Source of the DNA: an uncultured Bacteroidales bacterium
GTDB lineage: Bacteria > Bacteroidota > Bacteroidia > Bacteroidales > UBA4417
NCBI GenBank assembly: GCA_903879715.1
Contig: CAIRMR010000056.1
Location: 1-64,000 of the forward strand
Direction: 5' to 3'
Length of the DNA: 64,000 nucleotides
The stretch's first letter is position 1; each line of letters starts with the position of its first letter. Positions 1-64,000 of this stretch are shown here, one piece after another. A program made the translations under genes and the position numbers. Under the pieces are notes generated by a model, which saw only the letters and a list, made by a program, of their open reading frames with translations, was not told where the DNA came from and did no database searches.

Positions 1-59
1 AAAACCATTCCGCCCCAAGGCGTTATCGCTTTGCTGGTATAGGCTATATCAAATTCCAT
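1..59 (-). CDS. IS1380-family transposase, first 19 codons only
   Basis: The minus strand reads from ATG at 59 into the left edge with no stop. The peptide begins MEFDIAYTSKAITPWGGMV. An (I/L)TPWGG(M/I) segment close to the N-terminus is what I know from IS1380-group DDE transposases, including those common in Bacteroidota. No catalytic residue lies in the visible part. The call depends on one short motif, and whether the gene is intact cannot be judged. Confidence 0.5.
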   Translation of the reverse strand, partial: MEFDIAYTSKAITPWGGMV

Positions 60-136
60 AGGCTAGTTTTCTCTATTGCTACGCATTAGGATTTCTTGGC
101 ATGAAGGTACTAAATATTTCTATTGCGGAATCTGGG
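1..136 (-). mobile_element. Terminal end of an IS1380-like insertion sequence (partial)
   Basis: The first 59 bases encode the N-terminus of a transposase on the minus strand. About 60 bases outside its start lies a candidate terminal repeat, which read outward-in on the minus strand is CCCAGATTCCGCAATA (121-136). The element runs off the left edge, so the other terminus and the target duplication cannot be checked. From 137 to the first gene at 399 I see no coding sequence. The family assignment rests on the transposase N-terminus only. Confidence 0.5.
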
Positions 137-348
137 TTTAACTTGAAGTATCGATAATTTTATCTGCTTTTCTTTAACACAATATTTGTGCGGATTTGTA
201 TGCCGCAGAAAGTACGCAGGTAACTATCCATAATTAAATGTGCTTGCTGAATCGAAATCCGGTGATCCCTTATGTCTTAAAAATTCTAAAAATCCAGCTG
301 CATTCCCGGGTTCAATGCTGGTTTTTAAAACCAAACGTTCATTTTCGT

Positions 349-356
349 TAACTTTG
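349..356 (+). promoter_or_regulatory. Bacteroidota -7 box (TAACTTTG)
   Basis: TAACTTTG matches the Bacteroidota -7 consensus TAnnTTTG and lies 42 bases ahead of the start codon at 399. No clear TTTG sits about 20 bases upstream, only a T-run at 322-326, so the -33 half is weak. Confidence 0.4.
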
Positions 357-398
357 CTGCGTCGTGCAGCAGTCTAAACAATACTAACTCCAGTCAGG

Positions 399-740
399 AT
401 GAGCGAAAAAGTTGATCAGTTTAACGAATACCGAAGCAAGATGAATGACCGCATTCTTTCGGTTGATAATAAAGTAGTGAAACGCATTTTTAACGTTGAT
501 ACCAACGCTTATACCGATGGTGCTTTACCTGTAAAAACCAAGGAGTTAATGGGCCTGGTTGCTTCACTGGTATTGCGTTGCGACGACTGTGTTAAATATC
601 ATCTGTTGAAATGCAAGGAAAATAACGTTTCGGAAGAGGAGCTTTTTGAAGTAATGGGAATTGCTACCCTTGTGGGTGGGACCATTGTTGTTCCTCATAT
701 GCGAAGAGCCGTTGAGTTTTGGGATGAACTGCTTGTATGA
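399..740 (+). CDS. Carboxymuconolactone decarboxylase-family (AhpD-like) protein
   Basis: The 113-residue protein matches the short CMD/AhpD fold. It has a helical core and a C-x2-C-x3-H motif at C61, C64 and H68 (RCDDCVKYH), the redox-active signature of AhpD-type alkylhydroperoxidases. A further Cys is at 72. Stand-alone proteins of this kind are thought to act as cytoplasmic thiol-dependent peroxidases or reductants, but the substrate cannot be read from sequence. It starts at ATG 399, 42 bases after a TAnnTTTG box. No obvious operon partner is present: the next gene begins 190 bases downstream and encodes an envelope protein. True muconolactone decarboxylation is unlikely given the CxxC motif. 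Confidence 0.8.
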   Translation: MSEKVDQFNEYRSKMNDRILSVDNKVVKRIFNVDTNAYTDGALPVKTKELMGLVASLVLRCDDCVKYHLLKCKENNVSEEELFEVMGIATLVGGTIVVPHMRRAVEFWDELLV

Positions 741-930
741 CAAAAACATATGGCAGACTGTCGCGATTTTTTTAACCATATCCCGTAATCGGACTGTCAG
801 CTGAACTGCCTTTCTTTAAATAAAAATAGTGTGTAATGTATTTGTATAAAGGTAGTTAATGATAATTTCATCAAAATCATGTTACTTGCGGTAGCATAAA
901 TGGCATGTGTTTTGATTAACGCTTTAAACC

Positions 931-3435
931 ATGAATAATAAGTTATTAAAAGATTTAGTTCTATTCCCATTTTTAAGCCTGCTGCTTTTTCTGGTTTCGG
1001 GTTCTATTACACCTTGTAATGCCCAGGAAATTACTAAAATAATGGGCATAGTTCGCGATGCTCAAACCGGCGATACTCTCCCGTTTGTGAGTGTATATTT
1101 TAAAAATACACAGATAGGTTCCACCACCGGTTTTGATGGCCGTTTTTCACTCGAATCGCGCAAAGGAACTGATACGCTGGTTGCGTCATACATTGGGTTT
1201 GCTACAGCGTATATTCCTATTCAACGGAACCGGTTCCAGGTCATAGATATACAAATGGAATCCGAACGATATGAGCTTTCAGGAGTGGTAATACGGCCAG
1301 GTGAAAATCCGGCGGAGGTACTGCTTCGCAAAATCATTGACAACAAGCCCGCTAATGATCCTGACAAAGTTGAATCATTTCAGTGCCAGGCTTATACCAA
1401 AATGCAGTTTGATGCCAATAACCTGACTGATAAATTCAAAAACCGCAAAATCCTGGAACCATTCAAGTTTGTATTCGAACAAATGGACACCAGTGTAGTT
1501 AACGGTAAGGTTTATCTCCCGATCATGATGTCCGAATCGTTCTCGGATTTATATTTCCGCAAAACTCCCAGGGAAAGAAAAGAAATTATAAAGGCTTCCC
1601 AGGTATCCGGTGTTGACAATGCGAGTATATCGCAGTTTGTCGGAAATATGGCGCAAAATGTTAAGGTATACGACAATTTTATCAGCCTGTTTCAGAAGAA
1701 TTTTGTGAGCCCGATTTCAAATTTCGGTCTGCTGTATTATAAGTACTACCTGGTTGATTCAACATTTATCGGCAACAAATGGTGCTATAATGTTATGTTC
1801 AAGCCACGAAGGAAACAGGAATTTGCGTTTACCGGCAACTTTTGGGTTAACGATACTTCCTATGCCATCAAAAAACTTGATATGCGCATGGTTGGTGATG
1901 CCAATATCAATTTTATAAATGACATGGCCATCACACAGGAATTTGATATTGCAAGCAATGGTCAGTGGATGCTCTCGCGCGAACAAACCATCGCCGACTT
2001 TAATGTGATTGAAGACGCAAAAGTTACCATGGGATTTTTTGGTACCCGTACCGTCCTGTATTCTAACTATGATTTTTCGCCGGTTCGCGACCCTAAAATT
2101 TATTCTATGCCCAATAACATCATTGTGATGGATGACGCAAACCGTAAAGGCACTGAATTCTGGCAAAAATCAAGGCCCGAAGCACTCACACACCGCGAAT
2201 CAGGAGTTTACAGGCTGAGCGATACATTAAAACAGATGCCAATTTTCAGAACGTATCTGGATGTTATTAAAATGATAGCAACCGGCTATTATATAAAAGG
2301 AAATTTTGAATGGGGCCCCTATGCGTCAACCTACAGTTTTAACCAGCAGGAAGGTAACCGATTCAGGATTGGCGGACGTACCAGCAACGATTTTTCTACC
2401 CGTGTGATGCTTGATGGTTATCTCGCTTATGGCACAAACGACAACAAATTGAAATATCACGCGGGATTTATGTATATGCTGGATAAAACACCAGACCGTG
2501 TGTTGAGTGGTTCGTATAAATATGATGTGGAACAACTGGGTATGGCCGAAGGAGGATTCCGGTCTGACTTTATTCTGAATTCACTTTTCAGGCGTAATCC
2601 GCAGGATAAGCTTTCGATGGTTACGGAATATAAGGGAGCCTATAAACATGAGTGGTTCACAGGGCTTTCCAATACTTTTACGGTTACCAACCGCAGTATT
2701 TTTACCATTGGCGGCGCGGGAATAAAGGTATATGATTCCGATAGCCAGGATTATGTGGAGCGAACGAAAATTGTCACTACCGATTTATCCCTCGAAATGC
2801 ATTATGGCTATCGCGAAAAAGTATTGGCAGGCGAATTTGAAAGAATAATTGTCAGTTCTCCATATCCTGTTTTCAATCTAAAATATACATATGGAGTTAA
2901 AGGATTGTTTAACGGGCAATACGAATATCACAGGCTAAGTTTTAATGCGACGCAATGGTTCAGTTTCCTGTCGGCAGGTTGGCTCAAATATACGGTCGAA
3001 GCCGGGAAAACCTGGGGAACACTACCTTTCCCGCTCCTGAACATATATGGTGGAAACGAAACTTTTTATCATGATGATTATGCATTTAACCTGATGAATT
3101 ACTACGAGTTTGTCAGCGACGAATATGCTACGTATAATGTAGTATATCATATGCAGGGCTTTTTGCTCAATCGAATTCCTGCCATACGCAAATTGAAATG
3201 GCGTGAAGTACTGGCAGTAAAAGGGGCAGTGGGGCAAACTTCAGCTGACAACATATTATATAATCAATTACCAGAGGGTAGCTATTTTATCAGCAAACCT
3301 TATATGGAAGCAAGCGCGGGAGTTGAGAATATTTTCCGCTTTATCCGTGTTGATGCTGTGTGGCGGTTATTTTACAATGATCATCCTGATGTCAAGCCTT
3401 TCGGAGTCATGGTTTCAATGAATTTCGACTTTTAG
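931..3435 (+). CDS. DUF5686 outer-membrane protein with carboxypeptidase-regulatory-like domain
   Basis: The 834-residue protein has a signal peptide (about 1-32, hydrophobic core then CNAQE). A carboxypeptidase-regulatory-like beta-sandwich follows at about 37-110 (GIVRDAQTGDTLPFVSV, then GRFSLES and a VASYIGF strand). The rest is a long DUF5686-type region rich in aromatic beta strands that ends in a strand with terminal Phe (MVSMNFDF), as expected for an outer-membrane barrel inserted by BamA. Families of this architecture are widespread and functionally uncharacterised in Bacteroidota. It is not a canonical TonB receptor, since no plug domain is seen. It stands alone between a small CMD gene and lptB. 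Confidence 0.75.
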   Translation: MNNKLLKDLVLFPFLSLLLFLVSGSITPCNAQEITKIMGIVRDAQTGDTLPFVSVYFKNTQIGSTTGFDGRFSLESRKGTDTLVASYIGFATAYIPIQRNRFQVIDIQMESERYELSGVVIRPGENPAEVLLRKIIDNKPANDPDKVESFQCQAYTKMQFDANNLTDKFKNRKILEPFKFVFEQMDTSVVNGKVYLPIMMSESFSDLYFRKTPRERKEIIKASQVSGVDNASISQFVGNMAQNVKVYDNFISLFQKNFVSPISNFGLLYYKYYLVDSTFIGNKWCYNVMFKPRRKQEFAFTGNFWVNDTSYAIKKLDMRMVGDANINFINDMAITQEFDIASNGQWMLSREQTIADFNVIEDAKVTMGFFGTRTVLYSNYDFSPVRDPKIYSMPNNIIVMDDANRKGTEFWQKSRPEALTHRESGVYRLSDTLKQMPIFRTYLDVIKMIATGYYIKGNFEWGPYASTYSFNQQEGNRFRIGGRTSNDFSTRVMLDGYLAYGTNDNKLKYHAGFMYMLDKTPDRVLSGSYKYDVEQLGMAEGGFRSDFILNSLFRRNPQDKLSMVTEYKGAYKHEWFTGLSNTFTVTNRSIFTIGGAGIKVYDSDSQDYVERTKIVTTDLSLEMHYGYREKVLAGEFERIIVSSPYPVFNLKYTYGVKGLFNGQYEYHRLSFNATQWFSFLSAGWLKYTVEAGKTWGTLPFPLLNIYGGNETFYHDDYAFNLMNYYEFVSDEYATYNVVYHMQGFLLNRIPAIRKLKWREVLAVKGAVGQTSADNILYNQLPEGSYFISKPYMEASAGVENIFRFIRVDAVWRLFYNDHPDVKPFGVMVSMNFDF

Positions 3436-3817
3436 AATTTAATCTTAAAAAAATACTCACTCAGTTCAATTTTCCCTGAAACTTTGAACCGGGTACTCCT
3501 CTCAGGCCAATGACTTCTAGTTAAGGGTCTTTCTTTTGAATGTCGAACAAGGAACATCGATTTTTGATTTCAGAAGTTTCGCTAACTCATCGATTCAAAT
3601 CGAAAATCGTTAATCCTTGTTCTTAAATCAATAACTGCATAACTAAACGATATTACCCTTAGGACTTTACCAATAAATACCAATAGGTTTTGATCGTTGA
3701 AAGCCGCAGGCATTTGAACTTTTTTTAACTTCTGATAATATATGCTGTCCCGCGCGATAAACCGCGTCTTTAACTCAACAACAAATTTTACTACCTTTAC
3801 CGCGTGAATGAATCCAT
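3436..3817. other. Intergenic region with a long inverted repeat
   Basis: This 382-base gap ahead of lptB has no coding sequence that I can support. It holds the imperfect inverted repeat described at 3545-3622. Close to the lptB start, TACCTTTA at about 3791-3798 resembles a -7 box with its last base changed. Confidence 0.4.
3545..3622. repeat. Imperfect inverted repeat, arms of about 26 bases
   Basis: The left arm (3545-3570) starts GAACAAGGAACATCGA. The right arm (3597-3622) is its near-complement, ending AATCCTTGTTC. The sequence ATCCTTGTTCTTAAATC at 3613-3629 recurs exactly at 62892-62908 in another intergenic region, so this is a dispersed repeat family. A transcript could form a large hairpin between the DUF5686 gene and lptB. 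Confidence 0.6.
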
Positions 3818-4543
3818 ATGATATTACGTACCGAAGATTTAGTTAAAAAATACCGTCAGCGCACTGTTGTTAACCATGTATCTATACAGGTTGAACAGGG
3901 TGAAATCGTAGGTCTGCTTGGCCCCAACGGAGCCGGTAAAACAACTTCTTTTTACATTATTGTAGGTTTGATCAAGCCGTTACAGGGAAGAGTATTCCTG
4001 GATGACCGCGACATAACGGATGAGCCTGTATACCGCCGCGCGCAAATCGGGATTGGATACCTGGCACAGGAAGCGTCAGTTTTTCGTAAACTTAGCGTAG
4101 AGGATAACATTATGGCTGTCCTGGAATTCACCAAGCTGAAAAAGGCTGAGCAGAAAGAAAAACTCGAGTCCTTATTGGAAGAGTTCGGATTAAACCATGT
4201 GCGAAAAAACATGGGAATTCAGCTTTCGGGAGGCGAACGCCGTCGTACCGAAATAGCCCGCGCACTGGCTACTGATCCGAAATTCATTCTGCTCGACGAA
4301 CCCTTTGCAGGCGTTGATCCAATTGCCGTTGAAGATATTCAGAATATTGTTATCAAGCTTAAAGCTAAAAATATCGGTATCCTCATTACCGACCACAACG
4401 TTCACGAAACCTTGAATATTACTGATCGTGCCTATTTGCTGTTTGAAGGTTCAGTACTGAAATCCGGTTCTGCTGAAGAACTTGCTGCCGATGAACAGGT
4501 ACGTAAAGTTTACCTGGGTAGCAATTTCGAATTGCGCAGGTAA
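3818..4543 (+). CDS. lptB: LPS export ABC transporter ATP-binding protein LptB
   Basis: The 241-residue ABC ATPase powers extraction of lipopolysaccharide from the inner membrane together with LptFG and the LptC/A/D bridge. All nucleotide-binding motifs are present: Walker [10 protein letters not shown] at 35-43, Q-loop near Q84, signature LSGGE at 136-140, Walker B FILLDE at 156-161 and the switch His at 193 (ITDHN). The VGLIKP and GIGYLAQE segments and the DPIAVEDIQ stretch after Walker B are typical of LptB rather than of other ABC ATPases. Length is the family norm. The permease genes are not adjacent, which is common in Bacteroidota. The start is ATG 3818 without a clear Shine-Dalgarno. 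Confidence 0.93.
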
Positions 4544-4683
4544 TTTCCCCCTTTTTTCCCTTTCTGCAATATTGATTTAAGGTGTAGCGTTGGTAGCTGT
4601 ATAGGATTCGTGATACAATTCCGGGTATTTAAATCTGGCAGCTAATTTCTGATATATTAGAAAGGTTACATATATTTACAGTA

Positions 4684-7600
4684 ATGAAAAAGCTGAAAAT
4701 TTACCTTTTGTTGATTTTGCTCTCCATTAATCTTAGTGGCTGGGCACAACAACTGTATTTTAATCACCTTTCGGTAAATAATGGATTGTCACAAGGCGTA
4801 AACAATTGTATTTACAGGGATTCAAAAGGATTTGTATGGATTAGCTCATTCGATGGGCTCAACCGTTTTGATGGTTTAAACTGCATTAACTTCCGGTCAG
4901 CTGTAACTGAAAAGAATGGCTTAACAGGAACACTTTTCTTAAATATTCTTGAGGATAAAAATTCAAACCTGTGGATTGGGAGTAATGCCGGACTGAATTT
5001 GTATAACCGCAGGCTCGATAGGTTTCAGAACTTCAGGATTGAAAGTAGCAGAAATGACGAACGGTTTTATTCGCCATTCTATATTGATGATAAAAACAAT
5101 GTCTGGCTCCAGTCGGGATCAAGTATTTATATTTTTAACCCGGCAAATAAAACTTTTACTTTTCTTGATAACTTCTTCCCGCCCGGTAACCTGATTGTGA
5201 AACCTCAGTCTGCCGGGATTTTTCAATCGTTACAAAAGATATTTGTAATTTATAATAACCTGCCAGTATTATGGGAGGGCCAAATTTCAGGGCAGAAAAT
5301 TAACTGGCAGGCAACAAAGCTGTCTGTTCCGGTGGTTAAAATATTAACTGTTTTGCAAACAGCGAATACGGGTTTTTGGCTTGGCACCAATTCAGGTCTG
5401 TTCCTGTATCAAAATAATAAACAACGGTATTGTATTAATCACTTTGCAGATGTTGAAATAAAAAATGTTTCTGTTTTACACCTCGACCAGAAAGGTACGC
5501 TATGGGCAGGAACAAACCAACAGGGAATATTCACTGTCGATACCGCTACCGGAAAGGTTAAAAATCATTATGCTCATTCAGTTTATAACTCGTACGCGCT
5601 TGCCGGAAACCAGATTCAATATATCGCCACAGATGATAAAGGCGATTTATGGGTTTCGGTGTGGGGGAAAGGAGTCGATTTTACCAGCTTAAACAGGTTC
5701 CGGTTCAATCAGAATGTTACAAAAGAAGAAGCCGGTCATGTTGGTTCCGACAATTTTATTCGCTCCATCATACACGTAAACAATGAGTTCTGGTGTGCTA
5801 CACAATCGAGCGGGATACTTGTCCTTGACGAAAATAAAAAGATAAAAAGTTTTTTACGGACTGGATTGCCTTTGTCCATAGAACATTTATCGGTTGATAA
5901 AAACAATAATGTTTGGGCTGCAACCTTCGAAGGGTTATTCCTGATTGATCCAAGTACGAAAAAGGTTACAAAGTTGCCGGACAATAAAAGTGGATATAGT
6001 CCGGGTTCGGATCAGTACAATTATATCAGTAGTCTGCCAAACGGCTCAATGCTGGCTTCAACCAATGCGGGTTTGTTCATCATTGCCAGGATTAACAATA
6101 AGTATCAGGTCAGACCTGCAAAAGGCATAGTAAAAGGTAAAGATGTATACCTGACAACCTATGTTGACCGGTTGAATCAGATCTATATTTCACGGGCCTT
6201 TAAAGGTTTTACAGTGTATAAATTTGAAGGTGATTCGCTGGTAGTATTGAAGGAATTTCCTTTGGAGGCAACAATCAAGTGTTTCAATGAGTCATCAGAC
6301 AGCAATTTATGGATTGGCAGCACAATTGGCATGATCAGGTTCGATAATTACAAGTTAAAATCAGAGTATTTATATACAACTGCCGATGGATTGAGCAATC
6401 AATATATTTATGGCATTGTTGCTGATGGTCGTAATTTGTGGCTAAGCACCAATGCCGGTATCAATTTTTTTGATTTCAGGAGCAATACAGTTAAAACCTT
6501 TTCGGCAGGTGATGGCTTGCAAAGCAACGAATACAATACATATTCCTATTACAAGACCAGCAAAAGTGAAATCTTGTTCGGCGGTGTAAATGGATTAAAC
6601 TCTTTTTACCCGGCCGATTTCAAGAACAATTCATATCCCCCCCAACTCATTCTTACCGGTCTGCAGATAAATGATACAGCTTTCAACCCCCGGATCAACC
6701 CGTCAGAAATAGAAGACCTTAGCCTTGAATATAAACAAAACACAGTAAGTTTTCAGTTTACCGTCATTCATTTTGCTAATGTTGACGGGAATACTCTTAG
6801 CTATATACTGGAAGGATATGATAAATCGTGGATTCGTATTGCCAGCAAGGCACAGATCCGTTTTGCCAATCTTCCGCCAGGTCATTACACATTGAAAGTG
6901 AGGGCATTTAATGCGGATGGAATCCAAGCCATTAAAATCTACTCCTTGCCATTAACCATAAAAGCGCCATGGTGGCAGAGCTGGTGGTTCAGGCTTATTG
7001 CTTTGCTAATTATGGCTGGATTGATGATCCTGGTTGTTCGAAATTATACCAACCGCCGTCTCGAAAAACAAAGATCTGAACTTGAAAAAACACAGGCAAT
7101 TGAAAAAGAACGCAACCGCATCAGCCGTGATATGCACGACGATCTCGGAAGTGGCCTTACCATAATCGCTATACTCAGTGAAGTTGTAAAAAAACAATTA
7201 TCAAATCCTGTCAAAGCAAAAGAAACGCTTGAAAAGATTGCTGTTTCGTCGAGAGACCTTGTTGATAACCTGCAGGATATCATCTGGGTACTTAATCCGC
7301 AAAACGATACAGTTGAAAGTCTTTCGTCGTATATCCGTGAATATGGACTTAAATATTTTGAGCCGCTTTCGGTACAACTTGAATTTGAGTATCCCGAACT
7401 GTTTTCAAACTGCCATTTAAGTGAAGAGCAACGTCGCAATATATTTTTAACCGTTAAAGAAAGTTTTAACAACATAGCGAAATATGCCTGGTGTAATAAA
7501 GTGACTGTTAAAATTGAGGAAAATTCAACAGGTATTCTGCTCAGTATTAAAGATGATGGAAAGGGATTCGATGTTAACAAAGTCCGGTTATTTGCCAATG

Positions 7601-7698
7601 GCTTAAAAAATATGCAGCACCGGATTGAGCAGGTAGGCGGGAGTTATTCCATCAGTTCCGAACCTGGAAACGGAACCTTAACTGAGATAAAAATTTAG
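4684..7698 (+). CDS. Two-component regulator propeller sensor histidine kinase (NarL/HisKA_3 class)
   Basis: The 1004-residue protein has a signal peptide (1-21, ending WAQQ) and a large periplasmic part built of repeated propeller blades with recurring FVWISS, LWIGS and LWAGT strands (about 25-650). A Y_Y_Y-type beta-sandwich (about 670-760) and one membrane helix near 766-787 follow. The cytoplasmic kinase has a HisKA_3 box RDMHDDLGSGL with phosphoacceptor H818 and an HATPase domain with N box and GKGFD (about 905-1004). The related SusR/BT-type hybrid sensors in Bacteroidota sense oligosaccharides; this one is not hybrid and pairs with the LuxR-type regulator 85 bases downstream. The ligand is unknown. 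Confidence 0.9.
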   Translation: MKKLKIYLLLILLSINLSGWAQQLYFNHLSVNNGLSQGVNNCIYRDSKGFVWISSFDGLNRFDGLNCINFRSAVTEKNGLTGTLFLNILEDKNSNLWIGSNAGLNLYNRRLDRFQNFRIESSRNDERFYSPFYIDDKNNVWLQSGSSIYIFNPANKTFTFLDNFFPPGNLIVKPQSAGIFQSLQKIFVIYNNLPVLWEGQISGQKINWQATKLSVPVVKILTVLQTANTGFWLGTNSGLFLYQNNKQRYCINHFADVEIKNVSVLHLDQKGTLWAGTNQQGIFTVDTATGKVKNHYAHSVYNSYALAGNQIQYIATDDKGDLWVSVWGKGVDFTSLNRFRFNQNVTKEEAGHVGSDNFIRSIIHVNNEFWCATQSSGILVLDENKKIKSFLRTGLPLSIEHLSVDKNNNVWAATFEGLFLIDPSTKKVTKLPDNKSGYSPGSDQYNYISSLPNGSMLASTNAGLFIIARINNKYQVRPAKGIVKGKDVYLTTYVDRLNQIYISRAFKGFTVYKFEGDSLVVLKEFPLEATIKCFNESSDSNLWIGSTIGMIRFDNYKLKSEYLYTTADGLSNQYIYGIVADGRNLWLSTNAGINFFDFRSNTVKTFSAGDGLQSNEYNTYSYYKTSKSEILFGGVNGLNSFYPADFKNNSYPPQLILTGLQINDTAFNPRINPSEIEDLSLEYKQNTVSFQFTVIHFANVDGNTLSYILEGYDKSWIRIASKAQIRFANLPPGHYTLKVRAFNADGIQAIKIYSLPLTIKAPWWQSWWFRLIALLIMAGLMILVVRNYTNRRLEKQRSELEKTQAIEKERNRISRDMHDDLGSGLTIIAILSEVVKKQLSNPVKAKETLEKIAVSSRDLVDNLQDIIWVLNPQNDTVESLSSYIREYGLKYFEPLSVQLEFEYPELFSNCHLSEEQRRNIFLTVKESFNNIAKYAWCNKVTVKIEENSTGILLSIKDDGKGFDVNKVRLFANGLKNMQHRIEQVGGSYSISSEPGNGTLTEIKI

Positions 7699-7741
7699 AG
7701 TGTAACCCTTTTTTGTTACAGAAAAAACTTGCAAGATGATT

Positions 7742-7749
7742 TATCTTTG
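7742..7749 (+). promoter_or_regulatory. Bacteroidota -7 box (TATCTTTG) before the response regulator
   Basis: TATCTTTG lies 35 bases upstream of the ATG at 7784. A TTTG at 7712-7715 is 26 bases away, longer than the usual spacing of about 20. The regulator may therefore have its own promoter as well as read-through from the kinase gene. Confidence 0.4.
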
Positions 7750-7783
7750 TCATTGAGTAAAATGAATTGAATACGTTTACACT

Positions 7784-8413
7784 ATGATCAGAGTGGTTAT
7801 TATCGAAGATATAAAAGAGATCAGGGAAGGATTGCAGATGCTTATCGATGGCAGCGATGGTTTTGTTTGTGCACAATCATTTGCAACCGGCGAAGAAGCT
7901 TTGGAAAAACTGCCGGGCCAATGTCCTGATGTTGCTTTAATGGATATTAACCTTCCCGGTATAAGCGGGATTGAAGTAGTTCGTCGGCTAAAAACTCAAT
8001 GCAGCAATACGCAATTTATTATGAGCACGGTATATGAAGATGATGAGTCCATCTTCGAATCGCTCAAAGCAGGTGCCAGCGGGTATTTGCTCAAGAAAAC
8101 AGCGCCCGCAAAAATCCTGGATTCTATTATTGAAGTATACCATGGCGGCTCGCCCATGAGTGGCCAGATTGCCAGGAAAGTGATTGCTTCCTTTCAGCAG
8201 AAAGATACAATTGATGGTTCTGAATTACTCACTCAGCGGGAAAAAGAAATTCTTAAATCTTTAGCCAAAGGCTTACGGTATAAAGAAATTGCTGCAGAAT
8301 TTAATATCGGTATCGAAACCGTGCGTTCGCATGCCCGTAATATTTATGAAAAACTACAGGTTCAAAGCCGCATGGATGCCATCAATAAAATAATGGGCAG
8401 GCAGGCGTTTTAA
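7784..8413 (+). CDS. LuxR/NarL-family response regulator
   Basis: The 209-residue protein has a receiver domain (1-120) and a C-terminal LuxR helix-turn-helix (about 143-205). The acidic pocket E8/D9, phosphoacceptor D54 (LMDINLPG) and conserved Lys (YLLKKTAP) are present. The DNA-binding domain shows the LTQREKEIL start and the KEIAAEFNIGIETVRSH recognition region. It follows the propeller kinase on the same strand, and HisKA_3 kinases normally pair with NarL-type regulators, so the two very likely form one phosphorelay. Target genes are unknown; the nearby lipoprotein gene at 8799 is convergent, not an obvious target. Confidence 0.92.
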   Translation: MIRVVIIEDIKEIREGLQMLIDGSDGFVCAQSFATGEEALEKLPGQCPDVALMDINLPGISGIEVVRRLKTQCSNTQFIMSTVYEDDESIFESLKAGASGYLLKKTAPAKILDSIIEVYHGGSPMSGQIARKVIASFQQKDTIDGSELLTQREKEILKSLAKGLRYKEIAAEFNIGIETVRSHARNIYEKLQVQSRMDAINKIMGRQAF

Positions 8414-8798
8414 ACTTCTTGTTTATTGTTCCGGAAACTTCCTAACTCTATTTAGGGATTTTAAGCTCTTTTGCTTTTTCTGAGAGCCGAAAACAAGTAT
8501 GGGCACAATCATACTTTTCTTGCCGGATCGACCTGTCAAATGACTTTGCAGGAAGCGTTTTATAGCTTAGTAAAACGTGAAAAATAACTTCCCCAATTCA
8601 AATTAATGATACGAACGAAATAGACACTTCACTGGTACAAAAATATGTCGTCCCTACCCAGGATTTATAGGCACTGTTTTAAGCGGGATGTCTGAAACCA
8701 CTTTTTAATCACTACCCGCACTTTTTATATACACTTGTATCATGTAATGACCTCAGGTAATATCTGTGACGGATCGAAAATTCAAATTTCTCAGATCG
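8414..8798. other. Non-coding gap, nothing recognised
   Basis: This 385-base region lies between the convergent regulator and lipoprotein genes. I see no open frame, repeat array, strong hairpin with T-run or promoter box in it. Confidence 0.4.
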
Positions 8799-9512
8799 TT
8801 ATTTCTTCTTTAACGACGGCGCAAACCTGTAATTAATACTTACGCAGAAATTTAAACGACTATAATAATCCGAAAATTCTGTTCTGTCTTTATCTAAAAA
8901 AATCCTCGTTCCATTCAACTGGAAACCAACCTTTAATCTTTCACTTCCCATTCTCATAAAAGCCTGGGGTTCGATAAGGAGTCCATAGGTGGTATATGGG
9001 GTAATATTATCGAATAAAGCTTCTTTCACTTTGGCTTCAAAATACCCGGTTTTTAACCCAAACCCATAATCAATATGAGCCCTTCCAAGGTTTGTTTGCC
9101 CGATGTTCGACTGCACGAAATATATCAGATTGTCGGCATTGTGGAAAGTAGAACTACTATCATCAGTAATTTCAGTGCCTATCCCCTTGCCTAAACCAGC
9201 ATAGATTTCGAAATTCAGATTGGCTTTCGTTTTAGTAAAATACCCGACTGAACCCTGAAAATTATTGTTTTGAGGGTAAGCTGATGCATAAGCCTGTACT
9301 GCAACATGTTGAGCCGGGGCATAAGCTACTGATCCGCTTATTCCCGCCAGCATACTGACTCCACCACTCAGCTGAAGTTCGTTCTTCTCCTGCATCAATG
9401 GAATGCTGACTGGCTGAGGCTCATAAATAGCACACGAATGAACCAGGAAGAAAAATGCAGCCATAAAGAGGATTGAAACCAACCGAAGAATTTTTGCTTT
9501 CATACTATGCAT
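8799..9512 (-). CDS. Hypothetical lipoprotein with beta-barrel-like C-terminus
   Basis: The 237-residue ORF has two possible starts, ATG 9512 or ATG 9503 (MKAKILRL); the second gives the more typical signal peptide. A hydrophobic core leads to the lipobox LVHSC, so the mature protein is probably lipid-anchored at that Cys. The remainder alternates polar and hydrophobic residues with many Gly and Tyr (LQLSGGVSML, YGLLIEPQAF) and ends in a YRFAP strand, suggesting a small beta-sheet or barrel-like domain. I do not recognise the family. It is monocistronic on the minus strand, with pssA upstream in the same orientation 170 bases away. Confidence 0.7.
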   Translation of the reverse strand: MHSMKAKILRLVSILFMAAFFFLVHSCAIYEPQPVSIPLMQEKNELQLSGGVSMLAGISGSVAYAPAQHVAVQAYASAYPQNNNFQGSVGYFTKTKANLNFEIYAGLGKGIGTEITDDSSSTFHNADNLIYFVQSNIGQTNLGRAHIDYGFGLKTGYFEAKVKEALFDNITPYTTYGLLIEPQAFMRMGSERLKVGFQLNGTRIFLDKDRTEFSDYYSRLNFCVSINYRFAPSLKKK

Positions 9513-9681
9513 TTTAAATTGTGATACAGTTTAAGCTCTGGTGATGATTGCAGGAATTACCCAATCAGGATAAACCTGCCACTATTGTCAAATTTCGATT
9601 CTCAACACAAATAATAGTCAATAGTTTATTTTTCTCCGTTTCCTGATTTACATATATACCATCTGTATAAAATTGATGGAA

Positions 9682-10404
9682 TCAGGAAGCGGCAGGTTTA
9701 AAAATTAGTGACAACAAGATGTACGCAAGAATAATGAGCGGAACAGCGGTAAATGTAACCACCGCAAATGAAATCACAGCGAATGCTACCAGTATAAATT
9801 GCGGTTTGTTATCCGAAAATTTAAGATTGCGGAATTTAAGTGAAAATAACGGAATCTCGGAGACAAGTAGTAAACTCATGCCAATGGCAATAAAAACAAG
9901 TACATAATAATTGTCAGTTATTGCTGTAAGCCAGGATAAGGAATCGCTGTACCTGGCCTGCATCTGTATAAGAGGCAGTGACCCCAGGAACAAGGCATTT
10001 GCCGGAACCGGCAATCCTATAAAAGAAGTCGACTGTCGCGTATCGAGGTTGAACTTAGCCAGTCGTACAGCTGAGAGCACCGGTATGATAAAGGCAATTA
10101 ATGAGAAAATACTGACATATGATCCCGCAACCGGCGTATTCGGGCTGTTAACCATAAGCTGGTATACAATAATTCCCGGCAAAACGCCAAAGGAAACAAC
10201 ATCAGCGAGTGAATCAAGTTCCCTCCCGATTTCGCTTTTAACATGAAGCAGGCGGGCGGCCATGCCATCCATAAAGTCGAACATGGCAGCTATAACAATA
10301 AAATATGCCGCATAATCTGAATGGTTCTGTACGGCCAGAATTATACCTATGCATCCGCTGAAAAGATTCAGAGTGGTAATGACGTTTGGAATATGTTTTT
10401 TCAA
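9682..10404 (-). CDS. pssA: CDP-diacylglycerol--serine O-phosphatidyltransferase
   Basis: The 240-residue integral membrane enzyme of the CDP-alcohol phosphotransferase family makes phosphatidylserine from CDP-diacylglycerol and serine, the precursor of phosphatidylethanolamine. The full family signature DG-x2-AR-x8-G-x3-D-x3-D is present at D46, G47, A50, R51, G60, D64 and D68. About seven hydrophobic segments span the protein. The N-terminus (KKHIPNVITTLNLFSG) is typical of the type II PssA group. Other CDP-alcohol transferases (PgsA, cardiolipin synthase) share the motif, but the length and N-terminus favour PssA. A decarboxylase gene is not adjacent. Confidence 0.88.
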   Translation of the reverse strand: MKKHIPNVITTLNLFSGCIGIILAVQNHSDYAAYFIVIAAMFDFMDGMAARLLHVKSEIGRELDSLADVVSFGVLPGIIVYQLMVNSPNTPVAGSYVSIFSLIAFIIPVLSAVRLAKFNLDTRQSTSFIGLPVPANALFLGSLPLIQMQARYSDSLSWLTAITDNYYVLVFIAIGMSLLLVSEIPLFSLKFRNLKFSDNKPQFILVAFAVISFAVVTFTAVPLIILAYILLSLIFKPAAS

Positions 10405-10688
10405 AATGAGATATTTAATGTTTGAGAAGGCGTAAAATTACTAAAATTGTGGTCTGTTTTGTAATCTGATGATTTTCAGGGAAGGATAGACATTCAAATA
10501 GCATTTTGGGCCAAAACTTGTTTATAGCAGATAAAAGAAGTATTTTTGTTATACAGCGAGTTTATCTCCAAAGTAAGCATAGCTGACAGTGCAATATAAC
10601 ATGAACGGGGTTTATGCTTATTGCGTTTCTCGTCTTTTCAGTAACGCTGATGCAAATGAGTTTTAGTTCTCTGTAAATTTAAAGTAAA

Positions 10689-10952
10689 GTGAAAAGTGAC
10701 GAATTTAGTAAACTGACAATTTTCAGGCAGGTAGAACTTCTGCTCGAAAAAGGCCAGCACGTATTAAACAGGATTTACCTGTTTTATAACGTGCATTTAT
10801 ATACGCTTGCCGGCTTTTATGCCGAAATATGGTATCGGCAGGCAGATAATAAAATTGAACGTGTCGTAATTCTTGACGAGTCAGATGTACTTGATTTATA
10901 CGATAACCAGATAGGACTGGGCGATATTGCCGGTAGTATCGGGCCGAAATAA
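10689..10952 (+). CDS. Small conserved hypothetical protein (GTG start)
   Basis: The 87-residue soluble protein has no Cys cluster, signal peptide or membrane segment. It has an aromatic core (YLFYNVHLYTLAGFYAEIWY) followed by an acidic C-terminus (LDESDVLDLYD). Compact proteins of similar size and pattern are common in Bacteroidota, with no function known to me. The only usable start is GTG 10689, because no ATG lies in frame upstream. It is flanked by the divergent pssA and the convergent Crp/Fnr gene and appears monocistronic. Confidence 0.6.
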   Translation: MKSDEFSKLTIFRQVELLLEKGQHVLNRIYLFYNVHLYTLAGFYAEIWYRQADNKIERVVILDESDVLDLYDNQIGLGDIAGSIGPK

Positions 10953-10989
10953 TAACTACAGATTGATTTCCTGAAAAACCAGTAATGGC

Positions 10990-11697
10990 CTAGCCTTTGG
11001 CACTTATACTGTCAAGCCTTGGCAAATCGAGCAGCGTGATAGATTTGTTATTGATATCTATAATTCCATCATCTTTAAAATCTTTCATAATACGGATCAC
11101 ACTTTCGGTCGACATACTGGTAAGATCGCTTAAATCGCTGCGCGTCAAAGGCAGATCGAAAGATTCACTTTTAAATATCTTTCGCGACAGGCAAAGCAGG
11201 ATATCAGCCAGGCGTCCATGCAATTGTTTTTGCGTCAGGCTGAAAAAACGGCCATACGACTGGGATGTACTTTCATTTAATATATTAATAATACGGTATG
11301 CAAAGAGTGGATTTTGCTTTAACAATTGTTTAAATATCTGAATATCAATCAAACGTACAGACGAATCAGTATAGGTGCTGATGCTGTAAAGAAAAGTGTT
11401 ATTTCCCTCGAAGAGCGCCTGCAAACCCATCAGGTTTTTTTGAGGAGTAATGGTTAGAATCAGATCTTTTGGATTTCCTTCAAGGTAAATCTTCACTAGC
11501 CCTTTCTCCAGGTACATGATGTGCGATGCAAACGATCCCTGTTTGCATACTATCTCGCCTTTTTTGTAATTAACTAGTACTGACTGTGTATCAATTAATT
11601 CCTTTTCTTGAGGAGTCAGCAAATCAAAGCATGAAAGCTCATACAAGAACGAAACACAGGTATCAGGGCCTGATAATGGCATATTTTTTTCTTTCAA
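10990..11697 (-). CDS. Crp/Fnr-family transcriptional regulator
   Basis: The 235-residue protein has an N-terminal cyclic-nucleotide-binding-like beta roll (about 20-145, with KKGEIVCKQG and MYLEKGLVKIY) and a C-terminal winged helix (about 165-230) with the recognition region LTRSDLSDLTSMSTESVIRIMKD shown here in part only: SDLTSMSTESVIRIMKD. The effector site lacks the RxS phosphate-binding pattern of E. coli CRP, so cAMP need not be the ligand. No N-terminal Cys cluster like that of FNR is seen. It is divergent from the rhodanese-porin operon at 11909, with an FNR-like palindrome between them, and probably regulates it, itself, or both. Confidence 0.85.
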   Translation of the reverse strand: MKEKNMPLSGPDTCVSFLYELSCFDLLTPQEKELIDTQSVLVNYKKGEIVCKQGSFASHIMYLEKGLVKIYLEGNPKDLILTITPQKNLMGLQALFEGNNTFLYSISTYTDSSVRLIDIQIFKQLLKQNPLFAYRIINILNESTSQSYGRFFSLTQKQLHGRLADILLCLSRKIFKSESFDLPLTRSDLSDLTSMSTESVIRIMKDFKDDGIIDINNKSITLLDLPRLDSISAKG

Positions 11698-11734
11698 ATT
11701 GTCGATAAAAGTACACTAAAGAATTGGAATTAAT

Positions 11735-11748
11735 ATGATTTACATCAT
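11735..11748. promoter_or_regulatory. FNR-like palindromic operator (ATGATTTACATCAT)
   Basis: ATGAT-TTAC-ATCAT is a perfect palindrome in its five-base arms with an N4 centre, the spacing of FNR sites (TTGAT-N4-ATCAA). It lies 38 bases upstream of the Crp/Fnr start at 11697 and 52 bases ahead of the -33 element of the divergent rhodanese operon. Autoregulation or control of the operon is inferred. Confidence 0.55.
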
Positions 11749-11799
11749 GTTTTTCTTGACGAAGCGCATCTTTTTTGCAATTGCATCCACTGTTTTTAC

Positions 11800-11832
11800 T
11801 TTGCTAAAGAGTACAGATAGAGTATAGTTTTG
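11800..11832 (+). promoter_or_regulatory. Bacteroidota promoter for the rhodanese-porin operon
   Basis: TTTG at 11800-11803 and TAGTTTTG at 11825-11832 match the -33/-7 consensus with a 21-base spacer. The start codon at 11909 is 76 bases further on, leaving a 5' leader of about 70 bases. Confidence 0.55.
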
Positions 11833-11908
11833 TGAATCAATTAACAACACAAAATTCAACCAATCAACTCATAGCAAAATTACTAACCCCCAAAATCAAA
11901 CTTATTGT

Positions 11909-12928
11909 ATGAAAAAGCTCATTAACCTTGCAATTTTACTGGCTTTTGTGCCTTTACTCTTTCTTACTTCCTGCAAAGAAGACGAACCCGATGTGGTAAA
12001 TGCGTATACTACATTAAAATCTTATATGGTTACTAACAATCTCGATCTGCCTGCACTGGCAGTAAGTTGGATAGTTGATCCAAAGTCAACTAACCAGGTT
12101 GGTGGTTGCGTCGATTCGGTTACTGGAACCATTCCGGGTTATACCATTTACGATATCCGTTCAGCATCTGATTTTGCAGCAGGCCACATCAAGAATGCTA
12201 CGAACATTGTTTTAAAAGACATAATTTCTACTGTTACAAATACTGCAATTGCAAAGGATGCTAAAATCCTTGTAGTTTGCGCAACAGGTCAGACCGCCGG
12301 GCAGGCTGTAATGGCATTACGCCTATTGGGCTGGAAAAATGCTGTAGTTTTAAAATGGGGTATGGCTGGCTGGAATGCAACACACAAAGGACTTTGGGTA
12401 GCCAACTCAGGAATTGAAGTTGCGGCAAATGGAAACCTTGCAGAAACAAATCCTGCCAATTGGGTAAAAACAGCAGCTCCTGCTACCGGATCTTTTGATG
12501 AACCTGTCTGGACATCAACTTCTACCGATGGTGCAGCAATATTGCAAGAACGTGTACAGGCTGTATTGGATGCAGGTTTTTCAACAGCTGACGGAGCTGC
12601 AGTGCTGGCTAGCCCTGCTACCTACCAGATTGTTAATTATTGGGTGAGCGCTGACTATTTGACTTTTGGCCATTTCTCAGGTGCTTATAATGTACCAACC
12701 ATCGCACTTGCCGGCGACCTGATTAAAGCATTCGATCCTTCGAAAGAAGAACTGGTATATTGCTATACAGGTCAAACATCGAGTATTGCAACCTTCTGGC
12801 TTAATGTATTAGGATATAAAACTAAAGGTATTGGTTTTGGTGCTAACCGGATGGTATACACACCACTCAAAACTGCTTATAAAGCTACATATCCTGGAGC
12901 TAAAAACTGGGCTGTTGCAACTAATTAA
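11909..12928 (+). CDS. Tandem rhodanese-domain lipoprotein
   Basis: The 339-residue protein carries a lipoprotein signal (FLTSC, lipid Cys 22) and two rhodanese folds. Domain 1 (about 75-160) has YDIRSASDF, HIKNA and catalytic loop CATGQTAG with C124. Domain 2 (about 205-325) has GHFSGAYNVP and loop CYTGQTSS with C285. Both keep the persulfide-forming Cys, unlike the usual inactive/active pair. Rhodaneses move sulfane sulfur from thiosulfate, polysulfide or persulfides to thiol acceptors; here the enzyme would sit in the periplasm or on a membrane surface. It heads an operon with a porin and a second exported rhodanese, so uptake and processing of a sulfur compound is inferred. Confidence 0.85.
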   Translation: MKKLINLAILLAFVPLLFLTSCKEDEPDVVNAYTTLKSYMVTNNLDLPALAVSWIVDPKSTNQVGGCVDSVTGTIPGYTIYDIRSASDFAAGHIKNATNIVLKDIISTVTNTAIAKDAKILVVCATGQTAGQAVMALRLLGWKNAVVLKWGMAGWNATHKGLWVANSGIEVAANGNLAETNPANWVKTAAPATGSFDEPVWTSTSTDGAAILQERVQAVLDAGFSTADGAAVLASPATYQIVNYWVSADYLTFGHFSGAYNVPTIALAGDLIKAFDPSKEELVYCYTGQTSSIATFWLNVLGYKTKGIGFGANRMVYTPLKTAYKATYPGAKNWAVATN

Positions 12929-12950
12929 TAATTTCCTTGTATTAATGCAT

Positions 12951-12984
12951 AAAGGGGAGGAATCTGAAGATTCTTCCCCTTTTA
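12951..12984 (+). terminator. Hairpin with T-run between rhodanese and porin genes
   Basis: AAAGGGGAGGAATCT pairs with AGATTCTTCCCCTTT (one mismatch) and is followed by T-rich sequence. It lies between a rhodanese stop and a porin start 14 bases further on. It may act as a partial terminator or as an RNA-stability element that sets porin level relative to the first gene. Confidence 0.6.
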
Positions 12985-12997
12985 TAAAACCTGTAGA

Positions 12998-14125
12998 ATG
13001 AAAAAAACTCTTTCAATACTTATTATACTAACCTTGTTTGTATTTGCTCGTTCAAATGCACAAGGATGTATGGAGCCGGCATCATCATCTAGCGGAGTTT
13101 CCGTAATTGGCTATATTCAACCTGAATTTAAAATGGCTTACAACGGCGAAAATGCTGATGGCAGCTCAAAAAATGATATGGGTTTCTATTTCCGCAGGGC
13201 TCGTTTGGGAGTTACCGGTAATATCCCTTACGATTTCTCGTATTATGTAATGGCGGAATTCAGTTCGTTCCAGAATGGCCCTTACCTGCTTGATGGTTTT
13301 GTAACCTACAACCGCTTTAAACCTTGGTTTAAAGTATCGATGGGACAGTTCAAAAAACCATTCGGGCTTGAATTAGGATCAACAGGATGTCAGGATTTAT
13401 ATACCATTAACCGTTCTAAAGTAGTGAATGAGCTTACTTCGCCCGACCGCGATCTGGGAATTATGATTAGTGGAAGTACAGGGACAAAGAGATTTTTCGG
13501 TCTGGAAAAGGAAAATGTTTTTTCATACACTTTATCCATTACCAACGGAACCGGCAAAAATGTGTATGATACGGATCGGGCCAAAGACTTTATCGGCCGT
13601 CTGGTAATTTCTCCTTACGACTGGATCAGCATCGGCGGAAGTTACCTGTTCGGGAAACAGAAAAATGCAGATCCAACCATTGCAAAAATGGATGAACGTA
13701 TGCGCTACGGTAGCGATCTGACTTTAAAGAAATACAATTTTATACTGCAAGCTGAATATATTTATGGCGGAGATAAAGGTTCCAAACTTATTGGCGGAGG
13801 TTGTGGCGCAACTCCGGAACTGGTAGCAGGAGACTTTAAAAGTAATGGTTATTTTGCCCAATTGATGTACAACACCAAATGGAAACTGATGCCGCTTGTA
13901 AAATATGAAAGCTATGATCCGGATATGGATAAAGAAGATTTCGACCATAGTGCATACCGTACATCGACTATGACTTTCGGCTTGAATTATTATCCAAACG
14001 ATTGGGTCCGTTTTCAACTGAACTATCTGTCTAATATCGAAAAGAGTTCGTCAACTGACATTGTAAACTACAATGAAACTCCGAATGATATGTTCCTGGT
14101 GCAAATTCAGGTTAAGCTAAATTAA
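12998..14125 (+). CDS. Phosphate-selective porin O/P-like outer-membrane porin
   Basis: The 375-residue protein has a signal peptide (1-21, ending SNAQ) and a beta-barrel with amphipathic aromatic strands. MGFYFRRARLGVTGNI near the N-terminus and YDFSYYVMAEF are typical of the OprO/OprP-like Porin_O_P family in Bacteroidota. The sequence ends with a MFLVQIQVKLN strand. The pore specificity is not encoded in a motif. Its position between two exported rhodaneses suggests passage of an anionic sulfur compound such as thiosulfate rather than phosphate, which is inference. A hairpin in front may tune its expression. Confidence 0.82.
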   Translation: MKKTLSILIILTLFVFARSNAQGCMEPASSSSGVSVIGYIQPEFKMAYNGENADGSSKNDMGFYFRRARLGVTGNIPYDFSYYVMAEFSSFQNGPYLLDGFVTYNRFKPWFKVSMGQFKKPFGLELGSTGCQDLYTINRSKVVNELTSPDRDLGIMISGSTGTKRFFGLEKENVFSYTLSITNGTGKNVYDTDRAKDFIGRLVISPYDWISIGGSYLFGKQKNADPTIAKMDERMRYGSDLTLKKYNFILQAEYIYGGDKGSKLIGGGCGATPELVAGDFKSNGYFAQLMYNTKWKLMPLVKYESYDPDMDKEDFDHSAYRTSTMTFGLNYYPNDWVRFQLNYLSNIEKSSSTDIVNYNETPNDMFLVQIQVKLN

Positions 14126-14178
14126 GGTACATGTTCGCAGTGATATAGAATTCAAAAATAATTTAATAGGAAAAAATC

Positions 14179-15057
14179 ATGAAAAAATTAGTAGTTGCAC
14201 TGGTTAGTATTTTTGCTGCTTTCAGTCTGCATGCGCAGGTTTCCATTACAGCAAAAGATTTTGTTGCTGAACTTAAATCCAACAAGTCGATGATTGTAAT
14301 TGATGTACAGGCTTCGGATGTATATGCAAAACAACATATCCAGGGCGCCATCAATATTCCGCATAAAAGCCTTTATAAAACCGGAGCTGTAGAAGGACAA
14401 TTTCTGGAACCGGCTGATTTAGCTGCCATTTTCGGCAAAAAGGGGGTGAGCAACACTGCAAAAATAATTCTATACGATGATGGTTCTCAGAAATACAACA
14501 GCCGAGTATGGTGGGTGCTAAAATACCTTGGCGCAACTGATGTTACTCTGCTTCATAAAGAAGCAGGACAAATGGAAGCAGCTCGTATACCAATGACAAC
14601 GACACCTGTAACGCTGAAAACTACTACATTTACTACAACGGTAAATACAGATATGAATATCGATATGGCGACATTAAAATCACTTATCGACAATCCTACT
14701 GAAATTTTGCTTGATGCAAGAGAGAAGGACGAATACGAAGGAGTGGACCAGGCAAAAAAGAGCAAAGGTCACTTGCCTGGTGCAGTTTTTATGAATTATA
14801 AGGAAGTGTTAACTGCAACAGGTGCCTATAAATCAAAAGAGGAAATACTGGCTGTTGCAGCTCAGTTTGGGGTTTCGCCTGAGAAAGAGGTAATTGTGTA
14901 TTGCCAGACTGGTATTAAAGCAGCCGTTTTATACATTGCTTTTAAAGAAATTGCAGGACTGAGCAATGTTAAATTATATGCTGGTGCTTATGCCGAATGG
15001 GCTGCCGAACCTGATAATATTTACTGCACTAAAAAACTTGTAAGCGACCATCACTAG
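14179..15057 (+). CDS. Periplasmic tandem-rhodanese sulfurtransferase
   Basis: The 292-residue protein has a cleavable signal peptide (1-20, HAQ). Domain 1 (about 24-140) is a rhodanese fold whose catalytic loop reads YDDGSQ at 99-104, without Cys, as in the structural N-terminal half of thiosulfate sulfurtransferases. Domain 2 (about 160-285) has DAREKDEYEG and active loop CQTGIKA with C242. This is the standard TST/MST layout, but exported. CQTG loops resemble rhodaneses that use thiosulfate or polysulfide rather than mercaptopyruvate. It is the last gene of the operon and is followed by a strong terminator, supporting a three-gene unit with the lipoprotein and the porin. Confidence 0.87.
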   Translation: MKKLVVALVSIFAAFSLHAQVSITAKDFVAELKSNKSMIVIDVQASDVYAKQHIQGAINIPHKSLYKTGAVEGQFLEPADLAAIFGKKGVSNTAKIILYDDGSQKYNSRVWWVLKYLGATDVTLLHKEAGQMEAARIPMTTTPVTLKTTTFTTTVNTDMNIDMATLKSLIDNPTEILLDAREKDEYEGVDQAKKSKGHLPGAVFMNYKEVLTATGAYKSKEEILAVAAQFGVSPEKEVIVYCQTGIKAAVLYIAFKEIAGLSNVKLYAGAYAEWAAEPDNIYCTKKLVSDHH

Positions 15058-15074
15058 AATTTGTGTTTATTCTG

Positions 15075-15107
15075 AAAGACCGCTCTTAAGGGGGCGGTTT
15101 TTTTATT
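15075..15107 (+). terminator. Rho-independent terminator of the rhodanese-porin operon
   Basis: The stem AAAGACCGCTC pairs with GGGCGGTTTT (core ACCGC/GCGGT with flanking G-T and A-T pairs), and a T-run follows. It begins 18 bases after the stop codon at 15057. Confidence 0.8.
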
Positions 15108-15343
15108 TCAGCTAATCGGTAATATTGATTTACCTTTGAAATTGTAATTTTGAGATGATTTTCTGAGATGGCATGGCACTTTCAGGCATGGAAAGTTAAA
15201 GCTACACCATTCCATAACTATCTTGATTATAAGCAAATACACTGTTTGAGTTAAATGTTAAAAGTAAATCAGTCTGTTTTATCCAAAATAAACATCGGAT
15301 TTGCCTTCCTTTAAAACTGAATTTATATTCCAAATCCCCACTC

Positions 15344-16165
15344 TTGATTGTACATATGATAATTGAAGAAACGTATGAAGTAATACATGCAAAATATGGC
15401 CAACGGCTAAATGCTGTTACCATCGAAAAACTTGTTGCAGGAGTTTACCTCACAGCCGTAAAATTATCGACCGGCTGTAGTGGTCTTGCGTCCAATGATT
15501 TGAATTCACAGGATAGCTGCACGCATAATCGTAACAGGGGATTCGGCGATTTTACACCCGGACATTTCAAAGGGCAAAAAGTCGCTGACTTATTTGAGAT
15601 TCCCGAACCAACATGTTTCATTAAAACACTGCAACTTGCTGTAATGAATGCTCTTTCGGCTGAACTGCTGGCAGAATCAAAGTTCCGTATTATCGAAAAC
15701 CTTGATCCGATGGAGTTAATTGACTTTTCAGAGAAGAAACAGGTATGCTTAGTTGGCGCATTTTTATCTTACATCAAAAAAATAGCAGCGAGCAATTCGG
15801 TTCTGAACATCATAGAACTGAACGAAAATGCAGTGCCTGATGAATACCGCCGGTATTTTGTTCCTTCACACCTTTCAGAGAAAGCTATTTCCCAATCTGA
15901 TGTTGTGATTATTACCGGTTCTTCGCTGGCCAACAATACATTGGATAAACTTTTGGATGTTGTTCCTGAAAAAGCCAAAGTTATCCTGGTCGGACCAACA
16001 AGTGGCCTCATCCCTGATGTGCTTTTCGCCCGTGGAGTTAATATAGTCGGAGCCACACGTATCACGGATTCCGATAAAATGCTGGAATTAGTCGCCGAAG
16101 GTGCCGCCGGATTTCACCTGTTCAAATCTTGTGCTACGAAAATATGTATTGTTAATGAATCCTGA
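15344..16165 (+). CDS. DUF364/DUF4213 putative heavy-metal chelation protein
   Basis: The protein has 273 residues, or 269 if ATG 15356 (MIIEETYEV) is used. The N-terminal half (about 1-110) fits DUF4213 and the C-terminal half (about 120-265) fits the Rossmann-like DUF364 (VCLVGAFLSYIKK, ITGSSLANNTLD, VILVGPTSGLIPD). DUF364 proteins are predicted to bind metals or cofactors, and some sit beside metal-transport systems; no enzymatic role is established to my knowledge. It overlaps the following membrane/NTPase fusion by 11 bases, so the two are translationally coupled and probably work together, perhaps in metal or cofactor uptake. Confidence 0.75.
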   Translation: MIVHMIIEETYEVIHAKYGQRLNAVTIEKLVAGVYLTAVKLSTGCSGLASNDLNSQDSCTHNRNRGFGDFTPGHFKGQKVADLFEIPEPTCFIKTLQLAVMNALSAELLAESKFRIIENLDPMELIDFSEKKQVCLVGAFLSYIKKIAASNSVLNIIELNENAVPDEYRRYFVPSHLSEKAISQSDVVIITGSSLANNTLDKLLDVVPEKAKVILVGPTSGLIPDVLFARGVNIVGATRITDSDKMLELVAEGAAGFHLFKSCATKICIVNES

Positions 16166-17885
16166 TCGAAAACTTAGTATTACCTGGCTTAAAGCTGCTG
16201 TAGTGGGTTGCCTTTGGGCATCGTCCGAAATTGTGCTGGGCAGTTTTCTTCATAACCTGCGTGTGCCTTTCAGCAGTATTTTTCTCACTTCGATAGGGAT
16301 TATTCTTCTGGTTTCAATCAGTTTTAAATGGAAGGACAAAGGTTTGATATGGAGATCTGGCTTGATCTGTGCTTTAATGAAATCAGTTTCGCCGAGCGCC
16401 GTTATTTTCGGGCCAATGATCGCTATTTTGTCCGAGGCATTATTACTTGAGTTTTCGGTGAGGCTAATCGGGAAAAACATGGTAGGATTTCTGATTGGCA
16501 GCTTGCTGGCCATGTCGTGGAATTTTATGCAGAAGATCGCTAACTATCTTATTTTCTATGGTTTCAACATCCTTGACTTATATGCATCCATGGTCAAATT
16601 TGCTGAAAAGCAGCTCCATATGCATTTTGATACAGTTTGGATGCCTATAATCGTGTTGTGGATTTTCTATTTGTTTTTCGGGTTGGTGTCAGCCGGAATA
16701 GGGATTTATATTGGCAAAACAGCGTTAGCTAAAAGCATTCCTATGCTCAGCGCAGATAAAACCAGAATGGCCGATATCAAATCAAAAAGTAAAACTCCGG
16801 AAATCAGTTACTCGCTGTTGTGGCTTTCATTTAATTTCATGGGAATGATACTGGTGCTGGTACTGATGAATTTCACAGGGATCTACTGGTGGCTTGCAGC
16901 AGGAATTAGTATGATTACGATTTGGGCAGTGCGCTATAAATCTGCGCTCAAACCATTAATGAAACCGAAATTCTGGATATTCTTTGTGGCAATTACCATG
17001 CTTTCCAGTTTCCTGTTTGCCCGGTTTCAATCGGATGGACTTACTCTGGCTGATGGATTGTTAATTGGCCTGCAGATGAATTTCCGCGCAGCTTTGATGG
17101 TTGTTGGGTTTTCGGTGGTTGGTAAAGAGTTGAGCAACCCGCTAATCCGGAATTTCTTTATCCGTACATCTTTCCGCCAACTTCCGCTGGCCCTTGAAAT
17201 TGCATTTGAAACGCTTCCTTTTGTAATTGCCAATGTACCTCCGGTTAAAGATGTTTTCCGAAAACCGGTTGGCGTAATCAGGCAGATTGTTGCCCAATCC
17301 GAATTCTGGCTCGAAAAGGTGGCTCTCACCATGAAGAAAAAAAGCAATGTCATCATAATTACCGGTGAAATTGGCAGCGGAAAAACAACATTGATTTCCG
17401 GAATTTCATCACGGCTTCAAGAATCAGGGTTTAGAACAGGCGGAATTGTTGCTCCCGCAATTTATGAACAGGAGAATAAAACCGGTTACACTGCTATTGA
17501 TATTGCTACGGGCAATAAAATGCAGCTTTCGCAGATTACAGAAATTGAAGGAATGCCACGGGTAGGAAAGTATTTCTTTCTATCTGAAGCTCTTGATTTT
17601 GGACGTAACGCACTTTCTGTAGAAAGAAATCTTGAATCACAGATTGTGCTTATCGACGAAATTGGTGCATGGGAATTGCAAGGCCAGGGCTGGGCTTCAA
17701 GCCTGAATGAATTGATTATAAATTGTGAAATGCCTCTGATAATCACGGTACGTAAAAGTTTCCTCGAACTGGTTATTGAAAACTGGATACTTCAGAACCC
17801 GCTTATCATTCAGGCTCATACAACTTCGGTAAATGATGCGTTTGAGGAAATTATCAAAAGTATTGGAACACCGGAATTCGTTTAA
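16155..17885 (+). CDS. Membrane protein fused to THEP1-type NTPase (ECF-transporter-like fusion)
   Basis: I chose ATG 16155 (MNPDRKLS), which overlaps the DUF364 gene by 11 bases; an upstream ATG at 16101 gives a non-hydrophobic extension. The 576-residue protein has about ten membrane helices. Residues 8-200 resemble a substrate-binding (S) component (KAAVVGCLWASSEIVLGS). Residues 215-385 look like a T component or EcfT/CbiQ-like segment (LLIGLQMNFRAALMVVGF, SFRQLPLALEIAFETLP). Residues 395-570 are a THEP1/NTPase_1 domain with Walker A GEIGSGKTT (404-412) and the diagnostic IDEIGAWEL Walker B. The NTPase call is firm. The transporter parts are inferred from pattern, and the substrate is unknown. 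Confidence 0.65.
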   Translation: MNPDRKLSITWLKAAVVGCLWASSEIVLGSFLHNLRVPFSSIFLTSIGIILLVSISFKWKDKGLIWRSGLICALMKSVSPSAVIFGPMIAILSEALLLEFSVRLIGKNMVGFLIGSLLAMSWNFMQKIANYLIFYGFNILDLYASMVKFAEKQLHMHFDTVWMPIIVLWIFYLFFGLVSAGIGIYIGKTALAKSIPMLSADKTRMADIKSKSKTPEISYSLLWLSFNFMGMILVLVLMNFTGIYWWLAAGISMITIWAVRYKSALKPLMKPKFWIFFVAITMLSSFLFARFQSDGLTLADGLLIGLQMNFRAALMVVGFSVVGKELSNPLIRNFFIRTSFRQLPLALEIAFETLPFVIANVPPVKDVFRKPVGVIRQIVAQSEFWLEKVALTMKKKSNVIIITGEIGSGKTTLISGISSRLQESGFRTGGIVAPAIYEQENKTGYTAIDIATGNKMQLSQITEIEGMPRVGKYFFLSEALDFGRNALSVERNLESQIVLIDEIGAWELQGQGWASSLNELIINCEMPLIITVRKSFLELVIENWILQNPLIIQAHTTSVNDAFEEIIKSIGTPEFV

Positions 17886-18073
17886 GTTGAGAATAAGATA
17901 TTTCCAAAGTAAACTGCTCCTGTTTAAAATCAGGTAGTTAATCAGTGCATTCAAGTATAGACTTTCACAAAAAAACTTTTAAGACTAATGTTGGTTGCCC
18001 GCATAAACACTACAAAATAAATTCCTCCAGTCTGTCACTTCTTGAAATTACGCCACCATTTAATATCACACCC

Positions 18074-19657
18074 ATGAAAATTCTTCTCGCTTTTCTTTTC
18101 AGCATCGTATTAACCTCCGTTTTCGCTCAAAGCGAGGATTATTATAAGCAACTCTGTGAGCAAAGCAAGGCTGAAAGTTTAATACCCGTCAGACCTGGAA
18201 ACATAGGCGAACAGCCCTTCTGGAATGAAAAGGCGGTTATGTTTAAATATGCGCCTTCTTTCCGGAACGACAAATCCAGCTGGATTATCCCTGAGCCGAA
18301 ATACTTCAGATATTCTGCATTCTCGTTTTCGGATAATAAGTACTATGCGTTTACTGCGGATTCCCCATACGAAACCCTGACTCCCATATGGGATAAACTC
18401 CCAAACGGCGAAGTGTATGTTAAAGTAGAAGCCATAAGTGCGGATGAAAAAGACTTTCTGCTGGCCGGGAGCCGGCTGTTTACTAAAACAGCTGCGTTTT
18501 GTCCGCCTTATCCCGATGCTAAGTATTCCTATAAAGAGGCATTCGTAAAAGGTCTGCATTTTATTTATAATCAGCCACATATACAAAGTTGGCTGATAAC
18601 CGGCAAGCCCGATCATGATGCACACAAATTATATTGCTATTCAGCTTTGGAAGTCGGAAGTGTCGTAAATGCTATGTTGTTGCACAATAGTTACTATCCC
18701 GGAAATGATTCCTCCATAGGGATAGCCATGAAAGCCGCCGATTATATTATTGCCAACGCGGAACCGGCAGGTAGCCCGCTGCAATTTTTTCCTAAAGTAT
18801 ATGAAGGTACAAATATGTTGGCCGGAAATTATAAAGGGGAAGTTATTATGAGTGAGGCGGCATCAACTGGCATGAGTTTTTTGGCACTGTATGAAAAAAC
18901 AGGCAAAATGAAATATCTTGATGCCGCAGTACATATTGCTGAAACCTACCAAAATACACAACTTGAATCCGGCACCTGGTTTATCAGGATATTTAAGGAG
19001 ACCGGACTGCCTGCTTCGCAGGAGTATTGCATTCCGATTAATATTGTGAACTTCCTGAACATTCTTACCGATAAGTATAAATATTCCAGCTATCAGAAAG
19101 TGATTAATTCAGCTATAGGCTGGATTTGGGCCAACCCGATGAAAACATATAACTGGACAGGGCAATTTGAAGATGTGTCAGCTGCTAAACCTTATTACAA
19201 CCTATCGAAATATGAAGCTTCGTGGTTTGCGCAGTACCTGGTGAAGAATTCGGAAAAGGATAAAAGTTATATCATTTTGGCAAAGGAGCTTATCGCTTTT
19301 TGTGAAGACCAGTTTGTTGTGTGGGAAAAGCCGGGGATATATGATAACTGGGGGAATTCGTCGGAAAGGTGGCACGCTCCTGCCGTACTCGAGCAATATA
19401 TGTGTTATGTGCCTATAGATGCCAGCGCCGTACAGATGATTAATACTTTTTATTCCATTTACGAAAAAACAAAGGAGCCGATTTACCTCGAAAAAGCACT
19501 TGCTTTGGCTAACAGCCTGGTAAATTCGCAAATGGGAAATGGTATGATACCCACATTCTGGGTTCCCGGATTTGAAGAGTTCTGGAATAATTGTATGGTT
19601 AGCAGTCTGACGATGCTTGGCCGGTTAAGTACTATGTCTAAAAAACAAGTAAGATAG
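18074..19657 (+). CDS. Secreted (alpha/alpha)-barrel glycosidase-like protein
   Basis: The start is set at ATG 18074, where a clear signal peptide begins (MKILLAFLFSIVLTSVFAQ); an open frame reaches back to 17945 but lacks signal features. The mature part of about 508 residues has an N-terminal beta-rich section (to about 150) and a helical repeat region (about 170-520) with paired helices such as YLDAAVHIAETY and YLEKALALANSLV, typical of six-hairpin glycosidase folds. No catalytic motif of a known glycoside hydrolase family stands out, so activity on a polysaccharide is only suggested. A frame-independent TGA-terminated operon partner is absent. The next gene is convergent, 3 bases from its stop. 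Confidence 0.6.
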   Translation: MKILLAFLFSIVLTSVFAQSEDYYKQLCEQSKAESLIPVRPGNIGEQPFWNEKAVMFKYAPSFRNDKSSWIIPEPKYFRYSAFSFSDNKYYAFTADSPYETLTPIWDKLPNGEVYVKVEAISADEKDFLLAGSRLFTKTAAFCPPYPDAKYSYKEAFVKGLHFIYNQPHIQSWLITGKPDHDAHKLYCYSALEVGSVVNAMLLHNSYYPGNDSSIGIAMKAADYIIANAEPAGSPLQFFPKVYEGTNMLAGNYKGEVIMSEAASTGMSFLALYEKTGKMKYLDAAVHIAETYQNTQLESGTWFIRIFKETGLPASQEYCIPINIVNFLNILTDKYKYSSYQKVINSAIGWIWANPMKTYNWTGQFEDVSAAKPYYNLSKYEASWFAQYLVKNSEKDKSYIILAKELIAFCEDQFVVWEKPGIYDNWGNSSERWHAPAVLEQYMCYVPIDASAVQMINTFYSIYEKTKEPIYLEKALALANSLVNSQMGNGMIPTFWVPGFEEFWNNCMVSSLTMLGRLSTMSKKQVR

Positions 19658-19660
19658 TAT

Positions 19661-20044
19661 TTACGTTGTGCTTTGAATCAGATACAAGATCAGGAATACA
19701 CTCACCAGGAAAATAAATCCTGTAAGGACTGTCAGAAGTATTGATGAATGTTCATATTTTCCCGCTTTCAATTGTTTTTCAGTCTGTTTGTAACGGGTGT
19801 AAGCAAGAATTGAAGTTATTGTCCCAACCGATACAAGTAGAATCCCCATTATAGATGAATACCCTCCTTGGTGGATAATGGTTTCTTTGCCCAGTAGCAA
19901 TGAAATCTGTTTTACAAATAATGAAAACTTGACGACCACGAATCCGAAAGCCATAATCCCAATGCTGGTGCGTATCCAGGCAAGAAAGGTACGCTCATTG
20001 GCCAGGTGATCCGTTATTGCTCCATGTTTTTTGTCCTCCTGCAT
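19661..20044 (-). CDS. DUF202 (YidH-like) membrane protein
   Basis: The 127-residue protein has the DUF202 signature HLANERTFLAWIRTSIGIMAFGF near the N-terminus (given here in part: NERTFLAWIRTSIG) and three membrane helices. Members are small inner-membrane proteins of unknown function, like E. coli YidH. It is transcribed away from the DUF134 gene, and the weak ATGAAC-type palindrome at 20241 lies in the shared upstream region about 200 bases from its start, so shared control with the sulfur/redox cluster is possible but unproven. Confidence 0.85.
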   Translation of the reverse strand: MQEDKKHGAITDHLANERTFLAWIRTSIGIMAFGFVVVKFSLFVKQISLLLGKETIIHQGGYSSIMGILLVSVGTITSILAYTRYKQTEKQLKAGKYEHSSILLTVLTGFIFLVSVFLILYLIQSTT

Positions 20045-20240
20045 ACTTTCCTGTTTTTGCGTAAAATTGCATTTTTATATTGTCGTGTTCAGCCCTGCCT
20101 GTTTCAATGTGACTAATTCAGCCTTGAACAGAAATCCAAAGCAATTACAATTTATCGTAAAAGTATCACAATTAATTTAGTTTCAGGGAAACAGGCTCGT
20201 TGAAAATTTATTTTAAAATAGTTTTATAATTATGATCGAA

Positions 20241-20264
20241 ATGAACAATAGATCACTATCTTTG
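20241..20264. promoter_or_regulatory. Candidate operator (weak ATGAAC-N4-GTTCAT site) abutting a -7 box
   Basis: ATGAAC-AATA-GATCAC has a perfect left half, and four of six right-half bases fit. It is followed without a gap by the -7 box TATCTTTG at 20257-20264. The same order, palindrome then TATCTTTG, occurs at 36079-36102 ahead of the second DUF134 operon. It would control the DUF134/NifX/MinD cluster that starts at 20290. Confidence 0.45.
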
Positions 20265-20289
20265 CGGTGAACTAATGCTCATTATAATT

Positions 20290-20868
20290 ATGCCAAGAGT
20301 TAAAACACTCCGAAAAGTTCTGAATCCACCGCTTATTAAAGGGTTTAAGCCATATGGCCCTGAATCAGGCAATTTGAATCAGGAACCGGTAAATCTTCTC
20401 TTCGAAGAATATGAAGCCTTACGCCTGAGTGATTATGACATGCTTAATCACCATCAGGCATCGGTAATGATGGGGGTTTCGAGGCCAACTTTTACACGGA
20501 TTTACGCTTCTGCCCTTCAAAAAATTGCGAGGGCTTTTGTTGAAGGAAAGCAAATTGCCATCGAAGGAGGCAAGGTTTATTTCGACAGCGATTGGTATCA
20601 ATGTGCCGGATGCGGCTGTAATTTCAATAATCCTGAACGCGAAAAAGTGATTGAAAGCTGCCCTTTATGTGGTACCCGACAAATAATAAGTCATGATTTC
20701 CCGGATGAGACCAATGAAGAGAATGCAAAGCATTGGGAATATGTGTGCGTATGTCCTCAGTGTGGTTTTGAACAGGAACATCAGCTGGGAATTCCCTGCA
20801 ATCATCAGGTTTGCCCTAAATGTACACACAAGATGAAACGAAAAGGAACTCCAGGTTGTAAAATCTAA
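20290..20868 (+). CDS. DUF134 DNA-binding protein with C-terminal zinc ribbons
   Basis: I chose ATG 20290 (MPRVKTLRKV), the conserved DUF134 N-terminus, over ATG 20275. The 192-residue protein has a sigma-70 region-4-like helix-turn-helix (about 45-95, HHQASVMMGVSRPTFTRIY), a first Cys knuckle (CAGCGC then CPLCG) and a second (CVCPQCGFEQ, CNHQVCPKC). The second knuckle resembles that in the protein at 26558 (CAQCGY...HQPGIPCKS), so the two share a module. DUF134 proteins are predicted regulators often found beside NifX/MinD genes in anaerobes. It leads the metal/Fe-S cluster and is probably its regulator. Confidence 0.8.
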   Translation: MPRVKTLRKVLNPPLIKGFKPYGPESGNLNQEPVNLLFEEYEALRLSDYDMLNHHQASVMMGVSRPTFTRIYASALQKIARAFVEGKQIAIEGGKVYFDSDWYQCAGCGCNFNNPEREKVIESCPLCGTRQIISHDFPDETNEENAKHWEYVCVCPQCGFEQEHQLGIPCNHQVCPKCTHKMKRKGTPGCKI

Positions 20869-20880
20869 AATGCCAGAAAT

Positions 20881-21198
20881 ATGAAAATAGCTATTGCATC
20901 AAACGGGAATACATTGGAGTCATGTATAGACTCAACTTTTGCGCGTTGTAATTTTTTCGTAGTGTACGATCCCGAAACAAGGGCGATGGAATTTATTCCA
21001 AATCCGAACAAAGATTTAGAAGAGGGCGCAGGTAGCGCTTCGGTAAAGCTTTTGGAATCGCGCTCAGTACAAAAGATTGTTGCCAGCGAGTTTGGAATGA
21101 AAATCAAGCCCTTGCTGGATAGCCTTAAAATACAGATGATTGTAGTAAAAGGTTCAAAGAAAACAATGAAGGAAATTATGGTAATGTTAAATCATTAG
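20881..21198 (+). CDS. NifX/NifB-type Fe-Mo cofactor-binding domain protein
   Basis: The 105-residue protein has a single dinitrogenase iron-molybdenum-cofactor-binding fold (RNase H-like). It begins MKIAIASNGNTLES, and the usual DxxFGR/H turn is replaced by DSTFARCNFF; GAGSASVKLLE and KIVASEFGMKI follow. Proteins of this fold carry or handle metal clusters; the Desulfovibrio orange protein ORP is a relative with a Mo-Cu cluster. No nitrogenase gene is in the window. It is 12 bases after the DUF134 stop and 4 bases before the next gene. It has one Cys near the turn, unlike the paralogs at 22013 and 42764, which have Cys/His-rich tails. Confidence 0.85.
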   Translation: MKIAIASNGNTLESCIDSTFARCNFFVVYDPETRAMEFIPNPNKDLEEGAGSASVKLLESRSVQKIVASEFGMKIKPLLDSLKIQMIVVKGSKKTMKEIMVMLNH

Positions 21199-21201
21199 GA
21201 A

Positions 21202-21384
21202 ATGCCGCAACTCAATGGAACAGGTCCCGAAGGCAAAGGTGCCGGAACGGGACGCAAATTAGGAAAATGCAGCGAACTTACTGCTGATGAAAAATTAAAA
21301 TCTCTCGGCGAAGGAATGGGTGAAAAACGCAATTCCGGTGGTGGAAAAGGTAAAGGGAAACGCTTAAAAAGTGGCTTGAAATAG
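21202..21384 (+). CDS. Small Gly-rich DUF5320-like protein
   Basis: The 60-residue protein has the N-terminal pattern MPQLNGTGPEGKGAGTGR followed by LGKC. That is the shortest form of the (N/G)xTGPxGxGxxTGRxxGxC signature seen in the two following genes. The C-terminus is Gly/Lys-rich. Such proteins accompany NifX and MinD-ferredoxin genes in many anaerobes, and their role is unknown. The start is 4 bases after the upstream stop. Confidence 0.65.
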   Translation: MPQLNGTGPEGKGAGTGRKLGKCSELTADEKLKSLGEGMGEKRNSGGGKGKGKRLKSGLK

Positions 21385-21412
21385 AATTAACAATATTAAA
21401 AAGGAGGTTATT

Positions 21413-21619
21413 ATGCCAGGATTTAACCAAACCGGTCCAGCTGGGCAAGGCCCAATGACAGGTAGGGGAATTGGTATATGCAACCCTTCGCATGATAGAA
21501 AGACGAATGATGCTATTAAAAATGCAATAGTTGGATTGGTATCTGTCCTGATCGTCGGCTTAGCAGAAATGCTTTGGAATAAGATAAAGGAAAAGCGTTT
21601 AAAACACGAACTAAAATAG
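21413..21619 (+). CDS. Small DUF5320-like protein with a membrane segment
   Basis: The 68-residue protein starts MPGFNQTGPAGQGPMTGR then GIGIC, the conserved leader signature, and continues into a hydrophobic helix (AIVGLVSVLIVGLAEMLW) with a basic tail. This suggests a single-pass membrane protein with the Gly-rich signature on one side. It has a strong Shine-Dalgarno, AGGAGG 8 bases ahead of the ATG, unusual in this window. The second gene downstream carries almost the same leader. Confidence 0.7.
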   Translation: MPGFNQTGPAGQGPMTGRGIGICNPSHDRKTNDAIKNAIVGLVSVLIVGLAEMLWNKIKEKRLKHELK

Positions 21620-21645
21620 TTTAACAATTTAAAATGGAGGTTATT

Positions 21646-21951
21646 ATGCCTGGTTTTAATCAAAAAGGCCCCTTAGGACAAGGTTCTATGACAGGGCGAA
21701 GAATGGGACGCTGCACCAATTTCGGTGCAAATCAAAAGAACGAAATCGCAAATCCTGAAACAGCTCCGGATAAAAAAACAGAAGAAGAAACCCTTCCTGA
21801 AAATAATTCCGTAGCAGGACAGGGCTTAGGCCGTGGAAGAGGAGGAGTAGGTCGGGGAATGGGCTTGGGCCGAGGAATGGGCTTAGGTCGTGGACAAGGT
21901 GGTTCAGGCCGTGGAATGGGGCGACAGAATCGTTTCAGAGATGGCGTTTAA
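21646..21951 (+). CDS. DUF5320-like protein with GRGMGLGRG repeats
   Basis: The start is ATG 21646 (MPGFNQKGPLGQGSMTGR), because the Shine-Dalgarno TGGAGG lies directly in front; an in-frame ATG at 21634 overlaps that site. The 101-residue product shares its first 25 residues with the protein at 21413. A polar linker follows, then a Gly/Arg-rich tail with tandem GRGMGL units. It is soluble, with one Cys (RCTNF). A terminator-like hairpin lies 10 bases after the stop. Function is unknown, and a metal- or protein-binding scaffold is a guess. Confidence 0.7.
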   Translation: MPGFNQKGPLGQGSMTGRRMGRCTNFGANQKNEIANPETAPDKKTEEETLPENNSVAGQGLGRGRGGVGRGMGLGRGMGLGRGQGGSGRGMGRQNRFRDGV

Positions 21952-21960
21952 AAAAAACCG

Positions 21961-21986
21961 GGAGGGGAAAACTGCCCCTCCTTTTT
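21961..21986 (+). terminator. GC-rich hairpin with T-run
   Basis: GGAGGGG pairs perfectly with CCCCTCC around the loop AAAACTG, and five T follow. It lies between the third DUF5320-like gene and the next NifX gene, so it may split the cluster into two transcripts or attenuate it. Confidence 0.75.
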
Positions 21987-22012
21987 ACATAATTTAATAA
22001 ATACGAAAAATC

Positions 22013-22384
22013 ATGAATAAATGTATTGCTATTCCTCTGGAAGATGGAGTTTTATGTGCTCATTTCGGGCATTGCCAGCAATTTGCCATTGTTGAAGTTA
22101 AAGACGGTGTAATTACCGATGTTAAAGAAGTAACGCCGCCCGAACATGTGCCGGGGCTTTATCCGCGCTGGGTTGCCCAGTTTGGTGTAACCGATGTTAT
22201 TGCCGGTGGAATGGGGCAACAGGCAATTATGCTTTTCAACGAGCAAAATATCAATGCTTTTGTGGGAGCGCCTACCAAAGCGGCAAAGGAACTGGTTACC
22301 GATTTTATCGCAGGCAATTTACAACTGAGCGCCAATTATTGCAACCACGAGGAAGGGCACGATCACGGACATCAATGTAATTAG
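22013..22384 (+). CDS. NifX/NifB-type protein with His/Cys-rich tail
   Basis: The 123-residue protein has the cofactor-binding fold (CAHFGHCQQF with the DHFGH-like metal turn, VIAGGMGQQAIMLFN, INAFVGAP). Its tail, about 25 residues, ends CNHEEGHDHGHQCN and looks like a metal-binding extension. Homologs are annotated as dinitrogenase iron-molybdenum cofactor-binding proteins and occur in Orp/MinD clusters. It is closest in layout to the protein at 42764, which also ends in a His/Cys tail. The gene lies downstream of a terminator-like hairpin and upstream of repeat-rich DNA. Confidence 0.87.
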   Translation: MNKCIAIPLEDGVLCAHFGHCQQFAIVEVKDGVITDVKEVTPPEHVPGLYPRWVAQFGVTDVIAGGMGQQAIMLFNEQNINAFVGAPTKAAKELVTDFIAGNLQLSANYCNHEEGHDHGHQCN

Positions 22385-22415
22385 GGTTTGTAATCAAACT
22401 TGGTAAATCCTGAAA

Positions 22416-22512
22416 TTTACGAATTACGAATTACGATTTACGAATTACGATTTTTTTCAGCGAGTTATGTATCAATCATACCTCGTCAATCGTACCTCGT
22501 CAATCATAAATA
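22416..22512. repeat. TTACGAATTACGA-type and CCTCGTCAAT-type short tandem repeats
   Basis: The stretch 22416-22453 is built from TTACGAAT and TTACGATT units. It is followed at about 22475-22510 by three CCTCGTCAATC(A/G)TA-type units (the first partial). The TTACGA family recurs at 62812-62860 in the intergenic DNA between the two YeeE/YedE genes. No coding potential is seen. Confidence 0.7.
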
Positions 22513-22563
22513 AAAATATCCCCTGACTTTATTCACAGACACTGATTAAGCATTACTATAACC

Positions 22564-23463
22564 ATGGATAATCGTTGCAAAACCTGTTTTACAAATAATT
22601 ACGACAAGCTTCTGAAAAAAAATCCATTATCGGGATGTGAAGCTTTGGCGTTTTGTGGCTTTTTTTATCGTTTGCTGGATAACGATGATAATAATTCAAG
22701 TCCCGAAATCCAGCGGGTTTTACAACATAAGTTGCGGGAGATGAATGGTGTAGTCGATCCTTATTATAAGGAAAAGCAACAAAGCAACCGGATCGCATTT
22801 AAGTTATACAACGAGTGGAAGCCGAAAGTGCTTGCATCCGACAATCCTTTTGATCTGGCGCTGCGCTTAGCCATTGCCGGAAATATCATGGATTATGGTG
22901 TCGATCATGTGTTTGATGTTCAGAAAACGATTAAAAAATCCTTACACACAGAATTTGCAATCGATCATTCAGCCGCATTAAAGCAGCGTATTGCGAAGGC
23001 TAAAAGCATTTTATACTTAGGCGATAATGCAGGTGAAATTGTGTTTGATAAACTTTTTATTGAGACAATTATGCATCCTAATGTGATTTTTGCCGTAAAA
23101 GATGCGCCTATTCTGAATGATGTCACCTTTAATGTTGCGGAAGATGTTGGTATGAATGAAGTAGCTGATGTTATTTCAAATGGTTACGATGCCTCATCCA
23201 CTTTATTGAATAAATGCAGCAAGGAATTTCTTGATGTGTATCATTCGGCCGACCTGATTATTTCGAAAGGCCAGGGAAACCTGGAGGGATTGATTAACGA
23301 AAAAGACCCGCGAATATTTTTCCTGTTTATGGTGAAATGCGAAGTTATTGCCGAACGGGTTGGGGTCGAAAAAGGAAGTCTGGTAGTTTTTAACCAGGTT
23401 AGTGAGTTAACACATGTGAGGCAAGAATCCTCAAAAACCCTGAAGTCAACCTGGATAAGCTAA
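22564..23463 (+). CDS. DUF89 (ARMT1-like) damage-control phosphatase-type protein
   Basis: The 299-residue protein has an N-terminal CxxC (CKTCF at 5-9), a helical cap and an alpha/beta core with the DUF89 metal-site motif YLGDNAGEIVFDKLF. The distal ISKGQGNLEGL motif is also present. DUF89 members dephosphorylate damaged sugar phosphates or cofactors using divalent metal, and the CxxC-bearing prokaryotic subgroup is frequent beside Fe-S and metal genes. The substrate here is unknown. The gene follows a repeat-rich gap and precedes another repeat array, then the CGGC gene, all on the plus strand. Confidence 0.85.
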   Translation: MDNRCKTCFTNNYDKLLKKNPLSGCEALAFCGFFYRLLDNDDNNSSPEIQRVLQHKLREMNGVVDPYYKEKQQSNRIAFKLYNEWKPKVLASDNPFDLALRLAIAGNIMDYGVDHVFDVQKTIKKSLHTEFAIDHSAALKQRIAKAKSILYLGDNAGEIVFDKLFIETIMHPNVIFAVKDAPILNDVTFNVAEDVGMNEVADVISNGYDASSTLLNKCSKEFLDVYHSADLIISKGQGNLEGLINEKDPRIFFLFMVKCEVIAERVGVEKGSLVVFNQVSELTHVRQESSKTLKSTWIS

Positions 23464-23519
23464 TTGATCTCCAACCAGGTACCATTCAGGAATACACTGC
23501 TGCTTAATATAGAAACAAT

Positions 23520-23612
23520 AGTGTTTAAATCAGCTTCCGGCTCCGGTCTTCCAACTTCCGGCTTCGACTTCCGGCTCCGGTCTTCCTACTCCGGTCTCTC
23601 GACCTTTCATAC
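23520..23612. repeat. CTTCCGGCTCCGGT-type tandem repeat array
   Basis: Units of CTTCCGGCT, CCGGTCTTCC and ACTTCCGGC repeat irregularly through this stretch. It lies upstream of the CGGC gene inside the frame that precedes the true start. It is the complement-type of the GGAAGTC family at 25859-26016. Confidence 0.65.
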
Positions 23613-23637
23613 ATTCAACTCTCCTATCCCAAACAAT

Positions 23638-24081
23638 ATGGAAAAAATCAAAGTTGGAATAATTATCTGCGACCGCTACCACACATGCGCCGGTGGCAAA
23701 TGCTTTCGTTCGTTTGCCAGCCGCGAAGGAGCTTTCTCAGCATACAAAGACCAGGATGCCGAAATAGCGGCTTTCACAACCTGCGGCGGTTGCCCGGGCG
23801 GCAATATTGAATATGCGCCGGAGGAAATGAAGAAAAACGGCGTAACCCATGTTCATTTTGCAACCGGATTTCTGGTTGGATATCCGCCTTGCCCCTACAT
23901 GGACCACTTTGCAAAATTTATCCCTGAAAAATACGGGATGAAAGTCGTTTTCGGAACACATCCGATTCCGCAAAAATACTATCTCACCCATCAAAACCTC
24001 GGTACATGGAACACTCCTGCCCTGCAGGAAGCCATACAGCAAACTCTGACCGACGAAAAGACAAGACTTGATTATGACTGA
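23638..24081 (+). CDS. CGGC domain protein
   Basis: The start is ATG 23638 (MEKIKVGIIICDRYH); an open frame back to 23464 runs through the repeat array and is not expected to be translated. The 147-residue protein carries the CGGC-domain motifs C-x4-C (CAGGKC), TTCGGCPGG and PPCPYMDHF, which look like metal or Fe-S ligands. The function of the family is unknown. It overlaps the first MinD gene by 8 bases, indicating translational coupling with the Orp-like ATPases. Confidence 0.85.
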   Translation: MEKIKVGIIICDRYHTCAGGKCFRSFASREGAFSAYKDQDAEIAAFTTCGGCPGGNIEYAPEEMKKNGVTHVHFATGFLVGYPPCPYMDHFAKFIPEKYGMKVVFGTHPIPQKYYLTHQNLGTWNTPALQEAIQQTLTDEKTRLDYD

Positions 24082-24958
24082 CCTTAAACCTTTAAAAATA
24101 GCTATTGCCAGCGGCAAAGGAGGAACGGGAAAAACAACCCTTTCCACCAACCTTGCAGCATTTATTGCCGAACAGCATGAAGTTGTACTGGTTGATCTGG
24201 ATGTGGAAGAACCCAACTCGGGCTTATTTTTTAAAGGTGAACTTACCCACGAAGAAGACATTTTTAAAATGATTCCCCAGTGGGATGCATCAAAATGTAC
24301 CTTGTGCGGAATTTGCCCGAAATTATGCAGTTACCACGCGGTAATTCAACTCGGGCCATCCATCCTTGTTTTTCCGGAACTGTGCCACAGTTGTTATGCC
24401 TGTTCGGAATTGTGTCCTGTCGATGCTTTGCCGATGATACCTAAAAAAACAGGAACCCTTCGCGATTTTCGGATTGACAAACTAAATTTTGTTGAAAGCC
24501 GCCTTGAAATTGGCGAGGAACAGGCAGTTCAGTTAATATCAAAAACCAAGAAATACGTTGCTGCTACCTATGGCAACGTCAGTATTGCAATTTTTGACTC
24601 ACCGCCCGGCACTTCCTGCCCGGTGATGGAAGCAACCAGGGATGCTGATTTTGTGATCCTTGTAACGGAACCGACTCCTTTTGGCCTTCATGATTTAAGC
24701 TTGGCCGTGGAAACCATGCGGACGCTTAAAAAACCTTTCGGGGTGGTGGTTAACCGCTATGGAATCGGGAATGATGAAGTTATTCATTATTGCCGGGAAG
24801 AAAATATACCTCTATTGGCGAAAATCCCTAACAGCCGCAAAATAGCGGAATTGTATTCATCAGGAAAACTGATGTACCAGGATTTTCCGGAAGTCAGGCA
24901 ATCGTTGTCCGATATACTTGACTATTGCATTAAGGCAGTGAAAGGAGCAAAGGTATGA
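24074..24958 (+). CDS. MinD/Mrp-type P-loop ATPase with inserted ferredoxin domain (first)
   Basis: The start is ATG 24074 (TTG 24068 is also open). The 294-residue protein has a deviant Walker A GKGGTGKTT (14-22), an inserted 2x[4Fe-4S] ferredoxin (CTLCGICPKLC and CHSCYACSELCP), and then the rest of the SIMIBI core (FDSPPGTSCPVMEA, TEPTPFGLHDLSLA). This architecture equals the paired MinD proteins of the Desulfovibrio Orp complex and of many anaerobe clusters, where they are thought to move or insert metal clusters or to act in cell division. It overlaps the second copy by 4 bases (ATGA). Confidence 0.92.
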   Translation: MTDLKPLKIAIASGKGGTGKTTLSTNLAAFIAEQHEVVLVDLDVEEPNSGLFFKGELTHEEDIFKMIPQWDASKCTLCGICPKLCSYHAVIQLGPSILVFPELCHSCYACSELCPVDALPMIPKKTGTLRDFRIDKLNFVESRLEIGEEQAVQLISKTKKYVAATYGNVSIAIFDSPPGTSCPVMEATRDADFVILVTEPTPFGLHDLSLAVETMRTLKKPFGVVVNRYGIGNDEVIHYCREENIPLLAKIPNSRKIAELYSSGKLMYQDFPEVRQSLSDILDYCIKAVKGAKV

Positions 24959-25839
24959 AGGAGATTGTAGTTATATCAGGCAAAGGCGGAACCGGCAAAA
25001 CATCCATTACGGCCTCATTTGCTATGCTGGGTGGCTCCGATGTGGTAGTTGCCGATTGCGATGTGGATGCAGCCGATATGCATTTGCTTATGCAGCCGGA
25101 TTTTAATTTCGCCGAAGATTTTTACAGCGGCGAGGTGGCCTATGTCGATCAGAGCAACTGCATCAGTTGTGGCAAATGCAGGGATGTCTGCCGCTTCGAT
25201 GGCATTTCAGCAAAAAATAATCGGTATGTTGTCGATCCTATCAGTTGCGAAGGCTGTGGCTATTGCGCACGCGTTTGCCCGACTAAAACCATCATTAACA
25301 AGAAACGCCTTGCTGGCAAATGGTTTATTTCGAAAATTAAAACAGGGAGCATCATGGTTCATGCCCGCCTGGGAATTGGTGCCGATAATTCGGGTAAACT
25401 GGTAGCAAAAGTTAAAAACGAAGCCAAAGAAATAGCCCTGGAAGAACACAAAGGTTTTATCCTGGTGGATGGATCGCCAGGCATAGGTTGCCCGGTAGTT
25501 TCATCACTTTCGGGAGCAAATTTCGTGGTTTTGGTTACCGAACCTTCGGTTTCGGGCCTTCATGATTTGAAACGCGTTTATGAACTGGTCAAAAAATTTA
25601 ACATAAAAGCCGGCTGCATTATCAATAAAGCCGACGTTAATCCCGCTAAATGTGCCGAAATCGTTGCGTTTTTAACAGAGAATGATATCGTTCATTTAAC
25701 CGATTTGCCTTACGATGAAAATTTCACCAGGGCAATGGTACTTGGACAAACCATGGTTGAATATGATCATGGAAAATTAAAAGAGCTCCTGGCTGAAAGT
25801 TGGGAGAAAGTGAAGAGACTAGGTTCCGGCACGTATTGA
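24955..25839 (+). CDS. MinD/Mrp-type P-loop ATPase with inserted ferredoxin domain (second)
   Basis: The 294-residue paralog of the upstream protein has Walker A GKGGTGKTS (9-17) and ferredoxin ligands CISCGKCRDVC and CEGCGYCARVCP in the insert. The distal DGSPGIGCPVVSSLS and TEPSVSGLHDLKRV motifs are present. The ATGA overlap with the first copy points to a heteromeric pair made in equal amounts. In such pairs electron transfer between the ferredoxin centres and a NifX/ORP-type partner is proposed, which fits the neighbours. Its stop lies 20 bases before a long heptamer repeat array. Confidence 0.92.
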   Translation: MKEIVVISGKGGTGKTSITASFAMLGGSDVVVADCDVDAADMHLLMQPDFNFAEDFYSGEVAYVDQSNCISCGKCRDVCRFDGISAKNNRYVVDPISCEGCGYCARVCPTKTIINKKRLAGKWFISKIKTGSIMVHARLGIGADNSGKLVAKVKNEAKEIALEEHKGFILVDGSPGIGCPVVSSLSGANFVVLVTEPSVSGLHDLKRVYELVKKFNIKAGCIINKADVNPAKCAEIVAFLTENDIVHLTDLPYDENFTRAMVLGQTMVEYDHGKLKELLAESWEKVKRLGSGTY

Positions 25840-25858
25840 GTGGAATAGATTTTAAAAG

Positions 25859-26156
25859 GTTGGAAGACGGAAGTCAGAAGTCGGAAGTCAGAAGTCAGGA
25901 GTCGGGAGTCGGAAGACGGAAGTCAGAAGTCAGGAGTCGGAAGTCGGAAGATGGAAGTCAGAAGTCGGGAGTCAGAAGTCAGAAGTCGGAAGATGGGATA
26001 TGGAAGTCGGAAGACGGTGCTAACTGGAGATTTAAATCTAATTATGAAAAATGAACTGAAGAAAATTAATTGGACCACTAAATTTCATTCTAATGGAATG
26101 AACGAAGTTCTCAGGATGACTCCCGTCTTCCGACTTCCCACTTCCGACCTCTTCAC
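25859..26156. repeat. GGAAGTC heptamer array with an inverted arm
   Basis: From 25859 to 26016 the DNA is almost only degenerate heptamers of the form (G/A)GAAGTC, with variants GGAGTCG and GGAAGAC. At 26127-26156 the reverse complement appears (CGTCTTCCGACTTCCC and TTCCGACCTC), so the array can fold back. Open frames through it encode Ser-Glu-Val-Arg repeats and are artefacts. The same family appears at 63480-63503 and in single units at 61367 and 61495. Confidence 0.8.
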
Positions 26157-26213
26157 TTCGCCAGCTAACTTAATAATATCACCCCAAAAGGAACAAATTA
26201 AAACTAAATACAC

Positions 26214-26552
26214 ATGAAAATCGCATTCACATCCGAAGGAACAAGCTGGGATTCATTAATTGACCCACGTTTCGGCAGAACAGAAAACATTGTACTCTAC
26301 AATGAAGAAAGCAAAGAGTTAACAACAGTTGACAACAGTGCAGTTAAAAATGACGCGCATGGCGCAGGAACGGCAACCGCTCAAAAAATATTCGAGTTGA
26401 AACCCGATGTGCTTATTACCGGGAACGGCCCCGGCGAAAACGCGGCAAAGGCATTGAAACATATCAAGATGCGGATATTTGCCGATGCCAACAACCTGAC
26501 TCTCAGGCAGGCTTACAATAATTATTTGAGTGGAAATCTTAAAGAAGTATAG
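26214..26552 (+). CDS. NifX/NifB-type Fe-Mo cofactor-binding domain protein
   Basis: The 112-residue single-domain protein shows MKIAFTSEGTSWDSL, the metal-turn segment DPRFGRTENI, GAGTATAQKIFE and VLITGNGPGENA. It is the most canonical of the four NifX-type proteins here and lacks a His/Cys tail. It is 5 bases ahead of the ferredoxin-like gene, and the pair probably belongs to the same functional set as the MinD ATPases upstream, although a 374-base repeat region separates them. Confidence 0.88.
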   Translation: MKIAFTSEGTSWDSLIDPRFGRTENIVLYNEESKELTTVDNSAVKNDAHGAGTATAQKIFELKPDVLITGNGPGENAAKALKHIKMRIFADANNLTLRQAYNNYLSGNLKEV

Positions 26553-26557
26553 CAGAA

Positions 26558-26986
26558 ATGAATGGTCATCATCACAATTCAGAAAATCATCGTGGCTTCG
26601 GGCAAGGTGGGCAAGGCAAAAGTGAGGGCGGGTATTGCATCTGCGCGCAATGTGGATATACGGTAAATCATCAGCCCGGAATTCCTTGTAAATCAATAGC
26701 TTGTCCCGAATGTAAAACTGCCTTGGTACGGAGCGAAATCCCCGGGATTAAACATGTAGCAAAGTCGGAAACCGTGGCTGAAGTAAAACCGGAATTAACT
26801 GAACGTAAGATTTTGTATCCCAAAGTTATAGCTGAAAAGTGCACGGCTTGTGGAGCCTGTATCGAAATTTGTCCTACAGATACCATTGTAATGGAAAACG
26901 GGAAAGCCTTTGTTAAAATTGAGAACTGCAGAAATTGCAAGAAGTGCATGAGGGTTTGTCCTGAAAATGCTTTTATCCTGGAATAA
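26558..26986 (+). CDS. Zn-ribbon plus 2x[4Fe-4S] ferredoxin protein
   Basis: The 142-residue protein has a His/Gly-rich N-terminus (HHHNSENH), a Cys knuckle (CICAQCGY...HQPGIPCKS...CPEC at about 28-54) and a C-terminal 2x[4Fe-4S] ferredoxin (CTACGACIEICP and CRNCKKCMRVCP). The knuckle is nearly the same as the C-terminal one of the DUF134 protein at 20290. It probably passes electrons or clusters within the NifX/MinD system. The coupling with the NifX gene 5 bases upstream supports this. Confidence 0.88.
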   Translation: MNGHHHNSENHRGFGQGGQGKSEGGYCICAQCGYTVNHQPGIPCKSIACPECKTALVRSEIPGIKHVAKSETVAEVKPELTERKILYPKVIAEKCTACGACIEICPTDTIVMENGKAFVKIENCRNCKKCMRVCPENAFILE

Positions 26987-27064
26987 TAAGCGTTTATACT
27001 TCAAAAGACAATTACAGAATGACAACAAATAAACACTATCATTAAAATTAAAGGAGGAAGAATT

Positions 27065-27769
27065 ATGGGATGTGCAAGTGGAGTAAAGCCAAGAAAAAAA
27101 GTTCAAATTGAAATTAACGAATACTTAAACCAACAACCAAAGGAGGAAAAAACTATGAGCTCAACAATGGTAAGGCAGGAAATGCCAAAATTTAGTATGG
27201 ATGCATACAATGCAAAAACGGGTCATTTTACAACAGTTTCAAGTGAGGATTATAAAGGGAAATGGTCAGTAATCTGTTTCTATCCGGCTGATTTTACATT
27301 TGTATGTCCAACTGAAATTGCTGCAATGAATGCAAAATATGATGAGTTTCAGGCATTAAACACTGAAATACTTGCAGTTTCCGTAGATTCAAAATTTTCA
27401 CACAAAAGATTTGCCGAAACGGAGCCTATTCTGGCAGGATTGCAGCTAACAATGGGAGCAGACTCAAACCAGGAAGTAAGCCGTGCATTCGGTGTGCTTA
27501 TTGAGGAAGAAGGAGTAGCTCTGCGTGGCCGGTTTCTTTTTAACCCCGACGGAATTTGTGTAGCACAGGAGGTTCAGGCCGATTCTGTAGGAAGAAACGT
27601 AAATGAGTTTTTACGACAGGTACAAGCCTGGCAACATGCATCTAAAACAGGAGAGGTTTGCCCCGCCGGATGGAGACCCGGTAAGAAAACACTTCCGGTT
27701 AACACCGATGCAGAAAAAATGACGGGTCGTGTTGGCGATTACATTACGATAGAAGAGATATTGAGTTAA
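27065..27769 (+). CDS. ahpC: Typical 2-Cys peroxiredoxin AhpC (two candidate starts)
   Basis: The enzyme reduces H2O2 and organic hydroperoxides using a peroxidatic Cys in FVCPTE and a resolving Cys in EVCPAGW near the C-terminus. The usual AhpC length of about 204 residues corresponds to ATG 27155 (MSSTMVRQEM), preceded by AAGGAGG. An in-frame ATG at 27065 also has a strong AAGGAGG and adds 30 residues (MGCASGVKPRKKVQIE). Which start is used, or whether both are, cannot be settled from sequence; I give the longer frame. AhpF is not adjacent. It follows the redox cluster and may serve persulfide or peroxide defence. Confidence 0.88.
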   Translation: MGCASGVKPRKKVQIEINEYLNQQPKEEKTMSSTMVRQEMPKFSMDAYNAKTGHFTTVSSEDYKGKWSVICFYPADFTFVCPTEIAAMNAKYDEFQALNTEILAVSVDSKFSHKRFAETEPILAGLQLTMGADSNQEVSRAFGVLIEEEGVALRGRFLFNPDGICVAQEVQADSVGRNVNEFLRQVQAWQHASKTGEVCPAGWRPGKKTLPVNTDAEKMTGRVGDYITIEEILS

Positions 27770-27936
27770 TCAGCTGCCCTATTATTCCTGAGTGTTTATT
27801 AAAAATAAACATTCAGGGATTTATAAAACAGTATTTGAAACGTAATTATTAAAGGCTTTGTTTAATTGATCAGTACTAACATAAAAACGCTTACGCGGAT
27901 AATCCTACACCAGCCATAGCATCATTCGTTATTATC

Positions 27937-28410
27937 ATGGAAAATCTGATATTTGGCCCCGTACCCTCAAGCCGTCTTGGCAGAAGTCTTGGTATAAATA
28001 ACATTCCCTATAAAGGATATCGACTATATTCTTTCACTAGGTGTTACCATTAAGTATGGTGTAACTATCGGTAAAGACATTACCCTGGAAGAACTACAGA
28101 AAACCTACGATGCCTTTTCGTGGCCACCGGCCTGCACGATGGGCGTAGTACCCGTATTCCGGGATCGAACCATAGACGCGTTTATCAATCCATAGACCTG
28201 CTCCGCCAGATAACTTTAGGCGAATCCATTGAAGTAGCTGAAAAAATTGTGGTTATCGGTGGCGGCAACGTGGCCATGGACATCACCCGTTTGCTGGCAC
28301 GCATGCAAAGGCAGAAATTCGGGAAAGTGCAACTAATTGCCACATCCCTCGAAACCGAGGATATTATGCCTGCCGACCGCGAAGAAGTGGTTGTTCCTTA
28401 CCCGTTCTGA
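27937..28410 (+). pseudogene. Chimeric remnant: radical-SAM N-terminus joined to a GltD-like oxidoreductase fragment
   Basis: ATG 27937 opens a frame (MENLIFGPVPSSRLGRSLG) that matches the start of FGPVPSRRLGRSLG-type radical SAM proteins. After about 28 codons the homology stops, and the frame ends at 28053. From about 28018 another frame reads YILSLGVTIKYGVTIGKDI, typical of GltD/NfnB-like NAD(P)-FAD oxidoreductases. Near 28114 a one-base loss shifts it into VATGLHDGRSTRIPG and VVIGGGNVAMDITR. The reading ends at 28410, overlapping the convergent Crp/Fnr gene. Both ends of the oxidoreductase are missing, so this is a deletion scar. Confidence 0.75.
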
Positions 28411-29075
28411 CTAATCAGTTGTAACGATTTCTTATTGATGATTTCTATCTTCTTTCCTTTCATATCCAGTATTCCATCCTTGTGAAACTCGGTTAATATG
28501 CGGCTTACACTTTCGCGGCTTGTATCAACCAGGTTGCCGATATCTGCCTGGGAAACAGGCAAGGTAAAAGTATCAGATTCGTAAATATGGTCGGCGAACT
28601 CTAAAATAACATCTGCAATATTTCCACGGGTTTGTTTTTGTGTGCGATTCGAACATCTGCGAATAGACTCCAGTTCATCTTTACACAGATCCAAAATAAT
28701 CTCAAAAGCAAAATGCTCAGTCTCTTTCAGGAAATGCCGGAAGGCAGTAATATCGATAAAACAAACTTCAACATCACTAATTGCTGTAACTGAATACTGG
28801 TTTATTTTATCGCCAATGGTCGTAGGCAAGCCTAAGTAACGCGGTGCCTTAACGATACGTACAATTTGTTCGTGATAAGGCCCTGTAATGTGAATTTTAG
28901 CTAACCCACTCCTCAAATAAACCACATTGGTTGAAAACGTACCTTGTGTAAATATTGAATTTCCTTTCCGGAATTTCACCATCGCATTGTTACACGACAA
29001 ATGGTTAAGGTGATCGTCGTCTAATGTTTCTGCCGATTTAGACTTAAATGCACAGGTTATACAATTATTATTCAT
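28398..29075 (-). CDS. Crp/Fnr-family regulator with N-terminal CxxC
   Basis: I chose ATG 29075 (MNNNCITCAFKS) over the longer frame to 29153, which runs over two palindromes. The 225-residue protein has a cyclic-nucleotide-binding-like domain and a C-terminal winged helix (PVSQADIGNLVDTSRESVS). The N-terminus has C5, C8 and C28 (CITC and LSC), loosely like the FNR cluster, so Fe-S, heme or thiol sensing is possible. The gene is divergent from the DsrE-Qmo operon. A perfect TGTGA-N6-TCACA site lies 18 bases upstream, and an ATGAAC-N4-GCTCAT site lies beside the divergent promoter. It is the likely regulator of the sulfur operon. Confidence 0.85.
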   Translation of the reverse strand: MNNNCITCAFKSKSAETLDDDHLNHLSCNNAMVKFRKGNSIFTQGTFSTNVVYLRSGLAKIHITGPYHEQIVRIVKAPRYLGLPTTIGDKINQYSVTAISDVEVCFIDITAFRHFLKETEHFAFEIILDLCKDELESIRRCSNRTQKQTRGNIADVILEFADHIYESDTFTLPVSQADIGNLVDTSRESVSRILTEFHKDGILDMKGKKIEIINKKSLQLISQNG

Positions 29076-29092
29076 TCGGCAAAGATACAAAT

Positions 29093-29108
29093 TGTGAACT
29101 ATATCACA
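29093..29108. promoter_or_regulatory. Crp-type palindrome TGTGA-N6-TCACA
   Basis: TGTGAACTATATCACA is a perfect match to the CRP consensus half-sites. It lies 17 bases upstream of the minus-strand Crp/Fnr start codon, so repression or autoregulation of that gene is likely. Confidence 0.6.
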
Positions 29109-29137
29109 TTCGGAAACGCTTTTTAGCACAAAATAAA

Positions 29138-29169
29138 ATGAACGTAGGCTCATTATCTGTATAATTTTG
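29138..29169 (+). promoter_or_regulatory. Operator ATGAAC-GTAG-GCTCAT plus -7 box TAATTTTG for the DsrE-Qmo operon
   Basis: The palindrome at 29138-29153 has 5 of 6 arm bases complementary. The -7 box TAATTTTG (TAnnTTTG) is at 29162-29169, 30 bases ahead of the start at 29199. The same operator type is at 36079 and 43385. Confidence 0.65.
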
Positions 29170-29198
29170 CTGCGTTATAAACCTTAAAAAGTAAAAAC

Positions 29199-29567
29199 AT
29201 GGCTGAAAATGAAAAACTAGTGATTATTTGCACTACAGGACCTGAAAACCAGGAGAAAGCTACACTTCCATTCGTACTGGCAACAGCGGCACAAACGGTT
29301 GATGCGGAAGTTGTTGTGATACTACAAGCATCAGCAGTATTACTAGCAAAAAAAGGTACTGCTGAAAATGTGAATGCACCCGGTTTAATGCCGCTCAAAA
29401 AACTGATGGACACTTTTATTGAATTAGGTGGCAGGCTGTTACTGTGTTCGCCTTGTATAAAAGAGCGGTTTATCAAAGAAGAAGAATTATTTGAAGGATC
29501 AAAACTGATTGCAGCGGGAACAGTTGTCGACGAGGTATTATCAGCAAAAGCAGTAGTAACTTACTAA
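29199..29567 (+). CDS. DsrE-family sulfur carrier/sulfurtransferase
   Basis: The 122-residue single-domain DsrE-like protein has VIICTTGPENQEKATLPF at the N-terminus and the active-site loop LLLCSPCIKER with C83 and C86, where DsrE binds persulfide. DsrE and its homologs pass sulfane sulfur between TusA, DsrC-type or rhodanese partners. No DsrF/DsrH partners are next to it, so it may work as a homo-oligomer. It is the first gene of the sulfur operon, 26 bases before dsrE2, and lies directly behind the operator. Confidence 0.85.
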   Translation: MAENEKLVIICTTGPENQEKATLPFVLATAAQTVDAEVVVILQASAVLLAKKGTAENVNAPGLMPLKKLMDTFIELGGRLLLCSPCIKERFIKEEELFEGSKLIAAGTVVDEVLSAKAVVTY

Positions 29568-29593
29568 ATGAATTTAAATTACATCTTATCATA

Positions 29594-30160
29594 ATGCAAC
29601 AAGAACCAGAATCACTCATTATCAAACTACAGGAACAAATTGATACTTTACAGGCAAAAGTGTCAACGCTTGAAAATTCCAGAAAAGATCAATTATCAAT
29701 TGCTATTGTATCCGGTGATCTGGATAAAATTATGGCAGCCATGATTATTTCGTTAGCCGCTGCAACCATGGATACCAAGGTGAAATTATTCTTTTCATTT
29801 TGGGCGCTTTCAGCACTCAGGTCTAAAAACATAAGAGGGAAAGGAAAGAATTTTATCTCCAGGATGTTTGGTATAATGTTGCCACGCGGAAAAAATCGCC
29901 TGAAACTTTCAACTATGAATATGGCAGGAGCAGGCCCACTTATGATTAAGCATTTAATGAAAAAACAAGGAGTGCTTTGTATTGACCAGATGTTTAAAGA
30001 TGCCGGGGAACTAGGGATTGAAATTGTGGTTTGCGAAATGTCGATGAACTTGATGGGCTTTAAAAAAGAAGAAATGATGGATTATCCTCACCTGAGTTAC
30101 GCGGGCGCTGTAACTTTTGTTTGCGACGCGAATGAAAGCAGTATGCAACTGTTTATTTAA
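29594..30160 (+). CDS. dsrE2: DsrE2-type sulfur carrier (DsrE/DsrF/DrsH-like)
   Basis: The 188-residue protein has an N-terminal coiled coil (about 5-35) and a DsrE2 domain with the characteristic VVCEMSMNLMG motif (C147), a second Cys at 129 (VLCID) and a hydrophobic stretch near 45-80. DsrE2 proteins typically accompany TusA and sHdr in sulfur oxidisers and take part in persulfide relay; a membrane association is likely. It sits between DsrE and TusA, matching that arrangement. Similar genes are sometimes annotated as peroxiredoxin-family, but no peroxidatic motif is present. Confidence 0.85.
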   Translation: MQQEPESLIIKLQEQIDTLQAKVSTLENSRKDQLSIAIVSGDLDKIMAAMIISLAAATMDTKVKLFFSFWALSALRSKNIRGKGKNFISRMFGIMLPRGKNRLKLSTMNMAGAGPLMIKHLMKKQGVLCIDQMFKDAGELGIEIVVCEMSMNLMGFKKEEMMDYPHLSYAGAVTFVCDANESSMQLFI

Positions 30161-30162
30161 GG

Positions 30163-30236
30163 GATTTGGGATTAGGGGTTAGGGAAGGGAAAGAACCAAG
30201 GTCCAAATTTCAAGGTCCAAATTCCAAAGTCCAAAC
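30163..30236. repeat. Low-complexity repeats between dsrE2 and tusA
   Basis: A GGGATTTGGGATTAGGGG-type stretch (about 30161-30191) is followed by three copies of AAGGTCCAAATTTC-type 14-mers (about 30197-30236). Such text-like arrays recur in other gaps of the window with different unit sequences. Confidence 0.6.
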
Positions 30237-30284
30237 GCAGCACAATGCACTTTTAAGAAAATTATAAACCTAAAAATAAAGATC

Positions 30285-30536
30285 ATGACAACCGAAGAAT
30301 TGAAAAATGTAGTAGTAGCAAAATCAGTTGATGCCCGAGGAACAGCTTGTCCCGGACCGCTTTTGGAAGCAAAAAAAGCAATTGGAACCATCAAAGCAGG
30401 TGATATAATGGAAATATTATCAGCCGACGAAGGAACTAAAAGTGATATTCCAAAATGGTGTGGCAAACAAGGCCATGAATACCTGGGAGCCGTTGACGAA
30501 AACGGGTACTTCAAAGTTTATATGAAGAAGAAATAA
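30285..30536 (+). CDS. tusA: TusA-family sulfurtransferase
   Basis: The 83-residue protein has the CPGP motif at 22-25 with the acceptor C22 (DARGTACPGP). TusA-like proteins carry sulfur as persulfide on this Cys and act as a hub between rhodanese, DsrE and downstream enzymes. The second Cys in KWCGKQG near 59 is common in the family. Placed directly before MvhD/Qmo genes, it probably presents sulfane sulfur to the Hdr-like complex, as in sulfur oxidisers with TusA-DsrE2-sHdr, although the role in tRNA thiolation cannot be excluded by sequence. Confidence 0.88.
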   Translation: MTTEELKNVVVAKSVDARGTACPGPLLEAKKAIGTIKAGDIMEILSADEGTKSDIPKWCGKQGHEYLGAVDENGYFKVYMKKK

Positions 30537-30545
30537 GCAATCCTC

Positions 30546-30953
30546 ATGGCTGAAAAAACCAGGAAAAGCGCTAAAATATTAGTCTTTTCGACAGAAAAAA
30601 TAAGTGATCCCGCTATTGATATGGCGGGATTACTTAAATTACATTATCCTCCAACAGTATATACAATCACTGTTCCCTGTTCGAGCGGTATAAAATCGAG
30701 ATGGATTTTACACGCTTACGAAAAAGGCTTCGACGGCGTTTTTATTGCTGCCGACGGAAGCGATTGCGTATTTGGCGAATCCTGTACCGAAAAAACCGGG
30801 GAGTTGGTTGGCCGGACAATGGAATTGATGAAGCAAAAAGGAATTGAGCCGGCACGCTTAAAAATGGCCGCCATTTGTTCGGTGTGCAGCGAATCGTTTG
30901 TTAAACAGGTGAAAAGCTTTAATGAATATCTACTAAAAACTTCAAACTCGTAA
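30546..30953 (+). CDS. MvhD/FlpD-family 2Fe-2S protein (hydrogenase iron-sulfur subunit-type)
   Basis: The 135-residue protein matches the FlpD/MvhD family, which links electron donors to HdrA. Conserved Cys are at 45, 74, 80, 111 and 114 (VPCSSG, DCVFGESC, CSVCSE), though the typical GDCHY motif is changed to SDCVFGESC. In sulfate reducers the same domain forms the C-terminus of QmoB; here it is a separate gene, translationally coupled (TAATG) to the QmoA/HdrA gene. It should be part of the complex. No hydrogenase gene is nearby. Confidence 0.83.
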   Translation: MAEKTRKSAKILVFSTEKISDPAIDMAGLLKLHYPPTVYTITVPCSSGIKSRWILHAYEKGFDGVFIAADGSDCVFGESCTEKTGELVGRTMELMKQKGIEPARLKMAAICSVCSESFVKQVKSFNEYLLKTSNS

Positions 30954-32260
30954 TGATGAGTGGACAATCCAAAAATATTTCGTTTGATGCACTGGTTGTA
31001 GGAGGCGGCATTGCCGGAGGCGAAGCAGCATTAAATTTAGCTTCTACAGGTTTTAAAGTTTTGCTGGTCGAAAAGGAATTATCCATAGGCGGGAAAATGA
31101 TCATGCTGAGCAAGGTTTTTCCAACCCTGGATTGCGCCGCATGTATAACCACTCCTAAAGTTTCTGAAATTTCGCGGCATCCGAATATTACAATTTATAC
31201 CGGCAGCGAAGTTGGTAATATCAATAAAATAGCTGAAAATAATTTCGAGGCTACCATCATCCGGAAACCGCGTTACGTGGTAATTGAAGATTGTACAGCT
31301 TGCCAGCTATGCGAACAGGCTTGCCCGGTGAGTGTCCCCGATCAATACCAGTACAACCTGGTTGGGCGAAAAGCTGCCTTTATACCGTTTAGCATTGCCA
31401 GCCCTAAAGCTGCAGCCATTGATATCGACAATTGCATTTTATGCGGTGCCTGCGAAAAAGTTTGTCCTACCAATTGTATCGATTTTACGCAGGAAACCGA
31501 AGAAATTCAGATCAGCGTTAAAACTGTTATCCTCGCCACAGGGTTCAAATTATTCGATCCTCTTTTAATGCCGCGTTATGGTTTTGGCCTTTTTAAAAAT
31601 GTGATCACCTCCATGCAAATGGAACGTGAGCTGGCTCCAACACGCCCGTTCAATACAGTTTTACGTCCTGGCGACGGGAAAGTTCCTGATAAAATAGCGT
31701 ATGTTCTCTGCACCGGCTCAAGGGATGCTTCCATTGGAAATCCGATCTGCTCGCAAATATGCTGCATGTATTCCATCAAACAGTCGCAATTGCTTATGGG
31801 TGCTTTGCCTATGGCTGATGTAACCATTTATTACCTGAACATCCGGTCGTTTGGTAAAGGTTTCGAAGAGTTTTACCAGCAGGCTAAAGGCATGGGCGTG
31901 AATTTTGTAAAAGGCAAAATTGGCAAAATCCGGGAAACAGAAAACGGAAACGGAAATCTTATTTTGCGTTACGAGGATATAAATGAAGGTATTGTTAAAG
32001 AAGCGGAACACGACATGGTAATCCTTTCGGTAGGAGTTCTTCCAAACCAGGATGCCTCGGGGTTTTTCCCAAAAGAGGAATTAAAACTCGACCCGTATAA
32101 ATTCATCTACCAGGCCGATTCGCTGATAAGTCCAGCCCGTACAAGCATCGATGGAGTATTTGTTGCAGGAACGGCTTCGGGCCCTATGGATATCCCCGAT
32201 TCAATTCTTTCAGCCGGTTCAGCATCCGCCGAAGCAATAAGTTATTTAATACAGGAATAA
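30953..32260 (+). CDS. qmoA: QmoA/HdrA-like FAD-Fe-S protein
   Basis: The 435-residue protein has an FAD-binding GGGIAG motif (17-22), a CAAC pair (C61/C64) with PTLDC, two [4Fe-4S] motifs C114/117/120/124 and C161/164/167/171, and an HdrA-type CSQICC stretch in the thioredoxin-reductase-like part. Length and order match QmoA of sulfate reducers and short HdrA. It lacks the N-terminal HdrA extension that the next gene has. The protein should form the flavin core of a soluble-to-quinone electron transfer complex. Flanking TAATG overlaps couple it to MvhD and HdrA. Confidence 0.85.
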   Translation: MMSGQSKNISFDALVVGGGIAGGEAALNLASTGFKVLLVEKELSIGGKMIMLSKVFPTLDCAACITTPKVSEISRHPNITIYTGSEVGNINKIAENNFEATIIRKPRYVVIEDCTACQLCEQACPVSVPDQYQYNLVGRKAAFIPFSIASPKAAAIDIDNCILCGACEKVCPTNCIDFTQETEEIQISVKTVILATGFKLFDPLLMPRYGFGLFKNVITSMQMERELAPTRPFNTVLRPGDGKVPDKIAYVLCTGSRDASIGNPICSQICCMYSIKQSQLLMGALPMADVTIYYLNIRSFGKGFEEFYQQAKGMGVNFVKGKIGKIRETENGNGNLILRYEDINEGIVKEAEHDMVILSVGVLPNQDASGFFPKEELKLDPYKFIYQADSLISPARTSIDGVFVAGTASGPMDIPDSILSAGSASAEAISYLIQE

Positions 32261-34191
32261 TGGAAAAGAAAATAGGTGTTTATGTCTGCCATTGTGGCGG
32301 TAACATTTCCGATTACGTAGATGTTGAAAAAGTTCGCCAGGCTATTGAGGATGAAGGTGGAGTTATGCTAGCCAAAACCACCATGTTTGCCTGTTCGGAC
32401 TCGAACCAGAAAGATATGGTTGACGATATTAAAAAAAATGATCTCAATGGCGTTGTTGTTGCTTCCTGTTCTCCAAAACTCCACCTCACCACTTTTGGGA
32501 ATGTGAGCGAGAGAGCCGGCCTGAATAAATATAATTATGTTCATGCCAATATACGCGAGCAGGTTTCGTGGGCTCACTCCGACGATAAAGCCGGGGCAAC
32601 CGAAAAAGCAATACATATTGTAAGAGCAGCCATAGCCAAAGCACGTTTTACCGAATCGCTAGAACCCAATAAGATAGAAGCTCAAAAGGCTGTAGCTATA
32701 ATTGGCAGCGGTGTGGCAGGAATGAAGGCGGCCATTGAATTATCAAATATGGATTGCCCCGTGTACATCATCGAACGCGAATTCTTTATTGGCGGCAGGG
32801 TTTCGCAATGGGGAGCCATGTTTACCACCAACGAAACCGGGAAAGAAGTAGTTACACGCTTGTATAACGATATGATTAGGCGTCCGAATGTAACTGTATT
32901 TACCGGCGCCGAGGTAATTACCAATGTAGGAAGTATCGGGGATTTTAAATTAAAAGTTAAAATTACGCCCCGCTATGTGAAAGAAAAATGCGACCGGGGT
33001 AAATTGCAGCAAGCCATTGATGCTTGTCCTGTTGTGGTTCCTGACGAATTCAATTTCAATATTACCAGTCGTAAAGCCATATACCACAACTTCCCAAGCG
33101 AATATCCGCAAGCCGCCGTTATTGACATGAAAAGCTGCACTCGCTGTGGTAAATGCGAATCCATCTGCGATAATATTGATTTCTCCCAAAAAGAAGAAAT
33201 TCTTGATATCCATGTAGGTTCTGTGCTTATGGCCACCGGTTTCGACCCATACACACCTCATGACGGCGAGTTTGGCTACAACGAATTTGCGAATGTGGTC
33301 ACATTGCCTCAGTTCAAACGCATGATTGAATTGAATGAGAATAAGCTGATGCACCAAGGCAAAGAAGTCAAAAATATTGCTTATATCTATTGCGTTGGCA
33401 GCCGGCAGGAAGAAGGAGGAAATACATATTGCTCGCGTTACTGCTGCACATCAGCTATTCACGCATCCCTGCTGGTGAAGAAGAAATATCCAAGCGTTTA
33501 CAACTATCATTTCAACCGGGGCATCCGGACCTATGGAAAACAGGAATCACTTTATTATGATTCATCTGCTCAGGGCGATATATACCTACAGGCCTACGAA
33601 GACGCATTGCCGGTTGTGACCTGGAATGGCTCAAATTCCATCGTTAAAATAAACGATATCTTAACAGGTGGACGAGAGATGGAAGTGGAAGCCGATTTAG
33701 TGGTTTTAGTAACAGGGATGGTTCCCCGTGCGGAGAATTCGGTGGGAACGCTGTTTAAACTGCCCAAAGGCCGCGATAAGTTTTTCAACGAGATTCATAT
33801 GAAACTTCGCCCGGTTGAAACTTTCATTGATGGAGTTACAATTGCCGGCGCATGCCAGGGGCCGAAAAATATTATGGAATCAGTTAACTCAGCTCTTTCT
33901 GCAGCAACAAAATCTTTTTCGTATGTAAGCAAAGGCGAATTGGAAACGGAACCTATTGTTGCTGTAATTGATCCTGTACTTTGTACATGGTGCGATGCCT
34001 GCTCAAAGGCGTGCCCATTCGATGCTATCAGTATGACAAAGGACGGAACAAAATCTATAGCACTGATCAATAACTCAGTTTGCAAAGGCTGCGGCATGTG
34101 TTTGCCGGTTTGCCCCACAGATGCTATCGAACTGATTGCTTATTCGAACAATGAAATTGAAAGCATGATTGATGCATTAGCACATGATTAG
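32260..34191 (+). CDS. HdrA-like/QmoB-like long FAD-Fe-S protein
   Basis: The 643-residue protein has the HdrA N-terminal domain (GVYVCHCGGNISDYVD, C10/C12), FAD motif IIGSGVAG near 147-154 and CSRYCC near 391-396, then a C-terminal 2x[4Fe-4S] ferredoxin (C575/578/581/585 and C608/611/614/618). A single [4Fe-4S] motif is at C293/296/299/303. The inserted cluster of canonical HdrA (CTGCGxC...CP) is reduced to C244 and C256, so at least one centre is probably missing. It should act with QmoA and MvhD as QmoB does, but the MvhD part is on a separate gene. Confidence 0.85.
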   Translation: MEKKIGVYVCHCGGNISDYVDVEKVRQAIEDEGGVMLAKTTMFACSDSNQKDMVDDIKKNDLNGVVVASCSPKLHLTTFGNVSERAGLNKYNYVHANIREQVSWAHSDDKAGATEKAIHIVRAAIAKARFTESLEPNKIEAQKAVAIIGSGVAGMKAAIELSNMDCPVYIIEREFFIGGRVSQWGAMFTTNETGKEVVTRLYNDMIRRPNVTVFTGAEVITNVGSIGDFKLKVKITPRYVKEKCDRGKLQQAIDACPVVVPDEFNFNITSRKAIYHNFPSEYPQAAVIDMKSCTRCGKCESICDNIDFSQKEEILDIHVGSVLMATGFDPYTPHDGEFGYNEFANVVTLPQFKRMIELNENKLMHQGKEVKNIAYIYCVGSRQEEGGNTYCSRYCCTSAIHASLLVKKKYPSVYNYHFNRGIRTYGKQESLYYDSSAQGDIYLQAYEDALPVVTWNGSNSIVKINDILTGGREMEVEADLVVLVTGMVPRAENSVGTLFKLPKGRDKFFNEIHMKLRPVETFIDGVTIAGACQGPKNIMESVNSALSAATKSFSYVSKGELETEPIVAVIDPVLCTWCDACSKACPFDAISMTKDGTKSIALINNSVCKGCGMCLPVCPTDAIELIAYSNNEIESMIDALAHD

Positions 34192-34224
34192 AGTACGAAT
34201 CTGAACAAAGAAACAAGACATATC

Positions 34225-34503
34225 ATGGAAATCGAAAAAGGAAAGACTTTCAAATGCCTCCGCGATAAGCGGGAGGTTCCGCAGGTGGTAAAAGATCAGC
34301 TGAAGGAATTTAACAGGATAAAAAAAGGAATGTTGGATGCTTTGAAAGAAACTGATCAAACTATTGATCAGTTAACTCAAAAACTGAATATGCCCAAACC
34401 TGAAGTGGTTTATTATTTAATGTCACTGATAAAATACGGCTTTGTACAAACGGGTGAGGTGGACGATATGGACGAATATTTCACTTATAAACTGAAAAAG
34501 TAA
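34225..34503 (+). CDS. Winged-helix protein within the Hdr/Qmo operon
   Basis: The 92-residue protein has a helix-turn-helix core (QTIDQLTQKLNMPKPEVVY, LMSLIKYGFVQTGEVDD) that looks like a winged helix, as in ArsR/MarR-type DNA-binding or scaffolding modules. No Cys cluster surrounds it, but one Cys (KCLRDK, C10) could be redox-sensitive. It lies between HdrA and QmoC genes and overlaps the latter by one base (TAATG), so it may be a co-regulator or a small subunit. Function is unknown. Confidence 0.7.
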   Translation: MEIEKGKTFKCLRDKREVPQVVKDQLKEFNRIKKGMLDALKETDQTIDQLTQKLNMPKPEVVYYLMSLIKYGFVQTGEVDDMDEYFTYKLKK

Positions 34504-35555
34504 TGGCAAACATTGATCCAAAATTTGGAGAAGCGTTAAAAGAATATGGTGGAGTAAATTTTAATGCATGTTATAATTGTGGTAACTGCACGGCTGTGTG
34601 TTCACTATCCACACCCGAAGATTCGTTCCCGCGTGAGATGGTCCGCTTAAGTGTCCTGGGATTGCAGGATGATTTAAAATCGTCGTTAAAACCCTGGCTA
34701 TGTTACTACTGTGGCGAATGCACCACGCACTGCCCGCAAACAGCAAATCCCGGCGAACTGATGATGTCGCTCAGGCGCTGGCTTACCTCGCAATACGACT
34801 GGACAGGTTTATCCGGATTGCTGTATAAATCGCTGCCGTTAAGCATCATAGCTTTCGTACTCACTACCATTGGTGTAATTGCCTTTGCCGCTTACGAATC
34901 CTTTAACCTTGAAACAATTATACATTTTGGCCATTATTTTGAAATGATTGCCATCGGGGCTGTTTTTACTTTCATACTGCTACCCAATATTATCCGTATG
35001 TGGTGGTTTGTAATTCTGAAACCCAAAATTCAGGTTTCCTTTTCCACTTACGTGAAAAGCATCCGGGAGTTAATTGTACACATGTTTACACAAAAACGTT
35101 CGTTAGGCTGTGATGATAACCAGGTTCGGTGGTTCGAACACCTTATTCTTGTTTTCGGGTACCTGGCATTGCTCTTTACTACGGTATTTCTGGATTGGTT
35201 TTCGTCGCAAAATCTTTTTGTAATCATACTGGGCTATGTCGAAAGTGTTGTCATATTTGTAGTCACCTTCGATTTTATGGGCAGCAGGATTAAAAAGAAC
35301 AAAGAAATCAATAAATTTTCGCAGCCTTCCGACTGGTTCTTTGTTATCTGGCTCTTCCTGATGGGACTTACGGCATTTATTGTCCGCGCTTTTATTGATC
35401 TCGATATCCTGGAAACTAATTCATGGATGTATCTTCTCCATCTCACCGTCCTGGTGCAATGGGCCCTAATTATTGTTCCTTTCGGGAAATGGACTCACTT
35501 TTTATACCGTTCGTTTGCCATGTATTTTGACAAGGTGAAAAAGATGAGTGCCTGA
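34503..35555 (+). CDS. qmoC: QmoC-like HdrC/membrane cytochrome b fusion
   Basis: The 350-residue protein has an N-terminal HdrC-type dicluster ferredoxin (C23/26/29/33 and C67/70/73/77), followed by about six membrane helices (about 110-335) with His residues suitable for heme b (HFGHYFEM, WFEHLILVFG, LLHLTVLVQW). This is the QmoC layout: electrons pass between the flavo-Fe-S subunits and the menaquinone pool. HdrB with its CCG domain is absent. It closes the operon; the next gene is convergent. Confidence 0.87.
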   Translation: MANIDPKFGEALKEYGGVNFNACYNCGNCTAVCSLSTPEDSFPREMVRLSVLGLQDDLKSSLKPWLCYYCGECTTHCPQTANPGELMMSLRRWLTSQYDWTGLSGLLYKSLPLSIIAFVLTTIGVIAFAAYESFNLETIIHFGHYFEMIAIGAVFTFILLPNIIRMWWFVILKPKIQVSFSTYVKSIRELIVHMFTQKRSLGCDDNQVRWFEHLILVFGYLALLFTTVFLDWFSSQNLFVIILGYVESVVIFVVTFDFMGSRIKKNKEINKFSQPSDWFFVIWLFLMGLTAFIVRAFIDLDILETNSWMYLLHLTVLVQWALIIVPFGKWTHFLYRSFAMYFDKVKKMSA

Positions 35556-35581
35556 TAGCAGATAAAATATACTGGTTCTGG

Positions 35582-36040
35582 TTAATAAACCATCAATTGC
35601 TCAAATTTGGCAGAAAGTGCATTGTTGTTGTTTTGTACCTGATTTCTCAATTTTCCCCAATCAATAACAACTGGCTTATTATCGTTATTCACAGCGGCAA
35701 AAGTAAACGTTGCATCAATAGCTTTTTCCCTGCTATCTGATTCGGAATTTTCAACAAATATCTCAACCAGGATTTCAATTTTCACCCGCCCAGCTTTTTT
35801 CACCCGCCCTATAATTTCTACCATTTCCCCCGGTTTAATGGCTTTTTTAAATCTCAAATTATCAACCGAAACGGTAACCACTTTCATGCGGGTAAAGCGA
35901 ATAGCTGTAATATATGCAACCTCATCCATCCATTGCATAACTATACCTCCGAATAGGTTGCCATTATCATTAAGGGCGTTCTGAAACACTATCCTAAACT
36001 GATGTGTTTCAGTGTTTTGCATTCGTTCTGACAGGTGCAT
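35582..36040 (-). CDS. Acyl-CoA thioesterase (hotdog fold, YciA/BFIT-like)
   Basis: The 152-residue protein could start at ATG 36040 or ATG 36022 (MQNTETHQFRIVF). A single hotdog domain has DNGNLFGGIVMQWMDEVAYI, with the catalytic Asp of this group (N24-G-N-x-F-G-G pattern, MDE), and SVDNLRFKKAIKPGEMVEI. Enzymes of this family hydrolyse medium or long acyl-CoA; the exact substrate is unknown. It is divergent from the DUF134 operon, with the perfect ATGAAC palindrome 39 bases upstream, which may affect it. Confidence 0.85.
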   Translation of the reverse strand: MHLSERMQNTETHQFRIVFQNALNDNGNLFGGIVMQWMDEVAYITAIRFTRMKVVTVSVDNLRFKKAIKPGEMVEIIGRVKKAGRVKIEILVEIFVENSESDSREKAIDATFTFAAVNNDNKPVVIDWGKLRNQVQNNNNALSAKFEQLMVY

Positions 36041-36070
36041 AAATTATTTTTATGCAAATATATAAAAATA

Positions 36071-36102
36071 TTTGTATAATGAACGTACGTTCATTATCTT
36101 TG
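36071..36102 (+). promoter_or_regulatory. Bacteroidota promoter with perfect palindromic operator in the spacer
   Basis: TTTG (36071-36074), a 20-base spacer and TATCTTTG (36095-36102) match the -33/-7 promoter. The spacer contains the perfect palindrome ATGAACGTACGTTCAT (36079-36094), touching the -7 box. A bound regulator would block RNA polymerase, so repression is the simplest reading. Confidence 0.75.
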
Positions 36103-36118
36103 TGTAAAATATATCGCT

Positions 36119-36364
36119 ATGAAAACTACATCATTGATCAAAGTGCTTCTTGGTTTACCGCTAATACTAATGGTAGATTGGGTATTAATGACAGTATTCG
36201 GCTGTGGAGCCAGCTTTATGGGTGCCGGAAACGATTTTTATTGCGGCGCATATTGTTTTATCGGGAAAGGCGTATTACTTTTATCGGCGGTACTATTTCT
36301 ATCGCTATTTTTGCCCGAGATAAAACAATTTCTAGCTCATAAAAAACATGCCCCGTCCAATTAG
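36119..36364 (+). CDS. Small membrane protein of unknown function
   Basis: The 81-residue protein has two hydrophobic helices (about 7-28 and 50-70) with three Cys in and near the loop (C29, C42, C46: GCGASFMGAGNDFYCGAYC) and a basic tail. It is the first gene after the operator and overlaps the DUF134 start by 17 bases. I do not recognise a family; Cys-containing loops suggest a thiol or metal function outside the cytoplasm, which is speculation. Confidence 0.6.
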   Translation: MKTTSLIKVLLGLPLILMVDWVLMTVFGCGASFMGAGNDFYCGAYCFIGKGVLLLSAVLFLSLFLPEIKQFLAHKKHAPSN

Positions 36365-36761
36365 GAACCGCAAAATCGTCAATCCGCCTAAAATGGCGGG
36401 TTTCAAGCCATTTGGAATGCCATTGTCGGAACTTGAGTCAGTGAAACTTCAATACGATGAATACGAAAGCATTAACCTGGTAAACTATCAAAATCTTCCA
36501 CAGGATATTGCTGCGGCAAAAATGGATGTTTCACGACCAACATTTACAAGGGTGTACAACAGGGCCTTAACAAAAATTGCTAAAGCTTTTGTTGAGTGCC
36601 TGGCGATTGAAATTGAAGGCGGACAGGTTGAATTTGAAAAGCAATGGTATAAATGTAAAAAATGCTTCAAATTAATTGATGGGCTTGAAAACCATATACG
36701 TTGCAAGAACTGCAAATCATACGGTGATACAGAACTGGTAAACTTAAATGAACTAAAATGA
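36348..36761 (+). CDS. DUF134 DNA-binding protein (short form)
   Basis: The 137-residue protein starts MPRPIRNRKIVNPPKM and has the sigma-70 region-4-like HTH (IAAAKMDVSRPTFTRVYNR). A single C-terminal Cys knuckle (CKKCF, then CKNC) is present, unlike the longer paralog at 20290 with two knuckles. DUF134 proteins are predicted to be transcription factors. The ATGA overlap with the Cys/Met PLP enzyme downstream makes that operon its most likely target, possibly with the 36079 operator. Confidence 0.83.
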   Translation: MPRPIRNRKIVNPPKMAGFKPFGMPLSELESVKLQYDEYESINLVNYQNLPQDIAAAKMDVSRPTFTRVYNRALTKIAKAFVECLAIEIEGGQVEFEKQWYKCKKCFKLIDGLENHIRCKNCKSYGDTELVNLNELK

Positions 36762-37939
36762 ATATTGAAAAATCTGGTTTTAGTACAAAATTAATTCACG
36801 CGGGCGAAATTGACGATCAGTTTGGCTCTGCAACCGTTCCCATTTATCAAACCTCAACTTTCTCGTTTTCAAGTGCCGAAGAAGGTGCAAAATGTTTTTC
36901 GGGCGATAGCGACGGATATATTTATACCCGTATTGGCAATCCTACCATCGACGCGCTCGAACGTCAGCTAGCCATTCTCGAAAATGGTTTTGGCGCTATT
37001 GCAGTAAGTTCTGGAATGGCTGCCGCAACCACGATTTACCTTTCGTTACTAAGCAGTGGCGACCATATTGTGAGTACCGATGCCATTTACGGCCCGGCCC
37101 GCTCTGTAATGGAAAAACAATTCGTCCGTTTTGGTTTTGAGGCAACATACATCAATACCACTGATATTGAAACTATTAAAGCTGCCATACGTCCAAACAC
37201 AAAAGTGTTGTATATCGAAACCCCGGCCAATCCAACTATGGATATAACCGACCTGGTAGCATGCGCCAAAATTGCACACGAAAAAGGAATCCTGCTGGTA
37301 GTTGATAATACCTTCTGCAGCCCATATTTGCAAAACCCACTTGATATGGGAGCCGATATCGTATTCCATTCCATGACAAAATTTATCAACGGACATGCCG
37401 ATGTGGTTGCCGGTGTTATTATCGCGAAGGAAGAAGCCATGTACAGGCAGTTGCGTAATATGATGATAAACATGGGTTGTAACATGGATCCGCACCAGGC
37501 TTACCTGGTTTTGCGAGGGGTAAAAACACTTTCGATCCGTATTGACCGTGCCCAGGAAAGCGCTCAAAAAGTGGCTGAATTTTTGGAAAATCATCCTAAC
37601 GTTGCCTGGGTTAAATATCCAGGACTTAAATCGCACCACCAATATGAACTCGCAAAGCGGCAGATGAAAGGCAGTGGTTCCATGATAAGCTTCGGGTTGA
37701 AAGATGGTTTTCACGGTGCCAAAGCATTAATGAACAATTTACACCTTGCCATCCTGGCGGTATCGCTGGGCGGTGTTGAGACCCTTATTCAGCATCCGGC
37801 TTCGATGACACATTCGAAGGTTTCGGCTGCGGATAAGCAAAAAGCAGGAATTACGGATGAACTTATTCGCTTGTCTGTAGGGATCGAAGATGTTGTGGAT
37901 ATTATTAATGATTTAAAACAAGGGCTGGAGAGTATTTAG
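36758..37939 (+). CDS. Cys/Met-metabolism PLP enzyme (methionine gamma-lyase / cystathionine lyase-like)
   Basis: The 393-residue enzyme of the trans-sulfuration family forms an internal aldimine at K208 (HSMTKFINGH). Y111 (AIYGPARS) and SSGMAA (84-89) are conserved. The substrate loop lacks the Cys typical of Pseudomonas methionine gamma-lyase (YGPARS rather than YGCT), so cystathionine gamma-lyase/synthase or O-acetylhomoserine chemistry is possible. In this operon it could release sulfide or methanethiol from Cys/Met or build them. Which reaction takes place cannot be decided from sequence. Confidence 0.85.
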   Translation: MNIEKSGFSTKLIHAGEIDDQFGSATVPIYQTSTFSFSSAEEGAKCFSGDSDGYIYTRIGNPTIDALERQLAILENGFGAIAVSSGMAAATTIYLSLLSSGDHIVSTDAIYGPARSVMEKQFVRFGFEATYINTTDIETIKAAIRPNTKVLYIETPANPTMDITDLVACAKIAHEKGILLVVDNTFCSPYLQNPLDMGADIVFHSMTKFINGHADVVAGVIIAKEEAMYRQLRNMMINMGCNMDPHQAYLVLRGVKTLSIRIDRAQESAQKVAEFLENHPNVAWVKYPGLKSHHQYELAKRQMKGSGSMISFGLKDGFHGAKALMNNLHLAILAVSLGGVETLIQHPASMTHSKVSAADKQKAGITDELIRLSVGIEDVVDIINDLKQGLESI

Positions 37940-38494
37940 ATGAATTGTACAAGTTGTAACGATAAGGTGTGCCGGAAGCAGCAAACTTCCTGCGACCGCG
38001 AAAGTTTTGATAGAAATGAAGTAATCGCCGAATACCAGGAAGTTTCAAACAAGGAAGTTGTAGAAGCGGCTGCTCAATTGGTGGATTCCGGTAGAGCGGG
38101 TACACTCTCGCGTATGGAAGAAATTGTTGAATTTGCCCAAACCATGGGGTATAAAAAACTGGGACTTGCCTATTGCTATGGCATGGAACAATATGCAAAT
38201 GCTATTGAAACGCTGCTGGCAGGTGCAGGGTTCGACGTGTCGGCTGTTTCGTGCAGCGTGGGCGGATTGACGCAAAGCGAAGTAAACACAGCAAGTTGTA
38301 TTCATAAAGTCTCGTGCAATCCGCTGGGACAGGCACAGCAACTGAATGCCGAAAAAGTCGATTTAACTTTGGTTGTTGGGATTTGTATGGGCCACGATAT
38401 AATATTAAATCGAACACTGAATATGGATTTTACAACACTTGTAGTCAAAGACCGTAAGCATAATCACGCACCTCTTAAGGGAATTACAAAGTAA
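37940..38494 (+). CDS. DUF1847 metal-binding protein
   Basis: The 184-residue protein has N-terminal Cys motifs (CTSCNDKVC, C18) and further Cys in LAYCYG, SCSVGG and SCIHKVSCNPLGQA, characteristic of DUF1847. A CMGHD motif occurs near the C-terminus. The family is predicted to bind metal, with no established reaction. It starts directly after the PLP-enzyme stop (no gap), which points to translational coupling. It is the last gene of the DUF134 operon. Confidence 0.82.
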   Translation: MNCTSCNDKVCRKQQTSCDRESFDRNEVIAEYQEVSNKEVVEAAAQLVDSGRAGTLSRMEEIVEFAQTMGYKKLGLAYCYGMEQYANAIETLLAGAGFDVSAVSCSVGGLTQSEVNTASCIHKVSCNPLGQAQQLNAEKVDLTLVVGICMGHDIILNRTLNMDFTTLVVKDRKHNHAPLKGITK

Positions 38495-38509
38495 TTTTTC
38501 CAGGTTCAG

Positions 38510-38537
38510 TTGGTGCTCAATTATCCGGTAAATTTGT
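38510..38537 (+). promoter_or_regulatory. Bacteroidota promoter before the Dps-like gene
   Basis: TTG at 38510-38512 and the -7 box TAAATTTG at 38530-38537 (17-base spacer) precede the start codon at 38560 by 22 bases. Confidence 0.5.
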
Positions 38538-38559
38538 TAATACACAAAAAATAAAAACA

Positions 38560-39072
38560 ATGGGAAAACAAGGAATTATATCTGCATCCGTTGATGTTGA
38601 CCAATTACTGGGGATGCTAAATGCTGCCCTTTCGGAAGAATGGCTGGCTTATTACCAATATTGGATTGGTGCACGCTTGATGGAAGGTCCTATGAGAAGT
38701 GAAGTAGAACCAGAACTGTTACTGCATGCCGATCAGGAGCTTGGACATGCTGTGCTGGTTGTAAACAGGATTATACAGCTTGGCGGAACACCTGTAATTA
38801 ATCCCGCTGATTGGACAAAATTTGCCCGCTGTTCGTACGATGCCCCTTCCGATCCTTATATTGAAGTTATATTGGAGCAGAATCTCAAAGGTGAGCGCTG
38901 TGCCATACAACGCTACCAGGAGATAGCTGATTTTACAAATGGCAAGGATCACTCTACCCACCAGATGGCTGTTACAATTCTCAACGAAGAAATAGAACAT
39001 GAAAATGATATTGAAGATTGGCTGACCGATTTGCAAAGAATGAAGGAGGAATTCAGAAAAATCAGATTGTAG
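38560..39072 (+). CDS. Dps-like/ferritin-fold protein (possible thioferritin)
   Basis: The 170-residue four-helix protein has ferroxidase-type ligands (E27, E60/H63 in DQELGH, E112, E145/E148 region in NEEIEHE). C91 and C114 resemble the Cys pair of Dps-like thioferritins (DpsL) known from Bacteroides and archaea, where iron storage is coupled to H2O2 consumption. It is not a classic Dps (no N-terminal DNA-binding Lys tail). It is monocistronic with its own promoter and close to genes of oxidative and sulfur metabolism. Confidence 0.72.
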   Translation: MGKQGIISASVDVDQLLGMLNAALSEEWLAYYQYWIGARLMEGPMRSEVEPELLLHADQELGHAVLVVNRIIQLGGTPVINPADWTKFARCSYDAPSDPYIEVILEQNLKGERCAIQRYQEIADFTNGKDHSTHQMAVTILNEEIEHENDIEDWLTDLQRMKEEFRKIRL

Positions 39073-39419
39073 CATTAACGGTATCAGCGCTTCAAATTGT
39101 GCTGTAATATCAGCGATTTAGCCCTAAAAGAATAACTCGAGCGAAAAACTAAAAAGGTTAAGGTAGAGGTTAAGATAGAGCAGAAAAACCTCAACCTCAA
39201 CCTCAACCTTAATCTTAACCTAACTTACCTACTAGAATCTGGTATGTTTTGTTTGTACCCGAGAATGCCTGAAATAGTTATTGTAAAATAAACTTAAAAA
39301 CGGTAAAAGTTACGCAAAACAATCAAAACCAGTAAATTATTACTATGCCATGTATACGCGATAATGCGTTTTCATTTAAGGCTGCAATAACTTAGGGGCC
39401 AATCAATTTTCCCTGTGAT
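39073..39419. other. Intergenic region with one hairpin repeat
   Basis: This 347-base gap contains the long inverted repeat at 39155-39230 and otherwise no supported gene. It precedes a peroxiredoxin remnant. Confidence 0.4.
39155..39230. repeat. Hairpin of TTAAGGTAGAGG-type units
   Basis: The left arm (39155-39180) is made of AGGTTAAGGTAGAG and AGGTTAAGATAGAG. The right arm (39189-39230) contains CCTCAACCTCAACC and CTTAATCTTAACC, its near complement, with an 8-base loop. It may fold in RNA as a long stem; it lacks a T-run. Confidence 0.65.
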
Positions 39420-39626
39420 TACTAAAGCAGTTGGGTTTTGCTTTTTAGCCACCCTGCTGATTTTAGGCCTGTTTGCACATCGGGATTTATGATGTTGGCA
39501 AGCCGGGAAGAGAAATTCAACAATGCAGATTGTAAATTGGTCGGATCATCTGTTGACGGCTTATACAGTCATATTGCTTGGCTGCATACCATAAAGGAAA
39601 AGACCGAATACAAAGGGATTGAATGA
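39420..39626 (+). pseudogene. Fragment of a 1-Cys (Prx6-type) peroxiredoxin
   Basis: The frame reads WVLLFSHPADFRPVCTSGF and then SVDGLYSHIAWLHTIKE, which matches the PVCT peroxidatic loop and the following strand of Prx6/Ahp1-type peroxiredoxins. There is no start codon before it other than TTG 39438, and it stops at 39626, about 60 residues in, before the C-terminal two thirds. It is a remnant, probably of a gene lost by deletion. Confidence 0.7.
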
Positions 39627-39667
39627 ATCCATATCAATCAAAACCGGAATCAGAAAGCGAGATCAAC

Positions 39668-42097
39668 TCATTTTAGGCCGATAGGTACAATTAGCTTAAA
39701 ACTGATATTCCTGCCCATATTATATACTCCTGTCCTGCCTGAAGCATAATTTTCGGGTTCATACTTTAACCTGCTCAGGTGGCTTTGATAAGCAATATCT
39801 GCCAGGTTAGTTGCGGAGATATAGAGTGAACAAATCGTTCTCTTCCTGTTTACAAAATCGGTACCAAAGCCCAGGTTCAGCAAGGTATAGGCAGGTGTAC
39901 CCGTTTCGGTTCCATATGCGGAATAATACTTATTCTGCGCGAAATAATTTTCCATGTCAAACTTAGCATAAGCATTTCGAAGAAGCTTATTCAATACCTT
40001 GATGTCTACTTTTATTCCGGTCAACAATTTCGGCGCTGGTGTGAAAGGCAGATATTTGGATGAATCAGGTTGGCTTTTCTGGATAGACTGAACATACGAA
40101 AAAGCATTTTCGAAGTGAACCCAGTCGTAGGGATGCGGGTGAATATCAAAGCGTATTTCTCCACCAAACAAATGTGCATTCCCTGCAACAAATTTAAAAG
40201 TGCTGTAACCACCGGTTAATGAATCGCCACCAGCCGAACTGCTTAATTTGCGGGAGAATACATAGTTGTTGATAACATTATCAAAAATATCGACCTCTGC
40301 CGAAATGTGTTCTGTGCTTAATCCTAATGCATAATCGTACTGCAGGCTGTTTTCTGCTTTCAAATCCGGGTCGCCGATTTCGTAGCGGACAGTTCCTCCA
40401 TGAACCCCGTTTGACCCCAGTTCACCAATATTTGGAGCTCTGAAACCACGTGAGATATTCAGTTTAGTAAACAATATCTTCGAAATCTGCCAGGTAGCTC
40501 CAATACTTCCAGATACGCCGGTAAATGTAGTTTTAAAATCGGTGAATTGGTGAATGGAACCAGCCACAGGTACTTCAATTCTTACGCCATCACTGTCAAC
40601 AAATAAATCATTCCCGTGCTCCAAACGTGTGTCGTAACGTAGCCCCCCGCTTACGTCAATTTTACCGAATGATTTTTTAAGGATGGAGAAAACGCCTATA
40701 TCGAACAAATTGTATTCGGGAATCAGAAATTCTATTCCTTTGTTTTTTGACACCTGCTGCATGCCGTTTACACCGAATGAAACATCAAAATGATTTCTTT
40801 CCGGAAGGTTATATCGTACATCGTAATTTATTGTATTGAGCAGAAAATATAAACCATATTCATCGGGCATAAGCACATCTGCATATTCCTGCCGCTGGTT
40901 TTGCTGAAAGCCTAAAATTGCTTTCAGATTCCCTTTGCCAATAATAAAACTGTTGTTCATTACTGCCTTGTAGTGATGTATTTTCTGAAAAGGTGTTAAG
41001 GGTGTATAAGATTTAAAGTCTTTGTCAGAGGCAATCTCGCTACCCTCTGCTCCATCAGCATCAATTGGTTTTATGAAACTGCCGGTTAAACTGTCGCGTT
41101 CGCCTTCCGCAATTCCTGGGGTGAAATTATACACGCTAAGTATAAGATGTGAATAGCCCCATGATTTATTCAGCCCGATAAGACCTGTTAACGCATTCTC
41201 CCTGAATCCCGAATTAAAAACATATCCATCATACTTATTATGGTAAGCATGTGCAAATTTGTTGCTGAAACGCAAATCCCAAACCAAGCCTTTCTTATTC
41301 CCGGCCAAATCAGCTGAATAGCCTATCAGTCCATTGTTTGTCTGATAATTCACAGCGATGTTTCCCGCTGTTTTCCCTTCTGTAAGTGCAGGCGCAGATA
41401 TCATATTTACAACCCCGGCCATAGCATCCGAACCAAAAGCCAGGCTTGCAGGACCTTTGAGAATCTCGACCTTATATACTGAAAATTCATCGATCTCGAT
41501 TCCATGTTCATCCCCCCATTGCTGCCCTTCCTGTCGAATCCCATCGTTTACAACAACTACCCTGTTGTAACCCAACCCACGGATAACAGGCTTGGATATG
41601 CCTGTACCTGTTGTAACCTGCGAAATACCAGGCTGGCTTGCCAGAGCATCAATAATATTGGTTGATGTACTTTGCAGCAAAGCCAGGCGTGGAAGCACTG
41701 CAATAGGCGTTGGCGTTCGTTTTTGTTCGGCAGCTTTTGACAAACCGGTAATTACAACCTCGTTCATTTCGGTAGCAGCGTATTCCATTTCAAAATTCCT
41801 CACCGATACTTTTTCCAGGTCAACTGTTTCAATAATCGTTCTGTATCCTATAAAGCTGACTTGCAGTAGCACCTTAGTTTCGGGTAAATTATTTATGGTA
41901 TAACTGCCATTTTCATCGGAAGTTGATCCTGTTTGCAGATCTGGAATAGAGAGGGATGCCCCGGCAATTTTTTCACCCGTTTTTTTATCAGTTATTGTTC
42001 CGGTGAGTGTTGTTTTGCCTGCTGTTATTCCTGTTGCATAAATTGCACCTGAGAATAGTAGTGATATGATACAGAGTATTATATATGTTTTTTTCAT
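39668..42097 (-). CDS. TonB-dependent receptor with carboxypeptidase-regulatory-like domain
   Basis: The 809-residue protein has a signal peptide (1-21), a CarboxypepD_reg-like domain (about 28-110, LTGTITDKKTGEKIAGASL), a plug domain (about 120-230, GISKPVIRGLGYNRV, AMAGVVNM) and a 22-strand barrel ending NISFKLIVPIGLK. The architecture is standard for Bacteroidota receptors. There is no SusD partner, so the substrate may be a metal chelate, vitamin or small molecule rather than a polysaccharide. A small His-containing protein gene lies upstream in the same direction. Confidence 0.9.
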   Translation of the reverse strand: MKKTYIILCIISLLFSGAIYATGITAGKTTLTGTITDKKTGEKIAGASLSIPDLQTGSTSDENGSYTINNLPETKVLLQVSFIGYRTIIETVDLEKVSVRNFEMEYAATEMNEVVITGLSKAAEQKRTPTPIAVLPRLALLQSTSTNIIDALASQPGISQVTTGTGISKPVIRGLGYNRVVVVNDGIRQEGQQWGDEHGIEIDEFSVYKVEILKGPASLAFGSDAMAGVVNMISAPALTEGKTAGNIAVNYQTNNGLIGYSADLAGNKKGLVWDLRFSNKFAHAYHNKYDGYVFNSGFRENALTGLIGLNKSWGYSHLILSVYNFTPGIAEGERDSLTGSFIKPIDADGAEGSEIASDKDFKSYTPLTPFQKIHHYKAVMNNSFIIGKGNLKAILGFQQNQRQEYADVLMPDEYGLYFLLNTINYDVRYNLPERNHFDVSFGVNGMQQVSKNKGIEFLIPEYNLFDIGVFSILKKSFGKIDVSGGLRYDTRLEHGNDLFVDSDGVRIEVPVAGSIHQFTDFKTTFTGVSGSIGATWQISKILFTKLNISRGFRAPNIGELGSNGVHGGTVRYEIGDPDLKAENSLQYDYALGLSTEHISAEVDIFDNVINNYVFSRKLSSSAGGDSLTGGYSTFKFVAGNAHLFGGEIRFDIHPHPYDWVHFENAFSYVQSIQKSQPDSSKYLPFTPAPKLLTGIKVDIKVLNKLLRNAYAKFDMENYFAQNKYYSAYGTETGTPAYTLLNLGFGTDFVNRKRTICSLYISATNLADIAYQSHLSRLKYEPENYASGRTGVYNMGRNISFKLIVPIGLK

Positions 42098-42204
42098 TTA
42101 AATTGAATGAATTGAATGAATATAATTTTGCTATACAACAAGCATCGGTAAACTGAATTACCAATGAAGTAACAGCAAAAAATAAATTATAAATGATGGG
42201 ATTA

Positions 42205-42534
42205 TTATGAAACAGGTGGAGCCCTGAGTAAACAGGAAGTAAATGATATTTTAAAAATCTGATTGGCAAGTTCAATATCTGTTATCTGGTTGGATTGTTG
42301 AAACAGTCCATCCCGGATATCATCCTGGATAATAGAGGTTACAAATTCGAACTTATAGATAGGACACCATTGGACAGCTTCTGAGTATGCTTTTTCGATG
42401 CCAGCCGGATGACTATGGCCTTGCTCATACCTGTGAATGTGAATACCTTTGATAAAAAGAGGAGTCACAAACACCAACAGCTGGAACAAAACCAGAAAAA
42501 CGATATATGCTCTTTTCTTAACCAACCAATTCAT
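42205..42534 (-). CDS. Small membrane-anchored protein with His segment
   Basis: The 109-residue protein has an N-terminal membrane helix (about 8-30), then IHIHRYEQGHSHP with four His, and a WCPIYKFEF segment. It ends with a short C-terminal LRAPPVS. I do not recognise a named family; small exported proteins with His and Cys often precede TonB receptors for metals in Bacteroidota. It ends 107 bases ahead of the receptor start and is probably cotranscribed with it. Confidence 0.6.
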   Translation of the reverse strand: MNWLVKKRAYIVFLVLFQLLVFVTPLFIKGIHIHRYEQGHSHPAGIEKAYSEAVQWCPIYKFEFVTSIIQDDIRDGLFQQSNQITDIELANQIFKISFTSCLLRAPPVS

Positions 42535-42763
42535 TATTTAATTTTAAACTCTGAAATCGTGTTTTTGTTCAAAAGTAACCGGCTAATACACATACCTGTA
42601 ATTACAGCATAGGTATTGATCTGAAATTCGAAAGAGCGCACTTTAAAACAACGAATGTGCGGGGTCTGATATAAATCACTCTTGTCCTGCTTGATTTAAT
42701 TTAATACACAAAGGATATTGAACCTCTTATTCAGGATTAATACCGCATTGTTACAATATGTTG

Positions 42764-43156
42764 TCAGGAGTGTATCTGGTTATTGCACTGATGTTCACCG
42801 CCCTGGTGCTGTTCATGCTGGTGGCAGCTTACACCGCTATCGGTCAGGTTGCCTGAAACATATTCTTTTACTGTTTCAGCAGCATTTCCCGAACAACCTC
42901 TTACTACATCTATTCCCCATTGATTCAGAACATTTATAGCTCCGCCACCAATACCACCGGCCAGCATAACTGTAACTCCCTGGTTTGCCAGTACCCCGGC
43001 AATATTTGATTTGCAGCCGCAGCCCTGCTCAGATTTAATAGTTTGTACATCAATGATTTCGTTTTTCTCGGAAATGGTATAAACGCCATAAAATTCACAA
43101 TGGCCGAAATGATCATCGATTTGGTTTTCTTTTGTTACTGGAATTGCAATCTTCAT
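42764..43156 (-). CDS. NifX/NifB-type protein with His/Cys tail
   Basis: The 130-residue protein has the cofactor-binding fold: MKIAIPVTKENQIDDHFGHC, the DDHFGH metal turn, GCGCKSN, and AGGIGGGAINVLNQWGI. The C-terminal tail is CHQHEQHQGGEHQC, a likely metal-binding extension like the one at 22013. It is divergent from osmC, with the ATGAACCTGCGTTCAT operator between them. The absence of nitrogenase points to the ORP-like class. It is the fourth NifX-type gene in the window. Confidence 0.87.
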   Translation of the reverse strand: MKIAIPVTKENQIDDHFGHCEFYGVYTISEKNEIIDVQTIKSEQGCGCKSNIAGVLANQGVTVMLAGGIGGGAINVLNQWGIDVVRGCSGNAAETVKEYVSGNLTDSGVSCHQHEQHQGGEHQCNNQIHS

Positions 43157-43492
43157 TTTTATAAATAATTAGTTGTGATTATTTTATGTTTTTTCCTGTG
43201 AGGTATTCTTAGTTTCTTCCGGCTTTCACTTATGCGGGCTTTCTTCTGATCGAAAATTGTTCAACGATTTGGGTCGTGCCAAAGACAGGTTCTAATGAAA
43301 ACTTTCTTCCTATCTGTTTTATGGTCGTATTCTCAGTAGTTAGCTAATGGATTATTGTATAGCGATTTATTTGTCACAAAGGTAATGAACCTGCGTTCAT
43401 GGTTAACAAAATATTCCTAACTTTGTCGGAGAAATAATTAAAACTGATAAAGTCTGACTATTCTGAGACAATAGCAAAATAATATAAATTCA
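43157..43492. other. Divergent intergenic region between the NifX-type gene and osmC
   Basis: This 336-base region holds the operator at 43385-43400 and a -7 box. The remaining sequence, including the part near the minus-strand start, shows no further gene or repeat that I can support. Confidence 0.4.
43385..43425 (+). promoter_or_regulatory. Operator ATGAAC-CTGC-GTTCAT and -7 box TAACTTTG before osmC
   Basis: The arms at 43385-43400 are perfectly complementary. The -7 box is at 43418-43425, 68 bases ahead of the osmC start. The operator sits 17 bases upstream of the -7 box rather than touching it, so the mode of action may differ from 36079. Confidence 0.65.
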
Positions 43493-43894
43493 ATGATTAC
43501 AATTACAGTTACTTTAGATGGCGGGAAAATAATTACGGCACATCACCAGGGGCACGATATTAAGACAGATCAACCTGTTGCAGGCGGAGGCACCAATTCA
43601 GCACCGGCACCTTTTGATCTTTTCCTGGCATCCATCGGAACCTGTGCAGGTATTTATGTTAAATCGTTCTGCGATCAGCGGGGCATTCCAACGGATAACA
43701 TTAAAATTATTCAATCCGTTGATTATGATATGCAGAAACGTCTGCCGTCAAAAATCAAACTGGATATTCAGCTTCCTGCCGATTTTCCTGAAAAATACAG
43801 GAATGCAGTTGTTAGTGCCGCCGATCTTTGTGCCGTGAAACGCGCAATTGCTGATCCTCCGGTATTTGAGGTAGTTACTTCGCTGGTTGATTAG
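43493..43894 (+). CDS. OsmC/Ohr-family protein
   Basis: The 133-residue protein has the OsmC fold with the two reactive Cys, C51 (GTCAGIYV) and C113 (DLCAVKRA). OsmC and Ohr proteins detoxify organic hydroperoxides, and related ones handle persulfides or thiol-reactive compounds. The sequence is of the short YhfA-like kind. The operator upstream links it to the sulfur regulon, supporting a role in persulfide or peroxide stress. Confidence 0.85.
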   Translation: MITITVTLDGGKIITAHHQGHDIKTDQPVAGGGTNSAPAPFDLFLASIGTCAGIYVKSFCDQRGIPTDNIKIIQSVDYDMQKRLPSKIKLDIQLPADFPEKYRNAVVSAADLCAVKRAIADPPVFEVVTSLVD

Positions 43895-43978
43895 GAAAAG
43901 GATAATAATTGAATAATTAACACATGGACAAAATAGCTGAAGTAACGCTTTTTTAATGAAATTTGAACATTTAAAATA

Positions 43979-44185
43979 ATGATGATTTTCAGGAAAATAT
44001 TCAGCTTTTATTACACAGGATTCCGCAGCATGACGGTTGGTAAAAATTTATGGGTGATCATTCTCATAAAACTGTTTGTCCTGTTTGCCATTCTGCGTTT
44101 ATTTTTTTTTCACGACTTCCTGAATTCAAAATTTACTTCCGAAAATGATAAAAGCAATTATGTTATTGAGCAATTAACTAAATAA
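43979..44185 (+). CDS. DUF4492 small membrane protein preceding cydA
   Basis: The 68-residue protein has one membrane helix (NLWVIILIKLFVLFAILRLFFF). The family DUF4492 is found immediately upstream of cydAB in Bacteroidota and Campylobacterota, and an accessory role in cytochrome bd assembly is suspected. The cydA start follows 6 bases after its stop. Confidence 0.85.
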   Translation: MMIFRKIFSFYYTGFRSMTVGKNLWVIILIKLFVLFAILRLFFFHDFLNSKFTSENDKSNYVIEQLTK

Positions 44186-44191
44186 ACATAT

Positions 44192-45766
44192 ATGGAACAC
44201 ATTGACTTTTCGCTCGTTGACTGGTCGCGGGCACAATTCGCACTCACTGCCATGTATCACTGGTTGTTTGTGCCGCTCACACTGGGACTTTCATTTATTG
44301 TGGCTTTCATGGAAACCTTGTACGTGCGTACCGGGAATCCTGAGTGGAAACGAATCACAAAATTCTGGATGACTATTTTCGGTATAAACTTCGCCATAGG
44401 CGTGGCAACCGGAATTATTCTCGAATTCGAATTTGGAACCAATTGGTCGAACTATTCGTGGTTTGTTGGTGATATTTTTGGTGCTCCGCTGGCCATCGAA
44501 GGTATTATGGCCTTTTTTCTCGAAAGCACTTTTATTGCAGTTATGTTCTTTGGCTGGAATAAGGTTAGTAAAAAATTCCATCTTCTTTCAACCTGGCTGG
44601 TGGCTTTCGGATCGAACCTCTCAGCCTTGTGGATTTTAGTTGCCAATGCCTGGATGCAGAATCCTGTCGGCATGAAATTTAATCCCGATACGGCCCGCAA
44701 CGAAATGGTGAATTTCTGGGAAGTGCTGTTTTCACCCGTTGCTATCAATAAATTCCTGCATACCATTTCATCCGGTTACGTGCTGGCTTCCGTATTTGTT
44801 ATCGGAGTTAGTGCCTGGTATTTACTTAAAAACCGCGAACATCTTTTTGCCAAACGAAGCATTATTGTTGCGGCTGTTTTTGGATTGGTTACTTCGCTGT
44901 TCGTTGTGTTAACCGGCGATGGCTCGGCACGCAATATGGCGCAACATCAACCTATGAAATTTGCCGCTATGGAAAACCTTTATGTGGGCCAGCAAAATGC
45001 GCCTCTGGTGGCCATCGGTATTCTAAAGGAAAACGTTAAGGAAGCTGCCCATAAAAAACAGGATTTCCGTTTTATGATTGAGATTCCTAACATGCTATCC
45101 TATATGGCTTTCCTCGATCCTAATGCGTATGTACCCGGTATCCAGGATTTGGTTCATGGAAACCCGGAGCATCAGATTTTATCCTATAAAGAGAAAAGCG
45201 AAAAAGGAAAGATAGCCATTACTTCGCTGGCTGAATATAAAAATGCAAAGAAAACCGGAAACGACAGCCTTGCAAATGCAGCCCTGGTTAAATTTGAGGA
45301 AAACTATAAATATTTTGGCTATGGATATTATGAAGGCCGCGAATTGCACGAACTGGTTCCCAGCGTACCGACAACCTTTTATTCATTCCGCGTAATGGTA
45401 GGACTGGGTTTCCATTTTATGCTTCTTTTCTTCGTGGTTCTGGTTTTAACGTTAAAAGATAAAATCGCTAAAAACAAATGGGTTCTTTATACTGCGCTTT
45501 GGTCTATTCCGCTGGCCTATATTGCATCCGAATTAGGCTGGGTTGTTGCCGAAGTAGGCCGTCAGCCCTGGGTTATACAGGATATCCTGCCAACCATTGC
45601 AGCTGTATCACAACTACAGCCGACTTCGGTACAAATTACTTTCTGGATGTTCTTCCTTATTTTCACCGCATTACTGATTGCTGAAATCAAAATTATGACC
45701 AAGCAGATCAAAAAAGGTCCGGGAGAAGATGCACCGTCAAACGAATCCGCGTCAGCAAATAACTAA
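44192..45766 (+). CDS. cydA: Cytochrome bd quinol oxidase subunit I
   Basis: The 524-residue membrane protein oxidises quinol and reduces O2 at high affinity without proton pumping. Heme ligands are visible: H23 (MYHW), a His in KFLHTISSGYV for heme b558, and Met in FYSFRVMVGLG. The GRQPW motif and the quinol-loop segment (PMKFAAMENLY) are present. The Q-loop is of the longer-than-minimal type with a soluble insertion. It forms an operon with DUF4492 and cydB and allows microaerobic respiration or O2 scavenging in an anaerobe. Confidence 0.95.
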   Translation: MEHIDFSLVDWSRAQFALTAMYHWLFVPLTLGLSFIVAFMETLYVRTGNPEWKRITKFWMTIFGINFAIGVATGIILEFEFGTNWSNYSWFVGDIFGAPLAIEGIMAFFLESTFIAVMFFGWNKVSKKFHLLSTWLVAFGSNLSALWILVANAWMQNPVGMKFNPDTARNEMVNFWEVLFSPVAINKFLHTISSGYVLASVFVIGVSAWYLLKNREHLFAKRSIIVAAVFGLVTSLFVVLTGDGSARNMAQHQPMKFAAMENLYVGQQNAPLVAIGILKENVKEAAHKKQDFRFMIEIPNMLSYMAFLDPNAYVPGIQDLVHGNPEHQILSYKEKSEKGKIAITSLAEYKNAKKTGNDSLANAALVKFEENYKYFGYGYYEGRELHELVPSVPTTFYSFRVMVGLGFHFMLLFFVVLVLTLKDKIAKNKWVLYTALWSIPLAYIASELGWVVAEVGRQPWVIQDILPTIAAVSQLQPTSVQITFWMFFLIFTALLIAEIKIMTKQIKKGPGEDAPSNESASANN

Positions 45767-45785
45767 CCTTTAAAAACCAAGAATC

Positions 45786-46958
45786 ATGTTCGAAGCATTT
45801 TCATATATCACATTGCAGCATTACTGGTGGATAATCGTTTCGCTGCTCGGAGCAATTCTCGTTTTCCTGATGTTCGTTCAGGGTGGGCAAACGCTTATTT
45901 ATACCATTGGAAAAACTAATGATGAGCGGACCATCCTGATTAACCTGTTGGGTCGCAAATGGGAGTTCACATTTACCACGCTGGTGACTTTTGGCGGAGC
46001 CTTTTTCGCTTCTTTCCCGTTGTTTTACTCTACCAGTTTTGGCGGAGCTTACTGGGTTTGGATTGTGATACTGTTTGCCTTTATCATCCAGGCTGTATCG
46101 TACGAATACCGCAGCAAAGCCGGTAATTTCCTTGGGAAAAGAACTTATGAGGTATTTCTGCTCCTCAACGGAATCCTGGCTCCTGTACTTATTGGAACTG
46201 CCGTGGCAACCTTTTTCACCGGCTCACAGTTCTCCGTAAACTTCATGAATATTACCCGCCTTACCGGCGATAAAATGCCTGTTATCTCGGAATGGATGGG
46301 CCCGGCACATGGACTCGAAGCTGCTTTAAGTCTTCATAACCTTACCCTGGGACTGGCAGTTTTATTCCTTTCACGCGTGCTGGCTTTGCTGTATTTCATG
46401 AACCGTATCAAACATGCCGAAATGATGGAACGCGTTAAAAAACAACTTCTTATCAATGCCATTCCTTTTGTGTTTTTCTTTCTCACCTTCGTGATATGGA
46501 CCTTATTATCAAGTGGTTTTGCCGTAAATCCCGAAACAAAGGAAGTGTTTGTGGAACCCTATAAATACCTTCATAACCTGCTGCAAATGCCTGTTGTGGC
46601 AGTAATGTTTGTTCTGGGAGTGGCTTTGGTTCTGATTGGAATAATTCGTCCGCTTACCTGTTTTGAAAAATGCAGCACCAAAGGAATATGGGGTGCAGGA
46701 ATCGGTACTGTGCTAACGGTTTTAGCCTTGTTCCTGTTGGCAGGATTTAACAATACGGCTTACTATCCTTCAACTTTCGATCTGCAAAGTTCATTAACCA
46801 TTCAGAACAGCTCGTCAAGCCAATATACATTAACAGCCATGAGCTATGTGTCGTTGCTGGTACCTTTTGTAATTGCGTATATCTGGATTGCCTGGCGCGC
46901 CATTGACAATAAAAAGATAGATATGGAAGAACTTGATAACGAAACACACGTTTACTAA
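45786..46958 (+). CDS. cydB: Cytochrome bd quinol oxidase subunit II
   Basis: The 390-residue protein has nine or so membrane helices with a WWIIVSLLGAILVFLMFVQGG start and the GTAVATFFTGSQF stretch typical of CydB of Bacteroidota. It pairs with CydA 20 bases upstream. It lacks an obvious heme-binding residue of its own, as expected. A small candidate third subunit is encoded 134 bases downstream. Confidence 0.93.
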   Translation: MFEAFSYITLQHYWWIIVSLLGAILVFLMFVQGGQTLIYTIGKTNDERTILINLLGRKWEFTFTTLVTFGGAFFASFPLFYSTSFGGAYWVWIVILFAFIIQAVSYEYRSKAGNFLGKRTYEVFLLLNGILAPVLIGTAVATFFTGSQFSVNFMNITRLTGDKMPVISEWMGPAHGLEAALSLHNLTLGLAVLFLSRVLALLYFMNRIKHAEMMERVKKQLLINAIPFVFFFLTFVIWTLLSSGFAVNPETKEVFVEPYKYLHNLLQMPVVAVMFVLGVALVLIGIIRPLTCFEKCSTKGIWGAGIGTVLTVLALFLLAGFNNTAYYPSTFDLQSSLTIQNSSSSQYTLTAMSYVSLLVPFVIAYIWIAWRAIDNKKIDMEELDNETHVY

Positions 46959-46971
46959 AAAAATATAACCG

Positions 46972-47085
46972 GATTGGGAGTATCAATAAACGCTTTTTGA
47001 TATTCCCGATTTCCATCTCATTACTCCTTACTCCCGCCATCCGACTCCCAGCTAAACTCTCAATTCCCAATCATCTAAAACCCTC
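46972..47085. repeat. Hairpin and low-complexity ACTCC/TTCCCAATC repeats after cydB
   Basis: GATTGGGAGTATCAA near 46972 pairs imperfectly with TTGATATTCCCGATT (46997-47011). Then ACTCCTTACTCCCGCC and TCAATTCCCAATC units follow. They resemble the arrays before 63640. Confidence 0.55.
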
Positions 47086-47092
47086 AATCCCC

Positions 47093-47203
47093 ATGATCAC
47101 ACAAATAATATGGCTTTTAACCTGGCCTTTGCTTATTGCGGTTTCTTTTTTCGCAATTAAATGGATGTTGAAGCGATTTGAAAATACTCTGAATGAAAAA
47201 TAA
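47093..47203 (+). CDS. Candidate small cytochrome bd subunit (CydX/CydH-like)
   Basis: A 36-residue ORF starts at ATG 47093 (MITQIIWLLTWPLLIAVSF) with one membrane helix and a basic tail (KWMLKRFENTLNEK). It lies downstream of cydB on the same strand. Size, single helix and position are like CydX/YbgT, but I see no sequence match to CydX, and Bacteroidota small subunits are poorly defined. A longer in-frame frame from 46997 runs through repeat DNA and is not credible. Confidence 0.5.
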   Translation: MITQIIWLLTWPLLIAVSFFAIKWMLKRFENTLNEK

Positions 47204-47243
47204 AAGGAATATAAATTATTAACCATTTCCTGTTAACCAATCC

Positions 47244-47855
47244 ATGAGTAAATTTGATGCCAGAGCCCGTGACTGGGATAAAAATCAACGTTATATCGAC
47301 AGATCAAATGCTGTGGCAAAAGCAATGCTGCAAACCATTCCGTTTAAAAAGAGCATGAAAGCGCTTGAGTATGGCTCGGGCACGGCTTTGCTTAGTTTTG
47401 CTTTAAAAGATAAATTTGAAGAAATTGTCCTGATGGATAACTCACAGGAAATGACAACAGTAACGGCAGAAAAAATTGCGGAACAGAATATTTTAAATAT
47501 GAAGCCGTTGTTTTTTGATCTTGAGCACCAGGATTATACCGACAGGTTCGATATCATTTATAACCAGATGGTGATGCATCATGTAAATGATGTTGATATA
47601 ATCCTTTCAAAATTCTATTCCTTGTTAAATCCCGGCGGATACCTTGCCATTGCTGATTTGTATGCCGAAGACGGCTCGTTTCATGGTGAAGGATTTATCG
47701 GGCACCTGGGATTTGATCTGGAGATATTGTCCGGCAAGTTGAAGTCAATTGGATTTGACAATATTAAACATCAGCAATGTTATAGCATTCAGAAAACGAA
47801 CGAAGAAGGTAAAGTGAGTGAATACCCGATATTCCTGCTGACAGCTACGAAATAG
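47244..47855 (+). CDS. Class I SAM-dependent methyltransferase
   Basis: The 203-residue protein has a Rossmann-like fold with motif I ALEYGSGTALLS (about 40-51), acidic VLMDNS, and the NQMVMHHVND and NPGGYLAIADLY motifs. It belongs to the methyltransf_11/25 group, with substrate unknown. It follows the candidate small bd subunit by 40 bases, but a functional link with cytochrome bd is not evident. Confidence 0.85.
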   Translation: MSKFDARARDWDKNQRYIDRSNAVAKAMLQTIPFKKSMKALEYGSGTALLSFALKDKFEEIVLMDNSQEMTTVTAEKIAEQNILNMKPLFFDLEHQDYTDRFDIIYNQMVMHHVNDVDIILSKFYSLLNPGGYLAIADLYAEDGSFHGEGFIGHLGFDLEILSGKLKSIGFDNIKHQQCYSIQKTNEEGKVSEYPIFLLTATK

Positions 47856-47904
47856 GAATAAATTCCATAATCCGGATTAATCCGGGAAATTGTTTTACAG
47901 TATT

Positions 47905-48441
47905 TTATTTCGGTTTTTGCTGCCCGTAGCGATGGCGGTATCCTTTGCCGTTTCCTTTTCCCTGCCCATTTCCTTTTCCTTTTTGTTCAAACCCGTATAA
48001 CCCGGCATAAATCTGCGAAAGCTTTAGCGTTTGTTCCGGTGTGCATACTTTCTTCAGGTCGAGGAATTGTTTTATGTTGGCCAGTTGTAGTTTTTTCTGC
48101 TCAATAACTATATCGTTGGTGAGTTGTATCAAAACTGCCGAATCCGTGTCATCCTTCGATAGTTCATCCAAAAGTTCAGCTTTCTTTTCCCTGATAGCTT
48201 CAACGATGGGCTCGCTCGAAGCCTGGTAGGTTGCGTTTATCCTGTTTACTGCAATGGATTGGTCAGGTGTTAATTCTAACTCCTGTTGCAAAACTATGCC
48301 TCTCTTCATTCCTGAACCTGGCAAAGGTTCGTTTGCTGGTTTGCGCATATAAATATAATACGTGGCCAATGCAGTAATATTGATCAGAACCAGGAAGATC
48401 AGTATCCAGAAAACAGGGCGGTTGTTGTTGAAAATATTCAT
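47905..48441 (-). CDS. Spy/CpxP-like periplasmic sensor-type protein with Gly-Lys tail
   Basis: The 178-residue protein has an N-terminal membrane anchor (about 10-31) and a helical domain with LTPDQ and CTPEQ repeats (LTxxQ type), like metal-sensing periplasmic Spy/CpxP/CnrX proteins. The C-terminus is a low-complexity GKGNGQGKGNGKG tail with a YRHRYGQ end. It is the third gene after sigma and anti-sigma factors in the same direction, so it may transmit an envelope or metal signal to them. The tail resembles the one of the protein at 49695. Confidence 0.75.
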   Translation of the reverse strand: MNIFNNNRPVFWILIFLVLINITALATYYIYMRKPANEPLPGSGMKRGIVLQQELELTPDQSIAVNRINATYQASSEPIVEAIREKKAELLDELSKDDTDSAVLIQLTNDIVIEQKKLQLANIKQFLDLKKVCTPEQTLKLSQIYAGLYGFEQKGKGNGQGKGNGKGYRHRYGQQKPK

Positions 48442-48451
48442 AGTTCGGGGG

Positions 48452-48901
48452 TTATTCAGTAAAGTAAATAATATCGTCAGTCATAAATTCAGGAACATTC
48501 AAATCGCTTCTTACTGACTCAGTCATTTCTTCATTCTGGCTGTATTGCGAATGTGAATTTGCGAAATCAGTACCAATAAAAAAACCAATGGATAACGCAA
48601 CTACAACTCCAACACTGATTAATGCAGGCTGTAAAATCCGGATGAAAACAGGTAATGGTGAACTCTGCCGTTTCTCTAATCTGGATTCAATTCCCTGCAA
48701 AATGCGGGTTTCGGCAAAGGGTCGTGGTTCAATGGATTTCTGCTCTTCCATTAGAATCATTACGCTTTTAAATTCTACAACAATCGCTGCACATTCTGCA
48801 CATTCAGCCACATGCTTGTCGAGTTGTTGCAGCAAAACGGGAGGTAAATCTTTTTCAACGTAAGCGAATACGTTTTCGTGTAATAACTTGCAGGTTTCCA
48901 T
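48452..48901 (-). CDS. Anti-sigma factor with zf-HC2 motif
   Basis: I start at ATG 48901 (METCKLLHEN), 1 base after the sigma gene stop. The 149-residue protein has the zinc-binding motif H30-x3-C34-x2-C37 (HVAECAEC) and one membrane helix near 85-105. It holds the partner ECF sigma factor until a signal arrives. The short acidic tail follows in the periplasm. The start and order are as expected for sigma/anti-sigma pairs. Confidence 0.83.
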   Translation of the reverse strand: METCKLLHENVFAYVEKDLPPVLLQQLDKHVAECAECAAIVVEFKSVMILMEEQKSIEPRPFAETRILQGIESRLEKRQSSPLPVFIRILQPALISVGVVVALSIGFFIGTDFANSHSQYSQNEEMTESVRSDLNVPEFMTDDIIYFTE

Positions 48902-48902
48902 G

Positions 48903-49490
48903 CTATTTGTTGTTTGAATATTCAGAGAACTGAACAATTAACTTCTTCTGTAGGTTTTGTTTCGCCCGCTGTAACAATGATTCAACGCTGGGCAGGCTGA
49001 GGTTCATGATTTCAGTAATTTCCCTGTACGAAAGTTCTTCATATTTGCTGAGAATAAAAGCGGTTTTCTGATTCTCAGGCAGACTGTTCACAGCTTTTTC
49101 AAGTATCTGCCGCCTTTCGTTATTCTCAAATGTTTTATCGTACTCTGAAGGCTCGGTAACTCTTGTCTCTGATGAGTTGTCCCCTTTGCGGAAAAAGGTT
49201 TCAAACTGTTGAACAAGTTGCTTTCGTTTATTTTTCCGTATGAAATTGAGCGATTTATTCACTGTAAGCCTGTAAATCCAGGTAGATAATGATGAAGCTC
49301 CTTTAAATGATCTTGCCGATTCGATAATTTCGACACAAACATCCTGGGCCAGGTCTTCAGCATCATCCATATTTTGAAGCAGGTGAAAGGCCGTTTTGAT
49401 AACTTGTTTGTGGTATTTGCTAACCAGGAATTGGATGACAGTTTTGTCATTGTTCAATATTCCGGTAATCAGTTCCTGGTCAGTCATCAA
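48903..49490 (-). CDS. ECF RNA polymerase sigma factor
   Basis: The 195-residue protein has sigma region 2 (about 20-90, DAEDLAQDVCVEII, TWIYRLTVN) and region 4 (about 125-185, LPENQKTAFILSKYEELSYREITEIM). It is of the extracytoplasmic-function class in Bacteroidota. It directs its own anti-sigma and the Spy-like gene in one operon, and probably the repeat protein and DUF2202 genes further away, which is inference. The signal is unknown. Confidence 0.9.
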   Translation of the reverse strand: MMTDQELITGILNNDKTVIQFLVSKYHKQVIKTAFHLLQNMDDAEDLAQDVCVEIIESARSFKGASSLSTWIYRLTVNKSLNFIRKNKRKQLVQQFETFFRKGDNSSETRVTEPSEYDKTFENNERRQILEKAVNSLPENQKTAFILSKYEELSYREITEIMNLSLPSVESLLQRAKQNLQKKLIVQFSEYSNNK

Positions 49491-49694
49491 TGCAGAGAAA
49501 TAAAAAGAGATTGAAAATTATTGGATGCTCACTATTTGTATCACTGTTTTTTTACTTTGGTTTGAATCCCCGTAATCTTTAATCAAAGATATAATTTTCA
49601 ACCTCTTTTTAAAACTTATTTTTGCTTTTACGCAATCCTCTTTTTATCCGGACTTTTTATATAGATGTCTGAACGTTTAAGCTATCAGTTCCGT

Positions 49695-50243
49695 CTACTC
49701 TGTTACTGCATTCTGTACTTTTCCCTGGCCTTGGCCTAGTCCCTGTCCTGGTCCTTTTCCCTGGCATTGGCCCTTTCCTTGTCCATTTCTGTACTGCCTG
49801 CCATTCCCATTACCCTTTCCTTGTCCATTTCTGCCTGATCTTTTTCCGACATTAGCACGGTTATCGCACACGCCATCGTTGTTTTTGTCAACAAAATTGC
49901 CGCCATGGCCGTTACCCGATTTGTTATTTAAATTGTCGCATACACCATTGTTGTCCTTATCAACAAAATTGCCGCCACGGCCTTTCCCCGATTTGGTATT
50001 TAAATTGTCGCATACACCATTGTTGTCCTGGTCAACAAAATTACCGCCACGGCCTTTACCGCTCCTCGATTCAAAATTATCGCAAACGCCATTGTTATTC
50101 TTATCCACGTAAGTTAAGGTTTTCCCCTTGGTCGTATTTTGCTTAACCGGGGTTGCCGAAGCATTGCTGGTTTGCGACTTTGTCTGCATAGCAAACATCA
50201 TCATGATGGATGTTGCCAGAAATAATTTTTCAATGTTTTTCAT
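49695..50243 (-). CDS. Exported protein with four Ca-loop-like repeats and Gly-rich tail
   Basis: The 182-residue protein has a signal peptide (1-24) and four copies of a (Y/F)VDxNNNGVCDN loop at 45-56, 69-80, 93-104 and 117-128, period 24 residues, linked by SGKGRGGN segments. The D-x-(N/D)-x-N-G-x-x-D arrangement resembles EF-hand or thrombospondin type 3 calcium loops, with a Cys in each. The tail is a GQGKGNGNG low-complexity region. Metal binding is inferred; the function is unknown. It is monocistronic beyond the sigma operon. Confidence 0.75.
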   Translation of the reverse strand: MKNIEKLFLATSIMMMFAMQTKSQTSNASATPVKQNTTKGKTLTYVDKNNNGVCDNFESRSGKGRGGNFVDQDNNGVCDNLNTKSGKGRGGNFVDKDNNGVCDNLNNKSGNGHGGNFVDKNNDGVCDNRANVGKRSGRNGQGKGNGNGRQYRNGQGKGQCQGKGPGQGLGQGQGKVQNAVTE

Positions 50244-50488
50244 ATTCGATTGTTTTAAAGTATTTGTGATTATAATGTTTAGACACGGAACTTTTATGAA
50301 ACCAGCGGTGAAAGTTTATTTTTTTTTAATTGGTTCAACATAAAAGCAAATTAATTTCGTAATTAGGTACTATACGATTAAAAGGAAGTGAATTAAGTGC
50401 CCATTTTCACTTTAAGCAGTATCAAAATTACTAACTGGTTTCCCTGATTTGGAATCATCTTTACATCGTTTTAAAAAAGCAACTATGG

Positions 50489-51268
50489 TTAATTCGTACC
50501 TGCCAGTCCTGTTTCATGTGGTGTTGAAATAATATCATTAAAATATTCAAGTGAAATAAACTGCGGAGTGTATGTGCCACCTGTGGCTGTTAATAATCTG
50601 TAAAAAGAGCGCAGGTGGTTACGTGAGCCTTTCTCAAGGTTATTGAATACAAATAGGACATCCAGGTTGTCAGCATCAATAAGGCTGTGATTGTGAAGAT
50701 CGTTGATATCAAGATCTTCAATAGTAGCACCCACAATAAGTGCTGCACTTAACGAAGTGCTGCCCTGGGCTACCAGACTCGTATATAATGCCTGAAGTCC
50801 GGGATTTACATAATTGCCGGCTACATGATTCAATGCCGGATCAGGCAGGCTGTATTTAAGTAAAAGCGTTTGGACTGCTGTTGCATGCTGAGTTTCAGCT
50901 TTTGATATATTATTAAAAACCGGAACGTCATAAATGCTGTATAACATTACATAAACATCCTGCGCAAGCAGTTCTTCTTCGCGCATAGTAGTCAGCGAGT
51001 TGATTTCGGAAGCACTTAATGGTTCAACAGGAAGAGTGTTGATGTAACTGAATAAATTGCCGGAACATGTACCCGGAATTCCCAAAAGAGCGATTGAATC
51101 ACAACCGCCTACAGTTGTATCCATGCTGGTGATTTCCTCAATGATCGATTTTGTGTCATCCAGACTAAGGGTATCGTCAGTTGTACTATCTTTTGTGCAT
51201 TGAGCAAATGCAAGGATTACTCCTGATACTAAGATCAGGTTGATTAAAGTTTTTTTTAGCGTTTTCAT
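50489..51268 (-). CDS. DUF2202 ferritin-like lipoprotein
   Basis: The 259-residue protein has a lipoprotein signal (FAQC). Residues from about 85 match DUF2202, a ferritin-like four-helix domain with metal ligands such as EEELLAQD, ETQHA and GSRNHLRSF. Function is unknown, but iron or another divalent metal is likely bound. It lies beside the sigma/Spy/repeat genes, which suggests a metal-stress locus. Confidence 0.82.
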   Translation of the reverse strand: MKTLKKTLINLILVSGVILAFAQCTKDSTTDDTLSLDDTKSIIEEITSMDTTVGGCDSIALLGIPGTCSGNLFSYINTLPVEPLSASEINSLTTMREEELLAQDVYVMLYSIYDVPVFNNISKAETQHATAVQTLLLKYSLPDPALNHVAGNYVNPGLQALYTSLVAQGSTSLSAALIVGATIEDLDINDLHNHSLIDADNLDVLFVFNNLEKGSRNHLRSFYRLLTATGGTYTPQFISLEYFNDIISTPHETGLAGTN

Positions 51269-51750
51269 AGTATTTTTTTTAGGTTAATATTAATTGTTAG
51301 ACACAGGCAATGCCTAAAACCAGCGTTTGTGTGAAATTAAAGTGTAAGAGAAGATGTATTTAATAAAAATAATCAGGCTTTCATTTCTGGCGATAAATAT
51401 TTTAGCAAGTCTACAATATTTTAGTCGGAATTGTTAAATAGCTAATAATCAGAGTGATAGGATTTCATAAATTGATATTGCAAAATTATTGTAATTAGGT
51501 TTAGCAGTTGGTTTAAAATTAAATAAAATAAATTTCTCTAAAAAGCACTCTAACAACACTCATTATTGTATTGTTTACTACATTAGCAGTCTATTTGTCA
51601 TAAATCTATCTGGTAAAACAGTGTTGTACAAATTAGATATGAGTAGAATGATTATTTTGAAAAAAGCAACTATTCAATAGAAATGTTACAAATAATAGAA
51701 TAGCATTAGTATCAATCCAAATTCATTAACAACCATTTAAAAAAACAATT
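51269..51750. other. AT-rich gap ahead of the HU gene
   Basis: This 482-base, AT-rich region lies between divergent genes. I see no open frame, clear -33/-7 pair or repeat that I can support. It is a likely site for promoters of both neighbours. Confidence 0.4.
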
Positions 51751-52020
51751 ATGAACAAATCTGAATTAATTGACGCATTGGCAGCTGGTGCCGACCTGAC
51801 AAAAGCTCAGGCAAAAAAAGCAATTGATTGCTATCACGAAACTGTAGCCGGAGCTCTTGCTGCTGGAAGTCGTGTTGAAATCGTAGGTTTTGGATCATTT
51901 TCAGTAACAACCAGGGAAGCCAGAACAGGCCGTAATCCTAAAACTGGTGCTGCTTTACAAATAGCAGCAAAAAAAGTTGCCAAGTTTAAACCTGGTAAAG
52001 CATTATCCGATAGCTTATAA
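51751..52020 (+). CDS. HU-family DNA-binding protein
   Basis: The 89-residue protein has the HU signature GFGSFSVTTREARTGRNPKTG and a KVAKFKPGKAL end, giving the DNA-bending beta arm and dimer core. Bacteroidota carry several HU paralogs; this is the standard nucleoid type. The gene ends before a strong bidirectional terminator. Confidence 0.92.
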   Translation: MNKSELIDALAAGADLTKAQAKKAIDCYHETVAGALAAGSRVEIVGFGSFSVTTREARTGRNPKTGAALQIAAKKVAKFKPGKALSDSL

Positions 52021-52062
52021 AGTAATAGCTCCCTGCTTTTCGTGAGCAGGAACTAAAAATAC

Positions 52063-52110
52063 GGCGTTCATTATTCCTGTCTTTTGGGGAATAATGAACG
52101 CCTCTTTATT
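52063..52110 (+). terminator. Strong bidirectional terminator
   Basis: GGCGTTCATTATTCC (52063-52077) pairs perfectly with GGAATAATGAACGCC (52088-52102), with a 10-base loop and T-rich sequence after it. A smaller CCTGCT/AGCAGG hairpin lies just upstream (52032-52050). It separates HU from the convergent hybrid kinase gene. Confidence 0.85.
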
Positions 52111-52183
52111 TAACAGCAACCTGTATTTAAATCCAGGGCAAAAATGCATTCGTAGTGTGCCGGAATACTGAATTATTGAAGAA

Positions 52184-55100
52184 TCAATTCACTTTATTCT
52201 CCAGCAGATCTCCTACCGAAGCCAGCAAGTGTGTGCGATCGACGGGTTTTTTAATATATTCTTCGCATCCGCATAGAAATGCTTCCTGTTCATCGTCAGT
52301 TGAAACAAAAGCGGTAAGAGCTATAACCGGTAAGTTAGGAAGGAAATTTTTGATTTGCCGTGTTGCTTCTATGCCTCCCATCACTGGCATTTTTAAGTCC
52401 ATTAATACAAGACTCACATCCGAGTTATTATAACAGATATTTACAGCTTCCACTCCGTTTTCAGCTCGTATTACTTTAAAATCGGCTCTGCTGAGCACTG
52501 TTTCGATGAATTTATAATTGTAATCATCATCTTCAGCTACCAGTATTACTGAATTCTTTGCCAGCAAAGGATGCTTCGGTTTTACCACTTCTTCTTTTGA
52601 TTCTTTCGACAAAGTTGTAATGATTACTTCGGCAGGTAACGTAAAGTATACAGTAGCTCCTTTAGCTTTCCCTGTTTCAATAAATATTTCGCCTCCCAGT
52701 AATTCAACCAATCCTCTGGCAATTGGTAATCCGAGTCCAACGGTTTCATAACTACGGGTTGTGGAAACGTCAGCATGAGAATTGTAATCGAATAATGAAT
52801 TGACTTTCTTGTTTTCAATCCCAATTCCTGTATCCGTAACATAAAATTCAGGAATAGTGTTTCGTTTCCTGAAACCATATTCAATTTTCCCTTTTTCAGT
52901 GAATTTTACAGCATTGCACAGTAAATGTGTCAGGATTTTATGTACGATATCCGGATCTGTATTCATTTGAATATCAGTAGGATTTTCAGGCTTTTGCATG
53001 CTTAGTTCAAGACCCTTTGCGTTACAGGAACCGATAAATTCATTCTTTATCTCTTCCAGCAATGTATTGAGATGAAAATGCTTTGAATAGGTCCTGGTTT
53101 TCCCTGATAAAATCATGGATATGTCAATATAGCTGGTAACAGTGTTCAGCAGCCTTGTGCTGCTTTTCTTGATGATATCGATATAATTTTGTTTATTCTC
53201 TTTCGAAATCTCAGTATTTACCAACATATCGGCGAATCCTATGATGCCATTGAGTGGAGTACGTACTTCGTTGGAGATATTATTAATAAGCGATGCCTTC
53301 AGCTTGTCTGCAGCTTCAATTTTGGCCTTAGCCTCTGAAAGTTCTTCCCACTGTTTGTGTTTAGTTGTAATATCTTCACAAATCGTAACTACATGTGTAA
53401 TCTGCCTCTTTTCGTTCTTCACCGGTGAAATACTTACGTTTTCCCAGTAATGTTCGCCATTTTTCCTTCTTACCGGCAGTTCACCCGTCCAATCTTTACC
53501 CGACAGAACCGTTTCCCACATTTCAGAATAGGTTATATCGGAGTATTTGCCCGAATAGAGAAACCATTGTTTTTTTTCTTTAATTTCCTGTAAACTATGG
53601 CCAGTAATTTTTGTGAAACGGGGATTTACATATTCTATTCTTCCGTGTTGATCGGTAACCATTATCCCAACAGGGCTTTGCTCTATGGATTTGGTTAATA
53701 GCCTGCTTTGCTGCTCTGCATGTTTCCTTGTCGAAATGTCATTAACAATGGAATAAATATATTCCTTACCGGAAATCTCCAGTTTACTGGCAAAAACCTC
53801 AACATCTTTAAGGGAACCATCGTTACAGCAGTGCTGGGTTTCGTATTGCAGAAATCCCATCGATCGAATTTTCTTTAACTGGGCTGTTACGTCTTCAGGT
53901 TTGGCCGCCGAAATTTCAGCTATTTTCATTTGCTTTAAAGCTTCTTTGCTGAAGCCATAAAACCTGGCAGCTGAATAGTTTACATCAACTATTTGTTGTG
54001 TTTCAGGATCAAAAACAAGTTTGACAATAGACTGGTTTTCGAATAGCGCATGGAATTTTTCTTCGTTTTTACGGACTATTTCCTCTGCTTCTATACGTTC
54101 AGTTATATCCCTTAATGATCCTTCAATTATATCAGGTTGCCCTTTTGTGTTGTATACTAACCGGGCATTCATCGAAGCATATAAGATTTCGTCATTTCTT
54201 GTTCGGAACCTGACTACAAAGTCCCAGACCTTACCCTTCTCTAACAAGGATTGAACAAGCAAGTCTCTATCGTTAATATCATAGTATAAGTTAGCTATTG
54301 GATTTCCAATCAGCTCATCCCGGCTGTATCCAAGGTATTGGTCCACAGATGGGCTGATTTCATAAAGGATACCTTCCAGGTCGGTCTGGAAGATTACATC
54401 CTGAACACTTTCGAATATCATCCGGTATTTCTCTTCACTTGCGGAGAGGGTTTCCCAGGCCTTTTTACGTTTTGTAACATCAGTGGCTTGCATATGGCAA
54501 GCCTTCGTTCCATTGAAATCGATAAGATGAGAGTTGAGTTCAACATGGATAACCTCTCCGGTTTTCTTCAGGTGCCACCAATTCCCTGCTGCGTGATAAT
54601 TAGTCTGAGATTCGTTGGCTCCTTTAACTGCCGTATTATCTTCAACAGGGCTTAAGTCCCTGAGGGTTAAAGACAAAAACTCCTCACGGGTATAACCGTA
54701 TTGATCCAGAGTCGCATTGTTAGCTTCAAGGATTGCATGGGTCTTAATGTCGAACACAAACATGGGTAGCGGATTATAAGCGAACATACTGTGATATGCT
54801 TCCGCACTCATCACAAGCGAGTCTGTAGATTTAATCTTTTCTCTCTCGTTGTCACTCTTTTTAATTGCCGATTTCACTGCGTCGCCCAATCGGCCAATCT
54901 GCTCTTTGTCAATATAGTCAACGGCACCTGCCTTCATGCATTCAACGACTGTTGTTTCATCGTTAGAGTGAGTAAGGAAAATAACAGGTATTTGAAGCGA
55001 TTTTTCTTTAATCAGTTTCAATACTGTTAACCCATCAAAGGATGGCAATTTATATTCGGTAAGAATCAGTTCAGGTGGATATTTCTCCAGCTGTTCTTCG

Positions 55101-55222
55101 AAATCCTGCCGTGTTTTAACAATGCTGAAATGAAACTTTTCAAGAACCTTCTCAATCTCTTGCTTAGCAAGGTTAGCATCGGATTTCAGATGCTCTACCA
55201 TAAGTATTTTATGCTCTTTCAT
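52184..55222 (-). CDS. Multi-PAS hybrid histidine kinase with lost phosphoacceptors
   Basis: The 1012-residue protein has an N-terminal receiver (1-125), four PAS domains (about 133-630), a HisKA-like segment (about 640-710), an HATPase domain (about 760-870) and a C-terminal receiver (about 890-1010). In the first receiver the phosphoacceptor Asp is E56 (LILTEYKLP). The HisKA box reads ISNEVRTPLNG, with Asn 651 in place of the phosphoacceptor His. The HATPase N box, DTGIGI and GLGLPIARG, and the last receiver with LVLMDLKMP look intact. It cannot autophosphorylate in the normal way; it may signal allosterically or be phosphorylated by a partner. Confidence 0.88.
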   Translation of the reverse strand: MKEHKILMVEHLKSDANLAKQEIEKVLEKFHFSIVKTRQDFEEQLEKYPPELILTEYKLPSFDGLTVLKLIKEKSLQIPVIFLTHSNDETTVVECMKAGAVDYIDKEQIGRLGDAVKSAIKKSDNEREKIKSTDSLVMSAEAYHSMFAYNPLPMFVFDIKTHAILEANNATLDQYGYTREEFLSLTLRDLSPVEDNTAVKGANESQTNYHAAGNWWHLKKTGEVIHVELNSHLIDFNGTKACHMQATDVTKRKKAWETLSASEEKYRMIFESVQDVIFQTDLEGILYEISPSVDQYLGYSRDELIGNPIANLYYDINDRDLLVQSLLEKGKVWDFVVRFRTRNDEILYASMNARLVYNTKGQPDIIEGSLRDITERIEAEEIVRKNEEKFHALFENQSIVKLVFDPETQQIVDVNYSAARFYGFSKEALKQMKIAEISAAKPEDVTAQLKKIRSMGFLQYETQHCCNDGSLKDVEVFASKLEISGKEYIYSIVNDISTRKHAEQQSRLLTKSIEQSPVGIMVTDQHGRIEYVNPRFTKITGHSLQEIKEKKQWFLYSGKYSDITYSEMWETVLSGKDWTGELPVRRKNGEHYWENVSISPVKNEKRQITHVVTICEDITTKHKQWEELSEAKAKIEAADKLKASLINNISNEVRTPLNGIIGFADMLVNTEISKENKQNYIDIIKKSSTRLLNTVTSYIDISMILSGKTRTYSKHFHLNTLLEEIKNEFIGSCNAKGLELSMQKPENPTDIQMNTDPDIVHKILTHLLCNAVKFTEKGKIEYGFRKRNTIPEFYVTDTGIGIENKKVNSLFDYNSHADVSTTRSYETVGLGLPIARGLVELLGGEIFIETGKAKGATVYFTLPAEVIITTLSKESKEEVVKPKHPLLAKNSVILVAEDDDYNYKFIETVLSRADFKVIRAENGVEAVNICYNNSDVSLVLMDLKMPVMGGIEATRQIKNFLPNLPVIALTAFVSTDDEQEAFLCGCEEYIKKPVDRTHLLASVGDLLENKVN

Positions 55223-56177
55223 ATCTGCTCGATTTTTAAAGATAATTCAACTTTCAGTATTCTGATTCTGGTTATTGTGCTGATTGCTAATCCGTTTATG
55301 GAATCAATCTTTTTGGCCTAAACTTCCGGTTATCCGGGAGTCATCTATCCACCAGGCATCTACACAACTGTATAATGTCTGGAGTTACTGCATTTCGTGA
55401 AATTTATCGAGTTAAATATAGTACACTGGTAGCCTGGCCGATAAGGTTTCACTCAACAGTGTCTTCCTCCTGAGAGGTAACCACATCCACATATTTTTGT
55501 GGCAGGGCCTGATATTCCGTTGAATAATCCGCTATACTGATATTCAATCGCTGCGTATTATTCAGATGGCCTTTGAAAAAGAGTGAAACTTGTAGTTGCC
55601 TGAAAGGCAGATGGTGGTTCTGAAGTTTTTCTTTTTCTACGCCAGAGTATACCTGCAATAGCATTGTTCAGCAAAGGAGCTTTTGAGAAACAGGCAGGTT
55701 GAAATTAAGGACATCCATTTAAAGTAGTTCGGGTTCAAGCAAAATTCCCTCAAATGACGTTACAATCAAGCGATCAGTTTATCCTTCAATACAAGGAAAA
55801 TAACTATGTAAATAGGTAAAAAATCAGGAAATGAGTACCTTGGTGGTCAGCTAATGACGCATCAATGCCAGGAAATTCAAGTACTCATTGTTGGTGTTGT
55901 ATAAACTGAGAGGATCTCAGCGATTCCGAAGATATTCCCTGGCATCCAATGATGATTGATCAAGTATACAAATATACAATATAATGTGTTCAAAAACAAT
56001 ATGCTATGAAAATAAATTTGAAACACTCAAAAATTGTTTTATCGGTTCATTATTCTGATTTATTCTTTAAATTTGTAAAACAAATAATCCACGTACCTGA
56101 GGCTTACTTAAAACCGGAAAGTATTGTTGAGACTACTAAAAGCATAAATTTATTCTACCTTAAAGGTAACGGGGAAT
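55223..56177. other. Long gap with no convincing gene
   Basis: This 955-base region lies between divergent genes. Only short frames occur, such as 55449-55664 on the minus strand (71 codons, no family recognised) and 56006-56194 overlapping the next gene. Neither shows a motif or start signal. It is likely non-coding, or holds a decayed gene that I cannot recognise. Confidence 0.4.
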
Positions 56178-56930
56178 ATGAAAAAGACTTATAAAAGAAT
56201 ATTTTCAGGACTAGGCGTTTTTATCCTGGTGCTGGTTCTTCTCTCGGTTGGTTACCTTATAAAAGCCAGGTCAATTATGAAAGGAATGACTACGGCTGAA
56301 ACCAGCGAAATCGCTAAAAATGTATTTTCGATAAAGGATTCGTTTGTAAATCTCTATCTGGTAAAAAATGGCGAGCACTATATTGCTATTGATGCAGGTA
56401 AGGATAAGGGTGTTATTCAGCAGGAACTAAACAAACTTAAAATTGATACTGATAAAATAGATGCAGTCCTTTTAACTCATACTGACGGTGACCATGTTGC
56501 CGGTATTAGTTTGTTTAAAAATGCAAGCATTTATATTTCAAAGCAGGAAGAGCAGTTACTGAATGGAGAGAAATCGAGGTTCTTCCTTTTTGGCAATAAA
56601 ATCGACTCAAAATCATATAAATTAATTGAGGATCAGCAAATATTGAGTATTGAAGGCATTAAAATACAAGGCTTTCTGGTTCCGGGGCATACGCCCGGGT
56701 CCATGTGTTACCTTATAAACGATACTCTAATGTTTACTGGTGATGCGCTGCGGATAGAACAGGGGAAAGTTGAGAAGTTCTACGCCTTTTTCAATATGGA
56801 TACAGAAACAGCGACTCATTCAATTGGAAAAATCGTTCGTATTCCGGGAGTTCAATATATATTTACAGCTCACAACGGATTTGCTAATAACTTTACAAAT
56901 GCAATAAAAGACTGGCCTTTGAACGAATAA
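56178..56930 (+). CDS. Membrane-anchored metallo-beta-lactamase-fold hydrolase
   Basis: The 250-residue protein has an N-terminal membrane anchor (about 10-30) and an MBL domain with metal ligands H101, D103, D105, H106 (HTDGDH), H171 (PGHTPG) and D189 (FTGDAL). The family hydrolyses many substrates (thioesters, lactones, persulfides as in ETHE1-like enzymes), and this one is not assignable. The anchor suggests activity outside the cytoplasm. It precedes the RluE-like gene by 84 bases. Confidence 0.83.
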   Translation: MKKTYKRIFSGLGVFILVLVLLSVGYLIKARSIMKGMTTAETSEIAKNVFSIKDSFVNLYLVKNGEHYIAIDAGKDKGVIQQELNKLKIDTDKIDAVLLTHTDGDHVAGISLFKNASIYISKQEEQLLNGEKSRFFLFGNKIDSKSYKLIEDQQILSIEGIKIQGFLVPGHTPGSMCYLINDTLMFTGDALRIEQGKVEKFYAFFNMDTETATHSIGKIVRIPGVQYIFTAHNGFANNFTNAIKDWPLNE

Positions 56931-57014
56931 GTATGAATTTTGAACTTCGAAAATTTGAACTAAATATTATCTGACGACAGGGCTATCATATTTGAAACCT
57001 GAAATTAACTTTAC

Positions 57015-57608
57015 ATGCCTGAACACCGCCATTTTATCCATCATAAGCCATACGGTTACCTTTGCCAGTTTGTATGTGAGCTCCCGAAAAAGAAACTCGT
57101 AGGCAGTTTGTACGATTTTCCCGATGGCACTATGGCTATCGGTCGCCTCGATGAACAGAGTGAAGGGCTGCTTCTGCTTACAACAGACGGGCAAGTCAGT
57201 GAACATATCCGAAGCCGGCATATTGAAAAGGAATACTTTGCTCAGGTAGATGGGCTGATTACCGATGAGGCTGTTGAAGAACTGAAACAAGGCGTTGAAA
57301 TCGGGATTCGCGATGTTAAATATCGCACTATGTCATGCCAGGTCTTCAGGCTTGAAAGCGATCCGGGATTTGCTCCCCGAACCCGTAAAATACGCGATGA
57401 ACGTCATGGCCCTACCAGTTGGGTTTCAATCACACTTACCGAAGGCAAATACCGGCAGGTGCGAAAAATGACGGCAGCGGCCGGATTCCCGACATTACGG
57501 TTAGTACGGGTTCGGATTGGGAATATACATCTTGGCGATTTGAAAGCCGGAGACGTAACTGAAGTAAGACAATTTGGGATGTCCGGAATTGAAGAACTCA
57601 AGATGTAA
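57015..57608 (+). CDS. rluE: RsuA/RluE-type 23S rRNA pseudouridine synthase
   Basis: The 197-residue protein has the catalytic segment AIGRLDEQSEGLLLLT with D46 and the EGKYRQVRKM motif. The absence of an N-terminal S4 domain and short length fit the RluE/RsuA subgroup that modifies one uridine. The exact site on the rRNA (such as U2457 for E. coli RluE) is not proven here. It appears monocistronic. Confidence 0.88.
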   Translation: MPEHRHFIHHKPYGYLCQFVCELPKKKLVGSLYDFPDGTMAIGRLDEQSEGLLLLTTDGQVSEHIRSRHIEKEYFAQVDGLITDEAVEELKQGVEIGIRDVKYRTMSCQVFRLESDPGFAPRTRKIRDERHGPTSWVSITLTEGKYRQVRKMTAAAGFPTLRLVRVRIGNIHLGDLKAGDVTEVRQFGMSGIEELKM

Positions 57609-58010
57609 GAAGATAAAAATACTTTTTTATGATTAACTATTTCTGTGCTATTGGCAACCTTGATTATAATGGTTTCTTTTTATCGTAAATTTGAGACTTC
57701 TTAACAGATGTTGTTCAAGTATTTATTCCTTTTGTAACTAATCAGTTTATCTAAAGTAATGAAAAACAAATACATGCCACAGATTACTCAGATTTCACAG
57801 ACAATGATTCATCATTTTTAATTTAAATTAATTGAAAAACTGCTAAAAGCAGTTTGAAATCTGTGTAATCCGTGAATTTAGCGAAGCGGTATCACGAATA
57901 CCTTTGAAAATAAGAAATCCATGAGTAAATCTGCGGCAAAAAAGCATTTTAATCAGACTGATTAGTTACATTCCTTATATTACAACCAGCAGAAATAATT
58001 TTAACCTTTT
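57609..58010. other. Intergenic region with a nested inverted repeat
   Basis: This 402-base gap contains the repeat at 57778-57874. No gene or strong promoter box is visible apart from this element. Confidence 0.4.
57778..57874. repeat. Inverted repeat CACAGATTAC... with inner hairpin
   Basis: CACAGATTACTCAGATTTCA (57778-57797) pairs with TGAAATCTGTGTAATCCGTG (57855-57874), with two mismatches. Inside it, AAACTGCT and AGCAGTTT (about 57837-57854) form another hairpin. Sequences of this CTGTGTAATCCGTG type are known as frequent intergenic repeats in Bacteroidota, as far as I recall. Confidence 0.7.
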
Positions 58011-60572
58011 ATGAGCCGACTGCCAAAGTTTATTTTATTTACAGTAGCCAGGCCATTTGGGGCGCATCTGCTTTCATTTTCTTTTATAATAATTATACTC
58101 GGGCTTTCAGGAATTTCATTGGCCGAAGGAACCAAACAACTGGAGCCCAATGGCGCTCCAACAAATTCAGTATGCAAGATTGTGCTCTCACAAAATTCTT
58201 TAGAATACAGGATTCCGTTTGCTTTAGTTAATTGCAGAGAGGACTTCAGGCTGAACATACGGATCAGTGATTTTGTAAACGAGAAAATATACCTGGGTTT
58301 CGGCCAAATGATTAACTATGCTGACGACGCAATCATTTATACTGATGTAAAGTACCAGGTAAGAGATCCTAAAGGTAATGTGGTTGCAGGTTATTCGCTC
58401 AGCCAGTTGCCCCGCAATTCCGGAAATCCAGGATTCATTACTACCCGCAGTCAGGTTGATGCGGGCCCCAATATTGATAATCTGAACACGCAGGGATATA
58501 CTCCTTTGGTGATTAATCCCGGGATGAATGGGGATTATAGTATTGAATTTGAAATACCTGTGCCTCCTGCCGGTACCCCATCTTCATCTGAGATGAGGGT
58601 ATTAAAATATTTTGATGCTACAGTTGCAAATGGAAATACTGCAATTCCCGGCCGGTTATGGAGCAAAGCCTGGCAATTGGCTACACGTGCTGTAGATGCT
58701 GATATAAAGGCATCTTTTTCACTTTTCTATATTTATACAAATGACAGTATTGTAACACGTTTTGATTGCAATGGTCTTGCTGGTGGGGTATGGTCGATAT
58801 ACAGCAACGAATGGGGGAGTTCTACTACCGGAACCTGGAATGATCGCCGCCAATCGTTGCGTGGAAATGCATCCGTTAAACCACAATATAAGATTTTTCT
58901 AAACGATCCCGACATAGCTATGTTCCCCACAGGACATATAGGTGAGATGGTTAGTTTTGATGTATTGCCAAACGTATGTGATACGGTGGTCACTTTTGAA
59001 GCGAATGTAACCAAAGGAGGAAACATTAATGTCCAACTGGATATTGATCCTCCTAATCCCGGCTCAATCGGACGCGAAGATGTGCTCCTGGGGTACACTG
59101 TTATAGCCGGACGCAATGTGCTGCTGCCTGCCTGGAACGGGAAAGACGGTAATGGAATTCCACTTGCTAATGGAACAGAAGTTAAAGCAAAGATCAGTTT
59201 TCTGAATGGTTTGTCGAATGTGCCTCTTTATGATGTGGAGGATAATCCGCGTGGCTTCAAAGTTGATATCCAGCGGCCCATGTCTGTTTCAGGATCTTCG
59301 AAACTCAAAATCTTTTGGGATGATTCGAAATTATCACCTCTTTATTTTCCCACCAGTAATGTTACGGAAGGCTGTATATATAGCGGTATCGAGCCTTTTT
59401 CCGGATGTCATGGCTGGACCAGAACGCAGAACCTGGGAGATACCAACACAATCAATTCCTGGTGGTATTTAACTACAGATCAGGTAATAGAAAAAACAGT
59501 TAAACTTATACTCAGACCTTCTTCAGGCCAGATTACCACACCTGTTAATATTTGCAGAGGACAAACAATAAGTTTCAACTCTAAATCAATTGATTTTGCG
59601 CAAAAATATCACTGGCATCTTTCTGTTCCGGGTTTCTCTGCTGATATAGTCAATGACGCACCTGATTCAACTTTTATTTATGATTTGAATGAGTCTATCC
59701 CAGCCGGTGAATATTTGGTTTCTGTTTTTGGCAGGAACCTTGTTTGCGGGGATGGAAAGATTGTGACTAAGTCTTTAATAATTCATAATTGGCCGAAAGC
59801 AGCTTATACGTATGGTAAAGCTTGCCAGGGTGCACCTATTACATTTACAGATCACAGCATTCCTGCAGATGCAGTGCTGAATGAATTCGCCTGGATACTA
59901 AATCCTGGTTCAGGCTATGAACTTACATTTCAGGATAATCCAGCCGTAATGGTATTTGATACTGCCGGGAATTATCCTATCAGTCATATTGTTACGGATT
60001 TACTTGGGTGTTCGGATACTGTCAGTTCAATAATCACGATAAAACCTAAACCGGATTGTGCTTTCAGTATCATCGAAAACACTGAAATTAATAACGGAGA
60101 AATTCATTTTGATAATCAAACTACAGGGGCTTCTGATTATTCCTGGGACTTTGGCAATACTAGTACTTCAAATCTCACGGAACCTGTTGTTACATACATT
60201 CTCGAAGGGAATTATACGATCATGCTCGTGGCAACCAGTCCCGAAGGGTGTAATGATACGATAACAGCACAATATTATTACATGCCGGGGTTGTGGCTTC
60301 CCAATGCATTTTCGCCTGATAAAAACGGTCAGAATGATTTTTTCAGGCCTGTTACCCAACGTAATACCCTTGAGCCTTACCAGCTACTTATATACGACAG
60401 GTGGGGACAGTTGGTTTTTAAAAGTACTGATCCTTCAGAAGGATGGGACGGGACTTTTAAAGGAGAGCCATGCCAGGCAGGCAGCTACAGTTACCTTTTG
60501 CAATACAGGGAAGCTAAAATTGAGAGTTCCGGAATTGTAACTTTGAGAGGGATGGTGAGTTTGATCAGGTAG
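58011..60572 (+). CDS. Type IX secretion cargo with PKD-like and type B sorting domains
   Basis: The 853-residue exported protein has a signal peptide-like N-terminus (about 1-41), Ig/PKD-like beta domains (about 500-760, with YSWDFGNTS and FAWILN) and a gliding-motility-associated C-terminal domain (about 765-853) starting LWLPNAFSPDKNGQNDFF and ending GIVTLRGMVSLIR, which is the type B T9SS signal. Cargo of this kind reaches the cell surface or medium through the type IX system. The first 450 residues show no catalytic motif that I recognise. The PorV/U or SprF-like partner is not adjacent. Confidence 0.87.
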   Translation: MSRLPKFILFTVARPFGAHLLSFSFIIIILGLSGISLAEGTKQLEPNGAPTNSVCKIVLSQNSLEYRIPFALVNCREDFRLNIRISDFVNEKIYLGFGQMINYADDAIIYTDVKYQVRDPKGNVVAGYSLSQLPRNSGNPGFITTRSQVDAGPNIDNLNTQGYTPLVINPGMNGDYSIEFEIPVPPAGTPSSSEMRVLKYFDATVANGNTAIPGRLWSKAWQLATRAVDADIKASFSLFYIYTNDSIVTRFDCNGLAGGVWSIYSNEWGSSTTGTWNDRRQSLRGNASVKPQYKIFLNDPDIAMFPTGHIGEMVSFDVLPNVCDTVVTFEANVTKGGNINVQLDIDPPNPGSIGREDVLLGYTVIAGRNVLLPAWNGKDGNGIPLANGTEVKAKISFLNGLSNVPLYDVEDNPRGFKVDIQRPMSVSGSSKLKIFWDDSKLSPLYFPTSNVTEGCIYSGIEPFSGCHGWTRTQNLGDTNTINSWWYLTTDQVIEKTVKLILRPSSGQITTPVNICRGQTISFNSKSIDFAQKYHWHLSVPGFSADIVNDAPDSTFIYDLNESIPAGEYLVSVFGRNLVCGDGKIVTKSLIIHNWPKAAYTYGKACQGAPITFTDHSIPADAVLNEFAWILNPGSGYELTFQDNPAVMVFDTAGNYPISHIVTDLLGCSDTVSSIITIKPKPDCAFSIIENTEINNGEIHFDNQTTGASDYSWDFGNTSTSNLTEPVVTYILEGNYTIMLVATSPEGCNDTITAQYYYMPGLWLPNAFSPDKNGQNDFFRPVTQRNTLEPYQLLIYDRWGQLVFKSTDPSEGWDGTFKGEPCQAGSYSYLLQYREAKIESSGIVTLRGMVSLIR

Positions 60573-60602
60573 TCTCAAAAAATGTCTTGAACAGATTCTT
60601 AA

Positions 60603-60637
60603 CACTAAAAAGGCCACCCTCAGGCAGCCTTTTAATT
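60603..60637 (+). terminator. Convergent terminator between T9SS cargo and rhodanese genes
   Basis: AAAAGGC (60608-60614) pairs with GCCTTTT (60627-60633) and is flanked by A- and T-rich sequence, so it can work in both directions. Confidence 0.7.
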
Positions 60638-60656
60638 ATTGTTTCGGATTCAGATA

Positions 60657-61298
60657 TTAACAACCCCCACCTGATGATGCTTCCTTTTTAACCGGAGTAA
60701 CTTTCTTTTTCTCACTCTTAACTGGTTGTGCAGCGTCTTTTCCTGTTTTAGCCGGGGCTGAAATTGCTTTCAAAGCAGCAGTATCAATCAATGGTGTTTC
60801 ACTTAGCTGCGGCAAGAGCCTGGTAAGCGAATCGGAGTTTGCTATATCAAGTTGTACATAATTGCCGGTAAATAGCAGAACATTTTTAAATCCGGTTTGC
60901 CTGAGTATCAGCCATGGACCATTTGCCTGTTGTTGGGTTTCACCATACAGAACTGCGGTTTGCCCTGCTTTTTCTAGATCCAGAAAAGTAGCCTTGCTCT
61001 TTTTTGCAAACAATTCGCGAACCTGAATATTGACTGCATTTTTAATGTGTCCCCGGTCAAAAGCTATTGAATTGCGAACATCGATAAATACAGTTTTACC
61101 GGAACTATCTTTCATTAAAGCAGTTGCTTGTACTGGTGTAATGACTGAGGCAGGATCGTTAAGTAGGGCGAGGCTTTCAGCAGGAGTTAAGGAATATTTA
61201 ATATCGGGTCTTCTCAGGGTGACCAATCCAATAATTATTACCAGCACAATTCCGATAACTGCTATCGTAAGCCGGTTGGTTTTATTAAGTTCGTCCAT
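60657..61298 (-). CDS. Rhodanese-like protein without active Cys, ending in SSGGGC
   Basis: The 213-residue protein has an N-terminal membrane helix (about 10-27) and a rhodanese fold (about 50-165) with FIDVRNSIAFDRGHIKNAVN, but the active loop reads LYGETQQQANG, with Gly in place of the catalytic Cys. A Lys/Pro/Ala-rich linker (about 180-207) follows and the chain ends SSGGGC. C213 is the only Cys in the protein. A flexible arm with a terminal Cys looks like a swinging sulfur carrier. It is downstream of a paralog with the same ending. Topology of the anchor cannot be fixed by charge alone. Confidence 0.8.
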   Translation of the reverse strand: MDELNKTNRLTIAVIGIVLVIIIGLVTLRRPDIKYSLTPAESLALLNDPASVITPVQATALMKDSSGKTVFIDVRNSIAFDRGHIKNAVNIQVRELFAKKSKATFLDLEKAGQTAVLYGETQQQANGPWLILRQTGFKNVLLFTGNYVQLDIANSDSLTRLLPQLSETPLIDTAALKAISAPAKTGKDAAQPVKSEKKKVTPVKKEASSGGGC

Positions 61299-61547
61299 TG
61301 TATTCTTTGTTTTGCATGTATAATCGAAGGTCTATTTTAGCAGGTCGAAATAAGTTGTCAGAAGTCAGGAGTTTCGGTAAATACTATTTTCGCCAATGTA
61401 TCACACATTCTGGCAATTAACATTCTTCTTAATTATTCTGAATCTGATTTTATTGTGTAGAATTTTGCATTACGCTATTGTATACTTCGGTCATCCGACT
61501 TCCGATTTTTTACTCTCAATTCCAATACAATCTTAGTCGAATATTTA

Positions 61548-62168
61548 TTAACAACCGCCACCCGATGCAGCTCCGGATGTTTTCTTGACGACGGTAACTT
61601 TTTGTTTCTCCACAACTTTTGGGGCTGCTGCCATTTCGGGGCTGCCAAAGAAATGCTGACATGCTGCAACTCTGAACTGATAAAGGTCCATTGCTTCGGT
61701 GGGTGCAGTTTCGGCGGGTTTTTCAGCTTTTACAATGGTGTTAAACCATTTATTTACTCCACCCTGCATAACATAAATTCTTTGTAAGCCCATTCGTTTG
61801 CAGATAATCCAGGTTTGGTCGGAAGTAACGTCGGCATTGGAATAAAAAACTTTATCCATTTCTTTTTGATTCAGTATTTCCTGTGCTGAAGCTGAAAGAA
61901 GAGAATCTGCGGGAATATTTATTGCTCCGGGAATAGAAAAAGCTTTGAACTGTGATTCATATCTCACGTCAATCAGCATCAGCGCCGGGTCTTTTTTTAC
62001 AAGCCTGTCGGTGATATCATCCGTGCTCAGGAACCTTGATGGATCATCAATAGCCGCAAGCAGAAGTTCGGGTTGAGTTTGTTTGGCAGTATCCTTTGCA
62101 GGCATGAAGAGTATCCCTACTCCAAGTGCTATTATTATGCCTGCCAGTAGCATATATCTTTTGTTCAT
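61548..62168 (-). CDS. Rhodanese-like protein without active Cys, ending in ASGGGC
   Basis: The 206-residue protein has an N-terminal anchor (MNKRYMLLAG then a helix to about 22; a basic N-terminus suggests periplasmic location) and a rhodanese fold (about 45-145) with LIDVRYESQFKAFSIPGAIN and the loop FYSNADVTSDQTW, where the catalytic Cys is absent. Other Cys are C123 and C170. A VEKQKVTVVKKTSG linker precedes the final ASGGGC, C206. It starts 11 bases after the second YeeE/YedE gene and is followed by the other tailed protein 249 bases on, so all belong to one operon. Confidence 0.82.
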   Translation of the reverse strand: MNKRYMLLAGIIIALGVGILFMPAKDTAKQTQPELLLAAIDDPSRFLSTDDITDRLVKKDPALMLIDVRYESQFKAFSIPGAINIPADSLLSASAQEILNQKEMDKVFYSNADVTSDQTWIICKRMGLQRIYVMQGGVNKWFNTIVKAEKPAETAPTEAMDLYQFRVAACQHFFGSPEMAAAPKVVEKQKVTVVKKTSGAASGGGC

Positions 62169-62179
62169 AGTCTTATTTA

Positions 62180-62773
62180 TTAATACTCAACTTTTTTAAC
62201 CTTCTTTTCAACAAATGCAGCTCCATAAAACATCCCGACTGCTGCAACGATCAGCAGAAATGCAAAAACGGTTTCGCGCATGCCCAGGAGGTCGTAAATC
62301 TTGGCTGCTCCCATATTCCCACTGTTGTATAATCCTTGAAATAGCGGATAAAGTTCCGAAAAAATAAATACACCAATAAACAAGCCTCCACTGAAAACCA
62401 TAGCATCGATCTTACCAATGGCAATACCTGTAAAACTGGTTCCGGGGCAAAAGCCTCCCAGGGCAAAACCAAATCCCATTATAATACCGCCAATAATAGC
62501 CGACATTACATAATATGGATTGATGTATAGCATGGACATATCCATCCAGCCCATGTAATCGAAATAAAAGATACCGGTCATTGCAGTTATTGCTGCTGTG
62601 AAAAACACCCGTAACACCACAAAATCATAACCAAAAAAGGTCCCCATGATTTTGCGTGAAGAAGAAAACCCGGAGGCTTCGAGAGCAAAGCCGAAACCGA
62701 CTCCTAGTAGCAGTGCGATTACATTGTTCCAGGTTTCGGGTATAACACCCATGGGAATAAGAGGTCCTATCAT
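62180..62773 (-). CDS. YeeE/YedE half-size sulfur-compound permease (second)
   Basis: The 197-residue membrane protein has the GFALGGFCPGT motif with C109, equivalent to the Cys relay in thiosulfate transporter TsuA (YeeE). About five to six helices are seen, half of TsuA length, as in the PmpA/PmpB type in which two half permeases work together. Transport of thiosulfate or a sulfane-sulfur compound is inferred. It lies between the other half permease and the tailed rhodanese-like gene. Confidence 0.85.
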   Translation of the reverse strand: MIGPLIPMGVIPETWNNVIALLLGVGFGFALEASGFSSSRKIMGTFFGYDFVVLRVFFTAAITAMTGIFYFDYMGWMDMSMLYINPYYVMSAIIGGIIMGFGFALGGFCPGTSFTGIAIGKIDAMVFSGGLFIGVFIFSELYPLFQGLYNSGNMGAAKIYDLLGMRETVFAFLLIVAAVGMFYGAAFVEKKVKKVEY

Positions 62774-62807
62774 ATATTTTTGAGTTTAATGCTTATATTA
62801 ATGTTAT

Positions 62808-62908
62808 TTCTATTTACGATTTTTGATTTACGATTTACGAATAACGATTAACGAATAACGTTAGTTTTTCTTCCAAAATCTCAAATCATGGATCCTTGTT
62901 CTTAAATC
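62808..62908. repeat. TTACGATTTACGA repeats and ATCCTTGTTCTTAAATC element
   Basis: From 62812 to 62860 the DNA repeats TTTACGAT and AATAACGATTAACG units, the same family as 22416. At 62892-62908 it holds ATCCTTGTTCTTAAATC, identical to 3613-3629. It lies between the two permease genes and reaches the stop of the first one. Confidence 0.65.
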
Positions 62909-63429
62909 CACAATTTCTTAAAAATCCAGGAAAACAGGTAAGCCGAGCCGAAAATAGCCATCATAGTAATTATCCCTGAAGCCGAAAGCACAGCCATACC
63001 GCTTAAAGCAGCACCACTGGTGCAACCCCTTGCAAACTGGGAGCCCACTCCGAAAAGAATTCCTCCGGCCAAAGCAGCGATAAGCCTGGTTTTGCCTGTA
63101 ATTTTTGGTGAATGTTCAACTTTGAATTTCAGCCTTCCGTAGAGTGTTCCCGAAAGAAAGCCTCCGACAATTACACCTATTACTTCGAAAACCAGCCAGT
63201 TGCTCATTGGGCTGGCGTCGTCGCTCAGGAACTTACTGTAGTATTTATTTTCTTCAGCATGAACCGGGGCTACTGTATGAACAGCTGATACTACAGAGCT
63301 TTTAACGGCCCCACTTGCGCCCAGTCCACGACCCGTAATATAATATGTGCCGAAAAGCACCAGTCCCAATAATACCCCTCCCAGGTAAGGGTTGATGTAA
63401 AAGGTACCGTCTCGTTTCATTTTTTCCAT
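62902..63429 (-). CDS. YeeE/YedE half-size sulfur-compound permease (first)
   Basis: I choose ATG 63429 (MEKMKRDGTF); ATG 63462 adds 11 residues. The 175-residue membrane protein has the GRGLGASGA motif near the start and SQFARGCTSGAALSG with C136, both features of YeeE/YedE (TsuA) transporters that pass thiosulfate through a Cys pathway. A loop of about 40 residues separates the first and second helices. Together with the second half-size gene it should form one transporter. It follows the NrfD gene in the same operon direction. Confidence 0.85.
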   Translation of the reverse strand: MEKMKRDGTFYINPYLGGVLLGLVLFGTYYITGRGLGASGAVKSSVVSAVHTVAPVHAEENKYYSKFLSDDASPMSNWLVFEVIGVIVGGFLSGTLYGRLKFKVEHSPKITGKTRLIAALAGGILFGVGSQFARGCTSGAALSGMAVLSASGIITMMAIFGSAYLFSWIFKKLWI

Positions 63430-63477
63430 GATAACTATTTTTGTAATGAACGTATTTTGCATTTAATGTTGAGTGAA

Positions 63478-63640
63478 GGCTGGAAGTCGGAAGTCGGAAG
63501 TCAGATCGTAAAAGTATTTCAATTTCTCTTATTCAAACTCTCCTTCTCCTTATCCTTCCTTGTCGCCCTTCGCTTAGTCGCCCCTCACCTTGTCTTCCCA
63601 CTCTCGAATCCCTAACTCCTAAGCCCTAATCCCCAACCCC
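63478..63640. repeat. GGAAGTC heptamers and TCCTTCTCC/CCCTAATCC repeats
   Basis: GGAAGTC heptamers at 63482-63502 are followed by low-complexity TCCTTATCCTTCC and CCTAACTCCTAAGCCCTAATC-type units up to the NrfD stop codon. They belong to the same mixture of text-like arrays as the gaps at 46972 and 25859. Confidence 0.65.
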
Positions 63641-64000
63641 TAGTACAAATATCTCGTAATCTGCCCCGCCTCAACCATAATAAACCTGAATATCAGTCCG
63701 CCAAGCAGAACTAAAATAGCCGGAATTACAATAGGCACTTTGAACCCGATAAGTTCGAGAACTTCCAGTACGGCTGGTAGCAGAAGACCCAAAAGGATTA
63801 CAAATACAAAGAATGGAACTGTAAATTCTCCGCCCAGGAACAAGTTTGCAGCGTCGATCTGTACCTGTGACCCGGCCAGGAATCCCATAATCATATGTAC
63901 GATGAAGAACAATTCAACCGCTATAAACAACAGGTCGAGGCGGCCGATAAGCCGGCGTTCTTCATGGTTTTTGCTCATAAGGATAATACTGGCGGCACCC
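63640..64000 (-). CDS. nrfD: NrfD/PsrC-type membrane subunit, C-terminal part (runs off the right edge)
   Basis: The frame is open from the window end to the stop at 63640 (about 119 residues visible). It contains the last helices of an NrfD/PsrC quinone-interacting protein (LLFIAVELFFIVHMIMGFL and GGLIFRFIMVEAGQ). NrfD-type subunits link periplasmic Mo or Fe-S oxidoreductases (polysulfide, thiosulfate, tetrathionate reductases and others) to quinones. The catalytic and Fe-S genes must lie to the right. An internal ATG at 63978 is not the true start. Being first in the operon with YeeE/YedE and the tailed rhodaneses suggests a sulfur-compound reductase. Confidence 0.8.
   Translation of the reverse strand, partial: GAASIILMSKNHEERRLIGRLDLLFIAVELFFIVHMIMGFLAGSQVQIDAANLFLGGEFTVPFFVFVILLGLLLPAVLEVLELIGFKVPIVIPAILVLLGGLIFRFIMVEAGQITRYLY

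Follow-up and report, generated by a model that had tools for sequence, protein, structure and literature searches.

A THEP1-type NTPase joined to putative ECF-like membrane domains is associated with molybdenum-cofactor genes in Bacteroidales

Results

A fusion gene overlaps a DUF364/DUF4213 gene

We analysed a window of 64,000 nucleotides (the whole stretch of DNA under study: positions 1 to 64,000 of contig CAIRMR010000056.1, assembly GCA_903879715.1, from an uncultured Bacteroidales bacterium), in which two genes overlap on the forward strand. S-like and T-like are used here for regions compared with the S and T components of ECF transporters. The features are:

15356..16165, + strand: gene for a 269-aa DUF364 (PF04016) protein with an N-terminal DUF4213 domain (PF13938) (ORF, Pfam)
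16155..16165, + strand: 11-base overlap of the DUF364/DUF4213 gene and the fusion gene (read from the sequence)
16155..17885, + strand: gene for the 576-aa S-T-THEP1 fusion protein (ORF, Pfam, relatives)
16179..16730, + strand: S-like domain, residues 9-192, six predicted membrane helices (AF2, VIA, weak Pfam matches)
16227..16268, + strand: S motif E25-x3-G29-x3-H33-x4-P38 (conservation among 28 S sequences)
16812..17333, + strand: putative T-like domain, residues 220-393 (low-confidence AF2 helices, conservation, weak CbiQ likeness)
17346..17870, + strand: THEP1-type NTPase domain, residues 398-572 (PF03266; structure matches to 1ye8 and 2i3b)
17364..17387, + strand: Walker A GEIGSGKT, residues 404-411 (GK[TS] conserved among relatives)
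17652..17678, + strand: Walker B region IDEIGAWEL, residues 500-508 (DE conserved among relatives)

The upstream gene has its first in-frame ATG at 15356 (with a TTG upstream at 15344) and its stop at 16165, and its product carries the DUF364 and DUF4213 domains named in the original prediction (PF04016: E 1.9e-40, 138.3 bits, cut-off 23; PF13938: E 6e-7). The fusion gene most likely starts at the ATG at 16155 (a GTG lies upstream at 16101) and stops at 17885; the predicted 11-base overlap, coupling the two genes, can be read directly at 16155-16165. "About ten" membrane helices had been predicted ahead of the NTPase, a fair count since the AF2 model of the fusion has about 6 + 6, with a loop between the S and T domains. 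The fusion of S/T-like regions to a THEP1 domain beside a DUF364 gene is confirmed as an observation.

The C-terminal domain matched PF03266 (NTPase_1; E 6.9e-25, 88.3 bits, cut-off 23.9) and PRK13695 (E 2.7e-27), and VIA matched its structure to 1ye8 (Z 17.5) and 2i3b (Z 15.5). Both the GK[TS] of Walker A and the DE of Walker B were kept in 37 of the 37 sequences checked, so that the assignment to the THEP1 type, first made from the motifs GEIGSGKTT and IDEIGAWEL, stands. Likeness to MobB was weak (PF03205, E 0.0023, below the cut-off). The THEP1/PF03266 NTPases of Aquifex aeolicus (1ye8) and human (2i3b) have the same domain fold and Walker motifs but are free-standing, whereas the THEP1 domain studied here lies in one chain with an S-T membrane module or is encoded alongside it.

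The membrane domains resemble ECF components in S and probably in T

Residues 1-390 matched no Pfam or NCBIfam family at E <=1 among the best 25 of 30 and the best 25 of 45 rows. Within the S motif, the E, G and P are invariant in the 28 S sequences and the H is nearly so. When the S domain was modelled alone with AF2, the model was weak (pLDDT 57.5), poorer than the same region inside the full-length model. VIA comparison of this S-alone model gave ECF S components in six of the seven best rows, with 5edl on top (Z 10.2 over 161 aa, 3.4 Å), followed by 3p5n (8.6), 5kbw (8.1), 4dve (8.1), 5kc4 (8.0) and 5kc0 (7.7); pMMO (Z 9.9) ranked among them and ThiT came eighth (6.7). A Z of 10 is within the range that chance can give for helical bundles and, because the S-alone model is weak, the repeated appearance of the ECF S family outweighs any single Z. 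Scanned singly, 4 of the 28 S sequences gave weak matches to PF09819 (best E 5e-4) and 4 to PF09605 (best E 0.008), which we take to be ECF S-type families. PF12822 was left aside as an S profile, its search having returned weak matches only. In the full-length model, VIA matched the S region to the membrane domain of apolipoprotein N-acyltransferase (Lnt, Z 7.9), a reading we set aside because the S-alone model gave ECF S components, with Lnt absent among its rows. A full-length Foldseek search returned THEP1 alone as significant, the membrane part being swamped; PDB sequence searches with the S and T profiles gave no relevant match, and the matches listed for profile A2 fall on the NTPase end. 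The fold predicted for the S-like domain, that of an ECF S component, is supported, though by a low-confidence model, and no unrelated membrane fold emerged in its place.

For the T-like domain the resemblance is suggestive. G305 and R311 are invariant in 24 T sequences, and the weak Pfam match that recurred most often was CbiQ (7 of 24 sequences, best E 0.016; the next family, 4). Alignment of the T profile by hhalign to 20 CbiQ proteins of the same phylum gave E 0.01 with 28 T sequences and 0.035 with 24, the aligned part being the G..GL.MN.RA region; with 24 sequences the score was 19.7, against 13.5 for the highest of 30 reversed-and-rotated controls. The EcfT-like region that had been proposed has a weak CbiQ/EcfT likeness, in a domain whose model is itself of low confidence.

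It is the ABC motor that defines ECF transporters, and here the architecture departs from them. PMC3246461 reports that T units make contact with the ABC ATPase through Ala-Arg-Gly/Ser signatures. By a simple motif match, such signatures were found in the C-terminal third of 0 of 24 T-like domains vs 13 of 20 CbiQ proteins. An ABC-type gene lay within 8 genes of the system at 3 of 52 loci by a motif-pair scan of the locus neighbourhood (ECF ABC ATPases elsewhere in the genome fall outside this count), and CbiQ had no match in the window's genome. Because the docking signatures are missing and nearby ABC ATPases largely so, the architecture, which resembles ECF in S and probably in T, fails the ECF definition at the A unit. 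With the group I ECF transporters (BioMNY, CbiMNQO) it shares S-like and T-like domains and a nucleotide-binding partner, often in one operon and in a cofactor or metal context; unlike them, it has a THEP1-type NTPase and not an ABC ATPase, lacks the Ala-Arg-Gly signatures in T, is often in one chain and has a TonB receptor in some of its gene strings.

The modules are shuffled but kept in company

A profile search of genome contigs yielded 12 loci, one of them deltaproteobacterial, while viral contigs yielded no relative. In 60 genomes of the same genus or order (G000-G059), matches to the membrane part, or matches truncated at a contig end, occurred in 27, G000 included, and one more genome had THEP1 only (G034). 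The arrangement in the window is accordingly no chance occurrence. We scored as system-positive any genome with a profile match except G034; G006, G008, G055 and G059 are among those scored on contig-cut or split matches.

S, T and THEP1 form one chain at 27 of the 52 loci, the window included, with a further chain (L065) cut by a contig end. Other loci encode an S-T fusion without THEP1 (L058, L059, L060; neither G022 nor G029 has THEP1 beside its S-T fusion), the reverse order THEP1-S (L103, L104, L105, L113), or consecutive single genes for S, T, a TonB receptor and THEP1 (L098, L099, L100); at L101 and L102, S, T and the TonB receptor have no adjoining THEP1. An S-like protein stands beside a separate THEP1 at L106-L110, L114, L115 and L063, S is alone at L111 and THEP1 is alone at L062, L064 and L112. 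The proteins of about 365 aa at L106-L110, L114 and L115 were considered as S-T fusions and rejected, as the T HMM gives no match. Since the modules are shuffled yet kept in company, we consider that they act together. TonB receptors lie at most two genes away at 10 of the 52 loci and at any distance at 11, compared with 2 of 40 control regions (p 0.035). DUF364 is directly upstream of the fusion at 11 of 52 loci; the coupling seen in the window is real but lineage-specific.

Molybdenum-cofactor genes adjoin the system

The genomic neighbours of homologs, proposed as a check in the original prediction, provided the new element, a molybdenum-cofactor (Moco) context. Using probes for molybdoenzymes (Psr-, Nap-, type II and XDH-type, the subtype names being ours), MobA/MocA, XdhC-MocA, MoeA and MogA, we found Moco genes near 27 of 52 system loci vs 3 of 40 control regions (p 4e-6), and near 19 of 44 vs 3 of 40 when the eight probe-supplying loci were removed (p 2e-4); these p values are to be read with loci that differ in length and are phylogenetically non-independent. 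Control regions were taken at arbitrary coordinates in the same genomes, two being under 5 kb, and a gene cluster in which a single joined frame had brought QueA and MobA together was left out of the counts. At L048, Pfam identifies in a row a TonB receptor, DUF364, the fusion, MoeA and a MogA-like gene, in a genome (G035) with no MoaA or MoaC match. Pfam likewise places MobA-like genes at L055 and L062, MocA-like genes at L052 and L112, molybdopterin oxidoreductases at L098 and L100, and the series XDH, XdhC-MocA, S-like gene and THEP1 at L063. The probes found no Moco neighbour within the 64 kb of the window; its contig has a molybdopterin oxidoreductase at 65809-67065, just past the window. 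The predicted metal chelation proved too vague a description, the context being that of the molybdenum/tungsten-pterin cofactor.

The system occurs in genomes with molybdoenzymes

We next scored a Moco enzyme as PF00384 at 80 bits or more, which shuts out weaker NuoG-like matches, or PF02738, with AOR-type tungsten enzymes left out. In the 60 genus/order genomes, a Moco enzyme was present in 27 of 27 with the system vs 15 of the other 33 (p 1.4e-6), and the 18 genomes that lack such an enzyme all lack the system; relatedness among the genomes makes the genome-level p values optimistic. Twenty further genomes of the phylum, picked for having the system, included 19 with a Moco enzyme and one, G078, with none found (the system genomes G106, G191 and G235, likewise from the phylum, stand outside the 80-genome counts).

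Among the 27 system genomes, 16 have MoaC and 19 MoeA. Eight of the 60 genomes (G002, G022, G025, G027, G028, G029, G055, G059) and ten of the 20 phylum genomes (G152, G073, G275, G283, G183, G137, G141, G129, G090, G175) have the system and Moco enzymes with no MoaA, MoaC or MoeA match, apart from a weak MoaA-type match in G073 (E 3e-4); G183 is a single 3.74-Mb contig with several PF00384 and XDH-type enzymes. Five more (G004, G035, G046, G110, G065) have MoeA without MoaC or MoaA. We read these genomes as a sign that some carriers obtain the cofactor, metal included, from outside. The missing matches may not mean missing synthesis, since MoaE is rare (7 of 80 genomes) despite MoaC (32 of 80), and this phylum may use non-orthologous Moco enzymes or a variant pathway. 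MoaE, absent from many MoaC-bearing genomes, was dropped as a Moco marker.

No enrichment of the system in MoaC-less genomes was found among the 42 Moco-enzyme genomes (16 of 25 with MoaC vs 11 of 17 without, p 1.0), and the system is therefore not specific to apparent auxotrophs. The genome of the window, with MoaC, MoeA and a short MoaA-like match, appears capable of Moco synthesis. The system is also missing from six genomes that have a Moco enzyme but no MoaC; three of the six are at least 90% complete, among them G034 with its lone THEP1.

Discussion

Our leading reading, which we hold tentatively, is that the fusion is an ECF-like inner-membrane importer of molybdopterin or Moco, powered by THEP1; we infer transport, motor role, direction and substrate from architecture and gene context. 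Against this reading stand the equal frequency of the system with and without MoaC, the MoaC and MoeA of the window's own genome, the MoaC-less genomes that have Moco enzymes but not the system, the system of G078, the S-T modules with no THEP1 beside them, and the weakness of the S-alone model. The S-like domain would bind a small cofactor-type substrate and the T-like domain would couple, with NTP hydrolysis by THEP1 taking over from the EcfA ABC ATPases to drive release. The TonB-dependent receptor encoded alongside in several relatives would carry the substrate across the outer membrane. Imported molybdopterin or Mo/W cofactor could then feed MogA/MoeA, MobA/MocA and the neighbouring molybdoenzymes, and in some lineages DUF364 may process the imported chelate, a role we assign provisionally. 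That the system imports is quite probable. THEP1 as its motor is somewhat favoured: the proposal that it replaces the ABC ATPase agrees with the lost signatures, the near-absence of ABC genes, the missing CbiQ and the co-occurrence of S, T and THEP1, and it is the motor role itself that we propose rather than observe. On the ligand, a Moco or molybdopterin type is an even call, and a Mo/W oxyanion or metallophore the less probable choice.

The serious rival keeps the same S-T-THEP1 importer and gives it molybdate, tungstate or their metallophore complex as substrate, the context then reflecting the metal and DUF364 handling the chelate. In favour of this idea are the existence of ECF S components for Ni/Co and the window's genome itself, which has MoaC and MoeA yet no strong ModB match (the best, in a 409-aa frame, scores 58.6 bits, against a threshold of at least 125 bits that we chose in a gap from 128 to 68 bits). 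PMC2954201 also reports DUF364 homologs in the vicinity of transport genes for tungstate, molybdate and vanadium. Against it, in genomes that lack MoeA imported molybdate could not be inserted through the known pathway, and the adjoining TonB receptors suit a larger ligand. ModB, moreover, tracks MoaC (17 of 25 genomes with MoaC vs 2 of 17 without, p 4e-4) and is not replaced by the system, which it does not track (11 of 16 vs 6 of 9 among MoaC genomes). Because ModB and the system show no anticorrelation, molybdate uptake was not adopted as the sole explanation. We regard this rival, though serious, on the whole as unlikely. The ModABC molybdate transporters, whose architecture differs, would serve the same enzymes with a distribution that follows MoaC and not the S-T-THEP1 system.

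The S-T module might instead work without being driven by THEP1, as has been said of lone S components, or on other energy, with THEP1 a cytosolic Moco-maturation enzyme, for example MobB-like or a substrate-trapping kinase, fused for channelling. The S-T fusions without THEP1 and the THEP1 in the XDH operon of L063 fit this, as do the lone THEP1 genes beside MobA/MocA-like genes (L062, L112), although an NTPase always separable and with other functions, which would have spoken against the original prediction, is not what the relatives present. The similarity to MobB is weak. The joining or adjoining of S and THEP1 in most loci and in both domain orders, the S-like gene beside the L063 THEP1, and a T domain retained despite lost ABC-docking signatures make us judge this alternative improbable. 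That the protein is a membrane sensor or a molybdoenzyme maturation scaffold agrees with its adjoining molybdoenzyme genes and with a transporter role that we deduce, and is highly improbable given the S-component fold, the T-like domain and the TonB receptors encoded in line with it.

If the importer reading holds, pairing S and T with a THEP1 NTPase would mean that the ECF motor can be swapped and would give THEP1 NTPases a concrete job; with Moco or molybdopterin as cargo, a cofactor that each cell is usually assumed to make for itself would be shared or scavenged among bacteria. The fullest version, an undescribed transporter class with ECF-like subunits, a non-ABC THEP1 motor, import of ready-made Moco/molybdopterin and, in some lineages, its own TonB receptor, a salvage route letting bacteria without Moco biosynthesis run molybdoenzymes, we consider doubtful as a whole. 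In the open-access literature, we found no paper joining THEP1 with ECF or with DUF364 and no description of this system, searches on DUF2478 and non-ABC ECF transporters included. In PMC2954201, a metal and pterin context of DUF364 was proposed earlier, with suspected action on pterin-like chelators. The DUF364 proteins Dhaf4260 and 3l5o have the PF04016 domain in common with the one here, which, unlike them, is translationally coupled to an S-T-THEP1 protein, at 11 of 52 loci only. On bacterial Moco import, the open-access literature gave just the C. elegans work (PMC9793310) and a remark on T11SS outer-membrane proteins, for which molybdopterin uptake is suggested in the discussion of PMC12282271. 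That remark also suggests bacterial molybdopterin uptake, but through different proteins, in proteobacteria and at the outer membrane only.

Reverse-order proteins may handle a different substrate

At four system loci (L103, L104, L105, and L113), the order of the domains is reversed, with the THEP1 NTPase preceding the S-like domain in proteins of 468–501 aa. Our probes for molybdoenzyme genes and for genes of the molybdenum/tungsten-pterin cofactor (Moco) detected no such neighbors at these four loci, and the gene preceding THEP1-S in L103 and L113 resembles, as judged by eye, a PtsI protein. The reverse-order proteins may therefore handle a different substrate.

Moco synthesis genes and a PF12822-like match

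MoaE, the large subunit of MPT synthase, was found in only 7 of the 80 genomes (60 of the same genus or order and 20 others of the phylum) vs. 32 for MoaC, leaving the molybdopterin synthase step unexplained in these bacteria. The single-contig genome G183, which carries two system loci (L102 and L108), has multiple oxidoreductases matching PF00384 along with two enzymes of the XDH type; MoaA, MoaC, and MoeA had no match in it. In the window genome, the only PF12822-like match (contig C101, 9885-10304; 29 bits, below the cut-off) corresponds to the membrane portion of a 567-aa protein, which resembles a sensor rather than an ECF S component.

Neighboring genes

Window 11909-15057: rhodanese-domain protein, Porin_O_P protein, double-rhodanese protein (family/profile matches)
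Window 20275-23463: DUF134 regulator, two Nitro_FeMo-Co domain proteins, ARMT1-like phosphatase (family matches)
L063 4033-9633: XDH-type gene string with XdhC-MocA fusion, standalone S-like protein, THEP1 gene

The three genes of the first group lie side by side and are kept in loci L034 and L038; the Porin_O_P and double-rhodanese proteins weakly match ExtI of selenite/tellurite operons and ExtH, respectively. The second group is mostly kept in L034. At L063, the standalone 229-aa protein was matched by our S profile, and the same genome (G029) also carries a separate S-T fusion at L058.

Follow-up and report, generated by a model that had tools for sequence, protein, structure and literature searches.

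Pseudo-rhodaneses with a conserved Gly-Cys tail adjoin a split YeeE transporter in Bacteroidota: candidate extracytoplasmic sulfur carriers

Organization of the locus

The window analyzed here is a stretch of 64,000 nucleotides from a contig of an uncultured Bacteroidales bacterium. An operon on its minus strand is transcribed in the order PhsA-like molybdoenzyme, 4Fe-4S subunit, NrfD-like subunit, YeeE1, YeeE2, R2 and R1; the first two genes and most of the NrfD-like gene are located on the same contig past the window edge (Table 1). The molybdoenzyme has a Tat-like N-terminus, and its best-scoring NCBIfam family is PhsA, at 484 bits, which is below the cut-off of 694. A preliminary description of this DNA had reported two rhodanese-like ORFs with identical SGGGC ends, and both were recovered exactly as described.

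Table 1. Features of the operon within the window
Feature	Position	Strand	Description
R1	60657..61298	-	R2 paralogue, membrane-anchored pseudo-rhodanese, 213 aa, SGGGC end; PF00581 50 bits
SGGGC tail of R1	60660..60674	-	Cys213 codon 60660-60662
R2	61548..62168	-	Membrane-anchored pseudo-rhodanese, 206 aa, SGGGC end; PF00581 55 bits
SGGGC tail of R2	61551..61565	-	Cys206 codon 61551-61553
YeeE2	62180..62773	-	N-terminal half of split YeeE/TsuA-type transporter; PF04143 positions 10-150, 46.9 bits (cut-off 27)
YeeE2 Cys109	62447-62449 (codon)	-	Invariant, 156/156 homologues
YeeE1	62902..63462	-	C-terminal half of split transporter; PF04143 positions 177-308, 78.2 bits (cut-off 27)
YeeE1 Cys147 in RGCTSG	63022-63024 (codon)	-	Invariant, 154/154 homologues
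NrfD/PsrC-like membrane subunit	63640..64000	-	Cut by window edge; NrfD 35.8 bits on in-window part

YeeE1 (186 aa) and YeeE2 (197 aa) are the only PF04143 matches in the genome. The YeeE match to the NCBIfam TsuA family reaches 46 bits against a cut-off of 400, which places the pair outside that family. The pair has just two invariant Cys columns, one in each half, as opposed to the three Cys of TsuA (C22, C91 and C293), whose relay and numbering have been described (PMC11073785). Because of the transporter halves that hold them, C147 of YeeE1 and C109 of YeeE2 should match C293 (the outer, first cysteine) and C91 (the second) of TsuA, respectively. No conserved counterpart of the third TsuA cysteine, C22, was found in YeeE2.

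Structural features of R2 and R1

R2 and R1 both exceed the cut-off of the PF00581 Rhodanese profile (22.2 bits), and Rhodanese is the only domain above cut-off in a Pfam scan, which detected neither a SoxY nor a DsrC domain. An AlphaFold2 model of R2, based on 63 relatives, has a mean pLDDT of 90.6 and consists of a helix at residues 3-20 that is compatible with a membrane anchor, a rhodanese domain modelled at pLDDT above 95, and, at residues 181-206, a disordered arm with pLDDT of about 60-70. The top Foldseek matches of this model are rhodaneses. The final 30 residues of R2 homologues are basic, with a mean net charge of +3.9, and the last rhodanese Gly-Gly motif of R2 relatives is separated from the tail Cys by 60-84 residues (median 70). 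The membrane anchor and the charged flexible linker that had been noted earlier are thus borne out.

Alignment to solved rhodaneses places the catalytic Cys position at S110/N111 in R2 and at G119/E120 in R1, and no Cys is present there, so that both proteins lack the active-loop Cys by which an active rhodanese or sulfurtransferase is recognized. The loss is complete in the R2 family, in which a nearby Cys occurs in only 4 of 165 sequences. The R1 family is less uniform, as the active-loop column holds Cys in 8 of about 78 relatives; the earlier claim of a rhodanese fold without the active-loop Cys therefore applies to R2 and R1 themselves, not to every relative of R1. The fold, the anchor, the loss of the active Cys and the disordered arm of R2 and R1 are established computationally.

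C213 is the sole Cys of R1, as had been stated. R2 contains C123 and C170 besides the tip, neither of which is conserved in relatives: Cys occupies column 123 in 35 of 165 sequences, and there is no Cys-rich column around position 170. C170 was considered as an alternative sulfur site of R2 and was ruled out on this ground. Of the 123 tailed unfused R2 homologues, 77 have no Cys other than that of the tail.

Conservation of the Gly-Cys tail

Homologues were drawn from the order, the phylum, GTDB contigs and about 110 further stretches, giving about 160 loci, and a protein was counted as tailed when its sequence ended in GC or in GC plus one further residue. By this definition, and in a sample whose loci are partly non-independent and which mostly leaves out weakly matching genomes, the terminal GC is kept in 160 of 164 complete R2 homologues, in 33 of 35 YeeE2-R2 fusions, in 69 of 77 R1 homologues (five more have Cys within the last six residues) and in 27 of 35 homologues of R3, a third rhodanese of these operons. 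The preliminary description had proposed a profile search, with a tail that is not conserved, or homologues with the same neighbours and no terminal Cys, counting against its idea; the idea survived the search, which found the tail retained in nearly all R2 and in most R1 homologues. As a control, the complete ORFs of the same loci other than R1 and R2 were examined, and 8 of 1,174 had a terminal GC. All eight are exported rhodanese lipoproteins from R1/R2 operons, which leaves 0 of 1,166 as the actual background and rules out background composition as the origin of the tail. The window's genome has eight other rhodanese ORFs, none with a GC tail.

In an alignment of 63 R2 sequences extending to 20% identity, the only invariant residues are D67 and R69 of the rhodanese DxR motif, the fold glycine G137, and G205 and C206 at the tip. 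GGGC is invariant among close relatives, and the endings of other relatives are GGC, GGCG and also GGCGG. The search profile included the tail; many matches aligned just to position 170-190, and those that aligned only to the pre-tail positions also end in GGC or EGC. In a second batch of 15 loci, picked mainly for weak or odd YeeE/R2 matches, every YeeE2-type fusion ends in GGC, GGCS, GGLCS or GGLCG. Judging from this pattern of conservation, the tail is under strong selection.

Several apparent exceptions were inspected. The R2 of locus L141 was rejected as an untailed case, as the gene is frameshifted and the ending KKAVQGGCS, followed by a stop, is intact in another frame. The candidate at L149 adjoins a separate tailed R2 and looks like a misfiled R1. 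The R2 proteins at L148 and L159 appear truly untailed. In the R1 genes of four loci (L132 5618-6235, L137 2452-3066, L139 4323-4937 and L144 5673-6347), the tail reads DE(D/E/N)CPDLN, not GGC, and R2 and R3 of these operons retain GGCG or GGCS despite the altered R1 tail.

R3, a tailed rhodanese with an intact catalytic loop

R3 is an exported lipoprotein that often bears the same tail as R1 and R2. A lipoprotein-type signal was recognized by a simple pattern in 28 of 35 R3 homologues, the catalytic loop Cys is kept in 33, and the GC tail is absent in 8. Since R3 carries lipoprotein signals and shares its tail with the R1 and R2 of its own operon, the most likely site of action of the tail is outside the cytoplasmic membrane. 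The retained catalytic loop Cys makes R3 a plausible candidate for the loader of the tail Cys. R3 is absent from the operon in the window's genome. Elsewhere the window encodes two rhodaneses that look exported, have intact loops and lack a GC tail (11909-12928 and 14179-15057); the region 11909-15057 comprises a lipoprotein rhodanese and a two-domain rhodanese around a porin-like gene. It is possible that these two proteins load R1 and R2.

Matched tails within operons

The tails of R2 and R1 resemble each other within an operon, even though the two rhodanese domains are but distant relatives. Over the nine positions before the Gly-Cys, R2 and R1 of one locus share 5.8 residues on average, compared with 2.7 for R2 and R1 of different loci (69 loci), and the best of 2,000 permutations reached 3.2. 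When each 50%-identity cluster is represented by a single locus (36 loci), the averages become 6.1 within and 2.6 between, a difference attained by none of 10,000 permutations, whereas the rhodanese domains of R2 and R1 in this set are hardly more alike within loci than between them. The residue after the Cys, if any, is mostly the same in R2 and R1 of one locus. Examples of identical tails are KKKKQAAAGGCE, found three times in L100, and PVQHTRVVEGGC, found twice in L088.

Recent gene conversion was considered as the source of the matched tails and rejected. At shared tail residues the codon is the same in 52% of cases within a locus and in 42% when different loci are compared, and the excess of similarity within loci vanishes 32-37 residues upstream. 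The drift of the codons and the fading of the excess upstream point to selection at the protein level, and paralogous tails that stay alike within an operon while their codons have drifted suggest a common partner. The preliminary interpretation had overlooked both this matching within operons and the third, catalytically intact tailed rhodanese; its emphasis on the tail and on YeeE as a possible partner is supported.

Constant and variable neighbours

Wherever the contig extends far enough, YeeE1 and YeeE2 adjoin the tailed proteins, and 35 homologues, of which 33 are tailed, are YeeE2-R2 fusions. The reductase is variable: next to a tailed R2 beside YeeE, a PhsA/NrfD-type module is present at 71 loci, a multihaem module at 20, and neither at 10, where no reductase occurs in at least 3.5 kb upstream. 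In the reductase-free loci examined, only R2 is tailed, and the three paralogues are thus not equivalent. Because YeeE is always adjacent and often fused to R2, with the reductase variable or absent, the split YeeE/TsuA-type transporter is the most likely partner of the tail. The YeeE/YedE pair had already been suggested in this role, and its standing as the only constant neighbour supports the suggestion.

At L078 (10151-12390) and L197-L205, where YeeE2 and R2 are fused, the place of PhsA/NrfD upstream of the YeeE pair is taken by a cytochrome of the octahaem tetrathionate reductase family and a cytochrome b561-like gene. A Sulfuricella plasmid carries YeeE halves of the same family with no rhodanese adjacent, from which it follows that the arm is not essential to every YeeE system. 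A second plasmid match outside Bacteroidota is a high-GC Gemmatirosa locus.

Comparison with known sulfur-transfer systems

DsrC and TusE use a mobile C-terminal Cys in a sulfur relay, and the tail had been compared with them. The comparison stands with regard to the mobile C-terminal Cys. However, DsrC and TusE are cytoplasmic and have another fold, whereas R1 and R2 give no DsrC match and most likely lie outside the cytoplasmic membrane, a location indicated by their N-terminal membrane helix and by the exported R3 that shares the tail. Sud of Wolinella is a periplasmic rhodanese serving Psr. R1 and R2 resemble it as extracytoplasmic sulfur carriers, in this case putative, with a rhodanese fold near a Psr/Phs-like reductase. 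Sud uses its active-site Cys, whereas in R1 and R2 the tail Cys would replace the lost one, and their constant neighbour is YeeE, not Psr.

SoxY carries sulfur on the Cys of a GGCGG arm (PMC6067878), and a handover from the SoxY Cys to SoxT, a YeeE relative, is regarded as conceivable and chemically uncertain (PMC11582611). As in SoxYZ/SoxT, a presumed carrier outside the cytoplasm, bearing a Gly-Cys arm at its C-terminus, is linked with a YeeE-family transporter, and some relatives end exactly in GGCGG (L203). R2 and R1 have a mobile Gly-flanked Cys arm of the SoxY type, sharing the kind of motif and not the family. In contrast to SoxY, their scaffold is a membrane-anchored rhodanese fold, found in Bacteroidota beside reductase-type modules. 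No Sox gene was noticed among the neighbours read, a reading in which SoxZ, SoxAX and SoxB lay outside the search. As the proteins are most likely extracytoplasmic and their relatives end in GGC, GGCG or GGCGG, the GGCGG arm of SoxY feeding SoxT is, by analogy, the best parallel, ahead of DsrC/TusE.

On the transporter side, TsuA-TsuB (YeeE-YeeD) likewise pairs the cysteine relay of a YeeE-family protein with a sulfur carrier dedicated to it. This carrier, TsuB, is of the TusA type and serves the exit in the cytoplasm, whereas R2 and R1 are proposed to serve the entry on the opposite side of the membrane, and here YeeE is split into two genes. PmpA/PmpB also distribute the YeeE function over two small membrane proteins with one invariant Cys each. 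The Pmp proteins, described as about 130 aa (PMC11582611), differ from the longer YeeE1 and YeeE2, which are accompanied by tailed pseudo-rhodaneses.

A further likeness is to the YTD cluster (yedE-tusA-dsrE), which joins YeeE/YedE with TusA and DsrE. At L203 (3503-6243) and L207 (620-5134), a full-length YedE adjoins small rhodanese lipoproteins with GGCG or GGCGG tails and DsrE-type genes, and TusA was seen in L207. One of these rhodaneses has the active-loop Cys and its neighbour lacks it, the same division of labour as above. The part of the YTD description consulted (PMC12998232) lists conserved hypothetical proteins and does not mention a tailed rhodanese.

Proposed mechanism and alternatives

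The reading that we favour, at somewhat better than even confidence, is that R2 and R1 are extracytoplasmic sulfur carriers that hand sulfur through the tail Cys to the split YeeE. One N-terminal helix would anchor them to the cytoplasmic membrane on its outer side, and the rhodanese fold without catalytic Cys would serve as scaffold and docking body. A disordered, mostly basic arm, whose Gly-Gly-Cys tip lies about 70 residues beyond the last rhodanese motif, would carry the terminal Cys, which may be loaded with sulfane sulfur as a persulfide. The sulfur would come from the R3 lipoprotein where present, or directly from thiosulfate or polysulfide on which the neighbouring reductase acts. The arm would then swing the sulfur to the periplasmic entry of YeeE1/YeeE2, and it would pass on into the cytoplasm to TusA/DsrE-type carriers. 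We infer the persulfide chemistry, the direction of flow, the docking on YeeE and the role of R3 as loader; in an AlphaFold2 model of a YeeE2-R2 fusion, the confidence of the membrane part is too low to reveal docking.

The main rival is a handover to the reductase, in which the tails would carry polysulfide, persulfide or thiosulfonate to an extracytoplasmic enzyme of the PhsA/NrfD or octahaem type, as Sud does for Psr, with YeeE secondary. PhsA/NrfD-type (71 loci) and octahaem-type (20 loci) modules do stand beside tailed proteins, and the catalytic subunit next to the window is nearest to the thiosulfate reductase PhsA, though below its cut-off. The 10 reductase-free loci, where a tailed R2 and the YeeE pair persist, count against it; moreover, unrelated reductases alternate while YeeE is constant, and in the loci read R2 is fused to YeeE2 and never to a reductase. 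We consider this explanation unlikely. A structural or regulatory Cys, forming disulfides among R1, R2 and R3 or to YeeE, or sitting in a lipidated or otherwise modified tail that carries no sulfur, would also account for the matching of tails within operons, through mutual pairing or one modifying enzyme, and would suit the mostly basic character of the tails beside the terminal Cys (+3.9 on average over the last 30 residues of R2). Yet a lone R2 keeps its tail where no tailed R1 or R3 exists, so that tail-tail pairing is unneeded; no modifying-enzyme gene accompanies the operon in the loci read, and the setting is one of sulfur metabolism throughout. This reading is about as unlikely as the handover to the reductase.

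That the tail Cys acts as a redox or sulfane-sulfur sensor or gate for YeeE, comparable with SoxT1B signalling, and not as a carrier of mass flow, is more improbable still. A YeeE-type protein in Hyphomicrobium does signal (PMC11582611), and a catalytically dead rhodanese domain would fit such a role, but an operon with two or three tailed proteins, one of which has its catalytic loop intact, suits flux better, and the operons read contain no constant regulator gene. Finally, the near-identity of paralogous tails within many operons might suggest a neutral relic or compositional accident spread via gene conversion. This idea has practically no standing and is refuted by the conservation data: the codons of shared residues differ about half of the time, the terminal G and C are invariant down to 20% identity while the linker varies, and none of the 1,166 other ORFs has the tail.

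Implications of a proposed sulfur handover to YeeE

A broader form of the sulfur-carrier reading, to which we give slightly less than an even chance, is that interchangeable GGC-tipped arms on two or three rhodanese bodies, one active and two dead, pass protein-bound persulfide into a split YeeE relay that is widespread in Bacteroidota. If this is true, what is imported would be a sulfur atom that one protein hands to the next and not a free ion, which amounts to group translocation of sulfur. It bears on whether YeeE/SoxT-type transporters move free thiosulfate or take sulfur from a carrier protein; the species transported by SoxT has been said to need more investigation (2024; PMC11582611). 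As the proposed carrier adjoins or is fused with the transporter, the tip is one mutable residue and the tails are matched, the handover is directly testable. It would also assign a role to many dead rhodaneses that family searches know only by the general rhodanese domain. The rhodanese fold, YeeE and Gly-Cys arms are known parts, and the dead rhodanese as a probable arm-bearing partner of a split YeeE appears to be new, since no description of this combination or of tailed pseudo-rhodaneses was found in the open literature (open-licence PMC papers).

Other features of the window

A cytoplasmic sulfur-trafficking cluster at 29199-35555 encodes DsrE, DsrE_2, TusA (the only TusA of the genome) and a small DsrE-like ORF, together with HdrA/QmoA-like and HdrC-like redox genes. 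The cluster shares its contig with the YeeE operon and may plausibly receive the imported sulfur. Several small NifX/dinitrogenase-cofactor-like proteins, some with ends that by eye are rich in His and Cys, are encoded at 20881-26552 and 42764-43156, near ParA/Mrp-type ATPases also recognized by eye.
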